Below are positions 1 to 64,000 of a stretch of 64,000 nucleotides of DNA, piece after piece. Source of the DNA: Inhella inkyongensis (GTDB lineage: Bacteria; Pseudomonadota; Gammaproteobacteria; Burkholderiales; Burkholderiaceae_C); the NCBI RefSeq assembly GCF_005952805.1, contig NZ_CP040709.1, positions 2,542,001 through 2,606,000 of the forward strand. The letters run 5' to 3'. The number at the start of each line of letters is the position of its first letter. Positions within the stretch are counted from its first letter, which is position 1. Both the position numbers and the translations under genes were made by a program. The notes under the pieces were generated by a model. The model saw only the letters and a program-made list of their open reading frames with translations. It searched no databases and was not told the origin of the DNA.

Positions 1-2811
1 TACGCGCTCAGCTTCGGTCTGGCACGGCTGGTGGAAACGCGCCAGATGTTCGCCGGCCGGGCTCGCTTCCCGCTCTCGCTGACCCTGTGCGAGTTCGGCC
101 CCGAGCGCGACATCGAGTTGGTCTTCGAGGGCTCCAGCGCCTGCCTGGAGCAGCGCGAACTGGACCTGCTGGCGCGCCGCCTGCTGAGCCTGATGCAGCA
201 TCTGGCCGAACGCCCCGAGCGGCCCGTGGGCCAGCTGCCGCTGCTGGACGAAGCCGAGCGCGAGGCCCTGATCGAGGGCACGCATCGCGACCTGGCCCGC
301 CTGGACGCCGCCCCCTCCTTTGTGGAGCGAGTGCTGGATCAGGCCACCCTGCACCCCGAGTCCCTGGCGCTGATTTGGGACGGCGGTGCGCTGCGCTATG
401 GCGAGCTGGCCGCCCAAGCGCTTGCGCTGGCCGGCCGCTTGATGGCGCGCGGCGTACAGCCGGGCTCACGCGTGGCCCTGGCCCTGCCCCGCGGCGCCGC
501 CCTGGGTGTGGCCCTGCTGGCCGTGGCGCGCTGCCGCGCCGCCTTCCTGCCACTCGACGTCGAACATCCCGATACCCATCTGTGCCAGATCGTGCAGGAA
601 TCCGGCGCCGTGCTGATCCTGGGCCTGGCGGAACAGACCGCGCGCTGGCAGGCCCTGAACCTGCCCCATCTGGGCCTGAGCCCGGACCTCAACAGCAGCG
701 CCATGGCGCCGCTGATCGAACTGCCCCCTCTGCCGACCGAGAGCGATCTGGCCTACGTGCTCTACACCTCGGGCTCCAGCGGCCGACCCAAGGGCGTGGC
801 CATGTCGCACGGTGCGCTGGCGCGCCGCCTGGCCTGGCTCAGCCGGGTCTGGGACATCAGCCCTGGCGACCGCAGCCTGCAAGGCACCCAACCCTGCTTC
901 GACCCGGCCCTGATCGAGTGGCTGCTGCCGCTGGTGAACGGCGGCAGCGTGGCCCTGCCGCCCCCAGGCCGCCAGGCGCCCGAGACCTGGGGCCCGTTTG
1001 CCGCCCGCCACGGCTGCAGCTTCAGCGCCCTGGTGCCCACCACCCTGCAGCGTCTGCTCGATGGCATCGAGGCCCTGAGCGAGACCGAGCGCGCCCGCCT
1101 GCGCCTGCGCGTGGCCTGCTGCGGCGGCGAAGTGCTCAGCCCCAATCTGGCGGCACGCTGGCACCGGCTCACCCGGGCGCAGCTGTGGAACGTCTATGGC
1201 CCCACCGAGGCCTGCATCTTTGCCACCGCCTGGGCCTGCCGGCCCGAGGACCAAGGCGTGCTGTCCGTGCTTCCGATTGGCGTGCCGGTGGACGACACCC
1301 GCGTCTATGTACTGGATGCCCAGGGCCAGCCCCTGCCCTATGGCGCGGTGGGCGAGCTGTGGATCGGCGGCGCCACCCTGGCCCAGGGCTATCTGAACCG
1401 CCCCGACCTGGATGCCAAGGCCTTTGCGCCGGACCCCTTTGTGGAAGGCGGGCGCATCTACCGCAGCGGCGACCGCGCCTGGTGGGACGGCGAGGGCCGC
1501 CTGCAGTTCGCCGGCCGCGGCGACCGCCAGATCAAGCTGCGCGGCTACCGCATTGAGCTGGCCGAAGTGGAAGCCGCCATCCTGCAACTGCCGGGCGTGC
1601 GCGAGGCCTGCGTGCAGGTGGCCGAGTTGCACGGTCGGCGCGCGCTGCAAGCCTGGGTCAGCCCGCGCGAGCTCGACCCCCACCATCTGCAAGGCCTGCT
1701 GCGCGAGCGCCTGCCCGACTACATGCTCCCCGCGCATTGGCAGCCCATGGTGGCCCTGCCCCTGCTGCCCGGCAGCCTGAAGGTGGACCTCAAGGACCTG
1801 CCCAAGGCCCAGCTGGAGCATCTGCCGGCACGCGCCCCGGCCAGCCGGCTGGAGGCCGAGCTGCTGCAGCTGATGCGCGAGGTGCTGCAGGACCCCGAAC
1901 TGGGCGTGGACGACGACTTCTTTGACGAAGGCGGCGACTCCCTGGCCGCGTTGGACCTGCTGTTGGGCGTGGAAAAGCGCCTGGGCCAGCGCCCCACGCT
2001 GCAGATGCTGGCACGCGCCCCCACCGCCGCCGCCCTGGCGCACGCGCTGGCCCAGCCCGAGCCGGACGCGCGCAGCCCGCTGAACGCGCCGCGCGTGGCC
2101 CTCACGCTCTCGCTGGCCGAGGACAGCCTGACCCCCACCCTCTTCCTGGCCGCCAGCGGCCACGGCGACCTGCTGCGCTTTCAGGGCCTGGCCCAGGCCC
2201 TGCTGCCGCATTTGCAGGTGCAGATGCTGCAGCCGCCGGCCCACCAAACCATGCAGGAACTGGCCGACGCCTATGCCCACCACATCGCAGCCCAGGTGGG
2301 TGGCCGGCCGGTGCTGCTGGCCGGCTTTTCGGTGGGCGGGGTCACCGCCCTGGAAACCGCGCGCCGCCTGCAGGCCCTGGGCCAGACCGTTCAAGCCTTG
2401 GTGCTGATCGACTCGGTATTCCCCCGCTGGCTGTTCCGCCAGGGCTGGCTATGGAAGCTCCTGGGCGGGCTGACCAAGCTGCTGCGCATCCAGGAGCTGA
2501 CCATGAACGGCCGGCGACTGGGCGCCATGTTCAACGACCCCGGCCTGGTGGGCCAGGTGCTGGCCCTGCGCGACTACCGCGTGGCGCCCTACTCCGGTGC
2601 GGTGACGCTCATCCGCACCAGCGGACTGGGGCGCTGGCAGCGCGGCCTGTTCGGCCCCTGGCAGCGCAGGCTAACGGGAAACAAGCACGGCAGCCTGACC
2701 GAGCTGGAGGTGCAAGGTCTGCACGGCTCCATCTTCGAAGCCAGCCGCGTGGGCGGGCTTGCACAATGCCTGCTCCGCGCCTGCCGGGCGCTGCCTGCGC
2801 CCCCAAGTTGA
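1..2811 (+). CDS. Nonribosomal peptide synthetase, terminal module (C-tail, A, PCP, TE), 5' truncated
   Basis: This is the 3' part of an NRPS gene that begins left of the window; the frame is open from base 1 and 936 residues are visible. Domains in order are the tail of a condensation domain (about residues 1-78), an adenylation domain (80-600), a carrier protein (610-690) and a thioesterase (700-935). Visible motifs are the phosphate loop YTSGSSGRPKG, NVYGPTE, YRSGDRAWW and GRGDRQIKLRGYRIE in the adenylation domain, the phosphopantetheine serine in GGDS (Ser647), and the thioesterase elbow GFSVGG (Ser777). The A10 lysine sits in GSLKVD instead of the usual NGKVD. A hand alignment to GrsA gives the specificity residues D-P-I-L-A-C-V-I-F, which I cannot match to a substrate. 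The thioesterase implies that this module releases the finished peptide. The next gene starts inside its 3' end. Confidence 0.93.
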   Translation, partial: YALSFGLARLVETRQMFAGRARFPLSLTLCEFGPERDIELVFEGSSACLEQRELDLLARRLLSLMQHLAERPERPVGQLPLLDEAEREALIEGTHRDLARLDAAPSFVERVLDQATLHPESLALIWDGGALRYGELAAQALALAGRLMARGVQPGSRVALALPRGAALGVALLAVARCRAAFLPLDVEHPDTHLCQIVQESGAVLILGLAEQTARWQALNLPHLGLSPDLNSSAMAPLIELPPLPTESDLAYVLYTSGSSGRPKGVAMSHGALARRLAWLSRVWDISPGDRSLQGTQPCFDPALIEWLLPLVNGGSVALPPPGRQAPETWGPFAARHGCSFSALVPTTLQRLLDGIEALSETERARLRLRVACCGGEVLSPNLAARWHRLTRAQLWNVYGPTEACIFATAWACRPEDQGVLSVLPIGVPVDDTRVYVLDAQGQPLPYGAVGELWIGGATLAQGYLNRPDLDAKAFAPDPFVEGGRIYRSGDRAWWDGEGRLQFAGRGDRQIKLRGYRIELAEVEAAILQLPGVREACVQVAELHGRRALQAWVSPRELDPHHLQGLLRERLPDYMLPAHWQPMVALPLLPGSLKVDLKDLPKAQLEHLPARAPASRLEAELLQLMREVLQDPELGVDDDFFDEGGDSLAALDLLLGVEKRLGQRPTLQMLARAPTAAALAHALAQPEPDARSPLNAPRVALTLSLAEDSLTPTLFLAASGHGDLLRFQGLAQALLPHLQVQMLQPPAHQTMQELADAYAHHIAAQVGGRPVLLAGFSVGGVTALETARRLQALGQTVQALVLIDSVFPRWLFRQGWLWKLLGGLTKLLRIQELTMNGRRLGAMFNDPGLVGQVLALRDYRVAPYSGAVTLIRTSGLGRWQRGLFGPWQRRLTGNKHGSLTELEVQGLHGSIFEASRVGGLAQCLLRACRALPAPPS

Positions 2812-3476
2812 CTCCCAGCCCCCGCCGCAAGCTCATCCTCCTGGCCGTCCTGGCCTTGGCCCTGATCGCACTGGCCCTGGTCTGGCAATTCAGCCCGGCC
2901 GCGCAGTGGCTGTCGCCGCTCAAAGCCGTCGAACAGGTGCAGCAACTGCTGCACGCCATGGGCTGGCCCTGGCTGTTGGCCGCTTTCGTGCTCGGCGGAT
3001 GCTTGGCCTTGCCCCTCTCGCTGCTGTGCCTGCTCGCCGTGCTGGCACTGGGCCCCCTGCCCGGCATCGCCTTCTGCCTGAGCGGCGGCAGCCTGATCGC
3101 CCTGCCCAGCTTTGCGCTCGGCCGCGCTCTGGGCCGTCAGGCCGTCGAACAACTGGCTGGCCCCAAGGTCCAGGCCCTGAACGCCCTGGTGGGCCGGCGC
3201 GGCCTGCTGGCCGTGATCGCCGTGCGTCTGGTGCCGGCCGCGCCCTTTGCCGTCGTCAACCTCGCGCTGGGCGCCACCCTTGTCGGCTGGCGCGACTTTC
3301 TGCTCGGCAATGTGATCGGCATGCTGCCCATGGTGCTCACCACCGCCTGGCTGGCGCCGCAAATCCTGCAACAACTGCAAAACCCCAGTGGCCTGGGCTG
3401 GGCTGGCTTGGCCGGCGTGATCGCGCTGGTCGCCGGCGCCACCTGGGCGCTCAAACGATGGGCCCGTCAGCTATGA
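2766..3476 (+). CDS. TVP38/TMEM64 (DedA-like, VTT) family membrane protein
   Basis: This 236-residue protein has an N-terminal membrane anchor (about 25-45) followed by several hydrophobic segments. The central part (about 70-190) carries family features, including a glycine-rich FCLSGGSLIALPSFALGR stretch and RLVPAAPFAVVNLALG. Members of the family sit in the inner membrane and have been linked to lipid or small-molecule flipping, but the substrate here is unknown. The chosen ATG gives a positively charged N-terminus (SPRRK) before the first membrane span and lies 46 bases inside the NRPS gene, in another frame. Its stop overlaps the start of the following phosphatase. The three genes are therefore probably cotranscribed, although a link of this protein to the peptide product is only inferred from position. 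Confidence 0.85.
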   Translation: MPAPRLPGAACAPKLTPSPRRKLILLAVLALALIALALVWQFSPAAQWLSPLKAVEQVQQLLHAMGWPWLLAAFVLGGCLALPLSLLCLLAVLALGPLPGIAFCLSGGSLIALPSFALGRALGRQAVEQLAGPKVQALNALVGRRGLLAVIAVRLVPAAPFAVVNLALGATLVGWRDFLLGNVIGMLPMVLTTAWLAPQILQQLQNPSGLGWAGLAGVIALVAGATWALKRWARQL

Positions 3477-4111
3477 AAACGCGACTCTGCCTGGTGCGCC
3501 ATGGCGAAACAGCCTGGAATGCCGAAGCTCGGCTGCAAGGCTGGACCGATGTGCCGCTGAACGCCGAGGGCGAGGCCCAGGCCCGCGCCGCTGCCGCCGA
3601 GCTGGCCGGCACGCGCTTCGACGCCCTGTTCAGCAGCCCGCTGGCGCGCGCCCGCCGCACGGCCGAGCTCATCGCAGCGGCCCAGGCGCCCGGTGCGGCT
3701 GCGCTGCAACTCGACCCCCGGCTGCGCGAGCGCCACCACGGCGAGCTGCAGGGCCTGACCCGCAACGAGATCGCGCTGCACAGCCCCGCCGTGCACGCCC
3801 TGCTCAACGCCCGCTGCCCGGGCTATCTGCCCCCGGGCGGCGAATCCGTCGAAGTCTTCGCAGCCCGCGTGCATGCCGCCCTCAAGGACCTGGCCCGCCT
3901 GGGCGGCACCGTGCTGGCCGTGGCCCACGGCGGCGTGCTGGACATGGCCTATCGGCTTGCGACCGACGCCGACCTGCACTCCGCGCGTCAGCACGCGCTG
4001 CCCAACGCGGCCATCAATTGGCTGGTGTTCAGCGGCGGCGGGTGGCGGGTCGAAGCCTGGGGGCTGACCGGGCATTTGGAGCGGGAGGGGCGGGATGAGA
4101 CGGGGGGATGA
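3473..4111 (+). CDS. Histidine phosphatase family protein
   Basis: The product (212 residues) is a branch-1 histidine phosphatase of the phosphoglycerate-mutase-like superfamily. The phosphorylated histidine lies in LVRHGE at the N-terminus. Further family motifs are SSPLARARRTAE, the acid-base region LRERHHGELQG, and the second histidine in VAHGGVLD. Close relatives include alpha-ribazole phosphatase CobC and small-metabolite phosphatases, so the substrate cannot be fixed from sequence. The ATG overlaps the upstream stop in an ATGA arrangement, which indicates translational coupling. The last dozen residues are Gly/Glu/Arg-rich and border the scrambled island that begins just downstream. Confidence 0.9.
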   Translation: MKTRLCLVRHGETAWNAEARLQGWTDVPLNAEGEAQARAAAAELAGTRFDALFSSPLARARRTAELIAAAQAPGAAALQLDPRLRERHHGELQGLTRNEIALHSPAVHALLNARCPGYLPPGGESVEVFAARVHAALKDLARLGGTVLAVAHGGVLDMAYRLATDADLHSARQHALPNAAINWLVFSGGGWRVEAWGLTGHLEREGRDETGG

Positions 4112-4138
4112 GGATGGGGGCTTGCTATTCGGTTTGGC

Positions 4139-4809
4139 GTGGCGCTGGGCCGGGCTGGGCAGGCTTCAAACTTTGGACCAGCACCCGAAGCCCCCGGCAA
4201 AAGCACCCTGGCCAAGCTATTGCTGGGCTTCGACCAACCCAGCGCCGGCAGCATCAAGATCGACGGCGTGGACCTGCGCAACCTCAGCGCCAACGAACTG
4301 CGCAACTACTTTGGCGTGGTGCCGCAGGAAACCATGCTCTTCAGCGGCAGCATCCTGGCCAATCTGCGCGCCGGCAACCCTGCCGCCAGCTTCGAGCAGG
4401 TGGTGCAGGCCTGCCGCATGGCCGGCATCCACGACGTGGTCGAGGCCCTGCCCCAGGGCTACGAGACGGAAGTGGGCGAGCGCGGCGCCGGCCTCTCCGG
4501 TGGCCAAAAGCAACGCCTGGCCATTGCCCGCGCCTTGCTCAAAGGCCCCAAAGTGCTGATTTTCGACGAGGCCACCTCGGCCCTGGACGGCCCCACGGCC
4601 GAGGCCTTCGCGCAAACCACCAATGCCCTCAAGGGGAGGGTGGGGATGGTGTTTATTACGCAAGCGATGCCGAAGGGGCTTGTAGTAGACAGAAACCTTG
4701 ATCTGAAGGATTCATTGCGCCCGGTCGTCAGTCGAAATAACAGTATGACAACACTTGCATGAATGACTGGCTGTTCAAGGACAAAGGGATAAAACTTGAA
4801 AAGTTGTAG
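4139..4809 (+). pseudogene. Decayed C-terminal fragment of a type I secretion (HlyB/RtxB-like) ABC transporter, copy 1
   Basis: Only the nucleotide-binding domain remains. The reading begins abruptly in the Walker A region (PEAPGKSTLAKLL, where family members have a full GxSGSGKST) and continues with the Q-loop VVPQET, the signature LSGGQKQR and Walker B VLIFDEATSALD. The peptidase and membrane domains expected upstream are absent. The H-loop reads VFITQAMPKGL, with glutamine where the catalytic histidine should be. After VVD the frame runs into unrelated sequence and stops at 4760-4762. A short piece resembling the end of the transporter (KDKGIKLEKL) follows in another frame at about 4780-4806. 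The ALPQGYETEVGERG segment is typical of toxin-exporting type I systems. A second, shorter copy lies at 5586-5812. Confidence 0.82.
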
Positions 4810-5305
4810 CAGACGATTGGATCCGTCGCGCAGCAAGTTGACCGAGGTGCGTCAGAGGGCGGTATATAGGGTTTATGCCGCATTCTTAGTGACTTCGCTG
4901 CTGCTTTTATCGTTAGGCTTCGCCTTTTTCTATCCGGCTGATCTGTCAAAAACCAGAGAATTGGATGGTGAGTACACCTATAGAGAAGGGCGCGATGGAA
5001 TTAGATCAGGCGAGAGTTACATCTCCGGAGTAAGGGTTTACTGTAGAGTTGGCGCCTTCTTTCCAGCAACGCCGTGCAAGCTGCGGTTAAGCCAAAGGGA
5101 AGGCATTAAGGCGTTAACTGTTCGTGTGGAGACGGCGGTGGGCCCTGCGGAAATCCTTGTAGAAGCAAGGGCGGGGTGGCGTACCGTGTATGTAAATGAT
5201 CCCGAAAGCATAACTACATTCTGGATGATATATACGGCGATCTGGTCATTGATGGCGAGTCTACTGATTGCTGGTTTGGTGGTTTTCGTTACTGTTAAAG
5301 AATAA
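4796..5305 (+). CDS. Hypothetical protein with two membrane segments, TTG start
   Basis: I do not recognise this 169-residue protein. It has a basic N-terminus, a membrane segment at about 29-47, an approximately 95-residue polar domain with two cysteines (VYCRVG and ATPCKL), and a second membrane segment near the C-terminus (about 143-165). This suggests an inner-membrane protein with one periplasmic loop. The TTG start is favoured because AAAGGG lies seven bases upstream. Codon use and base composition are clearly AT-richer than in the flanking genes, which suggests transfer. It overlaps the decayed end of the upstream ABC transporter fragment, an arrangement repeated at the second copy downstream. 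An accessory or immunity role for a lost secretion system is conceivable but has no sequence proof. Confidence 0.68.
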   Translation: MKSCSRRLDPSRSKLTEVRQRAVYRVYAAFLVTSLLLLSLGFAFFYPADLSKTRELDGEYTYREGRDGIRSGESYISGVRVYCRVGAFFPATPCKLRLSQREGIKALTVRVETAVGPAEILVEARAGWRTVYVNDPESITTFWMIYTAIWSLMASLLIAGLVVFVTVKE

Positions 5306-5353
5306 AAATTGCCGACAAGAAATTTGGATAACTGCTCAATAGGACCATGCCCG

Positions 5354-5380
5354 GGGTCAGATACCGTCTTGAATTGCAAG
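5354..5380. repeat. Dispersed GGGTCA...TTGAATTGCAAG-type repeat, copy 1
   Basis: The segment begins GGGGTCAGATACCG and continues with CTTGAATTGCAAG. Two related segments occur at 5565-5588 (GGGGTCAGGCCTCAAATTTC) and 6382-6402 (GGTCAAGCCTTAAATTTCAA). The three copies flank rearranged blocks in this island, so they look like breakpoints or remnants of a small mobile repeat. The family is not identified. Confidence 0.45.
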
Positions 5381-5493
5381 CCCCGGCATTGCGATGTGCG
5401 GATTGAACGGCCGGCCTGAGCGCAACACGCCATAGATCAGCATCGCCAGCTTGTGCATGCAAGCTCCGACCACGGCCTTGGGCGCCAAGCCCA
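5357..5493 (-). pseudogene. C-terminal remnant of an IS110/IS1111-family transposase
   Basis: On the minus strand this stretch reads PKAVVGACMHKLAMLIYGVL followed by RSGRPFNPHIAMPGL and a stop at 5357-5359. The pattern of K-V-x2-x-A-C-M-x-K-L followed by a short G-x-P-F/W segment is characteristic of the extreme C-terminus of IS110-type DEDD transposases. The rest of the transposase, including the catalytic domain, is absent, and the remnant ends at the tandem repeat starting at 5496. It is therefore non-functional, but it marks past transposition in the island. Confidence 0.7.
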
Positions 5494-5495
5494 CA

Positions 5496-5571
5496 ATGCC
5501 GGGGGTCGATGCCGGGGGTCAGGTCTATGCCGGGGGTCAGCTATGCCGGGGGTCAGCTATGCCGGGGGTCA
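5496..5571. repeat. Tandem repeat of ATGCCGGGGGTC units
   Basis: Five copies of ATGCCGGGGGTC begin at 5496, 5509, 5527, 5543 and 5559. The spacings of 13, 18, 16 and 16 bases reflect short linkers (AGGTCT or AGCT). A near copy, ATGCCCGGGGTC, lies at 5347. The array abuts the IS110 remnant on one side and the second ABC transporter fragment on the other. It is too short and irregular for a CRISPR. It may derive from repeated insertion or slippage at an element end. Confidence 0.75.
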
Positions 5572-5588
5572 GGCCTCAAATTTCAAAG
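5565..5588. repeat. Dispersed GGGTCA...AAATTTCAA-type repeat, copy 2
   Basis: This copy links the last tandem unit to the second ABC transporter fragment, whose homology begins within a few bases of its end. It matches the copy at 6382-6402 best in the AAATTTCAA portion. Confidence 0.45.
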
Positions 5589-5812
5589 ATGCTGATTGTT
5601 GATGAAGCCGCTTCGGCCTTGGTCGGCCCCACCGCAGAAGCCTTTGCGCAGACCATCAATGCCCTCAAGGGGAAGGTGGAGATGGTGTTTATTACGCATG
5701 CGATGCCGAAGGGACTTCAAGTAGACACGGTTTTCATGATTGGCTCCAGAGACTGCGGTGATTCGAAAGGGGCGTTACTTTGAAAAAGTATTCGAGGTGC
5801 CTTTGGCGCTTA
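5586..5812 (+). pseudogene. Decayed C-terminal fragment of the type I secretion ABC transporter, copy 2
   Basis: The fragment starts at Walker B (KMLIVDEAASALVGPTAEAF) and retains an intact H-loop (VFITHAMPKGL) and the end of the ATPase domain (VDTVFMIG). A one-base shift near 5740 is needed to continue into APETAVIRKGRYFEKVFEV, the expected C-terminal tail. The DNA from about 5650 to 5720 is nearly identical to copy 1 at 4620-4685, so the two fragments share a recent ancestor or arose by duplication. Everything upstream of Walker B is missing. The tail overlaps the TTG start of the following lipoprotein gene, as it does at copy 1. Confidence 0.8.
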
Positions 5813-6366
5813 GTGCCGATATGTACTTATGCTGTGTTGGCGGGGTGCGGAGGCGAGGGGCGCGGCGGGGGATTTATCCGCCTTCGCGATACGCAGATTA
5901 CAGTGCCGGCAGCCTTTACGGATATGAGGCCGAAGTCCGAGAAAAAATACTAACGCCGCATCCTTTTGGTTTGTACATGGATATGTGTACGGGCGCCCCT
6001 GCAGGTGGCTTTAAAAGCGGTTCGGTTTGGATTCGGATGTTCCCGAAACACTCCAGACTGGTTCCTAAGAAGAGCGACCGGATGATTGACATGTCTATTC
6101 CGAATGGCTGGCAGGTAGTGGCGCCGGGTGTTGCGGAAAAGAGCCTGGAAGACGCATTCAAATTTGAAAGCGAGTGGTACTTGGCGACAGGTCATCAAGG
6201 TTTCGAGAAGCCGCCAGCAAAGCGGCGCTACTATTACGAAATTAGGATTCCTGGCGCAAATGCGGATCTGCTCGTGATGATTCACGAGGAGGATGGCAAG
6301 CGTTGGGGGGGCTGCAGTCAAGTTGTTTCTGACAAGCTAAAGATTTTTGGTTGGAGGTTAATGTGA
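5780..6366 (+). pseudogene. Lipoprotein gene with TTG start, interrupted by a frameshift at an A6 run
   Basis: From the TTG at 5780, preceded by AAAGGGG seven bases upstream, the reading is LKKYSRCLWRLVPICTYAVL followed by the lipobox LAGC and a Gly-rich linker. This frame stops at 5951-5953, directly after six A residues (5942-5947). One added A restores a continuous reading into the other frame (SEKKILTPHPFGLYMDM) through to the stop at 6366. The restored product would be about 195 residues: a lipoprotein with a globular domain rich in aromatic and charged residues. I do not recognise the domain. It is AT-richer than its surroundings. A true mutation, a sequencing error in the homopolymer and slippage during expression are all possible. 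Confidence 0.72.
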
Positions 6367-6381
6367 GTTCGGCGGCGCCGA

Positions 6382-6402
6382 GGTCAAGCCTTAAATTTCA
6401 AG
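6382..6402. repeat. Dispersed GGTCA...AAATTTCAA-type repeat, copy 3
   Basis: This copy lies 15 bases after the end of the broken lipoprotein gene and marks the right boundary of the AT-rich island. The remaining bases up to the GNAT gene at 6527 hold no gene I can support. Confidence 0.45.
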
Positions 6403-6526
6403 TCAAGTCCACCCGCGAGACGCCGCCACTCAGCAATCCACGGCCATCAGCGCAAAGCACCGTCATACCGATCGACGACTGGTCCTCTCGGTTTCCGGCT
6501 CAGGACTTGATTCCTTGATCAACCCC

Positions 6527-7030
6527 ATGCTCCTCCGCCCCACCCAACGCGCCGACTTCCCCGCCCTGCTGGCGCTGAACACCGAGTCCGAGTCGGTGTT
6601 GAGCCCCCTGGACGCGCCCCGTCTGGCGGCCCTGCACGAGGAAGCGGCCCTGCACATCGTGCTCACCGATCCGGCCGACGAGCAGGTGCTCGCCTTCCTG
6701 CTCGCCTTTCGCGAGGGCGCGCGCTACGACAGCCCGAACTTCCTCTGGTTCCAGGCCCGCTACCCGCGCTTTCTCTACATCGACCGCGTGGTGGTGGCCC
6801 AGGCCCAGCAGGGCCAGGGCCTGGGTCGGCAACTCTATGCGGCGGCCTTTGCCCAGGCCCAGGCCAGCGACGCCGAGCGCCTGTGCTGCGAGTTCGACAT
6901 CGAGCCGCCGAACTCAGCCTCACAGGCCTTCCATGCCCGACTGGGCTTTGTCGAGGTGGGCCAGCAGCGCGTGGCGCAGGGGAAAAAGCGGGTGTCGCTG
7001 CAGGTGGCGGAACTCGCTCCCGCACGCTGA
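6527..7030 (+). CDS. GNAT family N-acetyltransferase
   Basis: The 167-residue product has the GNAT fold order, with the acetyl-CoA binding motif A in YIDRVVVAQAQQGQGLGRQLY (residues about 85-105, Q-x-x-G-Q-G form) and a motif B-like FHARLGFVEVG near the C-terminus. The acceptor cannot be predicted. I chose the ATG at 6527 because the fold starts immediately (MLLRPTQRADFPAL); a TTG four codons upstream would add only MINP. It is the first normal high-GC gene after the scrambled island and stands close to trmO. Confidence 0.88.
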   Translation: MLLRPTQRADFPALLALNTESESVLSPLDAPRLAALHEEAALHIVLTDPADEQVLAFLLAFREGARYDSPNFLWFQARYPRFLYIDRVVVAQAQQGQGLGRQLYAAAFAQAQASDAERLCCEFDIEPPNSASQAFHARLGFVEVGQQRVAQGKKRVSLQVAELAPAR

Positions 7031-7093
7031 CCCACAATGCCCGCCGTGCCGGGCAGCGCCCCGCTCACTCCTGCCCAGGCCCAGTTCGTCACC

Positions 7094-7564
7094 ATGTCCT
7101 TCACCCTCGAAGCCATCGCTCATGTCCACGCCCCACGCCCTCATGCGGAGGACGATTTCTGGGGCGGTGAAGAAGCCACGATCACCCTCGCCCCTAACTT
7201 TGGGCCCGAGGCACTGCAGGGTCTGGCGGCGTTCTCCCATGTGGAGATCGCCTACCTCTTCCACGAGGTAGCGCCCGAAAAGATCGTCAGCGGCGCACGC
7301 CACCCGCGCAACAACCCCGATTGGCCGGCGGTCGGCATCTTTGCCCAGCGCGGCAAGAACCGCCCCAACCGCATCGGCATCACGATCTGCCGCCTGCTGC
7401 GCGTCGAGGGGAATCAGTTGGTGGTGACGGAGCTGGACGCCATCGACGGCACGCCGGTGTTGGATATCAAGCCCGTGATGGCGGAGTTCCTGCCGCGCGA
7501 GGCGGTGCGTCAGCCGGCCTGGTCGCACGAGTTGATGCAGCAGTACTGGTTGCGCCGCGAATGA
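7094..7564 (+). CDS. trmO: tRNA (N6-threonylcarbamoyladenosine37-N6)-methyltransferase TrmO
   Basis: TrmO (TsaA/YaeB family) methylates t6A at position 37 of certain tRNAs using S-adenosylmethionine. The family signature is clear: FSHVEIAYLFHE, followed by ARHPRNNPDWPAVGIFAQRG and KNRPNRIG, then ELDAIDGTPVLDIKPV. The length of 156 residues fits a protein with the core beta-barrel and little of the C-terminal domain seen in the longer E. coli form. The start at MSFTLEAIAHV matches the family N-terminus; an upstream ATG at 7037 would add 19 residues of low-complexity sequence. Its stop overlaps the start of the next membrane protein gene in ATGA fashion. Confidence 0.9.
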   Translation: MSFTLEAIAHVHAPRPHAEDDFWGGEEATITLAPNFGPEALQGLAAFSHVEIAYLFHEVAPEKIVSGARHPRNNPDWPAVGIFAQRGKNRPNRIGITICRLLRVEGNQLVVTELDAIDGTPVLDIKPVMAEFLPREAVRQPAWSHELMQQYWLRRE

Positions 7565-8013
7565 GCTCAGTGCGCCTGGCGGCCTTGATCGGCGCGGGCA
7601 TCGCCTTCTTCGGCACGCTGATCCATTGGGTCGCCCCGCTGCTGGGGCCAGACTGGTACGCCTTCCTGACCTCGCCGGCCTGGGTGGTCGCCTCGGCCCG
7701 CGCGCAAACCTGGGAGGCCCCGGCCGGCGCCTTGGGCGTGGGTGCCCTGATGGGGATGTGTGGGCTGTTCGCGCTCTCAGCGGCCGGCTTGATGCAGCGC
7801 CTGCCCCTGCTCAGGGCCGGCCTGGCCGTCAGTGCCCTGGTGTGCACGCTGCGCGGGCTGCTGCTGATCCCCTTCCTGATCCGGGTGCCCGAGCGACTCA
7901 CGGCCTTTGACATCACGGCATCGCTGGTCTGGCTGCTGGCGGGACTTTGCTTTGTGTGGGTGGCGCTGCGGCGCTGGAGGGACCTCAGCGCAGCCACACC
8001 CAGCCAGGACTGA
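7561..8013 (+). CDS. Small four-helix membrane protein, uncharacterised
   Basis: I cannot name this 150-residue protein. It shows four hydrophobic segments (about 5-27, 55-78, 83-103 and 118-138) with short loops and an Arg-rich C-terminal tail. The layout resembles small DUF-type integral membrane proteins. It is translationally coupled to trmO through a four-base overlap and followed closely by a VOC-family gene, so the three may be one transcript, but the genes do not suggest a common pathway. Confidence 0.75.
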   Translation: MSSVRLAALIGAGIAFFGTLIHWVAPLLGPDWYAFLTSPAWVVASARAQTWEAPAGALGVGALMGMCGLFALSAAGLMQRLPLLRAGLAVSALVCTLRGLLLIPFLIRVPERLTAFDITASLVWLLAGLCFVWVALRRWRDLSAATPSQD

Positions 8014-8020
8014 GCTCATC

Positions 8021-8392
8021 ATGCTGCACCACCTCTCCTTCGCCACCGCCGATCTCGCCCGCAGCGGCGCTTTCTACGACGCGGTGCTCGGCGCCCTGGG
8101 CTACCGGCGGGTCTTCGAGGCCGCCACGGCCGTTGGCTATGGCTTGGTGACTGATGAGGATCAGTTCTGCCTGAAGCTACGCCACCCGGTCACGCCGCCG
8201 GGGCCAGGATTCCACTTGGCCTTCGCGGCGCCCAGCCGCGCGGCGGTGGACGCGTTCCATGCCGCGGCGCTGGCCCAGGGCGGGCAAGACAACGGCGCAC
8301 CAGGCTTGCGGCCGGACTACGGCCCGACCTACTACGCGGCCTTTGTGATCGACCCCGACGGCCATCGCATCGAGGCCGTATTCAAGGGCTGA
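8021..8392 (+). CDS. VOC family (glyoxalase/bleomycin resistance-like) protein
   Basis: This 123-residue protein is a single VOC module with two beta-alpha-beta-beta-beta repeats. The N-terminal repeat opens with MLHHLSFATADLARSGAFYD, and the C-terminal repeat ends with AAFVIDPDGHRIEAVF, the usual DPDGxxIE motif with a metal-ligand glutamate. His4 and the C-terminal Glu fit metal ligands. Members act as dioxygenases, isomerases or binding proteins, so the substrate is unknown. It starts seven bases after the upstream membrane protein gene and converges with the SDR gene, whose stop abuts its own. Confidence 0.88.
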   Translation: MLHHLSFATADLARSGAFYDAVLGALGYRRVFEAATAVGYGLVTDEDQFCLKLRHPVTPPGPGFHLAFAAPSRAAVDAFHAAALAQGGQDNGAPGLRPDYGPTYYAAFVIDPDGHRIEAVFKG

Positions 8393-9133
8393 TCAGCTCA
8401 GCCGACGCAGCAAGGCCCGCGGCAGCAGGCGCTGCAGCGCGCGGATCGCTCCCCAGGGCTGGGAGGGCACCGTGGCATCGGCCACGCGGCGCTCAATCAG
8501 CCGTGCAGCGATGGCGCCGCCCTGCTCCAGCGAGACCAGGAAGGGCCGGCTCTTGGCCTTGCGATTCAGGTCGGTGTCGATGAAGCCAGGGTGCAGCACG
8601 GTCACGCTGAGCCCGGTGCCGCGCAATTCGCGGCGCAGGCATTCCATGTAGCTGCTCAGCGCCGCCTTCGAGGCGCAATAGGCCCCGAGCTTGGGCAAGG
8701 CGCTGAAGGCGGCAACGGACGAGATGCCCACCACCTGGCCCCGGCCGCGCGGTTTCATCAGGGCCACGGCGGCGTCCACGGTGGCCACGGCGCCCTCCAC
8801 ATTGGTGCGCAGGGTTTGCAGCTGCGCGGCCAGCTCGCCCGCGCCCACACGCGCCACCGGGGCAATGCCCGCGTTGGCCACCACCACGTCCAGGCCGCCC
8901 AGGGCCTGATCCAGATCCTGCATCACCGCTGCCACCTGTTCGACATCGCAGACATCGAGCGCGCGCACCTCGACGCGCAGGCCCGGGTGCCGGGCTTGCA
9001 GCTCGGCGCGCAGGGCCTGTAGCGCGTCCAACCGCCGCGCGGTCAGGGCCAGGGCGTAGCCGCGCGCGGCAAATTCGCGCGCCAGCTGGCTGCCAATGCC
9101 GGCGCTGGCGCCGGTGATCAGGATGCTGGGCAT
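8393..9133 (-). CDS. SDR family NAD(P)-dependent oxidoreductase
   Basis: The protein is a classical short-chain dehydrogenase/reductase of 246 residues. It has the cofactor motif TGASAGIG at residues 7-14, the structural NAG motif (about 90), the catalytic serine in GISSVAAFS (about 140) and the YCASK catalytic Tyr/Lys pair (about 153-157). ALTARR after the second strand, with Arg in the NADP-selecting region, suggests NADPH preference. The C-terminal half has the LHPGFIDTDL loop common in this family. The substrate is not predictable. It lies directly downstream of the M13 peptidase gene on the same strand. Confidence 0.92.
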   Translation of the reverse strand: MPSILITGASAGIGSQLAREFAARGYALALTARRLDALQALRAELQARHPGLRVEVRALDVCDVEQVAAVMQDLDQALGGLDVVVANAGIAPVARVGAGELAAQLQTLRTNVEGAVATVDAAVALMKPRGRGQVVGISSVAAFSALPKLGAYCASKAALSSYMECLRRELRGTGLSVTVLHPGFIDTDLNRKAKSRPFLVSLEQGGAIAARLIERRVADATVPSQPWGAIRALQRLLPRALLRRLS

Positions 9134-9151
9134 GGGGGTGGCCTTAAGCGC

Positions 9152-11176
9152 TTACCAGACCTTGCACTGCTCGGCTTCAGGCTTGACCATCTTCTGCCCC
9201 GGCTTGCAGGCAAAGGCGGGCGCGAACTCGGGCATGTTCACCGCCACCCCGTTGATGCGGTAGCGGCCCGGCGAGTGCGGGTCGGTGCGGGCATGCATGC
9301 GGGCGTACTCGGGGCGGGCGTGGCTGCAGTCCCACTGGGCAAAGCCGATGAAGAAGCGCTGCTCGGGCGTCAGGCCATCCACGGGCTTGAGGCGCATATT
9401 GGCGATGTGCGCTTTCCAGGCCTCCATGGCCAGCACCAGGCCGCCGATGTCGGCCAGGTCTTCGCCCAGCGTGAGTGCGCTGTTGATCTTGAGGTCATCG
9501 ACCACCACGTACTGTGCGTACTGCTTGCTCACACAGGAGGCGCGCTTCTCAAACGCCTTGGCGTCTTTGCGGGTCCACCAGTCCTTCAACGCTCCTTTGG
9601 CGTCGAACTGCCGGCCTTCGTCGTCAAAGCCATGGATCAGTTCGTGGCCGATGGTGCCGCCGGTGTTGCCGTAGTTGGGCGCGTCATCCAGCTTGGCATC
9701 AAAGAGCGGCGGCTGCAGCACGGCGGCCGGGAAGTTGATGTCGTTCATCTGCGCGTTGTAGTAGGCATTCACCGTCTGCGGTGTCATGCCCCACTCGCCG
9801 CGGTCCAGCGGCTTGCCGATCTTGGCCAGGTCGCGCGCCAGCTCAAAGGCCGCGCCGCGCTGCGCATTGCCCAGAAAGTCACCCGCCTTGACGGTGTAGG
9901 CGCTGTAGTCGCGCCAGACATCGGGATAGCCGACTTTGTTGACCATGGTGGCCAGCTTTTCATGCGCCTTGGCCCGGGTGGCGGCGCTCATCCAGTCGAG
10001 CTGGTCGATGCGCTGGGCCATCACAGCCTTGATCTGGTCGGTCATCTTGACCACGGCCTCCTTCAGCTCGGGGCTGAAGCTGCGGCGCACGAACTCCTGG
10101 CCCAGGGCCTCGCCCATCTGTTGATCGGCCAACTGCACGCAGGTCTTCCAGCGCGGCTTCATCTGCGGCACGCCCTGCAGGGTCTTGCCATAGAAGGCGA
10201 AGTGCTCGCTCCGCCAGGCCTGGTTCAACCAGGGAGCCTGGGTGCTGATGAGCTGCCAGCGCAGCAGGGTCTTGAGCTCCGCCAGCGGCAGGCTTTGCAG
10301 CAGCCGGCCCCAGGCGCGGATGAACTTGGGCTCGCTGACGTTGACCACCGGCATTTCGGCCGGCGCACCCAGGGCCTGGCGGTAGGCGGCCCAGTCAAAG
10401 CCGGGCGTCAGGGCCTGCAACTGCGCGGCTTGGTAGCGGTTGGCGCTCTTGTAGGGGTCGCGGCGCTCCACCGGGCTGAGGGTGGCCTGGGCCAGCTGCG
10501 TCTCGGCGGCCAACACGCGACGGGCGGCGGCCTTGGGTTCCGCAATGCCCAGCAGCCCCAAGCTGCGCTCAATGTGCGCCAGATAGGCCTGGCGAATCTC
10601 TACCGAGCGCTTGTCCTTGCGGAAGTAGGCATCGCGCTCGGGCAGGCCCAGGCCGCCGGCGTTGACAAAGGCGATCACCTGGGTGGCATCGGCAAAGTCC
10701 TGCCCCGAGGCAAAGCCGAAAAAGGCGCGGCCCATGGCGCCGCTGCGGTGCAGCTCGGCCAACAGGGCCGGCAGCGCGCGGCGATCTTCCAAGGCGGCGA
10801 TGCGCGCCAGCAAGGGCTGCAGCGGCTGAATGCCGGCCGCCTCGATGGCCTCTTCGTTCATGCAGGCGGCAAAGTGTTCGCCGAGTTGGCTGCGCTGGGG
10901 CTGGGCGGCCAGCTCGTTCAGGATGCCCCACAGGAAGCGCTGGTTCTCGCCGGCCAGCTTGGCGTAGACGCTCCAGCGCGCCTCATCGGCCGGGATGGGG
11001 TTGTTCTTCATCCAGCCGCCGCAGGCGTATTGGTAGAAGTCTTCGCAGGGGTCCACGGAGGTGTCCATGGCACTGCGATCCAGGCTGGGGGTGTAGGGCA
11101 GGCTGGTCAGGGGCTGGTCGGCGGCAGCGGCCGCGCCGCAAAACACAACGGCAGCAAGGGCGGTAAGGGTCTTCAT
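9152..11176 (-). CDS. M13 family metallopeptidase (neprilysin/PepO type), secreted
   Basis: This 674-residue zinc endopeptidase opens with a signal peptide (MKTLTALAAVVFCGAAAAA), so it is probably periplasmic or exported. The zinc site is HELIHGFDDEG, and the third ligand and partner residue are in the GEDLADIGGL motif. The N-terminal M13 domain (DPCEDFYQYACGGWMKNNPIP) and the C-terminal CKPGQKMVKPE...CKVW end are typical of full-length members. I chose the ATG at 11176 because it immediately precedes the signal peptide; an upstream in-frame start would add 14 residues ahead of it. Members cleave short peptides. Confidence 0.95.
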   Translation of the reverse strand: MKTLTALAAVVFCGAAAAADQPLTSLPYTPSLDRSAMDTSVDPCEDFYQYACGGWMKNNPIPADEARWSVYAKLAGENQRFLWGILNELAAQPQRSQLGEHFAACMNEEAIEAAGIQPLQPLLARIAALEDRRALPALLAELHRSGAMGRAFFGFASGQDFADATQVIAFVNAGGLGLPERDAYFRKDKRSVEIRQAYLAHIERSLGLLGIAEPKAAARRVLAAETQLAQATLSPVERRDPYKSANRYQAAQLQALTPGFDWAAYRQALGAPAEMPVVNVSEPKFIRAWGRLLQSLPLAELKTLLRWQLISTQAPWLNQAWRSEHFAFYGKTLQGVPQMKPRWKTCVQLADQQMGEALGQEFVRRSFSPELKEAVVKMTDQIKAVMAQRIDQLDWMSAATRAKAHEKLATMVNKVGYPDVWRDYSAYTVKAGDFLGNAQRGAAFELARDLAKIGKPLDRGEWGMTPQTVNAYYNAQMNDINFPAAVLQPPLFDAKLDDAPNYGNTGGTIGHELIHGFDDEGRQFDAKGALKDWWTRKDAKAFEKRASCVSKQYAQYVVVDDLKINSALTLGEDLADIGGLVLAMEAWKAHIANMRLKPVDGLTPEQRFFIGFAQWDCSHARPEYARMHARTDPHSPGRYRINGVAVNMPEFAPAFACKPGQKMVKPEAEQCKVW

Positions 11177-11351
11177 GGCGGAAATGGATGTCGGCAGCGG
11201 CGCCCAGCGGCGCAGCAAAGCGGGCGATTGTCTCTGCCTGCCCCGCCCCAGCCTTCAGTCACCCATCTGTGTGGGGTGGCGTACCGACGCGGCACCACGC
11301 AGCCGGCAGGCTGCAGACCACACCGGCCTGTGCCGGGACGAGAGGACGGTC

Positions 11352-11528
11352 ATGCCACTCAAGATCCGCCTGCACCCCGGGGCGCCAGCCCCAAGCCGCT
11401 TGCGCCTGGCCAGGGCCTATCTGGCGGCTGAACGGCGCTGGGTGTTGCGCATCGGCGGCGCGCTACTGCTGATCAGCCTGGCTTGGGCCCTGTGGGGACT
11501 GCTGATGCCAGTTCCAATCCCTGCCTGA
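11352..11528 (+). CDS. Small single-span membrane protein (58 aa), uncharacterised
   Basis: The reading frame encodes a basic N-terminal half with many Arg residues and one strong hydrophobic segment (about 33-52), ending MPVPIPA. A good Shine-Dalgarno sequence (AGAGGA) lies five bases before the ATG. No family is recognised. It lies between the divergent M13 peptidase gene and the convergent Crp/Fnr gene. The ribosome binding site and the membrane segment are the only evidence that it is real. Confidence 0.55.
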   Translation: MPLKIRLHPGAPAPSRLRLARAYLAAERRWVLRIGGALLLISLAWALWGLLMPVPIPA

Positions 11529-11540
11529 GAGACCGGGCAC

Positions 11541-12236
11541 TCAGGGCGGCGGCAGCAGCCGGGCGTACTCGCGGCGCACCACGGCATAGCACTCGCAAGT
11601 GCGAGCTTCCAGGCCGGCGCGGTCCAGCACCTGGATGTGCCCCCGGCGGTAGCTGATCAGGCCGGCCGCATCCAGCTTGCCGGCCGCCTCGGTCACGCTC
11701 TCGCGCCGCACCCCCAGCATGTTCGCGATCAGCTCCTGGGTCATCACCAGCTCGCTGCCCGGCAGGCGATCCAGGCTGAGCAGCAGCCAGCGGCACAGTT
11801 GCTGGTCGAGCGAGTGATGCCGATTGCAGACTGCCGTCTGCGCCATCTGCGTGATCAGGGCCTGGGTGTAGCGCAGCAGCAGATGCATCAGCGCGCCACC
11901 GCGGTTGAACTCGGCCAGCAGCAGGTCGGCGCGCAGCCGCCAGCCCTGGCCGGCGCTTTGCACCACGGCGCGGCTGGGTGTGGTTTCTCCACCCATGAAG
12001 AGCGAGATCCCCACCAGCCCCTCACGCCCCACCACCGCGATCTCGGCCGAGTCGCCGTCTTCCAGCACATAGAGCAGGGAGACGATGGCCGTGGTGGGGA
12101 AGATCAGATGGCTCATGCGCATGCCCGACTCATAGAGCACACGGCCCAAGGGCAGCGCTACCGGCTGGAGCGCCGCAGCCCAGGACTGGCGCAGTTCAAG
12201 CGGCAGCGCGGCAAGCAGTTCGTTGTCAGAGTGCAT
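11541..12236 (-). CDS. Crp/Fnr family transcriptional regulator
   Basis: The 231-residue protein has an N-terminal cyclic-nucleotide-binding-like beta-roll (about 25-125) and a C-terminal winged helix-turn-helix (about 150-215). The recognition region reads MTQELIANMLGVRRESVTEA. There is no cysteine cluster for an Fe-S centre, so an oxygen-sensing Fnr role is unlikely. The beta-roll lacks an obvious intact cAMP phosphate-binding RxS-type loop (it reads GGETTPSRA), so the ligand is uncertain. The start at MHSDNELL is preferred; an upstream in-frame start would add an Arg-rich non-domain extension. It diverges from the GGDEF protein gene across about 100 bases and may control it. Confidence 0.9.
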   Translation of the reverse strand: MHSDNELLAALPLELRQSWAAALQPVALPLGRVLYESGMRMSHLIFPTTAIVSLLYVLEDGDSAEIAVVGREGLVGISLFMGGETTPSRAVVQSAGQGWRLRADLLLAEFNRGGALMHLLLRYTQALITQMAQTAVCNRHHSLDQQLCRWLLLSLDRLPGSELVMTQELIANMLGVRRESVTEAAGKLDAAGLISYRRGHIQVLDRAGLEARTCECYAVVRREYARLLPPP

Positions 12237-12339
12237 GGGCGGGCCGGCTGCGCAAAGGGCCCTAAGCCTAAGGCCAGTGCGCTTCTCGCGGGCGTGCATG
12301 TGGGCCAGCGCACAGAAACTCTGCCCTCAAAGGGTCAGG

Positions 12340-13005
12340 ATGTCGTCCAGCCAAACGCTCGAACCCAAGCCGCCCATGAACCCATTCAGCCCACGCAGCA
12401 AGCTCACTACCGACTGCAGCAAGACACAGCTGCGGCGCCTGCTGCGAGTGCTGGCCACCACCCGCAAAGCCCTGCGCGCCGCCCGGGCGCGCGAGCAACT
12501 GGCGCGGCAGCGCTCGCAATGCGACGACCTGACCGGCCTGGCCAACCGCGAGGGCTTTGCCTGCCTGACCCGCGCCAATCTGGCCGACCCTCTGCCGCTC
12601 GATCAGGTCTGCGCCCTGCTCTTCATCGACCTGGATGGCTTCAAGGCCATCAACGACCAGCTGGGCCATGCTGCAGGCGATCGCCTGCTTCAGATCGTGG
12701 GCGCACGCCTCACCCATGCCATGCGCGCCGGCGACTCGGTCAGCCGGCACGGCGGAGACGAGTTCCTCTGCCTCTTGCCACAGCTGCACAGCGAGGCCAG
12801 GGCCATGAGCATTGCGCAGCAATTGGTCGGCCTGATCGCCGCCCCTTGTGAGCTGGGCGGCATCCGGGTCTCGGTGCGGCCCAGCATCGGCCTGGCCTTC
12901 TACCCACGCGACGGCGCCACCCTGGAGCTGCTGCTCGCCCATGCCGACCAGGCTATGTATGCCGCCAAGCGCGACGGCGGCGGCGTGGCGGCGGCGCAGC
13001 GATAG
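12340..13005 (+). CDS. GGDEF domain diguanylate cyclase
   Basis: This 221-residue protein has a short N-terminal helical stretch and a complete GGDEF domain (about 60-215). The active site reads RHGGDEF, and the metal-binding FIDLDGFKAINDQLGH region is intact, so it should make cyclic di-GMP from two GTP. No RxxD inhibitory site is evident five residues before GGDEF (the preceding residues are GDSVSRH). There is no sensor domain, so activity may depend on partners or expression. The ATG at 12340 has AAGGG about eight bases upstream; a second ATG lies 12 codons later. The divergent neighbour is a Crp/Fnr regulator. Confidence 0.9.
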   Translation: MSSSQTLEPKPPMNPFSPRSKLTTDCSKTQLRRLLRVLATTRKALRAARAREQLARQRSQCDDLTGLANREGFACLTRANLADPLPLDQVCALLFIDLDGFKAINDQLGHAAGDRLLQIVGARLTHAMRAGDSVSRHGGDEFLCLLPQLHSEARAMSIAQQLVGLIAAPCELGGIRVSVRPSIGLAFYPRDGATLELLLAHADQAMYAAKRDGGGVAAAQR

Positions 13006-13034
13006 AGCGCGGCGAGACACGCTCGCGCGCCGGC

Positions 13035-13313
13035 TCAGTCGCTGATCTGCACCGCCTGCACAAAGGCCACGTGGTCCTTGAGCGCCGCACCCAGCTCAGT
13101 GGGCGCGGGATAGAACCAGACGGCATCGGGCAGCAGGTCACCGTTCACGAAGAGGCTGAGCCACTGCTCCTCCCCATAGGCATTGCGGCTGCGGTGGTTG
13201 CTGAAGGTGGTCAGTTCCCGCTTGAGACTGGCGGCGGGGAAGTAGTGGTTGCCGTCCATGACGACGGTGTGCGGGCTGTCCGCGATCACGGTGCCCTTCC
13301 AGATGGCTTTCAT
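13035..13313 (-). CDS. DUF427 domain-containing protein
   Basis: This 92-residue protein matches the short DUF427 family. It begins MKAIWKGTVIADSPHTVVMDG and has the family NHYFPAASLKRE segment and WFYPAP near the C-terminus. The usual cysteine- and tryptophan-containing loop is replaced by a serine- and arginine-rich one (TFSNHRSRNAYGEE). The function of the family is unknown. It lies just downstream of parC on the same strand. Confidence 0.88.
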   Translation of the reverse strand: MKAIWKGTVIADSPHTVVMDGNHYFPAASLKRELTTFSNHRSRNAYGEEQWLSLFVNGDLLPDAVWFYPAPTELGAALKDHVAFVQAVQISD

Positions 13314-13320
13314 TCCCGCT

Positions 13321-15687
13321 TCACTCCTTGATCCCCGGGGCGATGCCCGTCACGTCCTTGAAGCCCTCAACCGCCTTGCCCTTGCGCGCGCGTTTGCCCG
13401 CGTGCGCCGCCAGGCCCGATAGCCGCAACAGCTCCTCCTTGGGCTTGTTGCCGCGCGCAATGCCCGTGAGCTGCAGGCCGGCGGCAAAGCAGCTCACCGC
13501 CAGCAGCTTGGTCTTGGGGGCCAGCTCCATCAGCGTCAGGCCCCGCCCGCCCTTGGGCTGCAGCTTGAGCTCGGTGACCGGGAAGGTGAGCAAATGCCCG
13601 TCATCGCTCAAGCAGGCCAGGTTGGGCTGCTCGGGCGAGACCAGGGCGGGCTTGAGCGGCAACTCGCCGGTCTCCAGAGCCAGGAAGCTCTTGCCCACAC
13701 GCTTGGAAGCCGTGAGATCGCCAATCGTGGCCACCAGGCCAAAGCCGCCGCTGCCGGCCAGCACCAGACTCTGCGAGGCGGGGCCGGCGAAGTAGTGCAG
13801 CAGCTGGGTACCGGCCTCGAGGTCGATCAAGCTGGTGACGGGTGCCCCATCGCCGCGCCCACCCGGCAGGGCCGCCACCGCCACCGAGTAGCTGCGGCCG
13901 CTTGACCCCAGCGCGATCAGGGTGTCCACCGAACGGCATTTGAAGGCGCCGTAGAGCGCATCGCCAGCCTTGAAGGCCAGGCCGTTCACATCAACCTCAT
14001 GGCCCTTGAGCGCCCGTGCCCAGCCCTTTTGGCTCAGCACCACGGTGACGGGCTCGTCCACCACCTTCAGTTCGGCCACGGCGCGCTTTTCGGCCTGGAT
14101 CAAGGTCCGGCGGGCGTCGCCAAACTGCTTGGCGTCCGCCTCGATTTCCTTGATCAACAAGCGCTTCAGGGTACCGGGGTTGCCAAGGATGTCGCGTAGT
14201 TTGTCGGCTTCTTCGCGCAGGTTCTTGAGCTCCTGCTCGATCTTGATCGCTTCCAACCGAGCCAACTGCCGCAGGCGGATTTCCAGGATGTCCTCGGCCT
14301 GGCGGTCCGAGAGGCGGAAGCGCTCGATCAGCGCCGGCTTGGGCTCATCCGCATTGCGGATGATGGCGATCACCTCGTCGATGTTCAGCAGCACGATCTG
14401 CCGACCTTCGAGGATGTGGATGCGGTCCTCGGCCTTTTGCAGACGGTGCTGGCTGCGGCGCTGCACCGTGGTCTGGCGGAAGGCCAGCCACTCGGCCAGG
14501 ATCTGGCGCAGGTTCTTCTGCACCGGCTTGCCGTCCAGGCCCACCATGGTCAGGTTGATGGGGCTGCTGGTCTCCAGGCTGGTGTGGGCCAGCAGCACCT
14601 GGGTCAGATCGGCCTCGCTCACCGTGCGGCTCTTGGGCTCGAACACCAGGCGCACGGCGGCGTCCTTGCTGCTCTCGTCGCGCACGCCGTCCAGCACCGC
14701 CAGCAGGGTGTTCTTCAGCTGCAATTGCTCAGGTGTCACGGCCTTCTTGCCGGTCTTGACCTTGGGGTTGGAGATCTCCTCAATCTCCTCCAAGACCTTC
14801 TGGCTGGACACGCCGTGGGGCAGTTCGGTGATGACCAGCTGCCATTGACCACGCGCCAGCTCTTCCACCTTCCAACGCGCGCGCAGCTTCAGGCTGCCTC
14901 GCCCCGTGGCATAGGCCGCGCGGATGTCGTCGGGGCTGGAGATGATCTGAGCGCCACCGGGGAAGTCGGGGCCGGGGATGGCCGCGAAGAGTTCATCATC
15001 GGGCAGCTGCGGATTGCGCAGCAGGGCCACGGCGGCGGCGGCCACCTCAGCCAGGTTGTGGCTGGGCACCTCGGTGGCCATGCCCACGGCGATGCCGCTG
15101 GCGCCATTGAGCAGCACGAAGGGCAGACGCGCCGGCAGCTCCTTGGGTTCTTCCGTGCTGCCGTCGTAATTGGGCGTGAAGTCCACCGTGCCCTCGTCCA
15201 GCTCCTCCATCAAGAGCCGGGCCAAGGGGGTCAGGCGGGCCTCGGTGTAGCGCATGGCGGCCGCGCCGTCGCCGTCGCGCGAGCCGAAGTTGCCCTGGCC
15301 GTCCACCAGCGGGTAGCGCTGTGCGAAGTCCTGCGCCATGCGCACCAGGGCGTCGTAGGCGGCTTGGTCGCCGTGCGGGTGAAAGCGACCCAGCACATCA
15401 CCGACCACGCGCGCGCTCTTGACCGGCTTGGCCCCATTGGCCCCGGCCCAGGCCAGGCCCATGCGGAACATCGAGTAGACGATGCGCCGCTGCACCGGCT
15501 TTTGCCCGTCCGTCACCACCGGCAGGGCGCGGCCCTTCACGACCGAAAGGGCGTACTCCAGATAGGCGCGCTGGGCGTACTCACCGAGCAGCAGGGCGTC
15601 GCCGCTGTCTTCGGCGCCGCCATCGCCCCCCCCATTCGTGTTGCGGGGGGGCTCCATCTCATTCATCAGGCTCAACTGCTCGGGCAT
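13321..15687 (-). CDS. parC: DNA topoisomerase IV subunit A
   Basis: ParC is the breakage-reunion subunit of topoisomerase IV, which decatenates daughter chromosomes. The 788-residue sequence has the N-terminal DNA-gate domain with the catalytic tyrosine at position 147 ([10 protein letters not shown]), the conserved [10 protein letters not shown] and FHPHGD segments, a coiled-coil tower (about 420-490) and a C-terminal beta-pinwheel. It lacks the GyrA-box motif, which supports ParC over GyrA, as does the presence of parE nearby. At the positions where many ParC proteins carry the quinolone-contact Ser and Glu it has Gln108 and Asp112. The chosen start MPEQLSLM avoids an unlikely 16-residue extension. 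Confidence 0.95.
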
Positions 15688-15742
15688 GGGTTCTTCCTCG
15701 AAGGGCGCGCATTGTCGCCAAGCCGGCCGCCACAATCATGGG

Positions 15743-16516
15743 ATGGCCCGCCTATTGATTCCCTTACCCCGTCAGGATCACGACCCCAGCGAGGTGGCGA
15801 TCCCCTGGCAGCTGCTGCGTGAGCAGGGCCACATTTGCGTGTTCGCCACGCCCGATGGCCGTCCCGCCCAGGCCGACCTGCGCATGCTCAGTGGCCAAGG
15901 CCTGGGACCTTTCAAGGGCCTGCTGGCGGCCGACGCCCGAGCCCGCGCCACCCATGAGGCGCTGCGCGCCGACCCGGCCTTCCAACGGCCCCTGGCCTGG
16001 AGCGCGCTGCAGGACCAGGACTTCGACGCCCTCTGGCTGGCTGGCGGGCATGCCCAGGGCATGCGCGAATACCTGGAAAGCCCGATGCTCCAGGCCTTGG
16101 TGGCCCGCCACGCGCAGGCGGGCCGGCCCTTGGCCGCCGTCTGCCACGGCGTGGTGCTGGCCGCGCGCAGCCGGGACGCGCAGGGCCGTTCGGTGTTGGC
16201 CGGCCGGCGTGTCACCGCCCTGCTGGCGCGCCAGGAATTGGCCGCCTGGTGGCTGACCCGCGCCTGGTTGGGCGACTACTACCGCACCTACCCGCAGACG
16301 GTGCAGGCCGAGGTCACCGCCGCGCTGGGCGAGCCCACCCTGTTCGAGCCCGGCCCCTTGCCCATCGCCCGCGACGCCCCCGGGCAGGAAGGGCGCGGCT
16401 TCGCGCAGCAGGATGGAAATTGGGTCACCGGCCGCTGGCCCGGAGATTTGCACCGCATGGTGCAGCTATTCAGCCCCTTGCTGCGCCCAAGCAACGCTGC
16501 ATCCACAGCGAGCTGA
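15743..16516 (+). CDS. DJ-1/PfpI (type 1 glutamine amidotransferase-like) family protein
   Basis: The 257-residue product has the DJ-1/PfpI fold. The nucleophile cysteine is in AAVCHGVV (about residue 135), the strand FDALWLAGGHAQG precedes it, and an acidic residue occurs early (HDPSEVAIPW). These features match intracellular protease or chaperone-like members such as YajL/HchA-type proteins, but the C-terminal extension after residue 200 is unusual and no function can be assigned. Its 3' end overlaps that of the convergent GNAT gene by 47 bases. Confidence 0.85.
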   Translation: MARLLIPLPRQDHDPSEVAIPWQLLREQGHICVFATPDGRPAQADLRMLSGQGLGPFKGLLAADARARATHEALRADPAFQRPLAWSALQDQDFDALWLAGGHAQGMREYLESPMLQALVARHAQAGRPLAAVCHGVVLAARSRDAQGRSVLAGRRVTALLARQELAAWWLTRAWLGDYYRTYPQTVQAEVTAALGEPTLFEPGPLPIARDAPGQEGRGFAQQDGNWVTGRWPGDLHRMVQLFSPLLRPSNAASTAS

Positions 16517-16979
16517 GCGCCCGCCCGCTCTTGAAGGCGTACTCGCGGAATACGCCCACCTCTTCGAAGCCAAAGCGCCGATGCAGCGCCACCGAGGCGG
16601 CATTGGGCAGGGCAATGCCGACGACGGCTGTGTGCAGGCCCTGCCCCTGGATGGACTCGAACAAGCGGGTGTAGAGCGCCGAGCCCACACCCTGCCCAGC
16701 ACCCTCCGGCGCCACATAAATGCTGGTCTCGATGGTGCGTGCGAAGGCCGGGTGATCGCGGTAGCGCTGGCTGCAGGCATAGCCCCGCAATGCATCGCCC
16801 TGCACCGCCACCCACAGGCGATGCGGCCCCGCCGGGGCGTAGCCTTCCATCCAACGCTCGACCGCCTCCAGGCTCAGCGGCTGCTCGTCAAAGCTTGCAA
16901 AAGAGTGCGCGATGTAGTGGTTGCGCAGCGCCAGCAAGGCTTGCGCGTCGCCGGGAACCGCAGTGCGCACCTCAAGCAT
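16470..16979 (-). CDS. GNAT family N-acetyltransferase (phosphinothricin acetyltransferase-like)
   Basis: This 169-residue acetyltransferase has motif A as IYVAPEGAGQGVGSALY (about 88-104) and a motif B-like LHRRFGFEEVGVFREYAFK at the C-terminus. The N-terminal HYIAHSFASFDEQP segment resembles the phosphinothricin/methionine sulfoximine acetyltransferase group. The amine acceptor is therefore perhaps an amino acid analogue, but the family is broad. It starts inside the preceding GNAT gene (8-base overlap), so both are probably cotranscribed. The 3' end overlaps the convergent DJ-1-like gene. Confidence 0.88.
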   Translation of the reverse strand: MLEVRTAVPGDAQALLALRNHYIAHSFASFDEQPLSLEAVERWMEGYAPAGPHRLWVAVQGDALRGYACSQRYRDHPAFARTIETSIYVAPEGAGQGVGSALYTRLFESIQGQGLHTAVVGIALPNAASVALHRRFGFEEVGVFREYAFKSGRALSSLWMQRCLGAARG

Positions 16980-17478
16980 GGGCGAGCGGACCTTGGAACT
17001 CCTGCGCCAGCATGGACATCACGACCAGGCTGTCATAGCCGCCATCCGGCAATCGCACCGACTCCCGCAGCCGCCCCTCCTCGACAAAGCCTTCGCTCTG
17101 ATAGAGCTTGAGCGCACGGGCGTTCAAGGCCCGCACATCGAACCAAAAGCGATGCGCCTTGAACTGGGAGAAGGCCAGGGCCTTGAGCTGGCGCAAGCAG
17201 GCCCGGCCCAGGCCTTGGCCCTGGACTTGCGGCTGCAACACCAAGCGCTTGAGCTCCAACGAACCGTTCGGATTGCGGCAGCCTTGCAGGATGACAAAGC
17301 CCAGACGCGTCCGGTCCGGCCCTTCGATGATGAAGTGGCGGCTGTCCGGGAAGCGGACGGCACCTTCGTGCTGGGTGCGCTCCCAGGGGGTGATGAAGGG
17401 CCGGTTGGCGCCGTCCTGCTCCACACCCACCACCCATTCAAGGTCGCTGAGCATGGTGGGGCGCAGGCGGGGGCTCAT
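16972..17478 (-). CDS. GNAT family N-acetyltransferase
   Basis: The protein (168 residues) has motif A in LVLQPQVQGQGLGRACLRQ and motif B in ARALKLYQSEGFVEEGRLRE, a pattern seen in small GNAT enzymes acting on peptides or small amines. It shares overlapping ends with the S66 peptidase gene upstream (4 bases) and the second GNAT gene downstream, so parE, the S66 peptidase and the two GNAT genes form a coupled series on the minus strand. Confidence 0.88.
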   Translation of the reverse strand: MSPRLRPTMLSDLEWVVGVEQDGANRPFITPWERTQHEGAVRFPDSRHFIIEGPDRTRLGFVILQGCRNPNGSLELKRLVLQPQVQGQGLGRACLRQLKALAFSQFKAHRFWFDVRALNARALKLYQSEGFVEEGRLRESVRLPDGGYDSLVVMSMLAQEFQGPLAHA

Positions 17479-18511
17479 GCAGGTCTCCAGTGCTGGACCA
17501 AGCCTTGCGCGCCTTCTTCCATGCAGATCTCGGCCCAGGCGCCATTGGCCAGGGTGATCTGCGGCGGGCGGTGGCCGATGTCCATGTCCATCACCACCGG
17601 GCCGGTGAAATCGCGCAGCACATCCTCCAGCGCGCTCCAGCCCGAGTAGCCGTCCTCGGTCTGCTCAAGCGCGCTGCTGCGGCCGATCAACAGGCCGGCG
17701 AGCTGCTGCGGCGCGAACCAGCCGTGCAGGGCCAGGCTGTGCAGGGTGCGCGCCACTTCATAGGGCGCGGCCTCGCAGGCTTCCAGGTAAAGCAACCAGG
17801 GGCCGCCCGCTTGAAGCGGCGCGTAGCGCGTGCCCGCCAGGCGGGAGACGGTTTCCAAACACCCGCCGATGAGCCGCCCTTGGGCGCGGCGCGGCATGTC
17901 TTCCCGCAGCAAGCGCCAGCAGGTGGGAGTGTCCGTGCGCAGAGAAGCCGTCGGCTCTTCTCGCCAATTGGCTCCCGCCCCCTGGCGAAAGGCCGCACTG
18001 GGATGCTGAACCCAAGGTTCGGACGGCTCAAGCGTCAAGGCCTGCAACAGGCCGGCCGTGGTGGGGTTGAGTTCGGCGTCGCCCAGCTCCATCAGATTGG
18101 GCCCATGCAGCGTGACCCAGCGCGCACACAGGCTCAGGGGCAGGTAGAGCGTGCTCAGGTCCGAAAAGCCGCTGACCCATTTGGGCGGGGCCGCGCGCAG
18201 GCGTTCAAAGTCCAGATGGGGCAGCAACTCGATGGCGCGCTCGCCCCCCCAAGGAGCCAGCACCGCTTGGTAGTCCGGATTCAGCAAGGCGCCCTGCCAC
18301 TCCGCCGCGCGCTCGGGCGCCGGGGCGCTGACCTGGTGCCGGCTTTGACGCAGGCAGCGGCCCTCCTCCACCCGCCAACCCTGGGCGCGCAGACGCTGGA
18401 GGGCCAGATCCAGCCGAGCGTGCAATAGAGGCGGCACGCCGGCCGAGGGCGCAGTCACGAAGACCGTATCACCCGCCTTGAGGGGAGCGGGCCAGCGAAA
18501 GGCTTCAGTCA

Positions 18512-18512
<1 letters not shown>
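17475..18512 (-). CDS. S66 family peptidase (LD-carboxypeptidase/MccF-like)
   Basis: The 345-residue protein has the S66 layout. Near the N-terminus is the strand KAGDTVFVTAPSAGVPP, the nucleophile serine is in VSGFSDLSTLY (about 115-125), and the C-terminal domain carries a glutamate (GGCLETVS) and a histidine (DIGHRPPQ) that complete the Ser-His-Glu triad. Family members cleave the L,D-bond of murein tetrapeptides during recycling, or detoxify microcin C-like compounds. The genes here do not decide between these. The ATG overlaps the parE stop (ATGA); an alternative TTG would add one residue. Confidence 0.9.
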
Positions 18513-20467
<1,955 letters not shown>

Positions 20468-20520
20468 AGCAATTCAGACTGAGGGGCGCGGATTCTAGGA
20501 AGCTCGCAAAATCCACCCCC

Positions 20521-21726
20521 ATGAATCCCTCCCAGCGCCCCAGCGCGGCCCAAATCCTGCTCTGCGGCGCCGCCATCGTCAGCCTGGCCATGGGCATTCG
20601 CCATGGTTTCGGCTTGTGGCTGCAGCCCGTCACCCTGGAGCGCGGCTGGACGCGAGAAGACTTCGCGCTAGCCCTGGCGGTGCAAAACCTGGCCTGGGGC
20701 GCTTTTGGGCCGCTGACGGGCCTGTGGGCCGACCGCGTGGGGGCGGTGCGCCCTGTGTTGCTGGGCGCCTTGCTGTATGCCCTGGGGCTGATCGGCATGT
20801 CGGCGGCCGACTCGGTCTGGGCCTTTGTGCTGGCCGGCGGGCTGCTGATTGGCGCGGCACAGTCCGGCACCACCTATGCCGTGGTCTACGGGGTGATCGG
20901 CCGCCAGCTCGACCCGGCGCGGCGCAGTTGGGCCATGGGCGTGGTGGCCAGCGCCGGCAGCTTCGGCCAGTTCGCCCTGCTGCCGCTGGAACACCAGCTG
21001 ATCGAGCACTTTGGCTGGCAGCCCAGTCTGTGGATCGTGGCCGGCCTGGTGCTGCTGATGATCCCCGCCACCCTGGGCCTGCGCGAGCCGGCGCGAGCCA
21101 CGACCCAGGCCGTTACGTTGCGGAGCGCCAAGCTGGCGCTGGATGAGGCCCTGGGCTCCCCAAGCTTTCGCTGGCTGATGGCGGGCTACTTTGTCTGCGG
21201 CTTTCAGCTCTCTTTCATCGGCGTTCACCTGCCTTCCTACTTGAAGGACCAAGGCCTGCCCGCCCAGGTGGGCAGCTATGCGCTGGCACTGATTGGCCTG
21301 ACCAATATCGTGGGCAGCTATGCCGCCGGGCAGCTGGGTCAGCGCTGGCCCAAACGCTATTTACTGGCCGGCATCTACAGCGCCCGGGCGCTGGCGCTCA
21401 CCGCCTTCTTGCTATTGCCGCTGACGCCAGCCAGCACCTATGTGTTTGCGGCCGCCATGGGCCTGCTGTGGCTGTCGACCGTGCCTCCCACCAATGCCAC
21501 GGTGGCGCAGATCTTCGGCGTGGCCAATCTGTCCATGCTGGGCGGCCTGGTGTTCTTCAGCCACCAGGTCGGCAGCTTCACTGGCGTCTGGCTGGGGGGC
21601 TGGCTGTTTGAGCGCACCGGCTCCTACCAACTGGTGTGGTGGATCGCTGTGGGCTTAGGGCTGGCGGCCGCCTTGGCCAATTTGCCCGTGCGCGAACAGC
21701 CCCTGGCGCGCACCCAAGCCGCGTGA
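20521..21726 (+). CDS. MFS transporter
   Basis: The 401-residue inner-membrane protein has about 12 hydrophobic helices. The MFS motif between helices 2 and 3 reads GPLTGLWADRVGAVRP, and there is a central cytoplasmic loop around 190-210. The N-terminal half resembles carboxylate carriers of the oxalate/formate antiporter-like group (MGIRHGFGLWLQPV), but the substrate is not determinable. It diverges from parE with only about 50 bases between the starts. Confidence 0.9.
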   Translation: MNPSQRPSAAQILLCGAAIVSLAMGIRHGFGLWLQPVTLERGWTREDFALALAVQNLAWGAFGPLTGLWADRVGAVRPVLLGALLYALGLIGMSAADSVWAFVLAGGLLIGAAQSGTTYAVVYGVIGRQLDPARRSWAMGVVASAGSFGQFALLPLEHQLIEHFGWQPSLWIVAGLVLLMIPATLGLREPARATTQAVTLRSAKLALDEALGSPSFRWLMAGYFVCGFQLSFIGVHLPSYLKDQGLPAQVGSYALALIGLTNIVGSYAAGQLGQRWPKRYLLAGIYSARALALTAFLLLPLTPASTYVFAAAMGLLWLSTVPPTNATVAQIFGVANLSMLGGLVFFSHQVGSFTGVWLGGWLFERTGSYQLVWWIAVGLGLAAALANLPVREQPLARTQAA

Positions 21727-21734
21727 AGCCCGGC

Positions 21735-21851
21735 ATGAAACGCACTGCCGCCCTGCTCGCCGGTTTAGCCCTGATCGGTCTGGCCTGGCTGGGCTGGTCC
21801 GACCCCACATTGATGCACCGTCTTGCCGATGCCGTTCGCAGCTGTTTCTGA
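21735..21851 (+). CDS. Possible 38-residue membrane peptide
   Basis: This frame encodes a short peptide with a basic start (MKRT), one hydrophobic segment (about 5-22) and a Cys-Phe end. A GTG four codons earlier overlaps the MFS stop. It lies between the MFS gene and the methyltransferase gene and overlaps the latter's start by 23 bases. No homologue is recognised and no strong ribosome binding site is seen, so it may be spurious. Confidence 0.3.
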   Translation: MKRTAALLAGLALIGLAWLGWSDPTLMHRLADAVRSCF

Positions 21852-22419
21852 GTCCACGCCCGCTCTCACGCCGCCCTCCGGCTGGCTGCGCCGCTGGCTG
21901 CCCCAACTCCAAGCGGGGCAGACCGCACTGGACCTGGCCTGCGGCGGCGGACGCAACAGCCGCGCGCTACTGCAGCAAGGGCTGAAGGTGACCGGGGTCG
22001 ACCGCGACGCCCAGGCCCTGGCCCAGTTGCCCGCGAGCATGGAGGCCCTGTGTGCCGACCTGGAGAGCGGCCCATGGCCCCTGGTGGGACGCCATTTCGA
22101 CCTGGTGCTGGTGTGCAACTACTTGTGGCGGCCGCGCCTGCCCGAGCTGCTGAGCCTGGTGGCGCCCGGCGGTTGGTTGATCTATGAAACCTTTGCCCTG
22201 GGTCAGGAACGGTTGGGGCGCCCCCGCAACCCGGACTTTCTGCTTCGGCCTGGAGAGTTGCTGACTCTGTGCCAGGGCAAGCTGCATGTGCTCGCTTACG
22301 AAGACGGCATCGTCAACGGCACTCGAATTCAACGCGTTGCCGCGCGCGCCCTGGAGCCCGCTCAAGCGCAGTCAGCGGCGCTTCTAGAATCCCCGGCCTT
22401 TCCAAGAGTTCCCGAATGA
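21829..22419 (+). CDS. Class I SAM-dependent methyltransferase
   Basis: The 196-residue product has the Rossmann methyltransferase motif I in [15 protein letters not shown] (about 35-50), an acidic residue ending strand 2 (VTGVDRD) and motif III/IV at [26 protein letters not shown]. Related small proteins are annotated as tellurite-resistance-like or generic methyltransferases; the substrate is unknown. Its stop overlaps the dapA ATG, a coupling often seen upstream of dapA in this group of bacteria. Confidence 0.87.
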
Positions 22420-23297
22420 AACCGATTACCGGCAGCATCGTCGCCCTGGTCACCCCCATGCAGGCCGACGGCAGCGTCGACTACCCCGCCCTCAAGCGCC
22501 TGATCGATTGGCAAATCGCCGAGGGCACCCAGTGCATCGGCGTGGTGGGCACCACGGGCGAGTCGCCCACGGTCAGCACCGACGAACATTGCGAGATCAT
22601 CCGCGTGACGGTGGAGCATGTGGCCGGTCGCGTGCCGGTGCTGGCAGGTACGGGCTCGAACAACACCCGCGAAGCCATCCATCTGGCCCGCCACGCGCTG
22701 GCCGTGGGGGCCGACGCCCAACTCAGCGTCGTGCCCTACTACAACAAGCCCAGCCAGGAAGGCATCTACCAGCACTACAAGGCGCTGGCCGAAGCCACCG
22801 AGTTGCCGCTGATGCTCTACAACGTGCCCGGTCGCACGGTGGCCGATATGTCGGTCGAGACGACCCTGCGCTGCGCTGAGCTGCCGAACGTGTTCGGCGT
22901 CAAGGAAGCCAGCGGCGACATCGAGCGCGCAGCCCAGCTGATCAAGCGCGCCCCCAAGGGCTTCTCGATCTACAGCGGCGACGATGGCACCGCCGTGGCC
23001 ATGATGCTGCTGGGTGGGCACGGCGTGGTGAGCGTGACCAGCAATGTGGCGCCCAAAGCAATGCGTGCGCTCTGCGACGCCGCGCTCGCCGGCCAAGCCG
23101 CCCCGGCTGCGCAACGCCAATTTCAACTCCTGGACCTGCACAAACAGCTGTTTTGCGAGCCCAGCCCCGCCCCGACCAAATGGGCACTCAAGCGCCTGGG
23201 CCTGATCAGCGACACCGTGCGTCTGCCTGTTTTGCCATTGAGTGCGGCAGGCCAAGACCGCGTTGAGCCAGCGATGCGTGAAGCGGGCCTGCTCTAA
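22416..23297 (+). CDS. dapA: 4-hydroxy-tetrahydrodipicolinate synthase
   Basis: DapA condenses pyruvate with aspartate semialdehyde in the lysine and diaminopimelate pathway. The 293-residue TIM barrel shows the pyruvate-binding GTTGESPT motif (about 43-50), the catalytic tyrosine in [10 protein letters not shown] (about 133) and the Schiff-base lysine in [10 protein letters not shown] (about 161). The C-terminal helical region is normal length. The gene precedes bamC, as in many Proteobacteria. Its final codons and stop are part of a 13-base element that is repeated twice more downstream. Confidence 0.96.
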
Positions 23298-23363
23298 TCC
23301 GGCGCGCCACACCGCCCGGCCTGCTCTAATGCCGCGTGCTGCGCAGCGCGGCCTGCTCTAATC
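23286..23363 (+). repeat. Three direct repeats of GGCCTGCTCTAAT at a 32-base period
   Basis: Identical 13-base cores start at 23286, 23318 and 23350; the first contains the last codons and stop of dapA. The 19 bases between cores are not well conserved, although copies 1 and 3 also share the next base pair. Each core contains TGCTCTAAT, which looks like an extended -10 promoter element (TGn followed by a TATAAT-like hexamer). The third copy is about 33 bases upstream of the bamC start. A regulatory role is inferred, not shown. Confidence 0.7.
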
Positions 23364-23395
23364 CACCCCTTTCGAATTGTCAGGATTGCCCTGCC

Positions 23396-24532
23396 GTGAC
23401 TCGTCTCCTGCCCCGCTCTGTGCCCCGTTTCACTCTTAGCGCCCTGAGCCTCGCGCTGTTGGCTGGCTGCAGCTCCCTTGGTATCAGCGAAGACAAAGTC
23501 GATTACCGCAGCCAATCCAAGCAAACCAGCGGCCTGGATGTGCCGCCTGATCTGAGCCAGTTGCAGCGTCAATCTCCCTTGGGCACGGCCAGCATCAGCG
23601 CAGCGGCCCTGGCCACGCAGGCGGGCGCACCCGCTGCCGCTCCGGGCGGCCCGGCGGTGGCCCTGAACAAGGTCGGCACGGCAGAGATCGTGCGGGTCGG
23701 CAGCACCCGAGTGATCCGCACCAGCCAGACCCCCGAACAAGTCTGGCCGGTGGCCCGCAGCTTCTGGATGGATCTGGGCTTTGACCTGCCCAAGGACATG
23801 GCCGAGGCCGGCGTGCTGGAGACCGACTGGAAAGAGAACCGCGCCAAGCTGCCCAAGGACCTGATCCGCCGCACCATCGGCACATTGATCGAAGGCCTCT
23901 ACTCCACCGGTGAGCGCGATCTGTTCCGCACCCGCATCGAGCGCGTCGACGGCCAGACCGAGATCACGCTCACGCATCGCGGCATGCAGGAGATCTACAC
24001 CTCGAGCCAGCGCGACCAAACCACCTGGACCGCCCGTCCCAGCGACGCCGAACTCGAAGCCGAGATGCTGAACCGCCTGCTGCTGCGTCTGGGTGGCGTG
24101 GCCCCCAGCGCGGCCACCGCAGCGGCAACGCCCAGCAGCACCCTGCCCACCGCCGCGCCGACTGAAGGCGCCAAGCTGGTGCTGGCCAATGTGCCGAACG
24201 AACTGGTGCTGGCCGAGGACTTCGAGCGCGCCTGGCGCCGCGTCGGCCAGTCCCTGGACCGCCACGGTTTCACCGTGGAAGACCGCGATCGCCGCGCTGG
24301 CCTCTTCTTCCTGCGCTATGCCGACCCGACCTTGGCCGGCAAGGAAGAGCCGAACTTCTTCCAGAAGCTTTTCTCGTCCACGCCGGACAACAGTGGCACC
24401 GGCCGTTATCGCGTGTCGGTCAAGAGCGAAGGCCAGCGCTCCACCATCCGTGTGCAAGACCCGCAGGGCACCCAGATGACGGACGACAACGCCAAGCGCA
24501 TCCTGGGTTTGCTGCAGCAAGACCTGCGCTAA
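23396..24532 (+). CDS. bamC: Outer membrane protein assembly factor BamC
   Basis: BamC is a lipoprotein of the BAM complex that inserts beta-barrel proteins into the outer membrane. The 378-residue sequence begins with an Arg-rich n-region and a lipobox (LLAGCSSLG), followed by the unstructured BamC N-terminal segment (DKVDYRSQSKQTSGLDVPPDL) and two helix-grip domains (about 110-225 and 255-370) joined by an Ala/Thr/Pro-rich linker. The GTG start places the signal sequence correctly. Position directly after dapA matches the E. coli nlpB arrangement. An intrinsic terminator follows 20 bases after the stop. Confidence 0.93.
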   Translation: MTRLLPRSVPRFTLSALSLALLAGCSSLGISEDKVDYRSQSKQTSGLDVPPDLSQLQRQSPLGTASISAAALATQAGAPAAAPGGPAVALNKVGTAEIVRVGSTRVIRTSQTPEQVWPVARSFWMDLGFDLPKDMAEAGVLETDWKENRAKLPKDLIRRTIGTLIEGLYSTGERDLFRTRIERVDGQTEITLTHRGMQEIYTSSQRDQTTWTARPSDAELEAEMLNRLLLRLGGVAPSAATAAATPSSTLPTAAPTEGAKLVLANVPNELVLAEDFERAWRRVGQSLDRHGFTVEDRDRRAGLFFLRYADPTLAGKEEPNFFQKLFSSTPDNSGTGRYRVSVKSEGQRSTIRVQDPQGTQMTDDNAKRILGLLQQDLR

Positions 24533-24551
24533 GCCGCCAGTTGCTCAATGC

Positions 24552-24579
24552 AAAAGCCGACCCCTGGGTCGGCTTTTTT
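24552..24579 (+). terminator. Rho-independent terminator after bamC
   Basis: A strong GC-rich hairpin has arms AAGCCGACCC and GGGTCGGCTT with a two-to-four-base loop, followed by a run of T. It ends the dapA-bamC transcript. Confidence 0.9.
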
Positions 24580-24627
24580 CATGCCAGCGGCATAGGCAAT
24601 CGCAAGCATCTGCAATCGCAGAAAAGC

Positions 24628-24663
24628 AAAAAGCCGCAGGACTCGCGTCTTGCGGCTTTCTGT
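24628..24663 (-). terminator. Rho-independent terminator for the Ala-rich lipoprotein gene
   Basis: On the minus strand the arms AAAGCCGCAAGAC and GTCCTGCGGCTTT form a hairpin with one mismatch and a four-base loop, followed by TTGCTTTT. It lies about 40 bases after the stop of the lipoprotein gene at 24701. Confidence 0.85.
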
Positions 24664-24700
24664 GCCGGGGGTGGCCTAGACCACCCTGGCGACCTGCAGC

Positions 24701-24898
24701 TTAGTTGCTGGCGGGAGCCGAAGCGGCTTCAGCAGCGGGAGCCGAAGCGTCAGCGGCGGGAGCCGAAGCGACTTCGGAAGCAGCCACCGGAGCGGGAGCA
24801 GCGGTCTCGGCGGGGGCCGGAGCAGCTTCTTCCTTCTTGCTGCAGGCGGTCAGGGCAACGGCGGCCAGCACGGAAGCCAGCAGGATCGACTTGTTCAT
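24701..24898 (-). CDS. Small Ala/Pro/Glu-rich lipoprotein (65 aa)
   Basis: The protein has a lipoprotein signal (MNKSILLASVLAAVALTAC, lipobox LTAC) followed by SKKEE and a low-complexity tail made of repeated AP, AS and AE blocks ending APASN. The tail is encoded by repeated GCGGGAGCCGAAGCG-like units. It resembles the short Ala-rich lipoproteins common in Burkholderiales whose function is unknown. It is a monocistronic gene with its own promoter, a leader of about 140 bases and a terminator, which suggests strong expression. Confidence 0.85.
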   Translation of the reverse strand: MNKSILLASVLAAVALTACSKKEEAAPAPAETAAPAPVAASEVASAPAADASAPAAEAASAPASN

Positions 24899-25045
24899 TG
24901 GTGTCCTCTAGAAGACTGAAAAAAGAAAAACGAAAACCGGTCAGTTTGCGGAACTGCAGGCTTGCACCCACAGTCCCAAACCAAATGAGTCACCCCATTC
25001 GGCAAGGCTTTGCGAACCTCGAGCGTTCACAACACCTAGCCGGCC

Positions 25046-25073
25046 ATTATAGGAAGGTGTTTGAGCTTGTCTT
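25046..25073 (-). promoter_or_regulatory. Sigma70-type promoter of the Ala-rich lipoprotein gene
   Basis: The minus strand carries a perfect TATAAT (25046-25051) and, 16 bases upstream, AAGACA (25068-25073), which matches the last four bases of the -35 consensus. The start site would lie about 140 bases before the lipoprotein ATG, so there is a long leader. The -35 box touches the stop codon of the neighbouring gene. Confidence 0.65.
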
Positions 25074-25594
25074 CACAGGCCCAAAGTGGTGAGGGGCCAA
25101 GCCGGGCCAGATCGTTGCGCGATCGCATCAAAATTCTCTAGAGCAAGCTGCCTATCCGAGGCCAAATGCGGGCCGGCGCGGGTCCAGCGGGCGCGACCGT
25201 CCTCTCGCTCCAAGATCTGCAACACCGGCCCAGGTTGCGCAGCCAAACCGCCCAGCAAGGCCTGCGGCCCCACCTCACCTGGCTCATAACTGCGAATCAG
25301 CAGCCCGTGGTCGTGGTGCGCCCGCCAGGCCATGAAGCGCGGATGGCGGCGCGCGCAGGCCTCGTAGTCCAGCGCCAGCATTTCCAGGCGATGACCGGCC
25401 CGCACCCACAAGGCCAGTTCGTGCAGCAGCTCAGGGTTGGACCAGGGCCAGTGCACAAAGTCGGGGTCGAGCACCGTCAGGCGCCGCGCACCGCCCTGCA
25501 AGGCCTCAATCAAAAGGGTTTGCAGCCCCCCCTCGATGGCCTGCCAGCCCTCCAGCCGACCGCTTTCGCCTTCCAAGCTCACTGCGTGGGACAT
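25073..25594 (-). CDS. Conserved hypothetical protein next to the cupin oxygenase
   Basis: I do not recognise a catalytic family in this 173-residue soluble protein. It has LLIEALQGGARRLTVLDPDF (about 25-50), a WPWSNPELLHELALWVRAGH helix and an HHDHGLLIRSYEPGE segment that vaguely recall a degenerate phospholipase-D-like half-domain. Its start lies 16 bases inside the end of the cupin gene on the same strand, so the two are translated together and may cooperate. The start MSHAVSLEG is chosen over one seven residues upstream. Confidence 0.75.
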   Translation of the reverse strand: MSHAVSLEGESGRLEGWQAIEGGLQTLLIEALQGGARRLTVLDPDFVHWPWSNPELLHELALWVRAGHRLEMLALDYEACARRHPRFMAWRAHHDHGLLIRSYEPGEVGPQALLGGLAAQPGPVLQILEREDGRARWTRAGPHLASDRQLALENFDAIAQRSGPAWPLTTLGL

Positions 25595-26712
25595 AGCCAC
25601 CCCCAGCTCATCCAATCGTTCAGTAGCGCCTGCGCGCCCTCGCTCAGGCGCGCACGCTGCGCGGCCGACAACTCACGACCATCGGCCAGGCGTTTGATCA
25701 CGGAAAAATCGCTACCCGCCGCGCAGTAGGCCTCCCCATTGAGGAAGACATGCCAGCGGTCGTAGAGCATGCGACTGGCCGGGGCCAGGCGAACGGCCCC
25801 CGGTTGCGGCTCGCTGGGCTCAAAGGTCTGGTGCGGCTTGGGCTCGCTCAGGTACTCACCCAGCGCACGGGCCAGGGCCTGGCGATCCGTCAGCACCCGC
25901 TGCAAGGCATCGAGCGCAAAGTCTTGAAAGGCTTCAGGAATGGCGGCCGGCGTGGCGCTGGGCGCCGTGTTCGCATCGGTATAGAGCACCTGCAAGGCCG
26001 GGCTGGGATCGTCCTCGGGATCAAGCAGGCGCGGCAGCAGCGCGTCGGCCAAGTCCAGGCGCGAGGGGGCGCGCAGGCCGACGGAGGCGGTAATGCAGTC
26101 CGCTCCCAAGGCCACGCCATCGTGGGCCCAGTTGGGCGGCAGGTAGAGGATGTCGCCCGGCTCCAGCTCCCATTCCAGCGTCGGTTCGAACTGGCGCAGG
26201 ATCTTGACCGGCAAGCCCTCCACCAGATCACGCTGTTTCTGGTTCGAAACCCGCCAGCGGCGCCGGCCCGCCACTTGCACCAAGAACACGTCATAGGCAT
26301 CGGTGTGCGGGCCCACACCCCCCTGGTCACTGGCCCAGGACACCATCACGTCATCCAGCCGCGCCTCGGGCAAGAAGCGAAAGGCGTCCAGCAACTCGCG
26401 CGCGGCCGGATGCAGGGCCTCCATGCCCTGAACCAGCAGAGTCCACCCCGGTTTGCTCACCGCCGGCAGGCTGCGGCGGTTGATCGGACCTTGGCGCAAC
26501 TTCCAGTTCTGCGCCTCGTTGCCGCTGACCAGGCGCGACTCGACGTCTTCGCGCTCAGCCAGCGCAAACAGTTCCTGGCGCTGCATTCGCCCCACCCAAG
26601 GCAGCGCCGCAGCGCGCAGCACGGCGGGTTTGCGCTGCCAGTGACGGCGCATGAATTGTTCGGGGCTCAAGGCGCCCAGCAAGGGCCAGGGTGTATCGAA
26701 TTCGGGCTTCAT
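25579..26712 (-). CDS. JmjC/cupin 2-oxoglutarate oxygenase (ribosomal oxygenase RoxA/YcfD-like)
   Basis: The 377-residue protein fits the bacterial ribosomal-oxygenase family, which hydroxylates an arginine of ribosomal protein L16. The Fe(II) ligands are visible as H-x-D in GVGPHTDAYDVF (about 130) and the distal histidine in LPPNWAHDGVA. N-terminal FMRRHWQRKPAVLRAA is the family entry motif, and the C-terminal winged-helix region includes the dimer helices after 220. Two ATG codons are possible three residues apart (26712 and 26721). It diverges from the FKBP gene and is coupled to the hypothetical gene downstream. Confidence 0.9.
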   Translation of the reverse strand: MKPEFDTPWPLLGALSPEQFMRRHWQRKPAVLRAAALPWVGRMQRQELFALAEREDVESRLVSGNEAQNWKLRQGPINRRSLPAVSKPGWTLLVQGMEALHPAARELLDAFRFLPEARLDDVMVSWASDQGGVGPHTDAYDVFLVQVAGRRRWRVSNQKQRDLVEGLPVKILRQFEPTLEWELEPGDILYLPPNWAHDGVALGADCITASVGLRAPSRLDLADALLPRLLDPEDDPSPALQVLYTDANTAPSATPAAIPEAFQDFALDALQRVLTDRQALARALGEYLSEPKPHQTFEPSEPQPGAVRLAPASRMLYDRWHVFLNGEAYCAAGSDFSVIKRLADGRELSAAQRARLSEGAQALLNDWMSWGWLCPTQ

Positions 26713-26793
26713 GGTCGGCATTGTGGAGGCTCGTGCGAACATGCCGCCCCCTGCAAGCAGCGAGCCGCGCCCCCTGTTGATGGCGCGCAAATC

Positions 26794-27321
26794 ATGGAAG
26801 AAGTACAAAACCCCTGCGTGGTCAGCCTGACCTGGAGCCTGAACGACGCCCAAGGCGAACTGATCGACACCCTGGATCAACCCACCGAGTTCCTGGTTGG
26901 CGGCGAAGACCTGCTGCCCAAGGTCGAGGCCGCCCTGATGGGCCAGATGGTGGGCGCCGAGATTGGTGTGGCGCTGGAGCCGGCCGACGCCTTTGGCGAG
27001 TACGAGGCCGAGTTGGTCTGCTTCGAACCGCGCAGCCTGTTCCCCGAACAACTGGAAATCGGCATGCGCTTCGAAGGGCTGCCCGAGGGCGCGCAAACGC
27101 CGGACATGCCTCTGGATGCGGTCTACACCGTCACCGAGCTCTACCCCGAGCACGTGGTACTGGATGGCAACCATCCGCTGGCCGGCATCGGCCTGCGCCT
27201 GCATCTGCAGATTCGCGCGCTGCGCGAAGCCAGCGCCGAAGAGCTGGAAGCCAAGAGCGTGGGCGGCAGCTTTGTGCAGGTGCTAGAGGGCACCGCGCCG
27301 GGTGACACCCCGATTCACTGA
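26794..27321 (+). CDS. FKBP-type peptidyl-prolyl cis-trans isomerase (SlyD-like)
   Basis: This 175-residue protein has the split FKBP domain with an inserted IF chaperone domain, as in SlyD. The N-terminal beta-strand segment is followed by the FLVGGEDLLPKVEAALMG active-site region, the PADAFGEYEAEL segment (a variant of the usual PEDAYG), and the closing NHPLAGIGLRLHLQI strand. It lacks the His/Cys-rich metal-binding tail of E. coli SlyD. It should act as a folding helper in the cytoplasm. It converges with dut, and the two stops are separated by a hairpin. Confidence 0.87.
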   Translation: MEEVQNPCVVSLTWSLNDAQGELIDTLDQPTEFLVGGEDLLPKVEAALMGQMVGAEIGVALEPADAFGEYEAELVCFEPRSLFPEQLEIGMRFEGLPEGAQTPDMPLDAVYTVTELYPEHVVLDGNHPLAGIGLRLHLQIRALREASAEELEAKSVGGSFVQVLEGTAPGDTPIH

Positions 27322-27325
27322 GCCC

Positions 27326-27344
27326 CTAGTTAGCCCCTAACTAG
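27326..27344. terminator. Palindromic hairpin between convergent FKBP and dut genes
   Basis: Arms CTAGTTA and TAACTAG flank a five-base loop (GCCCC). The right arm contains the dut stop codon. There is no T-tract in either direction, so it is a weak or Rho-assisted bidirectional terminator at most. Confidence 0.5.
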
Positions 27345-27786
27345 CCCCAGTCGATCCAAACCCGCCGGCGCCGCGCGTGCTGGCGTGGAACTCGTCCACC
27401 ACCTCAAAGCCCACCTGCAGCACCGGCACGATGACGAGCTGGGCGAGTCGGTCCAGCGGCTGGATGGTGAAAGCCTGTGTGCCCCGGTTCCAGCAACTCA
27501 CCATCAGCGGGCCCTGGTAGTCGGAGTCGATCAGGCCCACCAGATTGCCCAGCACGATGCCGTGCTTATGGCCCAAACCCGAACGCGGCAGGATGATGGC
27601 CGCCAGGCCAGGGTCGCCCAGATGGATGGCGATGCCGGTGGGGATCAGCTCGGTCTGACCAGGCTGGAGCGTCAGCGGCTCCTGCAAGGCGGCGCGCAGG
27701 TCCAGGCCGGCGCTACCCGGCGTGGCGTAGGCGGGCAATTGCTCGGCCAGACGGGGGTCCAGCACTTTGAGTTGAACTTGGTGCAT
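27337..27786 (-). CDS. dut: dUTP diphosphatase
   Basis: Dut hydrolyses dUTP to dUMP, keeping uracil out of DNA and feeding dTMP synthesis. The 149-residue trimeric-type enzyme has all five motifs: [42 protein letters not shown] and the C-terminal [10 protein letters not shown] lid. The ATG overlaps the stop of coaBC, and the coaBC-dut order is a common and conserved gene pair. Confidence 0.96.
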
Positions 27787-29003
27787 CAGGCTTGGCGCGC
27801 ATTCAGGCGACGCGCGATTTCTTCGATGAGTTGGGCGGCCAAGGCCGTCTTGGAGGCGCGCGGCAGCTCGCGCGCGCCTTCGGCATCCACCAGCAGCAGC
27901 GCGTTGTCGTCCTGACCAAAGGTGGCCGGGCCCAGATTGGCCACGATCAGCGGCACGCCCTTGCGCGCACGCTTGGCCTGGGCATGTTCCAGCAGCTTTT
28001 CGCTCTCGGCCGCAAAGCCCACGCAATAGGGAGCATCGGGGCGCGCCGCCACGGTGGCCAGGATGTCGGGGTTTTCGGAGAAGGCGAGCGTCGGCGTGGT
28101 GCCGCTTCCGTCCTTCTTGATCTTGTGCTCGGCACACACAGCCGGTCGCCAGTCGGCCACGGCCGCGGTGGCGATGAAGAGGGTCTGACCGGGCAGCGCC
28201 GCCAGCACCGCATCCCGCATCTGTAGGGCCGACTGCACATCGATGCGCCGCACCCCAGCCGGCGTGGGCAAATGCACCGGCCCAGCCACCAGCGTCACCT
28301 CGGCGCCAGCGCGCTGCGCCGCCTGGGCAATGGCAAAGCCCATCTTGCCGCTGCTGCGGTTGGTGATGCCGCGCACCGGGTCGATGGCCTCGAAGGTCGG
28401 GCCGGCGGTGATCAGCACGCGCTGCCCGGCCAGACGCTTGGGCGTGAAATGCGCAACCAGGGCCTCGAACAGTTCGTCGGCCTCCAGCATGCGCCCGTCG
28501 CCAAACTCGCCGCAGGCCTGCTCGCCGTGGCCCACGCCCAGCACGTCAGCACCATCGGATTGCAAGAGCAAGAGATTGCGCTGCGTGGCCGGATGCGACC
28601 ACATCTCGCGGTTCATGGCCGGGGCGATCAAGAGTGGGCAGCGTTCCCGGGGGCGCGCCAGGGCCGTGAGGCTGACGATTTCATCCGCCCTGCCCTGCAC
28701 CAGCTTGGCCATCATGTCGGCGCTGGCCGGGGCCAGCAGCATCACCTCGGCCCAGCGTCCGGCGTTGATGTGATGCATGTTGTTGGGCGCCGCAGCGTCC
28801 CATTGATCGAGCAACACGGCGCGGCCAGAGAGCGCCTGCAGGGTCACCGGGGTGATGAACTGCGTGGCCGCCTCGCTCATCATCACCTGCACTTCGGCGC
28901 CGGCCTTGACCAACAGCCGGGTGAGCTCAGCAATCTTGTAGCCGGCGATGCCGCCGGACAGGGCCAGCAGCACGCGGCGGCCGGCCAGAATCGAATCAGT
29001 CAT
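27786..29003 (-). CDS. coaBC: Bifunctional phosphopantothenoylcysteine decarboxylase/phosphopantothenate-cysteine ligase
   Basis: CoaBC performs two steps of coenzyme A synthesis. The N-terminal flavoprotein domain (1-190) has the GGIAGYK start, the catalytic histidine in [13 protein letters not shown], the PAMNREMW clamp and the cysteine in [13 protein letters not shown]. The C-terminal ligase domain (190-405) begins [21 protein letters not shown] and includes the dimer and CTP-binding [10 protein letters not shown] motif. The length of 405 residues is normal. It precedes dut with a one-base overlap. Confidence 0.96.
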
Positions 29004-29026
29004 GCGCCCACTCTAATGCGCCCACA

Positions 29027-29422
29027 CTACACAGCACCCGACGCCGTGGCCGGCCGGGGGCTGGTCCGGCGAATCAAGCTCCACAAGGCGCTCAGCCCCA
29101 AGCCCACCAGCAGCAGCAGGAAGAGGCCGCCACCCCATAGCAGGCCCAGGCCCCAGTTCAGCCAGCCCTCGGGCACCTGGGCCCAGGCGCGCTGAAGCTC
29201 GGGGCCGATCTCGGCCAGCACCTCCAGCAGATCGCGCAGCACATCCAGGCCGATCCAGTCGGCCAGCCAGCGCGGCAACTCGATCGTGGGCAAGTGGGCG
29301 GCCCAATCCTCGCCGGCCGCCCAGCCCGGCCAATGCAGCAGCCGATACAAGCCCCAGCAGGCCAGGCTCCAGAAACCCATCAAACCGCTCATGAAGAGCC
29401 AGATCAGCAGATGGGCCAGCAT
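29027..29422 (-). CDS. Hypothetical membrane protein (131 aa)
   Basis: Two hydrophobic regions frame a polar middle: about 3-30 (LAHLLIWLFMSGLMGFWSLA) and about 90-118. The middle segment is amphipathic and acidic (LEVLAEIGPELQRAW). I cannot name the family. It lies between trmB and coaBC on the same strand, three bases after the trmB stop, so it is probably in the same transcript. The start MLAHLL is preferred because an upstream in-frame start would fall inside trmB. Confidence 0.75.
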   Translation of the reverse strand: MLAHLLIWLFMSGLMGFWSLACWGLYRLLHWPGWAAGEDWAAHLPTIELPRWLADWIGLDVLRDLLEVLAEIGPELQRAWAQVPEGWLNWGLGLLWGGGLFLLLLVGLGLSALWSLIRRTSPRPATASGAV

Positions 29423-29424
29423 GT

Positions 29425-30150
29425 TCAGACCTTTTCGAACACCAAATCCCAAACGCCGTGACCCAGGCGCAGTCCTCGGGCCTCGAACTTGGTCAGCGGG
29501 CGGTAATCGGGCTTCTCGGCATAGCCGGGGAAGCGGTTCTTCAGGCCGCCTTCAGCGCTCAACACCTCCAGCATCTGCTGGGCATAGGGCTCCCAGTCCG
29601 TAGCGGCGTGAAAGTAAGCGCCCGGGGCCAGGTACTGCAGCAGGTCCTTGATGAAGGCCGGCTGCACCAGGCGGCGCTTGTGGTGGCGCTTCTTGTGCCA
29701 GGGGTCGGGGAAGAACAGATGCACGCCGGCCAGGCTGGCCTTGGGAATCATCCGCTCCAGCACCTCGACGGCATCGTGCTGGACGATGCGCAAGTTCGTG
29801 AGCTGACCTTCGTCGATGCGCTGCAAGAGCGCCCCCACGCCGGCCTCGTGCACCTCGCAGCCGATGAAGTCGATGTGCGGCAGGGTGGCAGCGATCTTGG
29901 CCGTGGCGTCGCCCATGCCAAAGCCAATCTCCAGCACGCGCGGCGCCTGGCGGCCAAACACGCCATCCCAATCCGTGGCCAAACCCGGCGCCTGCTCGGC
30001 ATAGGGCAGCATGTATTTGGGCGCCAACTCCTGCAGCGCCTTGATCTGGCCCGTGCCCATGCGGCCGCCGCGCTTCACAAAGCTCTTGACGCGGCGCGCA
30101 TGCACCGGTGTTGCGGCCTGATCCTCGGCCGGGCAGTCTTGCTCGTCCAT
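29425..30150 (-). CDS. trmB: tRNA (guanine(46)-N7)-methyltransferase
   Basis: TrmB forms m7G46 in tRNA. The 241-residue protein has the SAM motif [11 protein letters not shown] (about 70-80), a strand ending [12 protein letters not shown], the family signature [16 protein letters not shown] (about 143-158) and the C-terminal [17 protein letters not shown]. The ATG at 30150 has AAGG eight bases upstream, better than the ATG two codons before it. It follows deoA by about ten bases. Confidence 0.95.
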
Positions 30151-30160
30151 GCCCATGGCC

Positions 30161-31471
30161 TTAACCCACGACCTCGGCAATCAGCGGCGTGGGCGTGACC
30201 GCCTGCTCACTGATGCGGCAGGCAGCCTGGTAGGCCGCCACGGCGCGATCGGCCGCTGCCTCGTCGGCCGCGTGCACAAAGGCCAGGGGCTCGCCGGCCT
30301 GCACCGCACGTCCCAGGGGGCGCACGGCGCTGAAGCCCACGCGGGTGTCGATCTTGTCGGCGGCCACGCGACGGCCACCGCCCAGTTCGATCACGGCAAT
30401 GCCGATGGCGCGGGTGTCCTGCGCCGTCAGCACGCCGCTATGCAGCGCCGGCACGGCGCGCTTCACCGGGGCCAGCTGCAGATGGTGCTCAGGGCGCTCC
30501 ATCAGGTCGGCAGGGCCGCCCAGGGCCGCCACCATCTGGCCGAATCGCTCGGCGGCCGCGCCGCTGTCCAGCGCCGCCTGCAGCTTGATGCGGGCCGCCT
30601 GCTCGTCGGCCGCCAGGCCGCCCAGTATCAGCATCTGCGAGCACAGGGCCAGGGTGATCTCGTGCTGGCGCGGCTCCACATCCTGACCGCGCAGGTAGTT
30701 GATGGCCTCCAGCACCTCCAGCGCATTGCCGGCCGTCAGACCCAGCACCTGGTTCATGTCGGTGATGAGGGCCCGGGTCTTCATGCCCGCGCCATTACCC
30801 ACGGCCACGATGCTGTCGGCCAGCTCGCGCGCCATTTGGGGCGTGTCAGCAAAGGCGCCGCTGCCCACTTTCACATCCATCACCAGGGCCTGCAGGCCAG
30901 CGGCCAGCTTCTTACTGAGAATGGAGGCGGTGATCAGGGGCACGGATTCGACCGTGGCCGTGACGTCGCGGGTGGCGTAGAAGCGCTTGTCGGCCGGGGC
31001 CAGATCGGCCGTCTGGCCGATGATGGCGCAGCCCAGACGGCGCACCTCGCGGTCAAAGTGCGCGAAATCCGGCGCCGTGTTGTAGCCGGGAATGGCCTCC
31101 AGCTTGTCCACCGTGCCGCCGGTGTGCCCCAGGCCGCGCCCGGCAATCATGGGCACATAGCCGCCGCAGGCCGCCACCATGGGGGCCAACATCAGGCTGA
31201 TCTTGTCGCCCACGCCGCCCGTGGAATGCTTGTCCACCACCGGGCCCGGCATGTCGGGCCAGTGCATCACGCGGCCGGAGTCGCGCATCGCGCGCGTCAG
31301 CGCCACGGCCTCGTCGCGGCCCATGCCGCGCAGGAACACCGCCATGCCCAGCGCGGCCACCTGGCCCTCGCTCCAGCTGTGGTCGGTGATGCCCTGCACA
31401 AAGGCCTGGATCTGCGCGGTGGACAGCACGCCGCCATTGCGCTTGGTGCGGATGATTTCTTGGGCCAGCAT
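30161..31471 (-). CDS. deoA: Thymidine phosphorylase
   Basis: DeoA converts thymidine or deoxyuridine and phosphate to the base and deoxyribose 1-phosphate. The 436-residue enzyme carries the signature [16 protein letters not shown] with phosphate-binding Lys/Ser/Thr, then [20 protein letters not shown], and the C-terminal alpha/beta domain ([15 protein letters not shown]). It is the last pathway gene of the nucleoside operon. The start [14 protein letters not shown] places the family N-terminus correctly. Confidence 0.95.
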
Positions 31472-31472
31472 C

Positions 31473-32243
31473 TCAGTAGGCTCCCTGCGCGGCGGTGTTG
31501 GCCTTGCCATCGAGCACGGCCAGGATGTCGTCCAGCAGACCCGAGGCGCCAAAACGCAAGCGCTGCGGGTTCAGGGCTGCCTCACCCAGCTTCTCAGCGG
31601 TGGCCGTCACATAGTCCTGCCCCTGGACCACGGTGCGGATGCCGCCCGAGGCCTTGAAGCCGGCCGCCGACAAGCCGCTGTGGGCGATCTCATCGAGCAT
31701 GGCGCGCGCGGCCTCCAGCGTGGCCGAGACCGGGGTCTTGCCGGTGCTGGTCTTGATGAAGTCGGCGCCGGCACTCAATGCCAGCTGGGTGGCGCGGCGG
31801 ATGTGAGCTTCTTCCTTCAGCTCACCCGATTCGATGATCACCTTGAGCGTAAGCGGGCGGCTGGCATGGCGCACCTCGGCCAGGAATTCGGCCACCTCCT
31901 GGGTCTGCCCGGCCAGCAGGGCCTTATAGGGCAGCACCACGTCGATTTCCTGCGCGCCAGCCTGGGCGATGGATTCGATATCGGCCACCGCACGCGCCAC
32001 ATCCAGGGCGCCGTCGGGGAAATTGGCCACCGCGGCCACGCGGATTTCCGCCGGCAGCGCTGCACGCGCCTGTGCCACAAAACGCGGCCACACGCACACG
32101 GCCGCCACCGGGCCATGGGCGGTCTGCGCCTTGGCACAGAGCGCGGCGATGGTCTCGGGCGTGTCGCCGTCGTTCAGGCTGGTCAGGTCCAGGCAGCGCA
32201 GCAGGGTGCGCGCTGTGTCCGTTGGGTTCACAACCGAATTCAT
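31473..32243 (-). CDS. deoC: Deoxyribose-phosphate aldolase
   Basis: DeoC splits deoxyribose 5-phosphate into glyceraldehyde 3-phosphate and acetaldehyde. The 256-residue TIM barrel has the N-terminal LDLTSLNDGDT segment, the Schiff-base lysine in DFIKTSTGK and the proton-relay lysine in GFKASGGIRT. The end is followed one base later by deoA. Its ATG overlaps the stop of the nucleoside phosphorylase gene. Confidence 0.95.
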   Translation of the reverse strand: MNSVVNPTDTARTLLRCLDLTSLNDGDTPETIAALCAKAQTAHGPVAAVCVWPRFVAQARAALPAEIRVAAVANFPDGALDVARAVADIESIAQAGAQEIDVVLPYKALLAGQTQEVAEFLAEVRHASRPLTLKVIIESGELKEEAHIRRATQLALSAGADFIKTSTGKTPVSATLEAARAMLDEIAHSGLSAAGFKASGGIRTVVQGQDYVTATAEKLGEAALNPQRLRFGASGLLDDILAVLDGKANTAAQGAY

Positions 32244-33106
32244 CAAGCAGCCTTCAGCGATTCCAAGGCGGTCAGGCGGTCCAGCAGGGCCGAGAGGAAA
32301 CCGGCGGCGCGCTCGCCGCTGTCCTTGGCCTCGCGCAGAGTCAGTTCATGCGTCAGCGCCTCGGCCGAGAGACCAGCAGCCATATTGGTGATCAGGGCCA
32401 GGCCCATCACGCGCAGGCCGGCATGGCGGGCCAGGATGGTGTCTGGCACGGTGGACATGCCCACGGCGTCAGCGCCCCAGGCGGCAAACATGCGGATCTC
32501 GGCCGGGGTTTCAAACTGCGGGCCCAGGGCCCAGCAGTACACGCCCTCGCACAGGCGCTGGTCGATTTCCTTGGCCAGCTTGGCAGCAGTCTGGCGCAGT
32601 TCCAGGTCGTAGGCGCAGCTCATGTCCACAAAGCGGTGGCTGCCCTGCACGCCCACCAGGGGGCTGCGCTGCGGCGCGTTGATGTGATCGCTGATCAGCA
32701 TCAGGCTGCCCGGAGGCTGGTGCTGGCGCAGCGAGCCCGAGGCGTTGGTGGACAGCAGCACCTGCACGCCCCAGGCCTTCAAGCTGCGGATGGGCGCGGC
32801 CATGCCGGTGCAGTCGCCGCTCTCATAGGTGTGGGCACGGCCGCGCAGCATGGCCACGCGGGCGCCGCCGGCCGTGGTGCCCACCACCACCTCGTTCACA
32901 TGGCCCTCGACCTTGGGCAGGGGCCAGCCCGGCAGATCGGCATAGGAGATGCGCTGCACGTTCTGCAACTGATCGCTGGCACTGGACCAGCCCGAACCCA
33001 GCACCACGGCAATCGTCGGGGCATCACCAAAGGCGGCGCGCAGCTTGGCAGCCGCGGCTTCAACGGCGGCGGCCAGGGCGTCGCCCTGCAGATAGGGACT
33101 ATTCAT
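32243..33106 (-). CDS. Purine-nucleoside phosphorylase, trimeric (PNP/XapA-type)
   Basis: The 287-residue enzyme belongs to the low-molecular-mass trimeric PNP class rather than hexameric DeoD. It shows VVLGSGWSS for phosphate binding, RGRAHTYESGDC, LSTNASGSL, GPQFETPAEIRM and the base-contact NMAAGLSAEALTH. It should release guanine or hypoxanthine from (deoxy)ribonucleosides. It lies between cdd and deoC in the operon, supporting a catabolic role. Confidence 0.92.
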   Translation of the reverse strand: MNSPYLQGDALAAAVEAAAAKLRAAFGDAPTIAVVLGSGWSSASDQLQNVQRISYADLPGWPLPKVEGHVNEVVVGTTAGGARVAMLRGRAHTYESGDCTGMAAPIRSLKAWGVQVLLSTNASGSLRQHQPPGSLMLISDHINAPQRSPLVGVQGSHRFVDMSCAYDLELRQTAAKLAKEIDQRLCEGVYCWALGPQFETPAEIRMFAAWGADAVGMSTVPDTILARHAGLRVMGLALITNMAAGLSAEALTHELTLREAKDSGERAAGFLSALLDRLTALESLKAA

Positions 33107-33109
33107 TGC

Positions 33110-33526
33110 TTATCCTTTTGAAAGATGTTCCGGACCGAAAGACTGTGGGAACAGTTCTTCCAGGGTCCACTGCTGGGGCTGACCGTTTTCATTCACAGCC
33201 AACACCAGGAATTGATCGGGCTGCCCGAACTCGCGCAGCTTCTGGCGGCAACCGCCGCAGGGAGAAATCGGGTGCGGCCCCTCGCCCACCACCAACACGG
33301 CACGGGCCTTGCGCACCCCGGCCAGGACCATGGCGGAAAGTGCGCCGGCCTCGGCACAAACGCCCTCTGGGTAGGCGGCGTTCTCGACATTGCAGCCGCC
33401 AAAGATCCGGCCGTCCTCGCCCAGCACGGCGGCGCCGACGCGGTAGCTCGAGTACGGGGCATAGGCCGCTGCGCGCGCGGCGCGGGCCACGGCGAGCATC
33501 TCAGCCTGGAGAGCGGCCGAAAGCAT
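33110..33526 (-). CDS. cdd: Cytidine deaminase
   Basis: Cdd deaminates cytidine and deoxycytidine to uridine forms. The 138-residue homotetrameric-type enzyme shows the zinc site as C-A-E in PEGVCAEAGAL and P-C-G-G-C in SPCGGCRQKL, plus the substrate-binding YSSYRVGAA and NVENAAYP. Its ATG overlaps the stop of the upstream permease gene, so it is coupled to transport. Confidence 0.95.
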   Translation of the reverse strand: MLSAALQAEMLAVARAARAAAYAPYSSYRVGAAVLGEDGRIFGGCNVENAAYPEGVCAEAGALSAMVLAGVRKARAVLVVGEGPHPISPCGGCRQKLREFGQPDQFLVLAVNENGQPQQWTLEELFPQSFGPEHLSKG

Positions 33527-34500
33527 CAACGCTCTTTCAGATACGGCCGGCCCAGCGCCTTGGGCGCAATCGCCTGCCCGATGAAGCCCGCCAGCAGCAC
33601 CACGGTCAAGAGATAGGGCAAGGCCTGGATGGCCTGCACTGGGATCTCGCCGATGCCGGGCAGGCTCACGCCTTGCAGCTGGATGGCCATGGCGTCCAGG
33701 AAGCCAAACAGCAAGCAGGCGGCCAGCGTGGGCAGCGGGCGCCAGCGACCGAAGATCATGGCGGCCAGCGCGATGTAGCCCCGGCCGGCCGTCATGTTCG
33801 GGCTGAAGCTGGCGTTCTGCGCCATGGAGAGATAGGCACCCGCCAGGCCGACGAGCACTGCGCCCATCAAGAGCGCCCCGTAACGCAGCGCCGGCACCGA
33901 GACGCCGGCGGCATCCACCATGGCCGGGTTTTCGCCCACGGCGCGCAATCTCAACCCCAGACGCGTGCGCTCCAGCAGGAACCACACGCCCAGTACGGCG
34001 GCGAAGGCCATGTAGACCAGCAGGTTGTGGCTGAACAGTCCGTGACCCAGCAGCGCACCCAGAAAGCCGCCGTGCGCCTGCGCCGCCGCACTGGGCTCGG
34101 CCAGACCGGGGGACAATGCTGTGATGCGAAGCTCCGCGGGCAATGTGGGGGTCTGTCCGCCGGTGTTGAACCAGGCGATGCCCAGCACCACGGTCAGGCC
34201 CGCCGCCACCATGTTCAGCGCCACGCCGGACACCACCTGGTCGCCCCGGTGGCTGATGCAGGCAAAGCCATGGATCAGGGCCATCGCGGCGGCCACGCCA
34301 ACGGCGGCCACCAGGCCCCAGGCGATGGACTGCGTGGCGGCGGTGGCCGCAGCCGCCGCAAAGGCCGCCGCCAGCATCTTGCCCTCCAACCCCAGGTCCA
34401 CGACGCCGCTGCGCTCACTCAGAAGGCCCGCCAGCGCCACCAGCAACAAGGGAGCGGTCAGGCGCAGAGTGGAACCCAGCACCGAGCCGATCATGACCAT
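33526..34500 (-). CDS. ABC transporter permease, nucleoside uptake (BMP-linked, NupQ/YufQ-like)
   Basis: This 324-residue inner-membrane protein belongs to the branched-chain-type permease family used with BMP binding proteins. About eight to ten hydrophobic segments are visible, with the typical SGVVDLGLEGKMLAAAF near the N-terminus and RAVGENPAMVDAAGVSV before the EAA-like coupling region. The N-terminus is ambiguous: ATG at 34500, ATG at 34494 or GTG at 34509. It forms a heterodimeric pore with the adjacent permease. Confidence 0.92.
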   Translation of the reverse strand: MVMIGSVLGSTLRLTAPLLLVALAGLLSERSGVVDLGLEGKMLAAAFAAAAATAATQSIAWGLVAAVGVAAAMALIHGFACISHRGDQVVSGVALNMVAAGLTVVLGIAWFNTGGQTPTLPAELRITALSPGLAEPSAAAQAHGGFLGALLGHGLFSHNLLVYMAFAAVLGVWFLLERTRLGLRLRAVGENPAMVDAAGVSVPALRYGALLMGAVLVGLAGAYLSMAQNASFSPNMTAGRGYIALAAMIFGRWRPLPTLAACLLFGFLDAMAIQLQGVSLPGIGEIPVQAIQALPYLLTVVLLAGFIGQAIAPKALGRPYLKER

Positions 34501-34501
34501 T

Positions 34502-35614
34502 TCATCCACGGCCGGCTCCCTTGAAGAGTGAATACAGCTTGGCAAACAAAGGCGCGCTGACCATGGCCATGGCGCCGGCAAACAACACGATCAGGCCTTG
34601 CACCGTCACCACCATCTCGCGCGAGAAACCTGGCAACTCGAAAGCCACCTCGACGCCGCCCTGGTAGAGCACGCCGAAGAGCAGCGACGCCAGCACGATG
34701 CCCACGGGGTGGTTGCGCCCCATCAGGCTCACCGCGATGCCGGTGAAGCCGGCGCCGGCCACAAAGTCCAGGGTCAGCTTGCCCTGCACGCCCGAGAGTT
34801 CGTTCACCGCCACCATGCCGGCCAGGGCACCCGAGAGGGCCATGGCCACCAACACCTGGGCGCGCGGGTTCAAGCCGGCGTACTGCGCAGCGCGCGGTGC
34901 GCTGCCCACCGCGCGCAGGGCATAACCGGCCCGCGTGCGCCACAGGAACCAAGCCACGAACACACAAGCAGCCAGCGCCAGCAGGGCCGCCGCGTTCAGC
35001 GGCGAGCTGGGCAACTCCAGGCCGAAGCGCGCGGCCAGCTCGTGCACGGCGGGGAGCTTGGCAGCCTCGGGGAACGGTTCGGACTCGATCACCATCGAAC
35101 CCCCGCCCACACGCAGCGCGTTCACCAGCAGGTAGACGTTGAGCGTGGCGGCCAGGAAATTGAACATGATCGTCGTGATGACGATGTGGCTGCCGCGCCA
35201 GGCCTGCAGATAGCCCGGCACCAGGCCCCAGACCGCGCCAAACAAGGCCGCCGCGCCCACCACCAGCGGCAGCAAGGCCCAGGCCGGCAGGCCGGGCGCA
35301 AGGTAGAGCGCCGCCAGCGCCAAGCCCAGGCCGGCGAAGGTGGCCTGACCCTCGGCCCCGATGTTGAAGAGACCGCAATGGATGGCCACCGCCACCGCCA
35401 GGCCGGTGAAGATGAAATTGGTAGCGTAGTAGAGCGTATAGCCCAGGCCGCGCGGGCTGCCCAGGGCGCCGTTGACCAGCACCTCAAAAGCCTGCACCGG
35501 GCTGTGGCCGATCAGCTTGACCACCAGGGCCGCGACCACCAGGGCCACCGCCAAATTCCAAAGGGGAAGAATGCCGAGCTCGATCCAGCGCGGCAGGGCC
35601 AAAGCATTACTCAT
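34502..35614 (-). CDS. ABC transporter permease, nucleoside uptake (BMP-linked, NupP/YufP-like)
   Basis: The 370-residue partner permease has a longer N-terminal region with a first membrane helix, then family segments GLFNIGAEGQATFAGLG and RAVGSAPRAAQYAGLNPRAQV. The order ATPase, large permease, small permease after a BMP lipoprotein-like binding protein is the standard arrangement of guanosine/nucleoside importers. Its ATG overlaps the stop of the ATPase gene; an in-frame TTG one codon earlier is possible. Confidence 0.92.
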   Translation of the reverse strand: MSNALALPRWIELGILPLWNLAVALVVAALVVKLIGHSPVQAFEVLVNGALGSPRGLGYTLYYATNFIFTGLAVAVAIHCGLFNIGAEGQATFAGLGLALAALYLAPGLPAWALLPLVVGAAALFGAVWGLVPGYLQAWRGSHIVITTIMFNFLAATLNVYLLVNALRVGGGSMVIESEPFPEAAKLPAVHELAARFGLELPSSPLNAAALLALAACVFVAWFLWRTRAGYALRAVGSAPRAAQYAGLNPRAQVLVAMALSGALAGMVAVNELSGVQGKLTLDFVAGAGFTGIAVSLMGRNHPVGIVLASLLFGVLYQGGVEVAFELPGFSREMVVTVQGLIVLFAGAMAMVSAPLFAKLYSLFKGAGRG

Positions 35615-37143
35615 CAAGCGGCTTCCGGTTGGGCCGCCATCAACAGGCCCAGCTTGCGTTCATCACAGTCGTCAATCGCCAGTTCGCCGGTGATGCGACC
35701 AGCGTTCATCACCAGCACACGGTCGGCCAAGGCCAGGATCTCATCGAGTTCGCTCGACACCACCAGCACCGCACAACCGGCATCGCGCAGGGCGCGCAAC
35801 TGGTTGTGGATGAATTCGATGGCGCCAATGTCCACGCCGCGCGTGGGCTGGCCCACCAGCAACACCTTGGGCGACTCGCCAATCTCGCGCGCCAGGATCA
35901 GCTTTTGCTGATTGCCGCCGCTGAACTTGCTCGACCCGAGTTCGGCATTGCGCGGGCGCACATCAAAGCGCTCCATCATGGCGCTCGTTGCGGCCTTGAG
36001 CACCTTGCCGTTCAGACCCAACAGGCCCTTGCGGTATTTGGGCAGGTCCTGGAAGCCCAGGCCCGCGCTCTCCCAGGCTGGAAAGCCCATCACCAGGCCG
36101 CAGGCGTGGCGGTCTTCAGGCACATGGCCCAGGCCCAAGGCGCGAGCGCGCTTGGGGTTCAGCCAGTTCGCTGCATCAAAGCGTGCGTCACCCAGGCTCA
36201 TTTGCCCGGCATCCGGGCGGGCCAAGCCCGAGAGCAACTCCAACAGCTCGCTTTGCCCGTTGCCCGAGACGCCAGCCACGCCGACGATTTCGCCGGGGCG
36301 CAAGGCCAGCGACACATTCCGCAGCAGCGGCACACCCTGCGCACTGCGCAGGTTCAGGTTTGACACGGCCAGCAGCGGCGCGGCGTCAGGCTGGTGCGCG
36401 GGCGAGCCGTCGCGGCCCAGCACCACCTTGCGGCCAACCATGGCCTCTGCCAGCTGGGCCTCGTCGGTCTCGGCGGTCTTGCAGCGATGCACCACACGGC
36501 CGGCGCGCATCACGGTGATGGCGTCCGAGAGTGCCATCACTTCCTTGAGTTTGTGGGTGATCAGGATCAGGGTGGTGCCGCGCGCCCGCAAGCCCCGCAG
36601 CACCTCGAACAATGCCTGCGTCTCCTGCGGAGTCAGCACCGCCGTGGGCTCGTCCAGGATCAGGAACTTTGCACCGCGATAGAGCGCCTTCAAGATCTCC
36701 AGGCGCTGCAACTCGCCCACCGGCAGGCTGTCAACTCGAGCGTCCAGGTTCACCTGCAGTCCGGTCTCGCGCATCAGCTGTTCCAGCCCGGCGCGCACTT
36801 GGGCCTGAGCCTTGGGCAGATAGCCATGGGGCTCGGCCCCCAGCAGCACATTGTCGAGCGCAGTCAGCGTATCGACCAACATGAAGTGCTGGTGCACCAT
36901 GCCGATGCCCATCGCAATGGCTTCGTGCGAGTTGCGGATCTGCACCGCCCGTCCATCGACCTCGATGGTGCCCGCATCGGCTTGGTAATAGCCGTAGAGG
37001 ATGGCCATCAGCGTGGACTTGCCCGCGCCGTTCTCCCCGATCAGCGCATGCACCGTGCCGGCCTCAACCGTCAGGTCGACGCCGTCATTGGCCTGCACCG
37101 CACCGAAGCGCTTCTTGATGCCCCGCAGGGCCACAGCCGACAT
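35614..37143 (-). CDS. ABC transporter ATP-binding protein with two ATPase domains, nucleoside uptake
   Basis: The 509-residue cytoplasmic protein has tandem ABC domains as in sugar and nucleoside importers. Domain 1 (about 1-240) has a full Walker A GENGAGKST, a variant signature LPVGELQRLEI and Walker B FLILDEPTAVL. Domain 2 (about 255-505) has a degenerate Walker A GVSGNGQSE, the signature FSGGNQQKL and LLVGQPTRGVD. This asymmetry, with one canonical and one degenerate Walker A, is normal for the family. Confidence 0.94.
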   Translation of the reverse strand: MSAVALRGIKKRFGAVQANDGVDLTVEAGTVHALIGENGAGKSTLMAILYGYYQADAGTIEVDGRAVQIRNSHEAIAMGIGMVHQHFMLVDTLTALDNVLLGAEPHGYLPKAQAQVRAGLEQLMRETGLQVNLDARVDSLPVGELQRLEILKALYRGAKFLILDEPTAVLTPQETQALFEVLRGLRARGTTLILITHKLKEVMALSDAITVMRAGRVVHRCKTAETDEAQLAEAMVGRKVVLGRDGSPAHQPDAAPLLAVSNLNLRSAQGVPLLRNVSLALRPGEIVGVAGVSGNGQSELLELLSGLARPDAGQMSLGDARFDAANWLNPKRARALGLGHVPEDRHACGLVMGFPAWESAGLGFQDLPKYRKGLLGLNGKVLKAATSAMMERFDVRPRNAELGSSKFSGGNQQKLILAREIGESPKVLLVGQPTRGVDIGAIEFIHNQLRALRDAGCAVLVVSSELDEILALADRVLVMNAGRITGELAIDDCDERKLGLLMAAQPEAA

Positions 37144-37150
37144 AGGCGCC

Positions 37151-38131
37151 TTACTTCTTGGCGCAGGCGGCCGGGTCGGCCATCGCGTCGTTCACCTTGA
37201 TCTTGCCGCTGACGATGTCGGCGCGCGCCGCATCCAGCTTGGCCTTGGTGGCGGCGTCAAAGAGCTTGGCGTTGTGCTCGTCCATGGCGGGCATCACGCC
37301 ATCCTCTTTCAGACCGAGCTGCTGCAGGCCGGGCTTGAATTCCTTGAGCACGTTGTAGACCGCCACATCCACGCGCTTGACCATGCTGGTGAGCATGGTG
37401 CCGGGCTGCAGATGGTTTTGGTTGCTGTCGACGCCGATGGCCAGCTTGCCGGCATCCTTGGCGGCCTGATAGACGCCCGCGCCGGTGCCACCGGCGGCGG
37501 CAAACACCACGTCCACGCCCTTGGCGAACTGATTCTTGGCCAACTCGGCACCGCGGGTCGGGTCATTCCAGGCGGTGGCGGTGGTACCGGTCATGTTGGC
37601 GAAGGTCTCTGCCTTGGCGTTGGTGGCCTTGACGCCCTGCTCGTAGCCGCACTGGAACTTACGGATCAGCGGGATGTCCATGCCGCCGATGAAGCCCACC
37701 TTGCCGCTCTTGCTCTTCAGTGCCGCCGCCACGCCCACCAGGTAGCTGCCCTCGTGTTCCTTGAAGGTGATGGAGGCGACGTTGGGCAGGTTGACCACGC
37801 CATCAATGATGGCGAACTGGGTCTTGGGAAATTCCTTGGCAACCTGCTGCAAGGCGCTGGCCTGCGAGAAACCGATCGAGATGATGGGCGAAGCACCACG
37901 CTCGGCCATGCGGCGCAGGGCCTGCACGCGCTGGGTCTCGTTGCTGATCTCGAACTCCATATAGGGCTTGCCGGTTTCGGCCTTCCACTTTTCGACGCCG
38001 CGATAGCCGGCCTCGTTGAAGCTCTTGTCGAACTTGCCACCCATGTCAAAGATGACCGCCGGTGCGGCCAGGGCGCCACCGGCACAGACCAGGGCCAGGG
38101 CAGCAATCAGGGGACGCGACAAATTGGACAT
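37151..38131 (-). CDS. BMP family nucleoside-binding protein
   Basis: The 326-residue periplasmic binding protein starts with a signal peptide (SRPLIAALALVCAGGALAA) that ends in a signal peptidase I site and not a lipobox. The mature protein begins PAVIFDMGGKFDKSFNEAGYRG, the BMP/TmpC/PnrA family hallmark, and contains GVDSNQNH in the second lobe. It captures nucleosides for the ABC transporter encoded directly downstream. The ATG is preferred over a TTG three codons upstream. As first gene of the operon it is probably the most highly expressed. Confidence 0.93.
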   Translation of the reverse strand: MSNLSRPLIAALALVCAGGALAAPAVIFDMGGKFDKSFNEAGYRGVEKWKAETGKPYMEFEISNETQRVQALRRMAERGASPIISIGFSQASALQQVAKEFPKTQFAIIDGVVNLPNVASITFKEHEGSYLVGVAAALKSKSGKVGFIGGMDIPLIRKFQCGYEQGVKATNAKAETFANMTGTTATAWNDPTRGAELAKNQFAKGVDVVFAAAGGTGAGVYQAAKDAGKLAIGVDSNQNHLQPGTMLTSMVKRVDVAVYNVLKEFKPGLQQLGLKEDGVMPAMDEHNAKLFDAATKAKLDAARADIVSGKIKVNDAMADPAACAKK

Positions 38132-38142
38132 GGCAGTCAAAC

Positions 38143-38150
38143 TGTATACA
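38143..38150. promoter_or_regulatory. Palindrome TGTATACA in front of the nucleoside operon
   Basis: The octamer lies 12 bases upstream of the binding-protein ATG. A possible minus-strand -10 box TAGAAT (38163-38168) is slightly upstream, so the palindrome would fall near the transcription start, as an operator could. No regulator gene is adjacent, and the site may be chance. Confidence 0.35.
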
Positions 38151-38256
38151 AAAGGGGCGCCATTCTAAGGAGGGGAAGGACCGCTTCTCGCCCCTGGGGT
38201 AGACCCTAGCCCCCAGTCGGTCACGGTCGAGACGGTGGCGCGGGCTAGCATCCGCC

Positions 38257-41200
38257 ATGGCCCAGCCCCTGCCTGCATCGACTGCCCGCCCCCACTGGAC
38301 CCCCAAAACCCCAGCCGCCTGGCTGGCGCTGAGCGCCGCCTTGGCCCTGAGTTACTGGGCCGCCGGACTGGTTGGGCTGGCCGCCGCTGTCGGGCCGGGC
38401 GGCACCACCGCCATCTGGCCGGCCACCGGCTGGGCCTTGGGCGCCCTGCTGCTGTGGGGCTGGCGGGCCCTGCCCGGCCTGGTTTTGGGCAGCCTGATCA
38501 CGGACTCTCTGAGCAACCCGGGCCAAATGGCAATGGCGGTGCAGCTGAGTGCCGCCTCGATCCTGCAATGGTGCGTCATACGGGCGGTGCTGGCCGACTG
38601 GTGGCCCCGCATGCAGGCCTCGGGCGGGCGCTTTGCGCTGCGCTATGTGCTGGTCGTCTGCCTGGGATGCCTGGTGGCAACCACCGTGGGCAATGCCGTG
38701 CTGCTCTCGTTCGGCAAGCTCAGCAGCAGCGACTGGGCCTACGCCTGGCTGACCTGGTGGGTGGGGGACAGCGCCGGCATGTTGCTGATCACACCGCTGA
38801 TGTTGATGGCTCTGCACCCCGGGGTGCGCGCGCACTGCGTGCTGAACCAAGCCTACCCGGTGCTGGCCATCGGCGTGGGCCTGAGCCTGTCGGGCAGCTT
38901 TCTGGTGGGCCATGTGGAGCGCGACGCGCGCCTGCGCGCCCAAGCCTCCGACCTGCGCTCACTGGCTCAGGCGGTGGAAAACCAGATGGCCCTGGGCCTG
39001 TCCGATCTGCTGCGTCTGGGAGCGCTGCATTACCGAATTCAACTCAGCGAGACCGAATTCGCCCAGAGTGCCCGCGCCATTCGCACCGAACACAGCTGGC
39101 TCAGCAGCCTGGCCTATCTGGCGCGCGTCACCCCCGAACAGCGCGCTGCACTGGAGGAGAAGCTCGGTCAAAACCTGTCCAGCGTGCAGCCCGACGGCAG
39201 CCTGCACAACGCGCCCAGCCAATCCAGCTACTGGGTGCCGCTGCGCCTTGACCCCTTGGGCGGACAGGAAGCCCGGGTGGGGGTGGACGAAGGCAGCGAC
39301 CCGCTACGCCGCCCGGCCATTGAAGCGGCCCTGCGCACCGGCCGCCCAGCGCTAACCCCGGTGCTGAGCAATCTGCACTACGCCCAGGACGAGCCGCTGA
39401 TCGTGCTGGCCTATGCGCCGGTGTTCGAGGCGCCGGACGCCAAGTCGGCCGCCGAGCCCACCGGCCTGGTCAGTGCCTCCTTGCAACTGCGCGATCTGCT
39501 GCAAACCGCGCTCAACCAGTTTGACCGCTGGCAGCAACCCCTGCTGCTGCTGAGCGACGACAGCCAACCCGCCGGCCTGCTGTATGACGGCCACACGCTG
39601 CAAGACCTGCCCGCCAGCGCAGCCCATACGGCCCTGCAGACCTGGCTGGGGCAGGCCAACCTGACCCAGACCATCGCCTTCGGCAGCCACCGCTGGACCC
39701 TGCGCACGCCAGCGCAGTCGGCGGACCTGCGGCCCAGCGCCGTCCAGGCCATCTCTCTGGCCATCGGCCTGGCCTTCACAGCGCTGCTGACCGCCTTCCT
39801 GATCGCCCGCTCGCGCCGCGATGAAGCGCTGACACGCTGGCGCGAAGAACTGGAGCTGCAGGTTCAGCAACGCACCCAGGAGCTAGCCGGCACCAATCAA
39901 GAGTTGCGCCACGAAGTGCTGGAGCGCCAACGCATGGCCGATCAGCTGCGCGAGTCCGGCGCCGAATTGGGCCGCCAACAGGCGCAATTGCGCGCCCTGC
40001 TCGACCACATCCCCGATCCCGTGTGGATGAAGGATCTGCAGGGCCAATACATCTTGGTCAACCCCGCCCTGGAACGCTTTTTCAATCAAGCCAGCGGCAG
40101 CCTGCTGGGGCGTCGCAGCGCCGACATCCTGCCGCCCGATCAGGCGGTGCGCGACCGCGAGTTGGATGCCAGCGCCCTCTTGGTACCAGGCCCCATCGAG
40201 ACCGAAAACGAGGCCGTCGATAGCGCAGGCAAGCGCTGCGTGCACACCATCACCCGCGCGGCGGTGCGCAATGCCGAGGGCGAGCGCATCGGCGTGCTGG
40301 GCGTGGCGCGCGACATCACCAAACGGCTGGAGCGCGAGCAGGTGTTGCAGCGATTCCGCTGGCTGGCCGACAGTGCCGACCAAGGCTTCCTGATTGCCGA
40401 CCTGGACCACACCGTGGTCTATCTCAATGACACCGCCAAACGCTGGCTGGCTGACACCGACTGGGACGAGGACGGAGCGCCACGCCAGCTGCCGCAGTAC
40501 TGGAGCGCGGCCACCTTGGCGCAATGGCAGGCCGAAGTGCTACCGCAGCTGCGCGAGCGCGGCAATTGGGGCGGCGAGCTGGCCCTCCAAGGCCTGCCCG
40601 GCGCGCAGCCCCCGGCCCTGCTCTCACACTTCTTCCTGATGCGCGACGAGCAGGGGCAGGCCCGCTATGTGGCCCAGCTGATGACCGACATCAGCGAGCG
40701 CCTGCGCCTGGAAAAGGAACTCAACGAGGCACGGCTGCGCGCCGAGGGCGCCAACCGCGCCAAATCTGCCTTCCTGGCCAATATGAGCCACGAGATCCGC
40801 ACCCCGCTCAATGCCGTACTTGGCTACGCCCAGCTGCTGCGCGAGGAGACCCATCTGCCCGAGGGCTCGCGCCAACGCGTGCAAAGCATCTACAGCGCCG
40901 GCTCGCGCCTGCTGCGCCTGATCAATGATGTGCTGGACCTCTCCAAGATCGAGGCCGGCGCGCTGCAACTGCATGCCGAGCGCATCGATCTGCGGCGCGA
41001 GATCGAGGATTCGGTGCAGTTGCTGCAGGAGCGCGCCCGCAGCGCCGAGCTGGATCTGAGCACCGAGATCGACCTGCCCGACACCCTGCCGGTGCTGCTG
41101 GACCGCGGCAAATTCGGCCAGGTGCTGGTCAATCTCTTGGGCAATGCCATCAAGTTCACTCCAGCCGGTGGGCAAGTGAGGCTGCAAGCCAGTCTGGTGG

Positions 41201-42153
41201 ACGGCGACCAGCTGGATTTGCGCATCCAGGACAACGGACCGGGCATCGCCGCCGCCGAGCTGAGCAAACTCTTTGTGCCCTTTGCGCAGGGCGACTCCGG
41301 GCTGAAGCGCGGTGGCACCGGCTTGGGCTTGAGTCTGTCGCGCAGCCTGTTGCGCGCCATGGGGGGCGAGCTGCGCCTGAGCAGCGAAGCCGGTCAGGGC
41401 ACTTGCGCCTGGATCGAATTGCCGCTGCAACGCGTTCAGGCGCCCGACACCCCGAAGCGCATGCGGCTCAAGGCCAGCGAATTGCATCTGGCGCCCGACA
41501 GCCCCTGCTGCGTGCTGGTGGTGGAAGACGACCCCGACAGCCGCGAACTGCTGGTGGCTCTGCTGCAGGGCCTGGGCTGTCAAGTCTTAGCGGCCGAACA
41601 CGGGGCCCAGGCGCTGGAGCGCTGTGCGCAGCAGAAGCCCGACCTCATCCTTTCGGACATGCGCATGCCCGTCATGGATGGGGTGGAACTGCGCCGCCGC
41701 ATTGCGGCCGACGAGCACTTGAGCGACATCCCGATGGTCGCGGTCACGGCCTCCAGCCTGATCCATGAGCGCGAGGCCTTCCTGGACATGGGCTTTGCGG
41801 ACTTCATCGCCAAGCCCTATGACTTTGACCAGATCCTGCTGATGCTGCGCGCCCACGCCGGTGCCCAGCTGGTGCCGCGCGCCGAAGTACTGGCCAGCAC
41901 CCAGCCAGCCCCCATGGCCCCCAGCGCACCGGTCGAATCGGTAAGCCCGGCGGCATCCGCGGGTCCGTTGGACTGGGCCCAGGCCTTGAGCTGGGCCCAG
42001 GCTGGCCAGGCTGTGCCGCTGCGCGCCTGGGCAGCCGAGTTGCCACCGGACGAAACCGCATTGCGCGAGGCCATGCAGGCCGCGCTGGCTCGCTACGATC
42101 TGCAGGCCGTGGAAGCCCTGCTACAACCCCGCGTGCAGACCCAGGGAGAGTGA
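38257..42153 (+). CDS. Hybrid sensor histidine kinase (MASE1-CHASE-PAS-PAS-HisKA-HATPase-REC)
   Basis: This 1298-residue inner-membrane kinase begins with a multi-helix MASE1 region (about 20-210, IWPATGWALGALLLWGWR). A periplasmic CHASE-like domain (about 215-480) follows, then another helix, a coiled coil and two PAS domains (about 570-690 and 700-820). The HisKA box is ANMSHEIRTPLNA (His845), the ATPase has NLLGNAIKFTP and GTGLGLSLSRS, and the receiver has the phospho-Asp1134 in LILSDMRMPVMDG. The last 70 residues after a Pro/Ala linker are helical and may be a degenerate phosphotransfer module. The stop directly abuts the start of the response regulator gene. Confidence 0.93.
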   Translation: MAQPLPASTARPHWTPKTPAAWLALSAALALSYWAAGLVGLAAAVGPGGTTAIWPATGWALGALLLWGWRALPGLVLGSLITDSLSNPGQMAMAVQLSAASILQWCVIRAVLADWWPRMQASGGRFALRYVLVVCLGCLVATTVGNAVLLSFGKLSSSDWAYAWLTWWVGDSAGMLLITPLMLMALHPGVRAHCVLNQAYPVLAIGVGLSLSGSFLVGHVERDARLRAQASDLRSLAQAVENQMALGLSDLLRLGALHYRIQLSETEFAQSARAIRTEHSWLSSLAYLARVTPEQRAALEEKLGQNLSSVQPDGSLHNAPSQSSYWVPLRLDPLGGQEARVGVDEGSDPLRRPAIEAALRTGRPALTPVLSNLHYAQDEPLIVLAYAPVFEAPDAKSAAEPTGLVSASLQLRDLLQTALNQFDRWQQPLLLLSDDSQPAGLLYDGHTLQDLPASAAHTALQTWLGQANLTQTIAFGSHRWTLRTPAQSADLRPSAVQAISLAIGLAFTALLTAFLIARSRRDEALTRWREELELQVQQRTQELAGTNQELRHEVLERQRMADQLRESGAELGRQQAQLRALLDHIPDPVWMKDLQGQYILVNPALERFFNQASGSLLGRRSADILPPDQAVRDRELDASALLVPGPIETENEAVDSAGKRCVHTITRAAVRNAEGERIGVLGVARDITKRLEREQVLQRFRWLADSADQGFLIADLDHTVVYLNDTAKRWLADTDWDEDGAPRQLPQYWSAATLAQWQAEVLPQLRERGNWGGELALQGLPGAQPPALLSHFFLMRDEQGQARYVAQLMTDISERLRLEKELNEARLRAEGANRAKSAFLANMSHEIRTPLNAVLGYAQLLREETHLPEGSRQRVQSIYSAGSRLLRLINDVLDLSKIEAGALQLHAERIDLRREIEDSVQLLQERARSAELDLSTEIDLPDTLPVLLDRGKFGQVLVNLLGNAIKFTPAGGQVRLQASLVDGDQLDLRIQDNGPGIAAAELSKLFVPFAQGDSGLKRGGTGLGLSLSRSLLRAMGGELRLSSEAGQGTCAWIELPLQRVQAPDTPKRMRLKASELHLAPDSPCCVLVVEDDPDSRELLVALLQGLGCQVLAAEHGAQALERCAQQKPDLILSDMRMPVMDGVELRRRIAADEHLSDIPMVAVTASSLIHEREAFLDMGFADFIAKPYDFDQILLMLRAHAGAQLVPRAEVLASTQPAPMAPSAPVESVSPAASAGPLDWAQALSWAQAGQAVPLRAWAAELPPDETALREAMQAALARYDLQAVEALLQPRVQTQGE

Positions 42154-43962
42154 ATGAACAAGGCCAAGCTGCTCATCGTCGACGACACGCCCGAAAACAT
42201 CGACCTGCTGGTCTCCATCTTGGCCGGCGCCGAGCTGGACATCCTGGCGGCCAATAGCGGCGAACGGGCGCTGGAGCTGGTGGCCCGCACCCTGCCAGAC
42301 CTGATCTTGCTGGACGTGATGATGCCCGGCATCGACGGCTTTGAGACCTGCCGGCGCCTGCGCGCCGATGCCCGCAGCAAGGACATCCCGGTGATCTTCG
42401 TCACCGCCCGCGCCGAGGACGTCGGGCAGGGCTTTGCCGCCGGTGGCGCCGACTACATCGCCAAGCCGGTGCGCGCCGACGAGGTGCGCTCGCGCGTCAA
42501 CCATCACCTGGAGAAGCGCCGCCTGGTGCACCAGCTGATGGAGCTCAACGGCGTGCTGGAGCAGCGCGTGCGCGAACGCACCCAGGAGCTGGTGCAGGCC
42601 AACCGCAAGCTGCGCGAAGAGATCAACGAGCGGCGCTTCATGCAGGACCGCCTCTCCTATCTGGCCACGCACGACTTCGTGACCCGGCTCTACAACCGCG
42701 ACGCGCTGGAGAGCCATGTGCAGGGCCTGCTGGCGCGCGCCGACCGCGGCGAGGACAGTGCCTGCGTGGCCATGGTCGAACTGACCCGCTTCGCCATCGT
42801 CAACGACGCCTGCGGCTACATCGCCGGCGACGAATTGCTGCGCCAGGTGGCCGATCTGCTGGCCGCACTGGCCGCACCCGAAGACTTCATCGCGCGCTTA
42901 GGGGGCGACCGCTTCGCCATCCTCAGCGCACGCCCGGTGGAACCGGTGATGTCGCTGGCGCAGCGCATCAAGCAGGCCTTCGAGAGCTTTGGTTTTGTGT
43001 GGGATGGTCGCACCTACCACGTCGACGCCCGCGTCGCGGTGGTGCCGATTGGCACCGAGTACTACTCCTTCGAGCAGGTGATGGTGAAGGCCGACGAGGC
43101 CAGCTACCTGGCGCGCCGCGAAGGGGGCCCCGGTGTGCGCCTGCACCGTGCCTCGGCCCGCGACGCCGATCCGCGCGAAGCCGTCAACTGGGCCTACCGG
43201 CTTCTGGACGCGCTCAAGCAGAGTCACTTCCGGGTCTATTTCCAACGCATCGTGCCCTTGGCCGAACCCAACCCGGGTGGCCTGCGCTTTGAGACCCTGA
43301 TCCGCCTGTGGGACCCGGAGTCACGCCGCATCGTCGCGCCAGGCGCCTTCATCGGCCCGGCCGAGCGCTACCAGCTGATCGATCAGCTGGATCGCTGGAT
43401 GGTGCGCGAGGTGCTTTCACGCCTCTCGACCCTGACCGCCCTGCTGCCCCAGGTTGAACTGGTGACGATCAATCTATCGGCCTACTCGCTGCGCGACACC
43501 AGCTTGGCCGAGCGCATCCTCAACCTGCTGCGCGATCTTCATTTCCCCGCCAACAAGCTCTGCTTCGAGATCACCGAAACCGAGGCCATCGTCAACCTGG
43601 ATGCGGCGCTCAGTTTCATGCAGGCGCTCAAAGAACAAGGCGTGCGCTTCTCGCTGGACGACTTCGGCACCGGCTTCGCCAGCTTTGCCTACCTCAAGCG
43701 CCTGCCCTTCGACACCCTGAAGATCGACGGCGCCTTCGTGCGCGACATGGACCACGACGAGGCGAACGCCACCATGGTGCGCTCCATGGTGCAAATGGCC
43801 CAAGCCCTGGGCCTGCCGGTGGTGGCCGAGTTCGTTGAGAACGGTGCGGTGGCCAAATTGCTCAGTGAACTGGGCGTTCAGTTCGCCCAGGGCTATCACT
43901 TCCACCAGCCCGAAGCCCTCAGCGAAGAAGCGCTTCAGGCCGCCCTGCTCACTCTCAAATGA
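42154..43962 (+). CDS. Response regulator with REC, degenerate GGDEF and EAL domains
   Basis: The 602-residue protein has an N-terminal receiver (phospho-Asp54 in LILLDVMMPGIDG, Lys in YIAKPVRADE), a coiled coil (about 125-165), a GGDEF domain (165-320) and an EAL domain (340-600). The GGDEF site reads RLGGDRFA, so Glu is replaced by Arg and cyclase activity is unlikely. The EAL site is FETLIRLW with intact EITETEA, DDFGTGFASF, LKIDGAFVR and VAEFVEN, consistent with an active cyclic di-GMP phosphodiesterase. It is encoded directly after the hybrid kinase. The exopolysaccharide genes begin, convergent, at its 3' end, where the two ends overlap by eight bases. Confidence 0.93.
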   Translation: MNKAKLLIVDDTPENIDLLVSILAGAELDILAANSGERALELVARTLPDLILLDVMMPGIDGFETCRRLRADARSKDIPVIFVTARAEDVGQGFAAGGADYIAKPVRADEVRSRVNHHLEKRRLVHQLMELNGVLEQRVRERTQELVQANRKLREEINERRFMQDRLSYLATHDFVTRLYNRDALESHVQGLLARADRGEDSACVAMVELTRFAIVNDACGYIAGDELLRQVADLLAALAAPEDFIARLGGDRFAILSARPVEPVMSLAQRIKQAFESFGFVWDGRTYHVDARVAVVPIGTEYYSFEQVMVKADEASYLARREGGPGVRLHRASARDADPREAVNWAYRLLDALKQSHFRVYFQRIVPLAEPNPGGLRFETLIRLWDPESRRIVAPGAFIGPAERYQLIDQLDRWMVREVLSRLSTLTALLPQVELVTINLSAYSLRDTSLAERILNLLRDLHFPANKLCFEITETEAIVNLDAALSFMQALKEQGVRFSLDDFGTGFASFAYLKRLPFDTLKIDGAFVRDMDHDEANATMVRSMVQMAQALGLPVVAEFVENGAVAKLLSELGVQFAQGYHFHQPEALSEEALQAALLTLK

Positions 43963-45184
43963 GTACCTCGGTCACCTCCGGGTGACCGAGGAAGCGCGCC
44001 GGACTGGCGCTGGCGCCATAGGCGCCGCTCTGGAAGATCACCACCAGGTCACCAATCTCAGCCGCCGGCAGGGCCATTTTGTCGGCCAGCAAATCCAGCG
44101 GGGTGCACAAGGGGCCCACCGCCGAGACGGTCTCGGTCGCCCCACCCTGGCGGTTGCCGATGGTGGCCGGATAGTTCTTGCGCAACACCTGGCCGAAGTT
44201 GCCGCTGGCGCTCAGGTGGTGATTCAAGCCACCGTCGCAGACCAGATAGGTGTGGCCGCGCGAGACCTTTTTGTCAACCACCCGCGTCACATACACACCC
44301 GCCTCACCCACCAGGTAGCGACCCAGCTCGATCACCAACTCGGCCTGAGGCAGCTCGCGCGCAGCGCGCTCGCTCAACTCGGCCAAGTTGGCCGAGATCG
44401 GGGTCAAGTCCAGGCGCTGTTCGCCCGGGAAGTAGGGAATACCGAAACCACCGCCCAGGTTCAGGAAGCGGATGGGCGTGGGGCAGGCTTCGGCCAGGCG
44501 CAAGGCCAGGGCATAGCTCTTCTGCTGCGCCTCACAGATCGAATCAGGCTTGAGGTTTTGCGAGCCGGCGAACAGATGGAAGCCTTCGAACTGCAGGCCG
44601 CGCTCGCGCATCTCGGCCAGCACGGCCGGCACGCACTCGACGTCCACCCCGAATTGCTTGGGGCCACCGCCCATCTTCATGCCCGAGCCCTTGAGCTCGA
44701 AGTCCGGATTGACGCGCAGTGCCACCCGGGCCGGCAGGCCCAGCTGCTGGCTGGCGCGTTCCAGCACCGCGAGCTCGCGGGCCGACTCCACATTCACCAG
44801 CACCCCCGCCGCCACGGATTGCAGCAACTCCGGGTCGCGCTTACCGGGTCCGGCAAAGCTGATCTCGTGCGGATCGGCGCCGACATCCAGAGCGACTTTG
44901 AGCTCACCCGCGCTGGCCACGTCGATGCCGTCCACCAGGCGCGCCATGTGCGCGACCACGGCCGGCATCGGGTTGGCCTTCATCGCGTAGTGCAGCTTCA
45001 GACCCTTGGGCAGCGCGGCGCGCAGGGCGGCCACGCGGGCGTCCAGCAGGCTGCGGTCGTAGGCATAAAAGGGCGTGCTGCCGACCCGGGCGGCCACGCG
45101 GCTCAGGAGCTGACCGTTGATCAGCAGTTCGTGGCCCTGGACCTGGAATTGGTCCATGGGGACGTGAATGGGGGGCGCGCTCAT
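43955..45184 (-). CDS. PLP-dependent decarboxylase, exosortase A system-associated type
   Basis: This 409-residue protein is a fold-type III PLP enzyme related to diaminopimelate/ornithine decarboxylases. The PLP lysine lies in LHYAMKANPMP, with the phosphate-binding HLFAGSQN and LNLGGGFGIPYF loops and the catalytic-face region GPLCTPLD, where DAP decarboxylases have GxxCES/T. The neighbouring ligase, carrier protein and hydrolases match the group found with exosortase A loci (TIGR03099-type, from memory). The substrate is not known. The ATG overlaps the stop of the ligase gene (ATGA), so both are cotranscribed leftward. Confidence 0.9.
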   Translation of the reverse strand: MSAPPIHVPMDQFQVQGHELLINGQLLSRVAARVGSTPFYAYDRSLLDARVAALRAALPKGLKLHYAMKANPMPAVVAHMARLVDGIDVASAGELKVALDVGADPHEISFAGPGKRDPELLQSVAAGVLVNVESARELAVLERASQQLGLPARVALRVNPDFELKGSGMKMGGGPKQFGVDVECVPAVLAEMRERGLQFEGFHLFAGSQNLKPDSICEAQQKSYALALRLAEACPTPIRFLNLGGGFGIPYFPGEQRLDLTPISANLAELSERAARELPQAELVIELGRYLVGEAGVYVTRVVDKKVSRGHTYLVCDGGLNHHLSASGNFGQVLRKNYPATIGNRQGGATETVSAVGPLCTPLDLLADKMALPAAEIGDLVVIFQSGAYGASASPARFLGHPEVTEVLI

Positions 45185-46779
45185 AGGTTTTCCAAAGTCT
45201 GCGACAGGGCCTTGCGGTCGATCTTGCCGTTGGGGTTGCGCGGCAGTGGACCCGCACGCTCCTCCACGGTGGCCGGGATCATGTAGGCCGGCATGCGGGC
45301 GCGGCACTGTGCCAGCAGGGCCTCGCGATCCAGGCTGTCAGCCCCGGCCGGCGGCGTCGCGATCACATAGATGGCCTGGCCCAGCTGCGCATGCTCCACC
45401 CCGAAGGCCGCGCATTCGCCCACCAGCTGGGTGGCGTACAGCACCTCCTCGACCTCGGTGGGGCTGACGCGGTAGCCGCTGGTCTTGATCATCTCGTCGC
45501 GGCGACCGATGAAGTACAGGAAGCCCTCGGCATCGCGGCGCACGGTGTCGCCGCTGAACACCGCGTACTCGGGCAACTGCAGGCCGCTCAGGCGCGCTTG
45601 CGTCGAGCCGGGCAGCAATTTGTAGCGTTCGGCCGTCTTTTCAGGATCACCCCAATAGCCCAGACCCACCAGTGCACCGCGGTGCACCAGCTCACCGGGC
45701 TCATCGGGGGCACATTCGCTGCCATCCTCGCGCAGAACCAGGATCTCGGCGTTCGGGATCGCCTTGCCAATGCTGTCCGGCCGGCGGTCCACCTCTTCCG
45801 GCGGCAAATAGGTGGAGCGGAAGGCCTCGGTCAGGCCGTACATCAGGAAAGGCTGGGCGGCCGGCACGCGGGCGCGCAGTTGGTCCAGGGTGTCCCGCGG
45901 CATGCGCCCGCCGGTGTTGGCGAAGTAGCGCAGGTGCTCGTTGATGCTAGCCGGCCACTCCATTTGTGTGAGCTGGATGTAGAGCGGCGGCACGGCGGTC
46001 AGGCCGGTGATGCGCTCCTTTCCCAGCGCACGCAGCACATCGCGCGGCATCAGGTAATTCAACAGCACCACCCGGGCGCCGACGTGGAAGGCCGTGGTGA
46101 GCTGGCTGAAACCCGCGTCAAAGGACAGCGGCAGCGCGGCCAGCAGGCTGTCGCCGCTGTGATTGCCCAGATAAGAAGAGACTGACTTGGCGCCCGCCAC
46201 CATATTGCGATGGCTCAGCACCACGCCCTTGGGCTTTCCTGTCGAGCCACTGGTGTAGAGGATGGCCAGCACATCGGTGTCGATCACCCGATGACCAGTG
46301 CGTGCCGGGGCCCGCAGAGCTTCGTTCCAATCGAGGATGGCCCAGCGCTGACTGCGCTGCTCGCTCGCCCCCTCGGTCAGGAATACCGCCTGCAGCTCGG
46401 GGCAGCCCTGCAACACCGGCTCCAGCTGGGCATAGCGGTCGGCCGAGGTCACCAGATAGCGCACCGAACAGTCCTGGGCGATAAAACCCACCTGCTCGGG
46501 CTTGAGCAAGGGATTCATCGGCACAAAGACCCCGCCCGCTGCCGGGGCGCCAAAGCTGGCCACCACGGTCTCGAAACGTTTTTCCAGATAAATGCCGACG
46601 CGCTCACCGCGCTGCAAGCCCTGCGCCAACAGCCCGTGGGCAAAGCCCTGCACCTGGGTCCAAAGCTGGGCGTAGCTGAGATGCTGGCCGCGATAGCTCA
46701 AGGCCAGGCTGTCGGGCGCGCGCGCAGCACTGCGCTCGATCAGCTCGTGCAGCAGGGTGGATTCGAGAGGGTGATTCAT
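45181..46779 (-). CDS. Acyl-CoA ligase (AMP-forming), exosortase A system-associated type
   Basis: The 532-residue adenylate-forming enzyme has the phosphate loop LYTSGSTGKPKG (about 170), the aromatic motif MYGLTEAFRSTY (about 320), the hinge region YFIGRRDEMIKTSGYRVSP and the catalytic lysine near the C-terminus in NPNGKIDRKAL. It probably activates a carboxylic acid, or possibly an amino acid, and loads it on the carrier protein encoded divergently 180 bases away. The NRPS-like C-terminal NGKIDR fits transfer to a carrier. The start MNHPLEST is chosen over an upstream in-frame codon. Confidence 0.92.
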   Translation of the reverse strand: MNHPLESTLLHELIERSAARAPDSLALSYRGQHLSYAQLWTQVQGFAHGLLAQGLQRGERVGIYLEKRFETVVASFGAPAAGGVFVPMNPLLKPEQVGFIAQDCSVRYLVTSADRYAQLEPVLQGCPELQAVFLTEGASEQRSQRWAILDWNEALRAPARTGHRVIDTDVLAILYTSGSTGKPKGVVLSHRNMVAGAKSVSSYLGNHSGDSLLAALPLSFDAGFSQLTTAFHVGARVVLLNYLMPRDVLRALGKERITGLTAVPPLYIQLTQMEWPASINEHLRYFANTGGRMPRDTLDQLRARVPAAQPFLMYGLTEAFRSTYLPPEEVDRRPDSIGKAIPNAEILVLREDGSECAPDEPGELVHRGALVGLGYWGDPEKTAERYKLLPGSTQARLSGLQLPEYAVFSGDTVRRDAEGFLYFIGRRDEMIKTSGYRVSPTEVEEVLYATQLVGECAAFGVEHAQLGQAIYVIATPPAGADSLDREALLAQCRARMPAYMIPATVEERAGPLPRNPNGKIDRKALSQTLENL

Positions 46780-46960
46780 AGGGAGATCGCGGGCGATGCA
46801 AGCCCGCGCCAAACCATTGGCAAAGGTGGCCGGCAATGTAGCGCAGCCGCCCCCCGCAAGACGGGGGTTCCCCCGGGTCTGTGGGGGCCCCGGCGGTTAA
46901 AGTCTCGCGCCTTCCCCGCCGCCTTGGCGGGCTTTGTTTTTCATCTCCCGAATACCACCC
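46780..46960. promoter_or_regulatory. Divergent promoter region between ligase and carrier protein genes
   Basis: The 181-base gap should hold promoters for both transcription units. It contains several self-complementary blocks: GCGGGC...GCAAGCCCGC at about 46789-46807, CGGGGGTTCCCCCG at about 46862-46876, and the terminator-like hairpin next to the carrier gene. No convincing sigma70 or sigma54 box was found by eye. Confidence 0.5.
46915..46941 (+). terminator. Terminator-like hairpin just upstream of the carrier protein gene
   Basis: CCCGCC and GGCGGG pair around a GCCTT loop and are followed by CTTTGTTTTT, the form of an intrinsic terminator. It ends only 19 bases before the carrier protein ATG. 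Because the genes to the left run the other way, it would act on the leader of the polysaccharide operon itself or on antisense transcripts. Confidence 0.6.
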
Positions 46961-47215
46961 ATGTCCACCGACCTTCAGGCCCAAGTGCTGCGCCTTCTTG
47001 ATGATGTTCTGAGCCTGGAAGGCCGCGCCCAGTCCTTCACCCGCGCCACCGCCCTGCTGGGCGCCGTGCCGGAACTGGACTCGATGGCCGTGGTTTCGCT
47101 GATGACCGCCATGGAAGAGCAGCTGGGCATCAGCATCGACGACGACGAAGTCGACGGCGATGTGTTCGCCACCGTGGGTTCTCTGACCGACTTCCTGGCG
47201 GCCAAACTCGCCTGA
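46961..47215 (+). CDS. Acyl carrier (phosphopantetheine-binding) protein, exosortase A-associated type
   Basis: The 84-residue protein has the four-helix carrier protein pattern with the phosphopantetheine serine in PELDSMAVVSL (about Ser43) and an acidic helix III (ISIDDDEVDGDVF). It should be modified by a phosphopantetheinyl transferase and loaded by the divergent ligase. It is the first gene of the long rightward operon. The ATG at MSTDLQAQV gives the normal carrier length; an ATG nine codons upstream would overlap the hairpin. Confidence 0.9.
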   Translation: MSTDLQAQVLRLLDDVLSLEGRAQSFTRATALLGAVPELDSMAVVSLMTAMEEQLGISIDDDEVDGDVFATVGSLTDFLAAKLA

Positions 47216-47226
47216 GCGGCTGTGTC

Positions 47227-48012
47227 GTGAGGCAGCAGCCCCAATTTCTCGAATGGGCGGGCGCGCGGCGCTTCGCCCTGCTGCACCGCCCGGCATCGAT
47301 GCCTCGTGCGGTGCTGCTGCTGCTGCCGCCCTTTGCCGAAGAGCTGAACAAAACCCGCCGCGCCCTCGCACAGGCCTGCATGACCCTGGCCGAAGCCGGC
47401 TTTGCAGTGCTGCAGCTGGATCCCCTGGGCTGCGGCGACAGCGACGGCGATTTTGGTGATGCCGGCTGGTCCGACTGGCTGAATGATGCCCAGCAGGGTC
47501 TGCTCAAGCTGGCGGCCGAGTTTCCCGATCGCCCTCAGGTGCTGTGGGGCCTGCGCGCGGGCTGCTTGCTGGGCAGCGCAGTGGCTGAAGACCGGCCCCA
47601 GCTCTGGTGGCAGCCCGCCACGCAGGGCAAGGCCGTGCTGCAGCAGTTCCTGCGTCTGCGTCTGGCGGCTGAAATGGACGCCGCCGAGCGCAGCACCATG
47701 GCGGATCTGAAAGCCCAGCTGGCGCAAGGTCAGCCCGTGGAAGTGGCCGGCTATTTGCTCAGCCCCGCCCTGGCTGCCGGACTGGAAGCCGCCGAGCTGC
47801 AGGCCGGCAATGGGCCGACGCTGTGGCTGGAGGCCAGCAGCCAGGCCGAACCCGCCCTGCTACCCGGTTCGCAGTCCTGGCTGGCGCGCCACCCCGGCGT
47901 GCAAGCCCAGGCCCTGCAAGACCCTGCCCCCTGGGCCGCCACCGAGCTGGAAGACAGCCCGGCCCTGACGGCCGCCAGCCTGTCTTGGCTGCGAGCGCAG
48001 TTTCCGGCATGA
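47227..48012 (+). CDS. Alpha/beta hydrolase-like protein (exosortase A-associated hydrolase 2 type), altered nucleophile
   Basis: The 261-residue protein has an alpha/beta-hydrolase start (RAVLLLLPPFAEELNKTRRA), the LDPLGCGDSDGDF loop and a would-be nucleophile elbow reading WGLRAGCLLG, in which Arg occupies the usual Ser/Cys position. It may therefore be non-catalytic or act differently. The exosortase-A association rests on gene neighbourhood and the PPFAEELNK motif. The GTG start is 12 bases after the carrier gene. Its 3' end overlaps the next hydrolase gene. Confidence 0.85.
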   Translation: MRQQPQFLEWAGARRFALLHRPASMPRAVLLLLPPFAEELNKTRRALAQACMTLAEAGFAVLQLDPLGCGDSDGDFGDAGWSDWLNDAQQGLLKLAAEFPDRPQVLWGLRAGCLLGSAVAEDRPQLWWQPATQGKAVLQQFLRLRLAAEMDAAERSTMADLKAQLAQGQPVEVAGYLLSPALAAGLEAAELQAGNGPTLWLEASSQAEPALLPGSQSWLARHPGVQAQALQDPAPWAATELEDSPALTAASLSWLRAQFPA

Positions 48013-48893
48013 GTGCGGACCGCATCATTTCGCTGGGCGACGGGTCAACCCAGCGTTTCGGCCTGCTGAGCCCGGGCACCGCGTCCGTGGGCGTGGTGGT
48101 GCTGGTGGGCGGCCCGCAGTACCGCGCGGGCTCGCACCGTCATTTTGTGCAGCTGGCCCGCTTTCTGGCCCAAGCAGGCACACCCTGCCTGCGCTTTGAT
48201 CACGCCGGCATCGGTGACAGCTCAGGCAACAACCCGGGCAACAACGCGGGCGCCCTGCCGGACTTCTGCGCGCTGGACGCCGAGGTGGATCTCGCCATCA
48301 GCGCTCTGATGCAGGCCCAGCCCCAACTGCAAGGTGTGGTGCTGTGGGGGCTGTGCGATGGCGCCAGCGCCGCCCTGCTCTACATGGCACGCCGCAATGA
48401 CCCGCGCGTGCGCGGCCTGTGCCTGCTCAACCCCTGGGTGCGCTCCGCACAGGGCGAGGCCCGTGCGCGGGTGCAGCACTACTACTGGGAGCGTCTGCGC
48501 AACCCCGAGTTCTGGCGCAAGCTGCTGGGCGGCGGCGTCGGCCTCGGGGCCCTGAAGGGCTGGTGGGCCGCACGCCAATTGGCCCGCCAGGCCGCGCCCG
48601 CAACTCCATCGGGCGCCACGCAGTGTTATCAGATGCAGATGGCCCAGGGCTACCAGGCCTTTGCCGGCCCGCGCTTGGTCCAGCTCAGCGGACGTGACCA
48701 CACCGCACGCGAGTTCGAGGCCGCCGGCGAGCTGTTCCCGCTCTGGCGCAACTGGCAATCCCATGCCGGGCTGACGCTGCAGCACTACCCCGAGGCCGAC
48801 CACACCTTCTCGCGCCGTGCGCTGCAACAGCAGTCCTTTGAGGATCTGCTCAGCTGGCTGCACAGCCACTGGCCGCAGGAGGCCCGCGCATGA
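48009..48893 (+). CDS. Alpha/beta hydrolase-like protein (exosortase A-associated hydrolase 1 type), Cys nucleophile
   Basis: The 294-residue protein opens its hydrolase fold with VVLVGGPQYRAGSHRHFVQL and FDHAGIGDSSG. The nucleophile elbow is WGLCDGASAALL, with cysteine in place of serine. The acid and histidine would be near GRDHTAREF and ADHTFSRR at the C-terminus. A cysteine nucleophile suggests thioester chemistry with a carrier-bound substrate, but this is inference. Overlapping ends couple it to both neighbours. Confidence 0.87.
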   Translation: MSADRIISLGDGSTQRFGLLSPGTASVGVVVLVGGPQYRAGSHRHFVQLARFLAQAGTPCLRFDHAGIGDSSGNNPGNNAGALPDFCALDAEVDLAISALMQAQPQLQGVVLWGLCDGASAALLYMARRNDPRVRGLCLLNPWVRSAQGEARARVQHYYWERLRNPEFWRKLLGGGVGLGALKGWWAARQLARQAAPATPSGATQCYQMQMAQGYQAFAGPRLVQLSGRDHTAREFEAAGELFPLWRNWQSHAGLTLQHYPEADHTFSRRALQQQSFEDLLSWLHSHWPQEARA

Positions 48894-49585
48894 TCGGCCT
48901 CTGGAAGGGCTTGCGCGCGCAGTTTGATCGCGCCACCACCCTGCTCTACATCACGCACCGACTGCTGGAGAAATGCAGCGGTGGGCGCGCGGGCCTGGTG
49001 CCCTATCTGCTGTATGCCCAACCTCTGGGTCAGCTCGGAAATGCTGCGCTGGCCTCCGTCAAGGACGACCCGCAGACCCAGATCGCGCTGTGGCCGGCCG
49101 GCGATGCCCGTGTGGCGGCCTTCCCGCGCCCGCCTGAGGTCATGGCGGAACGCTGGGCCAGTGGCTCGCGCTGCTACGGCGCGGTGGTCAAGGGTGAGGT
49201 GGCCGGCTGCATCTGGATCGCGCTGAACGAGCACCTGGAGGACGAGGTGCGTTGCCGCTACCAACTGCCCCAGGACGGCGTGTGGGACTACGACGTGCTG
49301 GTGCTGCCGCGCTGGCGCCTGGGCCGCACCCTGGCCCGCTTATGGAAGGCCGTGGACGCCGACCTGGCCGCCGAGCAGCGCCGCTGGAGTTTCAGCCGCA
49401 TCTCGCGGTTCAACCGCGCTTCCATCGGCGCCCACGAGCGCCTGGGCGCACGCGTGGTGGGAAGCGCCACCTTTCTGAAGCTCGGCTCCTGGCAGCTGAG
49501 CTGGCAGGGCGCTGCGCTGCTACCGCATTGGGACGGCCGCTCGGGCTGCCCGACCCTGACCCTGCACGCTCCGAGCACCCCATGA
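48890..49585 (+). CDS. GNAT-like acyltransferase in polysaccharide locus
   Basis: This 231-residue protein ends with a GNAT-like half. A strand YDVLVLPRWRLGRTLARLW replaces the usual Q/RxxGxG/A loop, and SRISRFNRASIGAHERLGARVVGS resembles motif B. The N-terminal 90 residues are poorly matched. It could transfer an acyl group from the carrier protein or acetyl-CoA onto an amine or sugar. Both ends overlap its neighbours by four bases (ATGA), so expression is tied to hydrolase 1 and the glycosyltransferase. Confidence 0.75.
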   Translation: MIGLWKGLRAQFDRATTLLYITHRLLEKCSGGRAGLVPYLLYAQPLGQLGNAALASVKDDPQTQIALWPAGDARVAAFPRPPEVMAERWASGSRCYGAVVKGEVAGCIWIALNEHLEDEVRCRYQLPQDGVWDYDVLVLPRWRLGRTLARLWKAVDADLAAEQRRWSFSRISRFNRASIGAHERLGARVVGSATFLKLGSWQLSWQGAALLPHWDGRSGCPTLTLHAPSTP

Positions 49586-50802
49586 AGCGCGTCCTCCTCA
49601 TCGCCTACCACTTCCCGCCGCTGGCGGGCTCCAGTGGCATCCAGCGCACCCTGCGCCTGGCCCAACAGCTTCCGCAGTTTGGCTGGCAACCCACGGTGCT
49701 GACCTGTCAGTCCCAGGCCTACGAGCGCACCAGCCCGGATCTGGCCGCCGAGTTGCCGGCCGATCTGCATGTCGAGCGCGCGTTTGCGCTGGACACCGCA
49801 CGCCACCTGGCCATCGCCGGCCGCTACTGGGGGCGGCTGGCCCGCCCCGACCGCTGGATGAGCTGGCGTTGGGATGCGGTGCGCCGCGGCCTGCGCCTGA
49901 TTCGTGAGCAGCGTATTGACGCCATCTGGTCCACCTACCCCATTGCTACCGCGCACACCATTGGTGCCGAACTGGCCGCGCGCAGCGGTCTGCCCTGGGT
50001 GGCGGACTTCCGCGATCCGATGGCCCAGGATGGCTACCCCGCCGACCCGGCCACGCATGCGGCCTATTGCCGCATCGAGGAGCAGGTGTTTGGCCGCGCC
50101 CGGCTGGCCACGTTCACGACCCCCAGCGCGCTGGCCGACTACCGCGCCCGCTTTCCCAAGACATCAACGCGCCTGGAGTTGCTGGAAAACGGCTATGACG
50201 AGGCCAGCTTTGGCGCCGCCCCCCAGCCCGAGCCGCTCAACCCCGGCCGCTTGACGCTGCTGCACAGCGGCATCGTCTACCCCTCCGAGCGCGACCCCAC
50301 CCAACTGTTCGAGGCGCTGGCCGCCCTCAAGGCCCAGGGCCTGGGCGAGCGGCTGCGCCTGCGCTTTCGCGCGGCCGTGCACGACGAGTTGCTGCGCCAA
50401 CTGGGCGCCCAGCATCAGGTGACGGAGATGGTCGAGATCCTGCCGGCAGTGGGCTACCGCCAGGCCCTGGCCGAGATGCAGCAGGCCGACGGCCTGCTGG
50501 TCATGCAGGCGCGCAATTGCAATGCGCAGATCCCGGCCAAGATCTACGAGTACCTGCGCGCCGGCCCCGCCGTGCTGGTGCTGGCCGACCGCGCCGGTGA
50601 CACCGCCCAGGTGCTGCGCGCCGCCGGGCTGCAGCAGCAGGCCCAGCTCGATGAGGCCAGCGACATCCAGGGTCTCTTGACCCGCTTCGCCCAAGACCCC
50701 ACCGCGCCGCAGTGGCGCCCTCAACCCGACGCCATCCAGCAGGCCTCGCGCCTGGCGCGCAGCGGCCAGCTGGCCAGCTGGCTGAACCAAATCACCTCCT
50801 GA
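49582..50802 (+). CDS. Glycosyltransferase family 4 protein
   Basis: The 406-residue GT-B enzyme has the N-terminal GT4 acceptor-domain loop FPPLAGSSGIQRTLRLA, a central WVADFRDPMAQDGYP segment, and the C-terminal nucleotide-sugar domain ending KIYEYLRAGPAVLVLAD, in which the usual E-x7-E pair is partly conserved. It is probably cytoplasmic and adds a sugar to the lipid-linked repeat unit. The ATG overlaps the preceding stop. The donor sugar cannot be assigned. Confidence 0.9.
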   Translation: MKRVLLIAYHFPPLAGSSGIQRTLRLAQQLPQFGWQPTVLTCQSQAYERTSPDLAAELPADLHVERAFALDTARHLAIAGRYWGRLARPDRWMSWRWDAVRRGLRLIREQRIDAIWSTYPIATAHTIGAELAARSGLPWVADFRDPMAQDGYPADPATHAAYCRIEEQVFGRARLATFTTPSALADYRARFPKTSTRLELLENGYDEASFGAAPQPEPLNPGRLTLLHSGIVYPSERDPTQLFEALAALKAQGLGERLRLRFRAAVHDELLRQLGAQHQVTEMVEILPAVGYRQALAEMQQADGLLVMQARNCNAQIPAKIYEYLRAGPAVLVLADRAGDTAQVLRAAGLQQQAQLDEASDIQGLLTRFAQDPTAPQWRPQPDAIQQASRLARSGQLASWLNQITS

Positions 50803-50813
50803 AAGACCCCATC

Positions 50814-52142
50814 ATGAACATCAGCATCTTTGGCCTTGGCTATGTCGGCGCGGTTTCCCTGGCCTGCCTGGCCCGCGATGGCCACCAGGTCATCGGCGTG
50901 GATATCGACGCCAGCAAGCTTGAACTGATCGCCGCCGGCAAGACCCCGGTGGTCGAAGAAGGCATGGTCGATCTGATGCAGCAAGTGGCCGCCAGCGGCC
51001 GTGTCAAGGTCACCACCGATGCCGAGGCCGCCGTGGCCGATTCGGAAATCTCGCTGGTCTGCGTGGGCACGCCCTCGGCCGCCAATGGCAGCCAGGACCA
51101 GACCGCCGTGCTGCGCCTGGCTGAGGCCATGGGCCGTGCGATTGGGGCCAAGTGCGAAAAGAAGGCCGCGCCCCATGTGGTGGTGTTCCGCTCCACCCTG
51201 GTGCCGGGCACCGTCGAGGACGTGCTGCGTCCCATCATCGAGAAGGCCTCGGGCAAGAAGGACGGCGTGGACTTTTTCTTGTGCTTCCAGCCCGAGTTCC
51301 TGCGCGAAGGCTCGTCGATCCGTGACTACGACAAGCCGCCCTTCACGGTGGTGGGCGCCAACCACGAAGAGCCGCTGAATCGCCTGCGCCAGCTCTTCGG
51401 CCACCTGCCCTGCCAGTTCCTGCCCACCTCGGTGCGTGCCGCCGAGATGATGAAGTACTGCTGCAACAACTTCCACGCGCTCAAGATCACCTTCGCCAAC
51501 GAGACCGCGCGCCTGTGCGCGGCCCTGGGCGTGGACCCCTTCGAGGTGATGAATCTGGTCTGCCAGGACACCCAGCTCAACATCTCCAAGGCCTATCTGA
51601 AGCCGGGCTTCGCCTTCGGCGGCTCCTGCCTGCCCAAGGACCTGCGCGCCACCAGCTATTTGGCCAAGACCCGCGACGTCGAGCTGCCCATGCTGTCGGC
51701 CATCCTGGCCTCCAACGAAGCGCATCTGAACCTGGCCTATGAGGCGGTGATGGCCTCTGGCCGCCGCAAGATCGGCTTCGTCGGCCTGTCCTTCAAGACC
51801 GGCACCGACGACCTGCGCGAGTCGCCCCTGGTGACCCTGGCCGAACAGCTGATCGGCAAGGGCATGCAGCTCTCGGTCTATGACCCCGAGGTGCATCTGG
51901 CCCATCTGCTGGGTTCGAACCGCCGCTATGTCGAGACCCATCTGCCCCATATCGGTCAGCTGCTCAAGCCCGAGCTGGAACAGGTGATTGCCGAGTCCGA
52001 CTACCTGGTGGTGGGCCTGGCCGATGCGCGCGTCTATGCCGCGCTGGCCCAGCATGCCCGCGCCGACCAGCTGGTGCTGGACCTGGTGAACCTGCCCAAC
52101 CGCGCCGACATCAAGGCCGAGGTCAAGGGCCTGAGCTGGTGA
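50814..52142 (+). CDS. Nucleotide sugar dehydrogenase (UDP-glucose/GDP-mannose 6-dehydrogenase family, AlgD-like)
   Basis: The 442-residue enzyme has an N-terminal NAD Rossmann motif (FGLGYVGAVSLACLA), the central helix and substrate region with EFLREGSSIRDY and MMKYCCNNFHALK, and the catalytic cysteine in AFGGSCLPKDLRA (about 278). The C-terminal domain begins KIGFVGLSFKTGTDDLRESP. These features match GDP-mannose 6-dehydrogenase AlgD more closely than short UDP-glucose types, so it probably makes a uronic acid donor. It provides acidic sugar for the polymer. Confidence 0.93.
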   Translation: MNISIFGLGYVGAVSLACLARDGHQVIGVDIDASKLELIAAGKTPVVEEGMVDLMQQVAASGRVKVTTDAEAAVADSEISLVCVGTPSAANGSQDQTAVLRLAEAMGRAIGAKCEKKAAPHVVVFRSTLVPGTVEDVLRPIIEKASGKKDGVDFFLCFQPEFLREGSSIRDYDKPPFTVVGANHEEPLNRLRQLFGHLPCQFLPTSVRAAEMMKYCCNNFHALKITFANETARLCAALGVDPFEVMNLVCQDTQLNISKAYLKPGFAFGGSCLPKDLRATSYLAKTRDVELPMLSAILASNEAHLNLAYEAVMASGRRKIGFVGLSFKTGTDDLRESPLVTLAEQLIGKGMQLSVYDPEVHLAHLLGSNRRYVETHLPHIGQLLKPELEQVIAESDYLVVGLADARVYAALAQHARADQLVLDLVNLPNRADIKAEVKGLSW

Positions 52143-53245
52143 TCACGGCCAGCGCACCTGCCGACCTGCGCCTCTGCGTGGTGGGCCCGCTGCCGCCCCC
52201 CTCGGGCGGCATGGCCAACCAGTGCGAGCAGCTGGTGCGCCTGCTGCGCGCCGAGGGGCTGCAGGTTGAGCTGGTACGCAACAACCCGCCCTACCGCCCG
52301 GCTTGGGTCGGCCGGCTGCCGGTGCTGCGGGCCTTCGCGCGCCTGCTGCCCTACCTGTGGGCGCTTTGGCGAGCCGCAGGGCGCAATCAGGTCATGCATG
52401 TACTGGCCAATTCCGGTTGGGCCTGGCATTTGTTTGCCGCGCCCGCGCTGTGGATCGCGCGGCAGCGCGGCTGTGCGGTGGTGCTGAACTACCGGGGCGG
52501 GCTAGCCGATGAGTTTTTTGCCAATGCACCGCGCCATGTGCTGAAGAGCCTGGCCCGGGTGCAGCTGCGCGTCACGCCGTCCAGCTTTCTGGAGCGCGTG
52601 TTCGCCAAGCACGGCCTGCACGCCGAGGTCATCCCCAACATCATCGACCTGACGCGCTTCAGGCCGCGCCCCGAGACCGATCCAGGCGCGGCGCCGCATC
52701 TGGTGGTGACGCGCAATCTGGAGCCCATCTACGGCATCCCCACCGCGCTGCAGGCCTTTGCCCTGCTGCGCCAGCGTTGGCCGCAGGCGCGTCTGACGGT
52801 GGCGGGCTCCGGCCCCGAGCTGGAACGGCTGCAACTGCAATGCCGAGCGCTGGGCATTCAGGATGCCGTGCACTTCAGCGGCCGCATCGCCAATGCCGAC
52901 ATCCCGGCGCTCTACGCCAGCGCCGATTGCGTGCTCAACCCCACCACCGCCGACAACATGCCCATCTCCATCCTGGAGGCCCTGGCCTCGGGTGTGCCGG
53001 TGGTGAGCACCGATGCCGGCGGCATCCCTGACTTGGTGCGCCACGAACACAGCGCCCTGCTGGTGCCGGTGGGCGACGCCCAGGCCCTGGCCGACGCGGC
53101 CGCGCGCGTGCTCAGCGATGCACCGCTGCGCGCGCGCCTGCGCCAGACCGGTCTGCAGCAGGTCCAGGCCTATGCCTGGCCCGCCGTGTTTCGTCAGTGG
53201 CTGGCCGCCTACCAGCGCGCCGCCGGCCTACAAGGATCTGCCTGA
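52139..53245 (+). CDS. Glycosyltransferase family 4 protein
   Basis: The 368-residue GT-B enzyme shows the N-terminal glycine loop GPLPPPSGGMANQ, the donor-domain start TRNLEPIYGIPTALQAF, and the E-x7-E region SILEALASGVPVVSTDAGGIPDLV. This is a classical retaining GT4 pattern. It starts with a GTG that overlaps the dehydrogenase stop, and its stop overlaps the next ATG in a TGATG arrangement with AAGGA upstream. It is likely the second sugar-adding enzyme of the repeat unit. Confidence 0.92.
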   Translation: MITASAPADLRLCVVGPLPPPSGGMANQCEQLVRLLRAEGLQVELVRNNPPYRPAWVGRLPVLRAFARLLPYLWALWRAAGRNQVMHVLANSGWAWHLFAAPALWIARQRGCAVVLNYRGGLADEFFANAPRHVLKSLARVQLRVTPSSFLERVFAKHGLHAEVIPNIIDLTRFRPRPETDPGAAPHLVVTRNLEPIYGIPTALQAFALLRQRWPQARLTVAGSGPELERLQLQCRALGIQDAVHFSGRIANADIPALYASADCVLNPTTADNMPISILEALASGVPVVSTDAGGIPDLVRHEHSALLVPVGDAQALADAAARVLSDAPLRARLRQTGLQQVQAYAWPAVFRQWLAAYQRAAGLQGSA

Positions 53246-54597
53246 TGGGTCTCTACACCTCGATCTGCTCGGGCCTGATCTTTCCGCTGCACGAGCGCCT
53301 GAAAAAGCATGACTCGGTGGCCGTGCGCCGCCGCCTGGAAGCCAGCCAGTGGCACACCCCGGCGCAGATCGAGGCCGAGCGCACCGAGCGCCTGCGCGCC
53401 TTCCTGGTGGACATCGGCCAGCACGTGCCGCACTACCGCGCGCTGTTCTCAAGCCTGGGCTTTGACCCCAGGTCGGTCAGTAGCCTGCAGGACCTGCAAC
53501 GCCTGCCGCTGACCGACAAGCCCACGATGCGCGCGGCCGGTGAAGGACTGAAGGCCGACGACCATGGGGTGCTGACGCGCTACAACACCGGCGGCTCCTC
53601 AGGCGAGCCCTTGATCTTCTACATGGGCAAGGCGCGCAAGAGCCACGATGTGGGCGCCAAGTGGCGCGCCACCCGCTGGTGGGGCGTGGACATCGGCGAC
53701 CCCGAGCTGGTGGTCTGGGGCAGCCCGATCGAACTCGGTGCGCAGGACCGCATCAAGCGCTGGCGCGATGCGCTGCTCCGATCCACCCTGCTGCCGGCCT
53801 TTGAGATGTCGCCGGCCAATCTCGACCGCTTCGTGGCCGAGATCCGGCGCCTGCGCCCGGCCATGCTGTTTGGCTACCCCAGCAGCCTGTCCTTGATCGC
53901 CCAGCACGCCCAGTCCAAGGGCCTGCGCCTCGACGATCTGGGCATCAAGGTCGCCTTCGTGACCTCGGAGCGGCTCTACGACGAACAGCGCCAGACCATC
54001 GAGCGGGCCTACGGTTGCCCCGTGGCCAATGGCTATGGGGCACGCGATGCCGGCTTCATCGCCCACCAATGCCCGCAGGGCAGTCTGCACATCAGCGCTG
54101 AAGATCTGATTGTCGAAACCGTGCGGCCGGATGGCTCGGTGTGCGAAGCCGATGAGGCGGGCGAGATCGTCGTCACCCATCTGGCCACCCGCGACTTCCC
54201 CTTTGTTCGCTATCGCACCGGCGACGTGGGCGTGCTCTCCAGCCAGCCCTGTGCCTGCGGACGCGGCCTGCCCGTGCTGGCCGAGGTGCAGGGCCGCACC
54301 ACCGACTTCGTGGTGGCCCAGGACGGCACCGTGATGCACGGTCTGGCGCTGATCTACACCCTGCGAGACATCCCCGGCGTGGCGCGCTTTCGCATCGAGC
54401 AGGAGAGCCTGGACCACACCCGGGTGCTGCTGGAACGCGGCCCGGGATTCGACGACCGCGCCCTAGAGCGCATCCAGCACGATTTCCATGCCCGCTTAGG
54501 CGCTGGCGTGCACATCGAGGTCCAGTTGATGGACCAGATTCCCAACGAGGCCTCGGGCAAATTCCGCTACGTGGTCAGCAAGGTCCGCCCGCGCTAG
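53245..54597 (+). CDS. PaaK/CapK-like adenylate-forming ligase
   Basis: The 450-residue protein belongs to the phenylacetate-CoA-ligase-like branch found in capsule clusters. It has the short phosphate loop TGGSSGEPL (about 115), the NGYGARDAGFIAHQCP aromatic motif and the hinge YRTGDVG, followed by a Cys cluster (CACGRG) typical of the group. The catalytic lysine is in ASGKFRYVVSK at the end. It could activate a carboxylic acid or amino acid for attachment to a sugar. This is the second adenylate-forming enzyme of the locus. Confidence 0.88.
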   Translation: MGLYTSICSGLIFPLHERLKKHDSVAVRRRLEASQWHTPAQIEAERTERLRAFLVDIGQHVPHYRALFSSLGFDPRSVSSLQDLQRLPLTDKPTMRAAGEGLKADDHGVLTRYNTGGSSGEPLIFYMGKARKSHDVGAKWRATRWWGVDIGDPELVVWGSPIELGAQDRIKRWRDALLRSTLLPAFEMSPANLDRFVAEIRRLRPAMLFGYPSSLSLIAQHAQSKGLRLDDLGIKVAFVTSERLYDEQRQTIERAYGCPVANGYGARDAGFIAHQCPQGSLHISAEDLIVETVRPDGSVCEADEAGEIVVTHLATRDFPFVRYRTGDVGVLSSQPCACGRGLPVLAEVQGRTTDFVVAQDGTVMHGLALIYTLRDIPGVARFRIEQESLDHTRVLLERGPGFDDRALERIQHDFHARLGAGVHIEVQLMDQIPNEASGKFRYVVSKVRPR

Positions 54598-54607
54598 TCC
54601 AGACCCC

Positions 54608-56068
54608 ATGCTGTTCAATTCCTACGAATTCCTGTTCGGCTACCTGCCCTTGGTGCTGGGCGTCTTCATGCTGCTGGCTCGTCTGGGCCAGCGCCAGTTG
54701 GCCGCCGCCTGGCTGGCCTTGGGCTCGGTGGTGTTTTACGGCTGGTGGGCACCGGAATACCTGGCTTTGCTGCTAGGCTCGATCACCGCCAACTACCTGT
54801 TCGGCCGCGCCATTGCCACGCGTGCGCTGGAGTCCCGCTCCACCCAGCCCCTGCTGGGCCTGGCCGTGGCCGCCAATTTAGGCCTGCTGGCCTATTACAA
54901 ATACGCCAACTTCTTCCTGGACACGGTGCGCACCCTCAGTGGCGCCCCGCTGCCCGGGTTGGATGTGGTGCTGCCCATCGGCATTTCCTTCTTCACCTTC
55001 ACGCAGATCGCCTTCCTGGTGGACTGCCACGAGGGCAAGGTGCGCGAATCCAACCCCGTGCACTACCTGCTCTTCGTCACCTATTTCCCGCATCTGATTG
55101 CCGGACCGGTGCTGCATCACAAGGAAATGATGCCGCAGTTCGGTGAGAAGCAGACCTATCGCTGGGTGCCCGAGCACATCGTGATCGGCGCCAGCTTTTT
55201 TGCGATTGGCCTGTTCAAAAAAGTGGTGCTTGCTGATGGCATCCAACCCTGGGTGGCACCGGTGTTTGACGGCGGCGCCGCACCGGACGGCATCAGCGCC
55301 TGGGGCGCCGCCCTGGCCTACACCCTGCAGCTCTACTTTGACTTCAGCGCCTACTCGGACATGGCCGTGGGACTGTCCAAGCTCTTCAATGTGGACCTGC
55401 CGCTGAATTTCAACTCGCCCTACAAGTCGCGCAATATCAGCGAGTTCTGGCGCCGCTGGCACATGACCTTGTCGCGCTTTCTGCGCGACTACCTCTACAT
55501 CCGCCTGGGTGGCAACCGCCACGGCAATGCGCGCCGCCAGGTCAACCTGATGACCACCATGCTGCTCGGCGGTCTGTGGCATGGCGCGGGCTGGACCTTT
55601 GTGATCTGGGGCGGTCTGCACGGCCTCTACCTGGTCATCAACCACAGCTGGAGCGACTGGCGTGAGCGCCTGAGCCTGCCGGTGGGCCTGGCCGAACGCA
55701 TCCTGGCCCACGCTCTCACGCTGGCGGCGGTGGTGGTGGCCTGGGTGTTCTTCCGCGCCCACAGCCTGGATGACGCTCTGCGGGTGCTCTCGGGCATGGC
55801 CGGTCTGCAAGGTTGGCAGCCGGCAGACGGTGTGGCCTGGCGCCAATGGGGCTGGATTGCCGCCCTGGGCGCTTTGGCACTGTGGAGCCCCAACTCACAG
55901 GAAATCGTCGGCCGCTGGGTAGCGGGGGCCGGTCAAGCTTCGCGAAGCCTTGCCCAGCGCCCGCTGCTGCGCTGGATGCTGCTGGGTGCCCTGCTGATGG
56001 GCTGCGTGCTGCTGGCCGTCGTGAACGGCAGTCGCGGTGTGTCCGAGTTCATTTACTTCAACTTCTGA
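54608..56068 (+). CDS. MBOAT family O-acyltransferase (AlgI-like)
   Basis: The 486-residue integral membrane protein matches AlgI and related MBOAT enzymes that pass acetyl groups to the periplasm. The family start MLFNSYEFLFGYLPL is present, along with ISFFTFTQIAFLVD, PHLIAGPVLHH, the first catalytic-pocket motif FNSPYKSRNISEFWRRWHMTLSRFLRDYL and the active histidine in GGLWHGAGWTF. About eleven hydrophobic helices are visible. Its stop overlaps the start of the SGNH-like partner, as in alginate-type acetylation systems. Confidence 0.94.
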   Translation: MLFNSYEFLFGYLPLVLGVFMLLARLGQRQLAAAWLALGSVVFYGWWAPEYLALLLGSITANYLFGRAIATRALESRSTQPLLGLAVAANLGLLAYYKYANFFLDTVRTLSGAPLPGLDVVLPIGISFFTFTQIAFLVDCHEGKVRESNPVHYLLFVTYFPHLIAGPVLHHKEMMPQFGEKQTYRWVPEHIVIGASFFAIGLFKKVVLADGIQPWVAPVFDGGAAPDGISAWGAALAYTLQLYFDFSAYSDMAVGLSKLFNVDLPLNFNSPYKSRNISEFWRRWHMTLSRFLRDYLYIRLGGNRHGNARRQVNLMTTMLLGGLWHGAGWTFVIWGGLHGLYLVINHSWSDWRERLSLPVGLAERILAHALTLAAVVVAWVFFRAHSLDDALRVLSGMAGLQGWQPADGVAWRQWGWIAALGALALWSPNSQEIVGRWVAGAGQASRSLAQRPLLRWMLLGALLMGCVLLAVVNGSRGVSEFIYFNF

Positions 56069-57159
56069 TGCAGGCTGTTGTGAAGCTCGTCAAAGCCCTC
56101 GCCGCCCTGCTGCTCGGCATGCTCCTGATGCTCGCCGCGGCCGAGTTGTTCATGCGCGGCCTGCCCGTCATCCAAGGGCGCATTCGCGCCCTCGATGAGT
56201 CGCACTGGCCGCTGCGCAACTACCAACCCGATCAGCCCTATCAATACTCCTTTGGCTGGGACCTGCGCCACGGCCAGCGGGGCCGGACCAACAACTTCGG
56301 GCAGCTCGCGCCCTTTGATTTCCAGAGCGGCCGAGCCCAGGTGGCGGTGATCGGGGACAGCTTTGTCGAGTCGGCGATGAACGCCTATGAAGACAGCCTG
56401 CACGCCCAGATGGCGCAGCGCCTGGGCCGGCCCGACGCCGCCATCGGCCTGGCCGCCAGTGGGCTTTCGGCCGTGGACTACACGGTGATGGTCGAGCAGG
56501 CCCTGCGGGACCTGGCCCCCAAGGCCCTGGTGCTGGTGCTGATCGACGGCGACTTGAGCGAGGGCCTGCACGAGCGCCGCGGCTGGCACCATCTGGACGA
56601 ACAGGGCCAACGCCACTACCGGCCGCTGCGCGGTGAGGGCCAGGGCGCCTTCTCGGGCAGTCTGGCCAGCTCTTCGCTCTGGGGCTACCTGCGCCGCAAT
56701 CTGGGCTGGCAGCCGCCCAGCCTGCAGTCACTGAAGAGCACCCTGACCGCTTCGCTGCTGCCGACACCGGCCGAGCCCACAGCCAGAGGCCCGGTTGAGG
56801 GCCAGGGCCTGCCAGCCGTGCGCGCCCTGATGCAGACCCTGCAAAACCAAACGCAGGTCCCGCCGGCCTGCATCGCCGTGCTCTTCGACAGCGATCGCGG
56901 CCGGCTCTATGGCCGCAAGCCCCAAGCGCCAAAGGACGACGCAGTCTCGCGCGCCGCGTTGGCTGAAGCACTGCGTCAGGCGGGCATGGCCGCCGTGGAC
57001 CTGGGCGAGCACTTCGCCCGCCACTACGCCACCCATGGCCAGCGCTTTGACCACTCCCCCATCGACAGCCACTGGAACGCGCTGGGCCACCAGGTGGCAG
57101 CCGAAGCGGCCCTACAGGCCCTGGCCGCTTGCCCAGCCACGCAGAATCCCACCCCATGA
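56068..57159 (+). CDS. SGNH/AlgX-AlgJ-like polysaccharide O-acetylation protein, membrane anchored
   Basis: The 363-residue protein has one N-terminal membrane helix (about 5-30) and a periplasmic SGNH hydrolase-like domain. The serine is in VAVIGDSFVESAM (about 95), and the Asp-His pair is in PIDSHWNALGH near the C-terminus. It should transfer acetyl groups delivered by the adjacent MBOAT protein onto the polymer. The TGATG junction couples it to that gene. Confidence 0.88.
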   Translation: MQAVVKLVKALAALLLGMLLMLAAAELFMRGLPVIQGRIRALDESHWPLRNYQPDQPYQYSFGWDLRHGQRGRTNNFGQLAPFDFQSGRAQVAVIGDSFVESAMNAYEDSLHAQMAQRLGRPDAAIGLAASGLSAVDYTVMVEQALRDLAPKALVLVLIDGDLSEGLHERRGWHHLDEQGQRHYRPLRGEGQGAFSGSLASSSLWGYLRRNLGWQPPSLQSLKSTLTASLLPTPAEPTARGPVEGQGLPAVRALMQTLQNQTQVPPACIAVLFDSDRGRLYGRKPQAPKDDAVSRAALAEALRQAGMAAVDLGEHFARHYATHGQRFDHSPIDSHWNALGHQVAAEAALQALAACPATQNPTP

Positions 57160-58139
57160 AGTCCTGGATAAGCTCCACGCGCGCCATCGCCCTGGTGCTG
57201 GCGGCCCTGCTGGCGCTGCTGGTTTGGGTGGCGCTGCAGGCCCGCCCGTCCACCGAGGCGGTGCGCCTGCGCAACGCGCTGCTGTTTCAGGTCGGCACCC
57301 CGGCCGACTTCGACTGGCGCCCCGAGCAGCGCCCAGCCAGCTTTGCCACCGACACGGCGGTGCCCGACCAGCCCTTTGCCGACCCCGTACGCGGACTGGC
57401 CCTGGCGACCCAGCCCGATGACTGGTCACGCGCGCTGCAAATCGCCAACCACCTGATCCGCCATGCCCGTCAAGGGGGTGCAGCGCGTTCAGACTTGGCC
57501 GGCACCTACCAACAAATCCTCGCCGGCAGTGGCTACTGCGCTGACTACACCACCACCTTCATCGCCATGGCCGGCTCTGCCGGGATGTTTGCGCGCGAAT
57601 GGGCGTTTTCCTTCGACGGTTTCGGGGGGCATGGTCACGCGCTGATCGAGATCTGGGACCGCCAGCGTCAAGCCTGGTTCATGCTGGACGTGTTCAACAA
57701 CTGGGTGCCGCTGGACGCAAGCAGCAACACGCCCATGTCGGTGGCCGAGTTCCGTCACCGACTGGTGCAAGCACCGGGCAGCGTGCGCATCGAGCGCATC
57801 GGCCCAGGGCGCTTCGGGTTCCGCAACGAAGCCGCGCTCTGGGACTACTACCGTGCAGGCGCCGACCAGTGGTATTTGTGGTGGGGCAACGCCGTCTATG
57901 CCTATGACGCCAGTCCCGCCACACGCTGGCTGGGCAGCCTCTCACGCGCCGCCGAGCAGCTGGGGGCCGTGGCCGTGGGTGTTCACCCCAAGGTGATGGC
58001 CGTGCCCAGCGCCACCAATGCCCCGTTGCGCGAGCGCATGCTGGATCTGAAGCAAAAGCTTTACGCCGCCTTCGGCCTGGGCAGCGTGCTCAGCCTGGTG
58101 CTGTTCTCGCAGTTGTTCATTCGCTGGCGCCGTCGCTAA
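57156..58139 (+). CDS. Transglutaminase-like protein, membrane bound
   Basis: This 327-residue protein has an N-terminal membrane anchor (about 8-27), a transglutaminase-like domain and a C-terminal membrane helix (about 303-322). The Cys-His-Asp triad is visible as GSGYCADYTTTF, GGHGHALIEIWD and FMLDVFNNW. The domain should face the periplasm. Family members act as cysteine peptidases or cross-linkers; here an action on the polymer or a glycoprotein is possible but not shown. Overlap with the upstream gene and immediate abutment to the ligase-like gene place it in the operon core. Confidence 0.85.
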   Translation: MKSWISSTRAIALVLAALLALLVWVALQARPSTEAVRLRNALLFQVGTPADFDWRPEQRPASFATDTAVPDQPFADPVRGLALATQPDDWSRALQIANHLIRHARQGGAARSDLAGTYQQILAGSGYCADYTTTFIAMAGSAGMFAREWAFSFDGFGGHGHALIEIWDRQRQAWFMLDVFNNWVPLDASSNTPMSVAEFRHRLVQAPGSVRIERIGPGRFGFRNEAALWDYYRAGADQWYLWWGNAVYAYDASPATRWLGSLSRAAEQLGAVAVGVHPKVMAVPSATNAPLRERMLDLKQKLYAAFGLGSVLSLVLFSQLFIRWRRR

Positions 58140-59447
58140 ATGCGTGACATCGTCATGGTGGCCCTGTTCGGCCTGGCCTGCTTCTGGGCCCTGCGCCGAC
58201 CGTGGATCTCGGTCATGCTCTGGGCCTGGCTGGGCTTGATGAATCCCCACCGGCTGACCTTCGGCTTCGCCTACAGCCTGCCCTTTGCCCAGTTGGCCGC
58301 CGTGCTGGTGCTGGTGCTCTTCCTGCAGCCCAAGAACCGCCACGGTTTTCCGGATGTCAGCACCGCGAAGTGGATGGTGGCCTTTTATGGCTGGTGCTGC
58401 GTCTCCTCGGTCTTCAGCTTCAATGAGCCCAGCATGGTGCTGGAGGACTGGGTCAAGGTCACCAAGATCCAGCTCATGCTCTTCATCACCCTGTCCATGA
58501 TGCGCGGGCGCCAGCAGGTGCATGCCATGGTGTGGCTGATCGCCATCTCGATTGGCTTTTACGGCATCAAGGGCGGCATCTTCACCATCGCCCGCGGTGG
58601 CTCGTCCATGGTGATGGGCCCCACCGGCAGCTTCATCGAGGGCACCAACCACATCGCCCTGGCCATGATGATGGTGGTGCCGCTGATGTACTACCTGATC
58701 CAGCAGACCGAAAGCCGCTGGATCCGCCTGGGCCTGTGGGGCGCCATGGGCCTCAACACCCTGGCCGTGCTGGGCACCACCTCGCGCGGCGCGCTGCTGG
58801 CGGTGTTGGTGATGTGCACCCTGCTGGGTTTGAAGAGCAAGCGGCGCGTGGCCACGCTGGCCGTGCTGGCCATCGGCCTGATCCTGATGGTCATCTTCAT
58901 GCCCGACTCTTGGACCAACAAGATGGGCACCATCCAGAGTCATGAGGACCACTCGGCACAGAGCCGGCTCTACACCTGGAAGATGATCTGGAACCTGGCC
59001 CTGCACAACCCCTTCACTGGCGGTGGTTACTCCGTCACCGCCAACCCGGAGACCTGGCACCGCTATGCCGTCACCGAATGGGCCAAGGCCTATTCCCCGC
59101 ACAGCATTTATTTCCAGGCCCTGGCCGAGCATGGATTCGTCGGCCTCGCGCTCTACATCGGCATCGGCGTATCGACCTGGCGGCTGTGCTCGCGCATCGT
59201 CAAGCAGGCCGTCGGTCCCGAACTGGAATGGGCCAATTTGCTGGCGCGCATGGTGCAAGTGGCGGTGGCGGGCTTCGCGGTCGGCGGCCTGTTCGTCAAC
59301 TTGGTCAACTTTGACCTGCCCTATTACTTCGTGGCGCTGGCCATCCTGACCCAGTTGGCGGTGCAACAGCAGCTCAAGGACGCCGCCGCACGCCCCCTGC
59401 CCACTCAAAGCCCGGCCCCACAGCGCCCTGCGCCTTTCCGTCCATGA
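58140..59447 (+). CDS. O-antigen ligase/polymerase-like protein (exosortase A-associated O-glycosylation ligase type)
   Basis: The 435-residue protein has about ten to twelve hydrophobic helices and the Wzy/WaaL-like periplasmic loop between late helices (SRLYTWKMIWNLALHNPFTGGG and AYSPHSIYFQALAEHGFVGL, with the conserved histidine). It resembles the family named putative O-glycosylation ligase that occurs with exosortase A (TIGR03097-type, from memory). It could polymerise the repeat units or attach them to protein. It begins at the base after the preceding stop. Confidence 0.9.
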   Translation: MRDIVMVALFGLACFWALRRPWISVMLWAWLGLMNPHRLTFGFAYSLPFAQLAAVLVLVLFLQPKNRHGFPDVSTAKWMVAFYGWCCVSSVFSFNEPSMVLEDWVKVTKIQLMLFITLSMMRGRQQVHAMVWLIAISIGFYGIKGGIFTIARGGSSMVMGPTGSFIEGTNHIALAMMMVVPLMYYLIQQTESRWIRLGLWGAMGLNTLAVLGTTSRGALLAVLVMCTLLGLKSKRRVATLAVLAIGLILMVIFMPDSWTNKMGTIQSHEDHSAQSRLYTWKMIWNLALHNPFTGGGYSVTANPETWHRYAVTEWAKAYSPHSIYFQALAEHGFVGLALYIGIGVSTWRLCSRIVKQAVGPELEWANLLARMVQVAVAGFAVGGLFVNLVNFDLPYYFVALAILTQLAVQQQLKDAAARPLPTQSPAPQRPAPFRP

Positions 59448-60400
59448 TCGTTCCGCTCGCCCTCAACCTGCTGTCGGCGCGCTCGCGCCAGCGCCTCTCC
59501 ATCCTGATCTACCACCGCGTGCTGGCGCACAAGGACGATCTGCACACCGACCTGCCCAGTGTGGCCGAGTTCGAGCGCGACATGGGCTGGGTGGCCCGCT
59601 GGTTCAATGTGCTGCCGTTGGACGAAGCCGTGCGCCGTTGGCGCGCTGGCACCCTGCCAGCCCGGGCGGCGGCCATCACCTTTGACGACGGCTATGCCGA
59701 CAACCTCACCCAGGCCACCCCCATCCTGCGCCGGCTGGGCCTGAGCGCCACCTTCTTCATCGCCACCGACTACCTGGATGGGGGCCGCATGTGGAACGAC
59801 ACCATCGCCGAGGCCGTGCGCCGCTGTCCGACCGCCGAATTGGACCTGCGCGATCTTGACTTGGGAACGCATCCCCTGCCCGACATGGCTGCCCGCCGCG
59901 CCGCCGTGGCCCGCTTGCTACCGGCCGCCAAATACCTGCCGCAAGCGCGCCGCCAAGAAGTGGCCGACGCGATCGCCGCGCGCGTGGGCCAGCCCCTGCC
60001 CGACGATCTGATGATGACGCGCAGCCAACTCAAGGCCCTGCGCGATGCCGGCATGCAGATCGGCGCCCACACACTCAGCCACCCGATCCTGGCCAATCTG
60101 AGTGGGCCCCAAGCCGAGGCCGAGATTCGCGGCAGCAAGCAGGAACTTGAAGCCCTGCTGCAACAGCCGGTGACCCTGTTCGCCTATCCCAATGGTGTGC
60201 CCGGACGCGACTACCGGCGCGAGCACGCCGACATGGTCGAAGCCGCCGGCTTTGAAGCCGCCGTCACCACCGCCGCTGGTGCCACCCACCCCGGCAGCCT
60301 GGCTGCCCAGCTGCCGCGCTTCACGCCCTGGGACCAGACCGCCACCCGCTTTGGCCTGCGTCTGGCGCGCAATCTGCTCGGCCAAGAAGCCACGCATTGA
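59444..60400 (+). CDS. Polysaccharide deacetylase (NodB domain)
   Basis: The 318-residue protein carries a NodB homology domain. The catalytic base and metal aspartates are in ITFDDGYADN (about 80), the H-x3-H metal ligands in HTLSHPILA (about 205) and the FAYPNG motif follows. There is no clear signal peptide, so it may act in the cytoplasm or be held at the membrane by its N-terminal LALNLLSARSR segment. It would remove N- or O-acetyl groups from the polymer or its precursor. It overlaps the ligase-like gene by four bases. Confidence 0.92.
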   Translation: MIVPLALNLLSARSRQRLSILIYHRVLAHKDDLHTDLPSVAEFERDMGWVARWFNVLPLDEAVRRWRAGTLPARAAAITFDDGYADNLTQATPILRRLGLSATFFIATDYLDGGRMWNDTIAEAVRRCPTAELDLRDLDLGTHPLPDMAARRAAVARLLPAAKYLPQARRQEVADAIAARVGQPLPDDLMMTRSQLKALRDAGMQIGAHTLSHPILANLSGPQAEAEIRGSKQELEALLQQPVTLFAYPNGVPGRDYRREHADMVEAAGFEAAVTTAAGATHPGSLAAQLPRFTPWDQTATRFGLRLARNLLGQEATH

Positions 60401-60445
60401 CGCACTGACCACTTTTGGCGGCAGCTCAGCGGCCGCCCATGCCCC

Positions 60446-62653
60446 ATGAAATCACTGACCCTTCTGCGCTGGGCCGCTCCGCTGGCCCTGCTGGCTGCCC
60501 TGTGGTGGCCCGAGTGGAGCCATCACCAATACGACCGCAGTGCCCCAAGCCTGCGCCCGGTGGACATCCAACGCAGCCCGCCCGAGCGCCTGATCGAGCT
60601 GGCCCGCATGGATCTGGCCGAGCTGGATCTGCTGGCAATCGCGCCCGGCACCGGCGCGGCTGCCCTGCGCGCGGGCTCGATCGACATCCCTGGCCTCTCC
60701 TGGGGCCGCCATCCCCTGGCCGGCTACCCGCAAGACATTGAGCAGGGCCCACCCACCTTCCGTTGGTTCATGGCCGGCCTGGGACTGGAACGTCTGCTGC
60801 TCAACGAGTACGAGCAACTGCGCGACCCTGCCCTGCTGGACGCCGCCGAAGCCCGCATCCTGCAGTTCGCGCGCCATGAGAAGGGCCGGCGCTGGGACCA
60901 GGGCTTTTTGTGGAACGACCATTCCATTGCGAACCGTGCATCGGTGCTGATCCAACTCTGGCAGCTGCGCCGCGCTGAAGCCGGCTGGCTGCAAAGCGAT
61001 GCCGCCGCCGAGGTACTGGCCCTGGCCCAGCGCAGCGCGCGCCTGCTGGCCGATGCGCGCCACTTCACGGCCCGCACCAACCACGGCTGGATCCAAAGCG
61101 TGGGCCTGCTGCAGCTGACCGCCGCCTTCCCCGAACTGCCCGAGGCCCCGGCTTGGCGGGCTGAGGCCGAGCGCCGCCTGCGCCTCCAGCTGCCCTTCTA
61201 CGTCTCCCCCGAGGGGGCCATCCTGGAACACTCGCCGCGCTACCACGCCATCGGCACCAAGCTCCTGACCTTGGCGCAGCGCCTGCGTCACCTCCAGGGC
61301 CTACCGGCCTGGCCTGAACTGGACCGCGCGGTGCAGGGGGCCGATACCGTGCTGCAAGCCCTGCAGCGCCCCGACACCAGCGTGCCCGGCATTGGCAACA
61401 GTGATGCGCACACCCGCCATCTGCGCCCGCTCTACGCCCCATCCGGCAGTGCCCCCCTGCAGTGGCTCACCGAAGCCGGCGCCCCACAGTCACTGCTGAT
61501 GCCGGTGGCAGCCTGGGCTGTGAACTGGCAGGGCCTGGGCAGCCCGCAGGCCTCGCAACTGATGCTGAGCTGGGCGCACCACCCGCGCCACGGCCACAAG
61601 CATGCCGACGAGGGCGGGCTGAACTGGTGGGCCCAGGGGCAGGACTGGATCAACCCGGTGGGCTACTGGCCGTATGGCCTGGCCTTGACCAACGAGTCCT
61701 ACGGCTGGGCGGCCTCGAACGCCCCGCATGGGCGACAAGAGACGCTCAAGACCGAGCGCAGCAGCCAACTCTTGGGCCAGACCCAGCGTGCCGATCTGCA
61801 ACTGCTGGACGTGGAGCGCCAACGCGCCGACGGGGCCCGCCTGCGCCGTCAGGTGCTGCAGCTCGGACCTGAGCGCCTGCTGGTGCTGGACTTTCTGAGC
61901 GGCGTGCGCGACGGCCCGCAGCTCTACTGGAACTTTGCGCCCAAGGTGCTGCTCAGCCGCCAGGACAACCAACGCTGGCTTAGCGATCCGCGCCCCGATG
62001 GCCTGCGCCTGCAAGTGCAAGTGGCGACACCGGCGGCGCCACAGGACGGCAAGGCAAAGAGTGGGCTGCAGATCGAACGCCTCTCAGGCCCTGAGCACGT
62101 GGCCGCAGGTTGGACCACGGTGCGCCGCGTGCCCGAGCGCAGCGATGCTTTGCACATCCGCAGCGCCGGCCCGGACATGGTGCTGGCCAGCCTGTTCGAA
62201 CTGGGCCGCGCCCCGATGCCCCTGGGCCTGCGTTGGGAGCAGCACCAAGATGCCGAGCACTGGACGCTCAATTGGGGGGAAGGTTCAGCGGCCCAGCGCC
62301 TGGAGCGCCGGGGGGATGTGATTGAGTTCGGCGCCGTGCAGACCCCCATCCAGCGCATGGCCGCGCCCGATGTACAGCCGCTGCGCCAGGCCATGGCCCA
62401 GGCCCTGGAGGCCCACCCCCCCTGGCGCTCCCTGCTGCCGCAGCGCCTGACGGCCAGCAAGGGCGTGCTGGCCCTGACGCTCGCGCTGGAAACCTTGTTC
62501 CTGCTGCGCTGGCTGTGGCTGCGCCGCAGCCCGGCCGTTGCGCCAACGTCGCTTGCGCGCTTGACCCATGGCCCGGCTCTCCCACTACTCGCGCTGCTGG
62601 TTTGGGCCGCTGCGGCGGTGGTGCTGCTGGGACGCTATTTGCCGCCGGTCTGA
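60446..62653 (+). CDS. Heparinase II/III family protein with C-terminal membrane segments
   Basis: The 735-residue protein has an N-terminal signal or anchor, an alpha/alpha-toroid domain (about 90-330; NDHSIANRASVLI and TNHGWIQSVGL), and a beta-sheet heparinase II/III domain with HHPRHGHKHADEGGLN near the active site (about 385). Unusually, two hydrophobic segments follow at about 675-690 and 710-730, which would tether the enzyme to the inner membrane. It probably cleaves or trims the uronic-acid-containing polymer. It starts 46 bases after the deacetylase. Confidence 0.88.
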   Translation: MKSLTLLRWAAPLALLAALWWPEWSHHQYDRSAPSLRPVDIQRSPPERLIELARMDLAELDLLAIAPGTGAAALRAGSIDIPGLSWGRHPLAGYPQDIEQGPPTFRWFMAGLGLERLLLNEYEQLRDPALLDAAEARILQFARHEKGRRWDQGFLWNDHSIANRASVLIQLWQLRRAEAGWLQSDAAAEVLALAQRSARLLADARHFTARTNHGWIQSVGLLQLTAAFPELPEAPAWRAEAERRLRLQLPFYVSPEGAILEHSPRYHAIGTKLLTLAQRLRHLQGLPAWPELDRAVQGADTVLQALQRPDTSVPGIGNSDAHTRHLRPLYAPSGSAPLQWLTEAGAPQSLLMPVAAWAVNWQGLGSPQASQLMLSWAHHPRHGHKHADEGGLNWWAQGQDWINPVGYWPYGLALTNESYGWAASNAPHGRQETLKTERSSQLLGQTQRADLQLLDVERQRADGARLRRQVLQLGPERLLVLDFLSGVRDGPQLYWNFAPKVLLSRQDNQRWLSDPRPDGLRLQVQVATPAAPQDGKAKSGLQIERLSGPEHVAAGWTTVRRVPERSDALHIRSAGPDMVLASLFELGRAPMPLGLRWEQHQDAEHWTLNWGEGSAAQRLERRGDVIEFGAVQTPIQRMAAPDVQPLRQAMAQALEAHPPWRSLLPQRLTASKGVLALTLALETLFLLRWLWLRRSPAVAPTSLARLTHGPALPLLALLVWAAAAVVLLGRYLPPV

Positions 62654-64000
62654 AGCGGCAACAGCGCTTGTCCACGGAGCGACAACTCCAATGCTCTATC
62701 AAGTGACGAAGCGAAACTGGCGCTGAGGTGTTGATCGTCGCTGTACATCCATGCCCCATTGCGCTGCAACTCACAGCGGCGCTGCGGACACAGGCTGGCA
62801 CTCAGGTCAACATACCGCAGGCCTATGGTGCTCAATGCCCTACGCTCCTGCTCAGCGAGACGCTCGCGCCAAACCTTCTCATCACTGTCTGAAATGGGGC
62901 AAGACGACTCAGCTTGATGCCCGCGCCAATGCGCGCGGGCCAAGCAGCGCACCGGGTTGAAGCCGGGCCTGGGGGTGTCACGCAGTACGGCCAATTTGGC
63001 TTCCCCGGCTGCTTGCTGCGCACGTTGCGCATAACGAACCAAACCCTGAACTTGCTCTGCTTCAGCAAGGCCATAGTGATTCGCGCTGGCCATCAGGATG
63101 AGTTGGGGCTGAAGACGCTGCAACTCCACCAGCACCCCATCACGCCAGCGCTCACACTCCCAATACCGACGCCGCAGTGGCGGGCTGTGCAGGGGCAAGT
63201 CCCAAATTGGGCAGGAGGCTTTGGTCATCGTCACAAGCTTCCAACCCTCACGCAGTGCCAAGCCCTCCAGAGCAGGAAACCACTGCGCCGCGTGGGAATC
63301 GCCGACCAGCGCCACCACGGGCGCCGAGGCGGCCGCTCCGAAGTAGCAAGGAGCGGGCCGTTCATCGAAGAAGAACTGGTGACAGTTCAGGGCATAGAGC
63401 CGAGGTCGATCACTTGCTGCCGCTTCGATGTGCGCCAACCCGTCGTCGCCGTGCTGGGCCGCACGGTGCATGGCCCAGTTACTGAGCGCCAGCATGAGCA
63501 AAGTAGCTACTGCCCCCAACGCCAGCACCCATCGCGAGGCCATGGCGCGGCGTCGAATCGGGTTCTCGATCCCGTACAGACTCACTGCCGCGCAAGCCAG
63601 CGCCAGTAGCAGGGCCAGCCCGCGCTGAACCCCATCAGGGTTGGGCCAGAGCACGGCCAACGCCACCAAGACAGGCCAGTGCCACAGGTAGAGGGAGTAA
63701 GACAAGTCTCCCAAGATAACCAGGGGCTGGGCGCTCAACGGCCGGCGCAGCCAATTTGCGGATTGTTCACCGGCCAACGACCACAACAAGAGAGCGGCGC
63801 CAAGCGCGGGTCCGACGGCCCAAAGCCCCGGATACACCGCGGCGCTGGGCATCAACGCGGCACTTCCCAGCACCAATCCCAATCCGGCAACAGCCCCTAC
63901 CGTGGCCTGCCAACCTTCCGCGCGCTTACCAACCAGCCATGCCCCGATCGCAAACTCCCAGGCACGCATGGGCGTCAAGAAAAAAGCCCAGGGCTGGACC
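62635..64000 (-). CDS. OafA/YrhL-like acyltransferase with C-terminal SGNH domain, 5' truncated by window edge
   Basis: The visible 454 residues are the end of an acyltransferase-3 membrane domain (last helices, with LSYSLYLWHWPVLV) followed by a periplasmic SGNH domain. The SGNH serine is in VALVGDSHAAQWFPAL (about 230), and the closing Asp-His is in SDDQHLSASFAS. Such fusions O-acetylate surface sugars. The reading is open to the right edge (VQPWAFFLTPMRAWE), so the true start lies outside. Its 3' end overlaps the convergent heparinase gene by 19 bases. Confidence 0.92.
   Translation of the reverse strand, partial: VQPWAFFLTPMRAWEFAIGAWLVGKRAEGWQATVGAVAGLGLVLGSAALMPSAAVYPGLWAVGPALGAALLLWSLAGEQSANWLRRPLSAQPLVILGDLSYSLYLWHWPVLVALAVLWPNPDGVQRGLALLLALACAAVSLYGIENPIRRRAMASRWVLALGAVATLLMLALSNWAMHRAAQHGDDGLAHIEAAASDRPRLYALNCHQFFFDERPAPCYFGAAASAPVVALVGDSHAAQWFPALEGLALREGWKLVTMTKASCPIWDLPLHSPPLRRRYWECERWRDGVLVELQRLQPQLILMASANHYGLAEAEQVQGLVRYAQRAQQAAGEAKLAVLRDTPRPGFNPVRCLARAHWRGHQAESSCPISDSDEKVWRERLAEQERRALSTIGLRYVDLSASLCPQRRCELQRNGAWMYSDDQHLSASFASSLDRALELSLRGQALLPLQTGGK

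Follow-up and report, generated by a model that had tools for sequence, protein, structure and literature searches.

The stretch of DNA analyzed here (the window; 64,000 nucleotides from an Inhella-like bacterium) contains six neighboring genes between positions 43955 and 49585, at the positions claimed in an earlier note on this sequence. On the minus strand lie the genes for a PLP decarboxylase (43955..45184; TIGR03099) and a stand-alone AMP-forming ligase (45181..46779; TIGR03098). Across a divergent gap (46780..46960), an operon on the plus strand encodes a stand-alone carrier protein (46961..47215), two alpha/beta-hydrolase relatives, namely, hydrolase 2 (47227..48012; TIGR03101-like) and hydrolase 1 (48009..48893; TIGR03100), and a GNAT-fold protein (48890..49585). 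The GNAT stop overlaps by 4 bases the start of a PF13439 glycosyltransferase gene (49582..50802) in the same gene run, which is followed on the same strand by genes for a nucleotide-sugar dehydrogenase (50814..52142; TIGR03026) and a GT4-like glycosyltransferase (52139..53245). Beyond these, and considered as context only, the plus strand encodes a PaaK-like AMP ligase (53197..54597), a pair of a DltB-like MBOAT and an AlgX-like protein (54608..57159), and a TIGR03097 putative O-glycosylation ligase with a polysaccharide deacetylase (58140..60400). A sigma-70 search over 43800-50900 gave no similar site; the sigma-54-like consensus, with one mismatch allowed, gave a single match in the 64 kb versus 4.1 expected, located inside the ligase gene and not in the divergent gap. 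An Rfam scan at the gathering threshold and a tRNA scan of the window gave no matches.

The profile comparison proposed in the earlier note identified the genes as members of TIGR03098 to TIGR03101, with the TIGR03101 match (195 bits) falling just below the cut-off. No pathway is given in the NCBIfam descriptions of these families. In the openly licensed literature searched, as far as its text was accessible, no function was found for them, and the only paper found with one of the four numbers assigns TIGR03100 to Bcam1334 of a Burkholderia exopolysaccharide (EPS) cluster. The terms "decarboxylase," "ligase," "hydrolase," "acyl carrier," and "FemAB" are all absent from the main text of the 2006 paper describing the PEP-CTERM system, and nothing on the module was found in passages of a paper on Aquincola flocs (PMC9850573).

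The decarboxylase matches the TIGR03099 model with 623 bits, and its best PDB match in a single-sequence search is BtrK (268 bits), the butirosin decarboxylase acting on a glutamyl-carrier protein. With a profile of the decarboxylase (A1), BtrK scored 324 bits, versus 208 bits for the best diaminopimelate (DAP) decarboxylase and 202 bits for 6knh. A GPLCTPLD loop is present in all 81 rows of the alignment; the CTPxD within it reads CTPED in BtrK, whereas all five DAP decarboxylase/LysA sequences compared have CE[ST]GD. The enzyme, labeled DAP/ornithine-type in the earlier note, is referred to here as BtrK-type. In a tree, the five LysA/DAP decarboxylase rows separate with full support, whereas the long branches of BtrK and of the distant rows meet in an open fork that does not single out BtrK as the sister of TIGR03099. 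As a point against our preferred reading, CTPxD is also found in 6knh (SbnH), whose substrate is a small citryl conjugate. From sequence comparison, we propose that the decarboxylase acts on a carrier-bound, side-chain-linked amino acid.

For the ligase, whose residues are counted here from window position 46776, so that each number is lower by one than in a count from the ATG, a 181-residue piece covering the specificity region was aligned with VinN, since the full ligase-alignment profile again ranked the tandem-domain LgrA first. The best match of this region is VinN itself (3wvn/3wv4; 90 bits), followed by a match of 65 bits. D220, T288, and R320 align with Asp230, Ser299, and Arg331 of VinN, residues described as serving the free alpha-amino (Asp230) and alpha-carboxyl (Ser299/Arg331) groups of the substrate (PMC7756342). 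All three are invariant in the 75 rows of the ligase alignment, which are close relatives, so that the invariance is inflated; in 10 further ligases, of which 7 come from genomes that have the decarboxylase but no above-cut-off XrtA, Asp and Arg are again found in 10/10 and the third place is Ser in 9 and Thr in 1. Among nine other matched ligases of the same genome, one has the Asp and none has the Arg. Next to the key Asp, the family has A221 (75/75 rows), the further ligases have Tyr (10/10), and VinN has Phe, and S224 stands where VinN has Tyr. With such a variable pocket, a substrate resembling 3-methylaspartate is not required, and different members need not share one substrate. We propose that the ligase would load the carrier with an Asp- or Glu-like acid through the side-chain carboxyl.

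The carrier matches PF00550, with its phosphopantetheine Ser in an LDSMA sequence whose DSM motif is conserved in 67/67 rows, and its best PDB match is 2lki. In a set of 59 genomes, comprising 33 with the decarboxylase and 26 controls, the carrier is present in 33/33 and 0/26, respectively, and a ligase over the cut-off is present in 31/33 and 0/26. Ligase and decarboxylase genes are adjacent in 66 of the 75 loci having a ligase. The activation, tethering, and decarboxylation on a carrier that had been suggested for this locus are thus backed by a BtrK-type decarboxylase, a VinN-type ligase, and the strict co-occurrence of the trio. Many environmental bacteria carry the module, and Thauera, Zoogloea, and Accumulibacter are represented among the loci.

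A tie to exosortase A, which the family names convey, holds in part: XrtA over the cut-off was found in 24/33 module genomes, but the association is looser than the names suggest. The remaining 9/33 module genomes lack XrtA over the cut-off, so that the module does not belong to the exosortase system, and a decarboxylase over the cut-off is missing from 41/65 XrtA genomes. The module is therefore not confined to genomes with XrtA, as a component of exosortase A would be, and the "exosortase A system-associated" families follow the carrier module, not exosortase A.

Both hydrolases bear the elbow residues noted earlier. In hydrolase 1, C116 is fully conserved (1.00 over 50 rows) and accompanied by D230 and H265 (0.98 each); in the structural model these residues come after strands 109-115, 222-227, and 255-260, respectively. 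Fold comparison places the protein among general esterases, thioesterases, and peptidases, which makes it a candidate thioesterase, acyltransferase, or deprotecting peptidase. In hydrolase 2, Arg replaces the nucleophile in 52/52 rows, and no late Asp or His column reaches 60% in its alignment; it is probably a noncatalytic partner. Each hydrolase is present in 26/33 decarboxylase genomes, versus 0/26 controls for hydrolase 1 and 1/26 for hydrolase 2.

The protein encoded at 48890..49585 has a GNAT fold, and comparison places it among many GNATs with no single substrate indicated. It occurs in 10/80 loci and in 8/33 decarboxylase genomes versus 0/26 controls and is a real but optional partner of the module. 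It is a candidate for moving the group from the carrier to an amine, as proposed in the earlier note, but an optional partner need not be the general transferase. In 29/80 loci a different GNAT-type protein, assigned to PF13480 from one representative, is near the module instead, and the two occur together in a single locus. A DegT-type aminotransferase is near the module in 23/80 loci, 22 of which also have the PF13480-type protein. No transferase candidate is conserved across all loci. We also considered FemAB (TIGR03019) of the XrtA cluster as the enzyme that takes the carrier-bound group, given its presence in 24/24 genomes carrying both XrtA and the module and its location 0.6 kb from the carrier in one genome without XrtA over the cut-off (G167). 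However, all 15 of the 15 control genomes that have XrtA but no module carry it as well, and it is missing from 7/9 module genomes without XrtA; its distribution tracks XrtA rather than the module, and we rejected this rather improbable candidate as a dedicated transferase.

At least one of six scored EPS families lies within 10 kb in 59/80 loci, a count that has no random-locus baseline, and none lies within the available sequence in 21/80. Read with this limit, the count agrees with the sugar-polymer setting proposed earlier, and we infer transfer of the product to an EPS amino sugar. The same carrier chemistry could instead end on a small molecule, a lipid, or a protein made in an EPS locus, as is conceivable from the characterized relatives, which, among those considered here, serve small molecules (butirosin, vicenistatin, and bolagladin), and from the occurrence of the core without XrtA over the cut-off in 9/33 genomes. 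We consider this unlikely in view of the neighboring EPS families, the overlapping GNAT and glycosyltransferase genes at this locus, and the finding of no polyketide or multidomain peptide synthetase among the 23 identified of 44 recurring families (those in at least 3 of 80 loci).

Within the window, a Dlt-like route is attractive, in which the ligase and carrier, in the roles of DltA and DltC, would feed the MBOAT (DltB) and the AlgX-like protein (DltD) to decorate an exported polymer. The Dlt D-alanylation system likewise has an AMP ligase loading a carrier for a polymer, the MBOAT of the window has DltB as its best match in both NCBIfam (181 bits) and the PDB (115 bits) and lies 8 kb from the module beside the AlgX-like protein, and an MBOAT is likewise present at L104, a distant locus with ligase, carrier, and decarboxylase. 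The Dlt system, however, is without a decarboxylase, the ligase here scores only 164 bits with the DltA model, whose cut-off is 560, and an MBOAT lies within 10 kb in only 3/80 loci and an AlgX-like protein in 0/80. A DltA-type ligase with a linked DltB-type MBOAT was thus not found, and this decidedly improbable route, unsupported in other loci, was rejected; O-acylation is more likely for the MBOAT/AlgX-like pair. Finally, generic models do match both enzymes, albeit below their cut-offs (fatty acyl-CoA synthetase, 289 bits versus 663, for the ligase; LysA, 248 bits versus 298, for the decarboxylase), as would be expected if an ordinary acyl-CoA ligase and a LysA paralogue were chance neighbors. 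The amino acid pocket of the ligase, the non-LysA loop of the decarboxylase, their adjacency, and their strict co-occurrence with a dedicated carrier strongly disfavor this explanation, which we regard as very improbable.

Taken together, the BtrK-type decarboxylase and the VinN-type residues of the ligase suggest that an Asp- or Glu-like acid would be loaded via its side chain and then decarboxylated on the carrier. Our preferred reading, to which we give a probability of roughly 60%, is that the trio constitutes a carrier-tethered decarboxylation module of the butirosin/vicenistatin type whose product is likely moved to an EPS amine. Side-chain activation, a carrier-bound substrate, and an obligate trio are strongly indicated by the comparisons; for the choice between Asp and Glu, the identity of the transferase, the acceptor, and the roles of the hydrolases, we go by inference. 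In such a pathway, the ligase would adenylate the side-chain carboxyl and load the dedicated carrier, and the decarboxylase would strip the alpha-carboxyl, which is still free, to give a beta-alanyl or 4-aminobutyryl thioester. Transfer of the omega-aminoacyl group would fall to the GNAT at this locus, to the PF13480 protein elsewhere, or to hydrolase 1; the accepting amine would most likely belong to an EPS amino sugar, and a free, positively charged amine would be left on the polymer. Hydrolase 1 might edit or transfer via its Cys, with hydrolase 2 as a catalytically dead partner. More tentatively, and with somewhat less than even odds, floc- and biofilm-forming environmental proteobacteria would place cationic beta-alanyl or 4-aminobutyryl groups on their EPS through antibiotic-type carrier chemistry, and this would be the pathway of the "exosortase A-associated" families.

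Four families named only by association thereby gain a concrete proposed chemistry, in terms of amino acid, carboxyl, and carrier, and the module is set apart from the exosortase A that their names imply it serves. Should the product end on the polymer, an antibiotic side-chain pathway would be at work in a structural polysaccharide, and this would explain a positive charge of the extracellular matrix in floc-forming genera such as Thauera, Zoogloea, and Accumulibacter, which matter for wastewater treatment.

The module shares with known BtrK/VinO-type systems a dedicated carrier, a decarboxylase nearer to BtrK than to DAP decarboxylase, and a ligase with VinN-like residues. BtrI/BtrJ/BtrK of Bacillus circulans likewise combine a stand-alone carrier with an alanine-racemase-fold decarboxylase of a carrier-bound amino acid, and their product ends on an aminoglycoside amine in butirosin. 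The loading ligase BtrJ, however, is an ATP-grasp enzyme and differs in type from the AMP-forming ligase of the present module. An ATP-grasp ligase is located elsewhere in the cluster studied here. No BtrH/BtrG-type protein was recognized at the module, where none was searched for by name, and a second, protecting-group ligase as in butirosin and vicenistatin is not a regular member of the 23 identified of 44 recurring families in the 80 loci; hydrolase 1 could be the remover of a protecting group. The vicenistatin enzymes VinN/VinL/VinO and the FlvN-type aspartate route share the AMP-forming ligase whose Asp, Ser/Thr, and Arg are assigned to the amino and alpha-carboxyl groups, the stand-alone carrier, and a PLP decarboxylase acting on a thioester, but the vicenistatin pathway feeds a macrolactam polyketide and has a second adenylating enzyme, VinM, and other residues beside the key Asp. 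BolO/BolC/BolN of Burkholderia gladioli has the same combination of VinN-like ligase, carrier, and BtrK-like decarboxylase; in bolagladin these proteins feed a lipodepsipeptide synthetase, whereas the module described here lies in a sugar-polymer locus.

All six neighbouring genes claimed in the earlier note at 43955..49585 are present, with coordinates that are correct to within the start codons (ligase ATG at 46779, decarboxylase start at 45184), in a 64-kb window of a 4.08-Mb genome assembled as a single contig. The carrier (46961..47215, +), hydrolase 2 (47227..48012, +, TIGR03101-like), hydrolase 1 (48009..48893, +, TIGR03100), the GNAT protein (48890..49585, +) and a glycosyltransferase form a single tight gene run, and the ligase (45181..46779, -, TIGR03098) and decarboxylase (43955..45184, -, TIGR03099) are oriented in the opposite direction across a divergent gap of about 180 bases. 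The module sits within a long exopolysaccharide region, in which glycosyltransferases, a nucleotide-sugar dehydrogenase, an MBOAT/AlgX-like pair, a TIGR03097 ligase, a deacetylase and a heparinase-like protein follow downstream within the window. The remainder of the exosortase A (XrtA) cluster is located past the window end and includes XrtA (G000:C1:2631955-2632731), FemAB (TIGR03019), a TIGR03006 deacetylase, a chain-length protein, a tyrosine kinase, amidotransferases, a WecE-type 4-amino-4,6-dideoxyhexose transaminase and a TviB-like dehydrogenase. Judging from these family names, the host likely makes amino sugars able to act as acceptors.

Other genes of this genome are also of note. 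The DltB-like MBOAT overlaps the AlgX/SGNH-like protein (24.7 bits, slightly below the Pfam cut-off), and together they are a probable O-acylation pair for the exopolysaccharide (54608-57159); a PaaK/FlxY-like AMP ligase (53197-54597), found in 3 of the best 80 of 582 related loci, immediately precedes them. Adjoining the decarboxylase is a putative hybrid histidine kinase with a response-regulator-type GGDEF/EAL-like protein (38257-43962), and the window starts with a stand-alone adenylation-carrier-thioesterase protein (31-2811; PF00501, PF00550, PF00975), whose genomic open frame is longer, at 1317 amino acids. The XrtA cluster also encodes two proteins (L092:541-1767 and 2468-4105), one with an ATP-grasp and an L-amino-acid-ligase domain (LAL_C2), the other combining a HAD hydrolase with an N-terminus that weakly resembles PylC; these could provide a second aminoacylating step as in butirosin. 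A second exosortase-like gene (L093, G000:C1:1303460-1304239) scores 153 bits to XrtA, below the XrtA cut-off.

Among solved structures, VinN entries were the top matches to the ligase specificity region, with 90 bits versus 65 for the next; one of them, 3wvn, which we take to be VinN, is labelled "non-ribosomal peptide synthetase" in its PDB row. With an offset of 16 along the alignment, Asp230, Ser299 and Arg331 land exactly on the Asp, Ser and Arg of the VinN entry and align to D220, T288 and R320 of the window ligase (numbered from window position 46776). These three residues were invariant in 75/75 rows (the window and 74 loci), and position 321 (S or A) was the sole variable one of 17 tallied in the pocket region, although these rows are close relatives and the constancy is therefore overstated. 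In 10 further ligases, 7 from decarboxylase genomes without XrtA over the cut-off and 3 more distant, the Asp and the Arg were each retained in 10/10, the third place was Ser in 9 and Thr in 1, and position 221 was Tyr, compared to Ala in the window-type ligase. Of 9 other adenylating proteins of the same genome matched by the ligase model, none has the Arg, and the Asp is shared by only one, the A-PCP-TE protein with which the window opens. The match to VinN, its recurrence in the further ligases and the absence of the Arg from these 9 proteins argue for activation of the side-chain carboxyl of the amino acid, which would leave the alpha-carboxyl for the decarboxylase. Since Ala and Ser stand beside the key Asp in place of Phe and Tyr in the VinN row, the substrate could be Glu or another longer acid. 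Thioesters of 4-aminobutyrate readily cyclize to the lactam, which would favour Asp, or a protecting group.

The decarboxylase shares up to 89% identity with proteins named Inhella, which points to an Inhella-like host (Burkholderiales); the enzyme had been described as of the DAP/ornithine type. A PLP decarboxylase gene is indeed present, but its nearest structure is BtrK: both BtrK entries were the top matches with the single sequence (268 bits, then DAP decarboxylase at 161), and a 20-row profile gave 324 bits for BtrK, 208 for DAP decarboxylase and 202 for 6knh, presumably SbnH, which its PDB row labels "probable diaminopimelate decarboxylase". The loop reads CTPLD in 81/81 decarboxylase-family rows and CTPED in BtrK, versus CE[ST]GD in the 5 DAP decarboxylases compared. 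As 6knh carries CTPKD, a CTPxD loop may mark conjugate substrates generally and not specifically carriers. BtrK converts glutamyl-BtrI to 4-aminobutyryl-BtrI (PMC7857480).

Decarboxylase scores were split over 304 genomes of the class, with 33 above the TIGR03099 cut-off of 478 bits and 4 at 265 to 478 bits (one with the gene in two pieces), the others scoring 264 or less, the range of LysA, or giving no match. The 33 were compared with 26 controls, of which 15 have XrtA without a decarboxylase above its cut-off and 11 have neither. The carrier was found in 33/33 versus 0/26, the ligase over its cut-off in 31/33 versus 0/26, hydrolase 1 in 26/33 versus 0/26, hydrolase 2 in 26/33 versus 1/26 (that one weaker, at 123 bits) and the GNAT protein in 8/33 versus 0/26. 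The carrier-ligase-decarboxylase trio is obligate; in 2 of the 31 genomes with both ligase and decarboxylase (G284, G224) the two genes are far apart or sit on different contigs, and the ligase is missing from G298 and G265, the former also having an XrtA-like match slightly below the cut-off. The hydrolases are a second layer upon the trio, since they occur in 24/24 module genomes with XrtA but in only 2/9 without.

The claimed family tie to XrtA holds as an association and not as a requirement: XrtA was over the cut-off in 24/33 decarboxylase genomes versus 41/271 others (Fisher p 1.6e-11; a further genome, G081, which has XrtA and a decarboxylase gene that is itself divided between two contigs, was scored negative), but not in the remaining 9 of the 33. 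Unlike the trio, FemAB tracks XrtA, being present with it in 24/24 module genomes and 15/15 controls, and without it in 2/9 module genomes and 1/11 genomes lacking both.

Gene layout was surveyed in the best 80 of 582 loci. The ligase adjoins the decarboxylase in 66 of 75 ligase-bearing loci; the two hydrolases are adjacent in 47/49 loci, each of which has the carrier, adjoining hydrolase 2 in 42. A second GNAT-type protein (PF13480) occurs in 29/80 loci, on the same strand as hydrolase 1 in 22 of the 25 with both, and is accompanied by a DegT-type aminotransferase in 22 (PF13480 and DegT were each assigned from one representative). The window-type GNAT was seen in 10/80, and as both types co-occur in only 1 locus, there looks to be a slot for interchangeable transferases. 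Exopolysaccharide-type families lie within 10 kb in 59/80 loci, a raw count without a random-locus baseline, and none was seen in the available sequence of 21/80, some being short contigs. Acyl_transf_3 and SASA esterase families, named by one representative each, co-recur near the module in eight loci (L034, L055, L075, L076, L077, L080, L087 and L088). At L104:8869-15362, a distant decarboxylase and a ligase with the same Asp/Thr/Arg positions, together with a weak carrier match, adjoin a sulfotransferase and an MBOAT, forming a related module in a different context.

Taken together, a dicarboxylic amino acid would be activated at its side chain and then decarboxylated while on the carrier, and we hypothesize that the product is transferred to the polymer. 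Carrier-bound amino-acid chemistry is already known from butirosin, vicenistatin and bolagladin (PMC7857480, PMC11284099, PMC7756342). Polysaccharide amino sugars bearing amino acids are likewise known, for example N-acetyl-alanyl on deoxyamino sugars (PMC3210612), and both N-acetylfucosamine and N-acetylglucosamine occur in the exopolysaccharide of Thauera MZ1T, possibly bearing substituents other than sugars (PMC4784049). No paper describing a combination of the two was found in the openly licensed literature, and the new part here is the proposed joining of antibiotic-type carrier chemistry with the amino-acid decoration of a polysaccharide.
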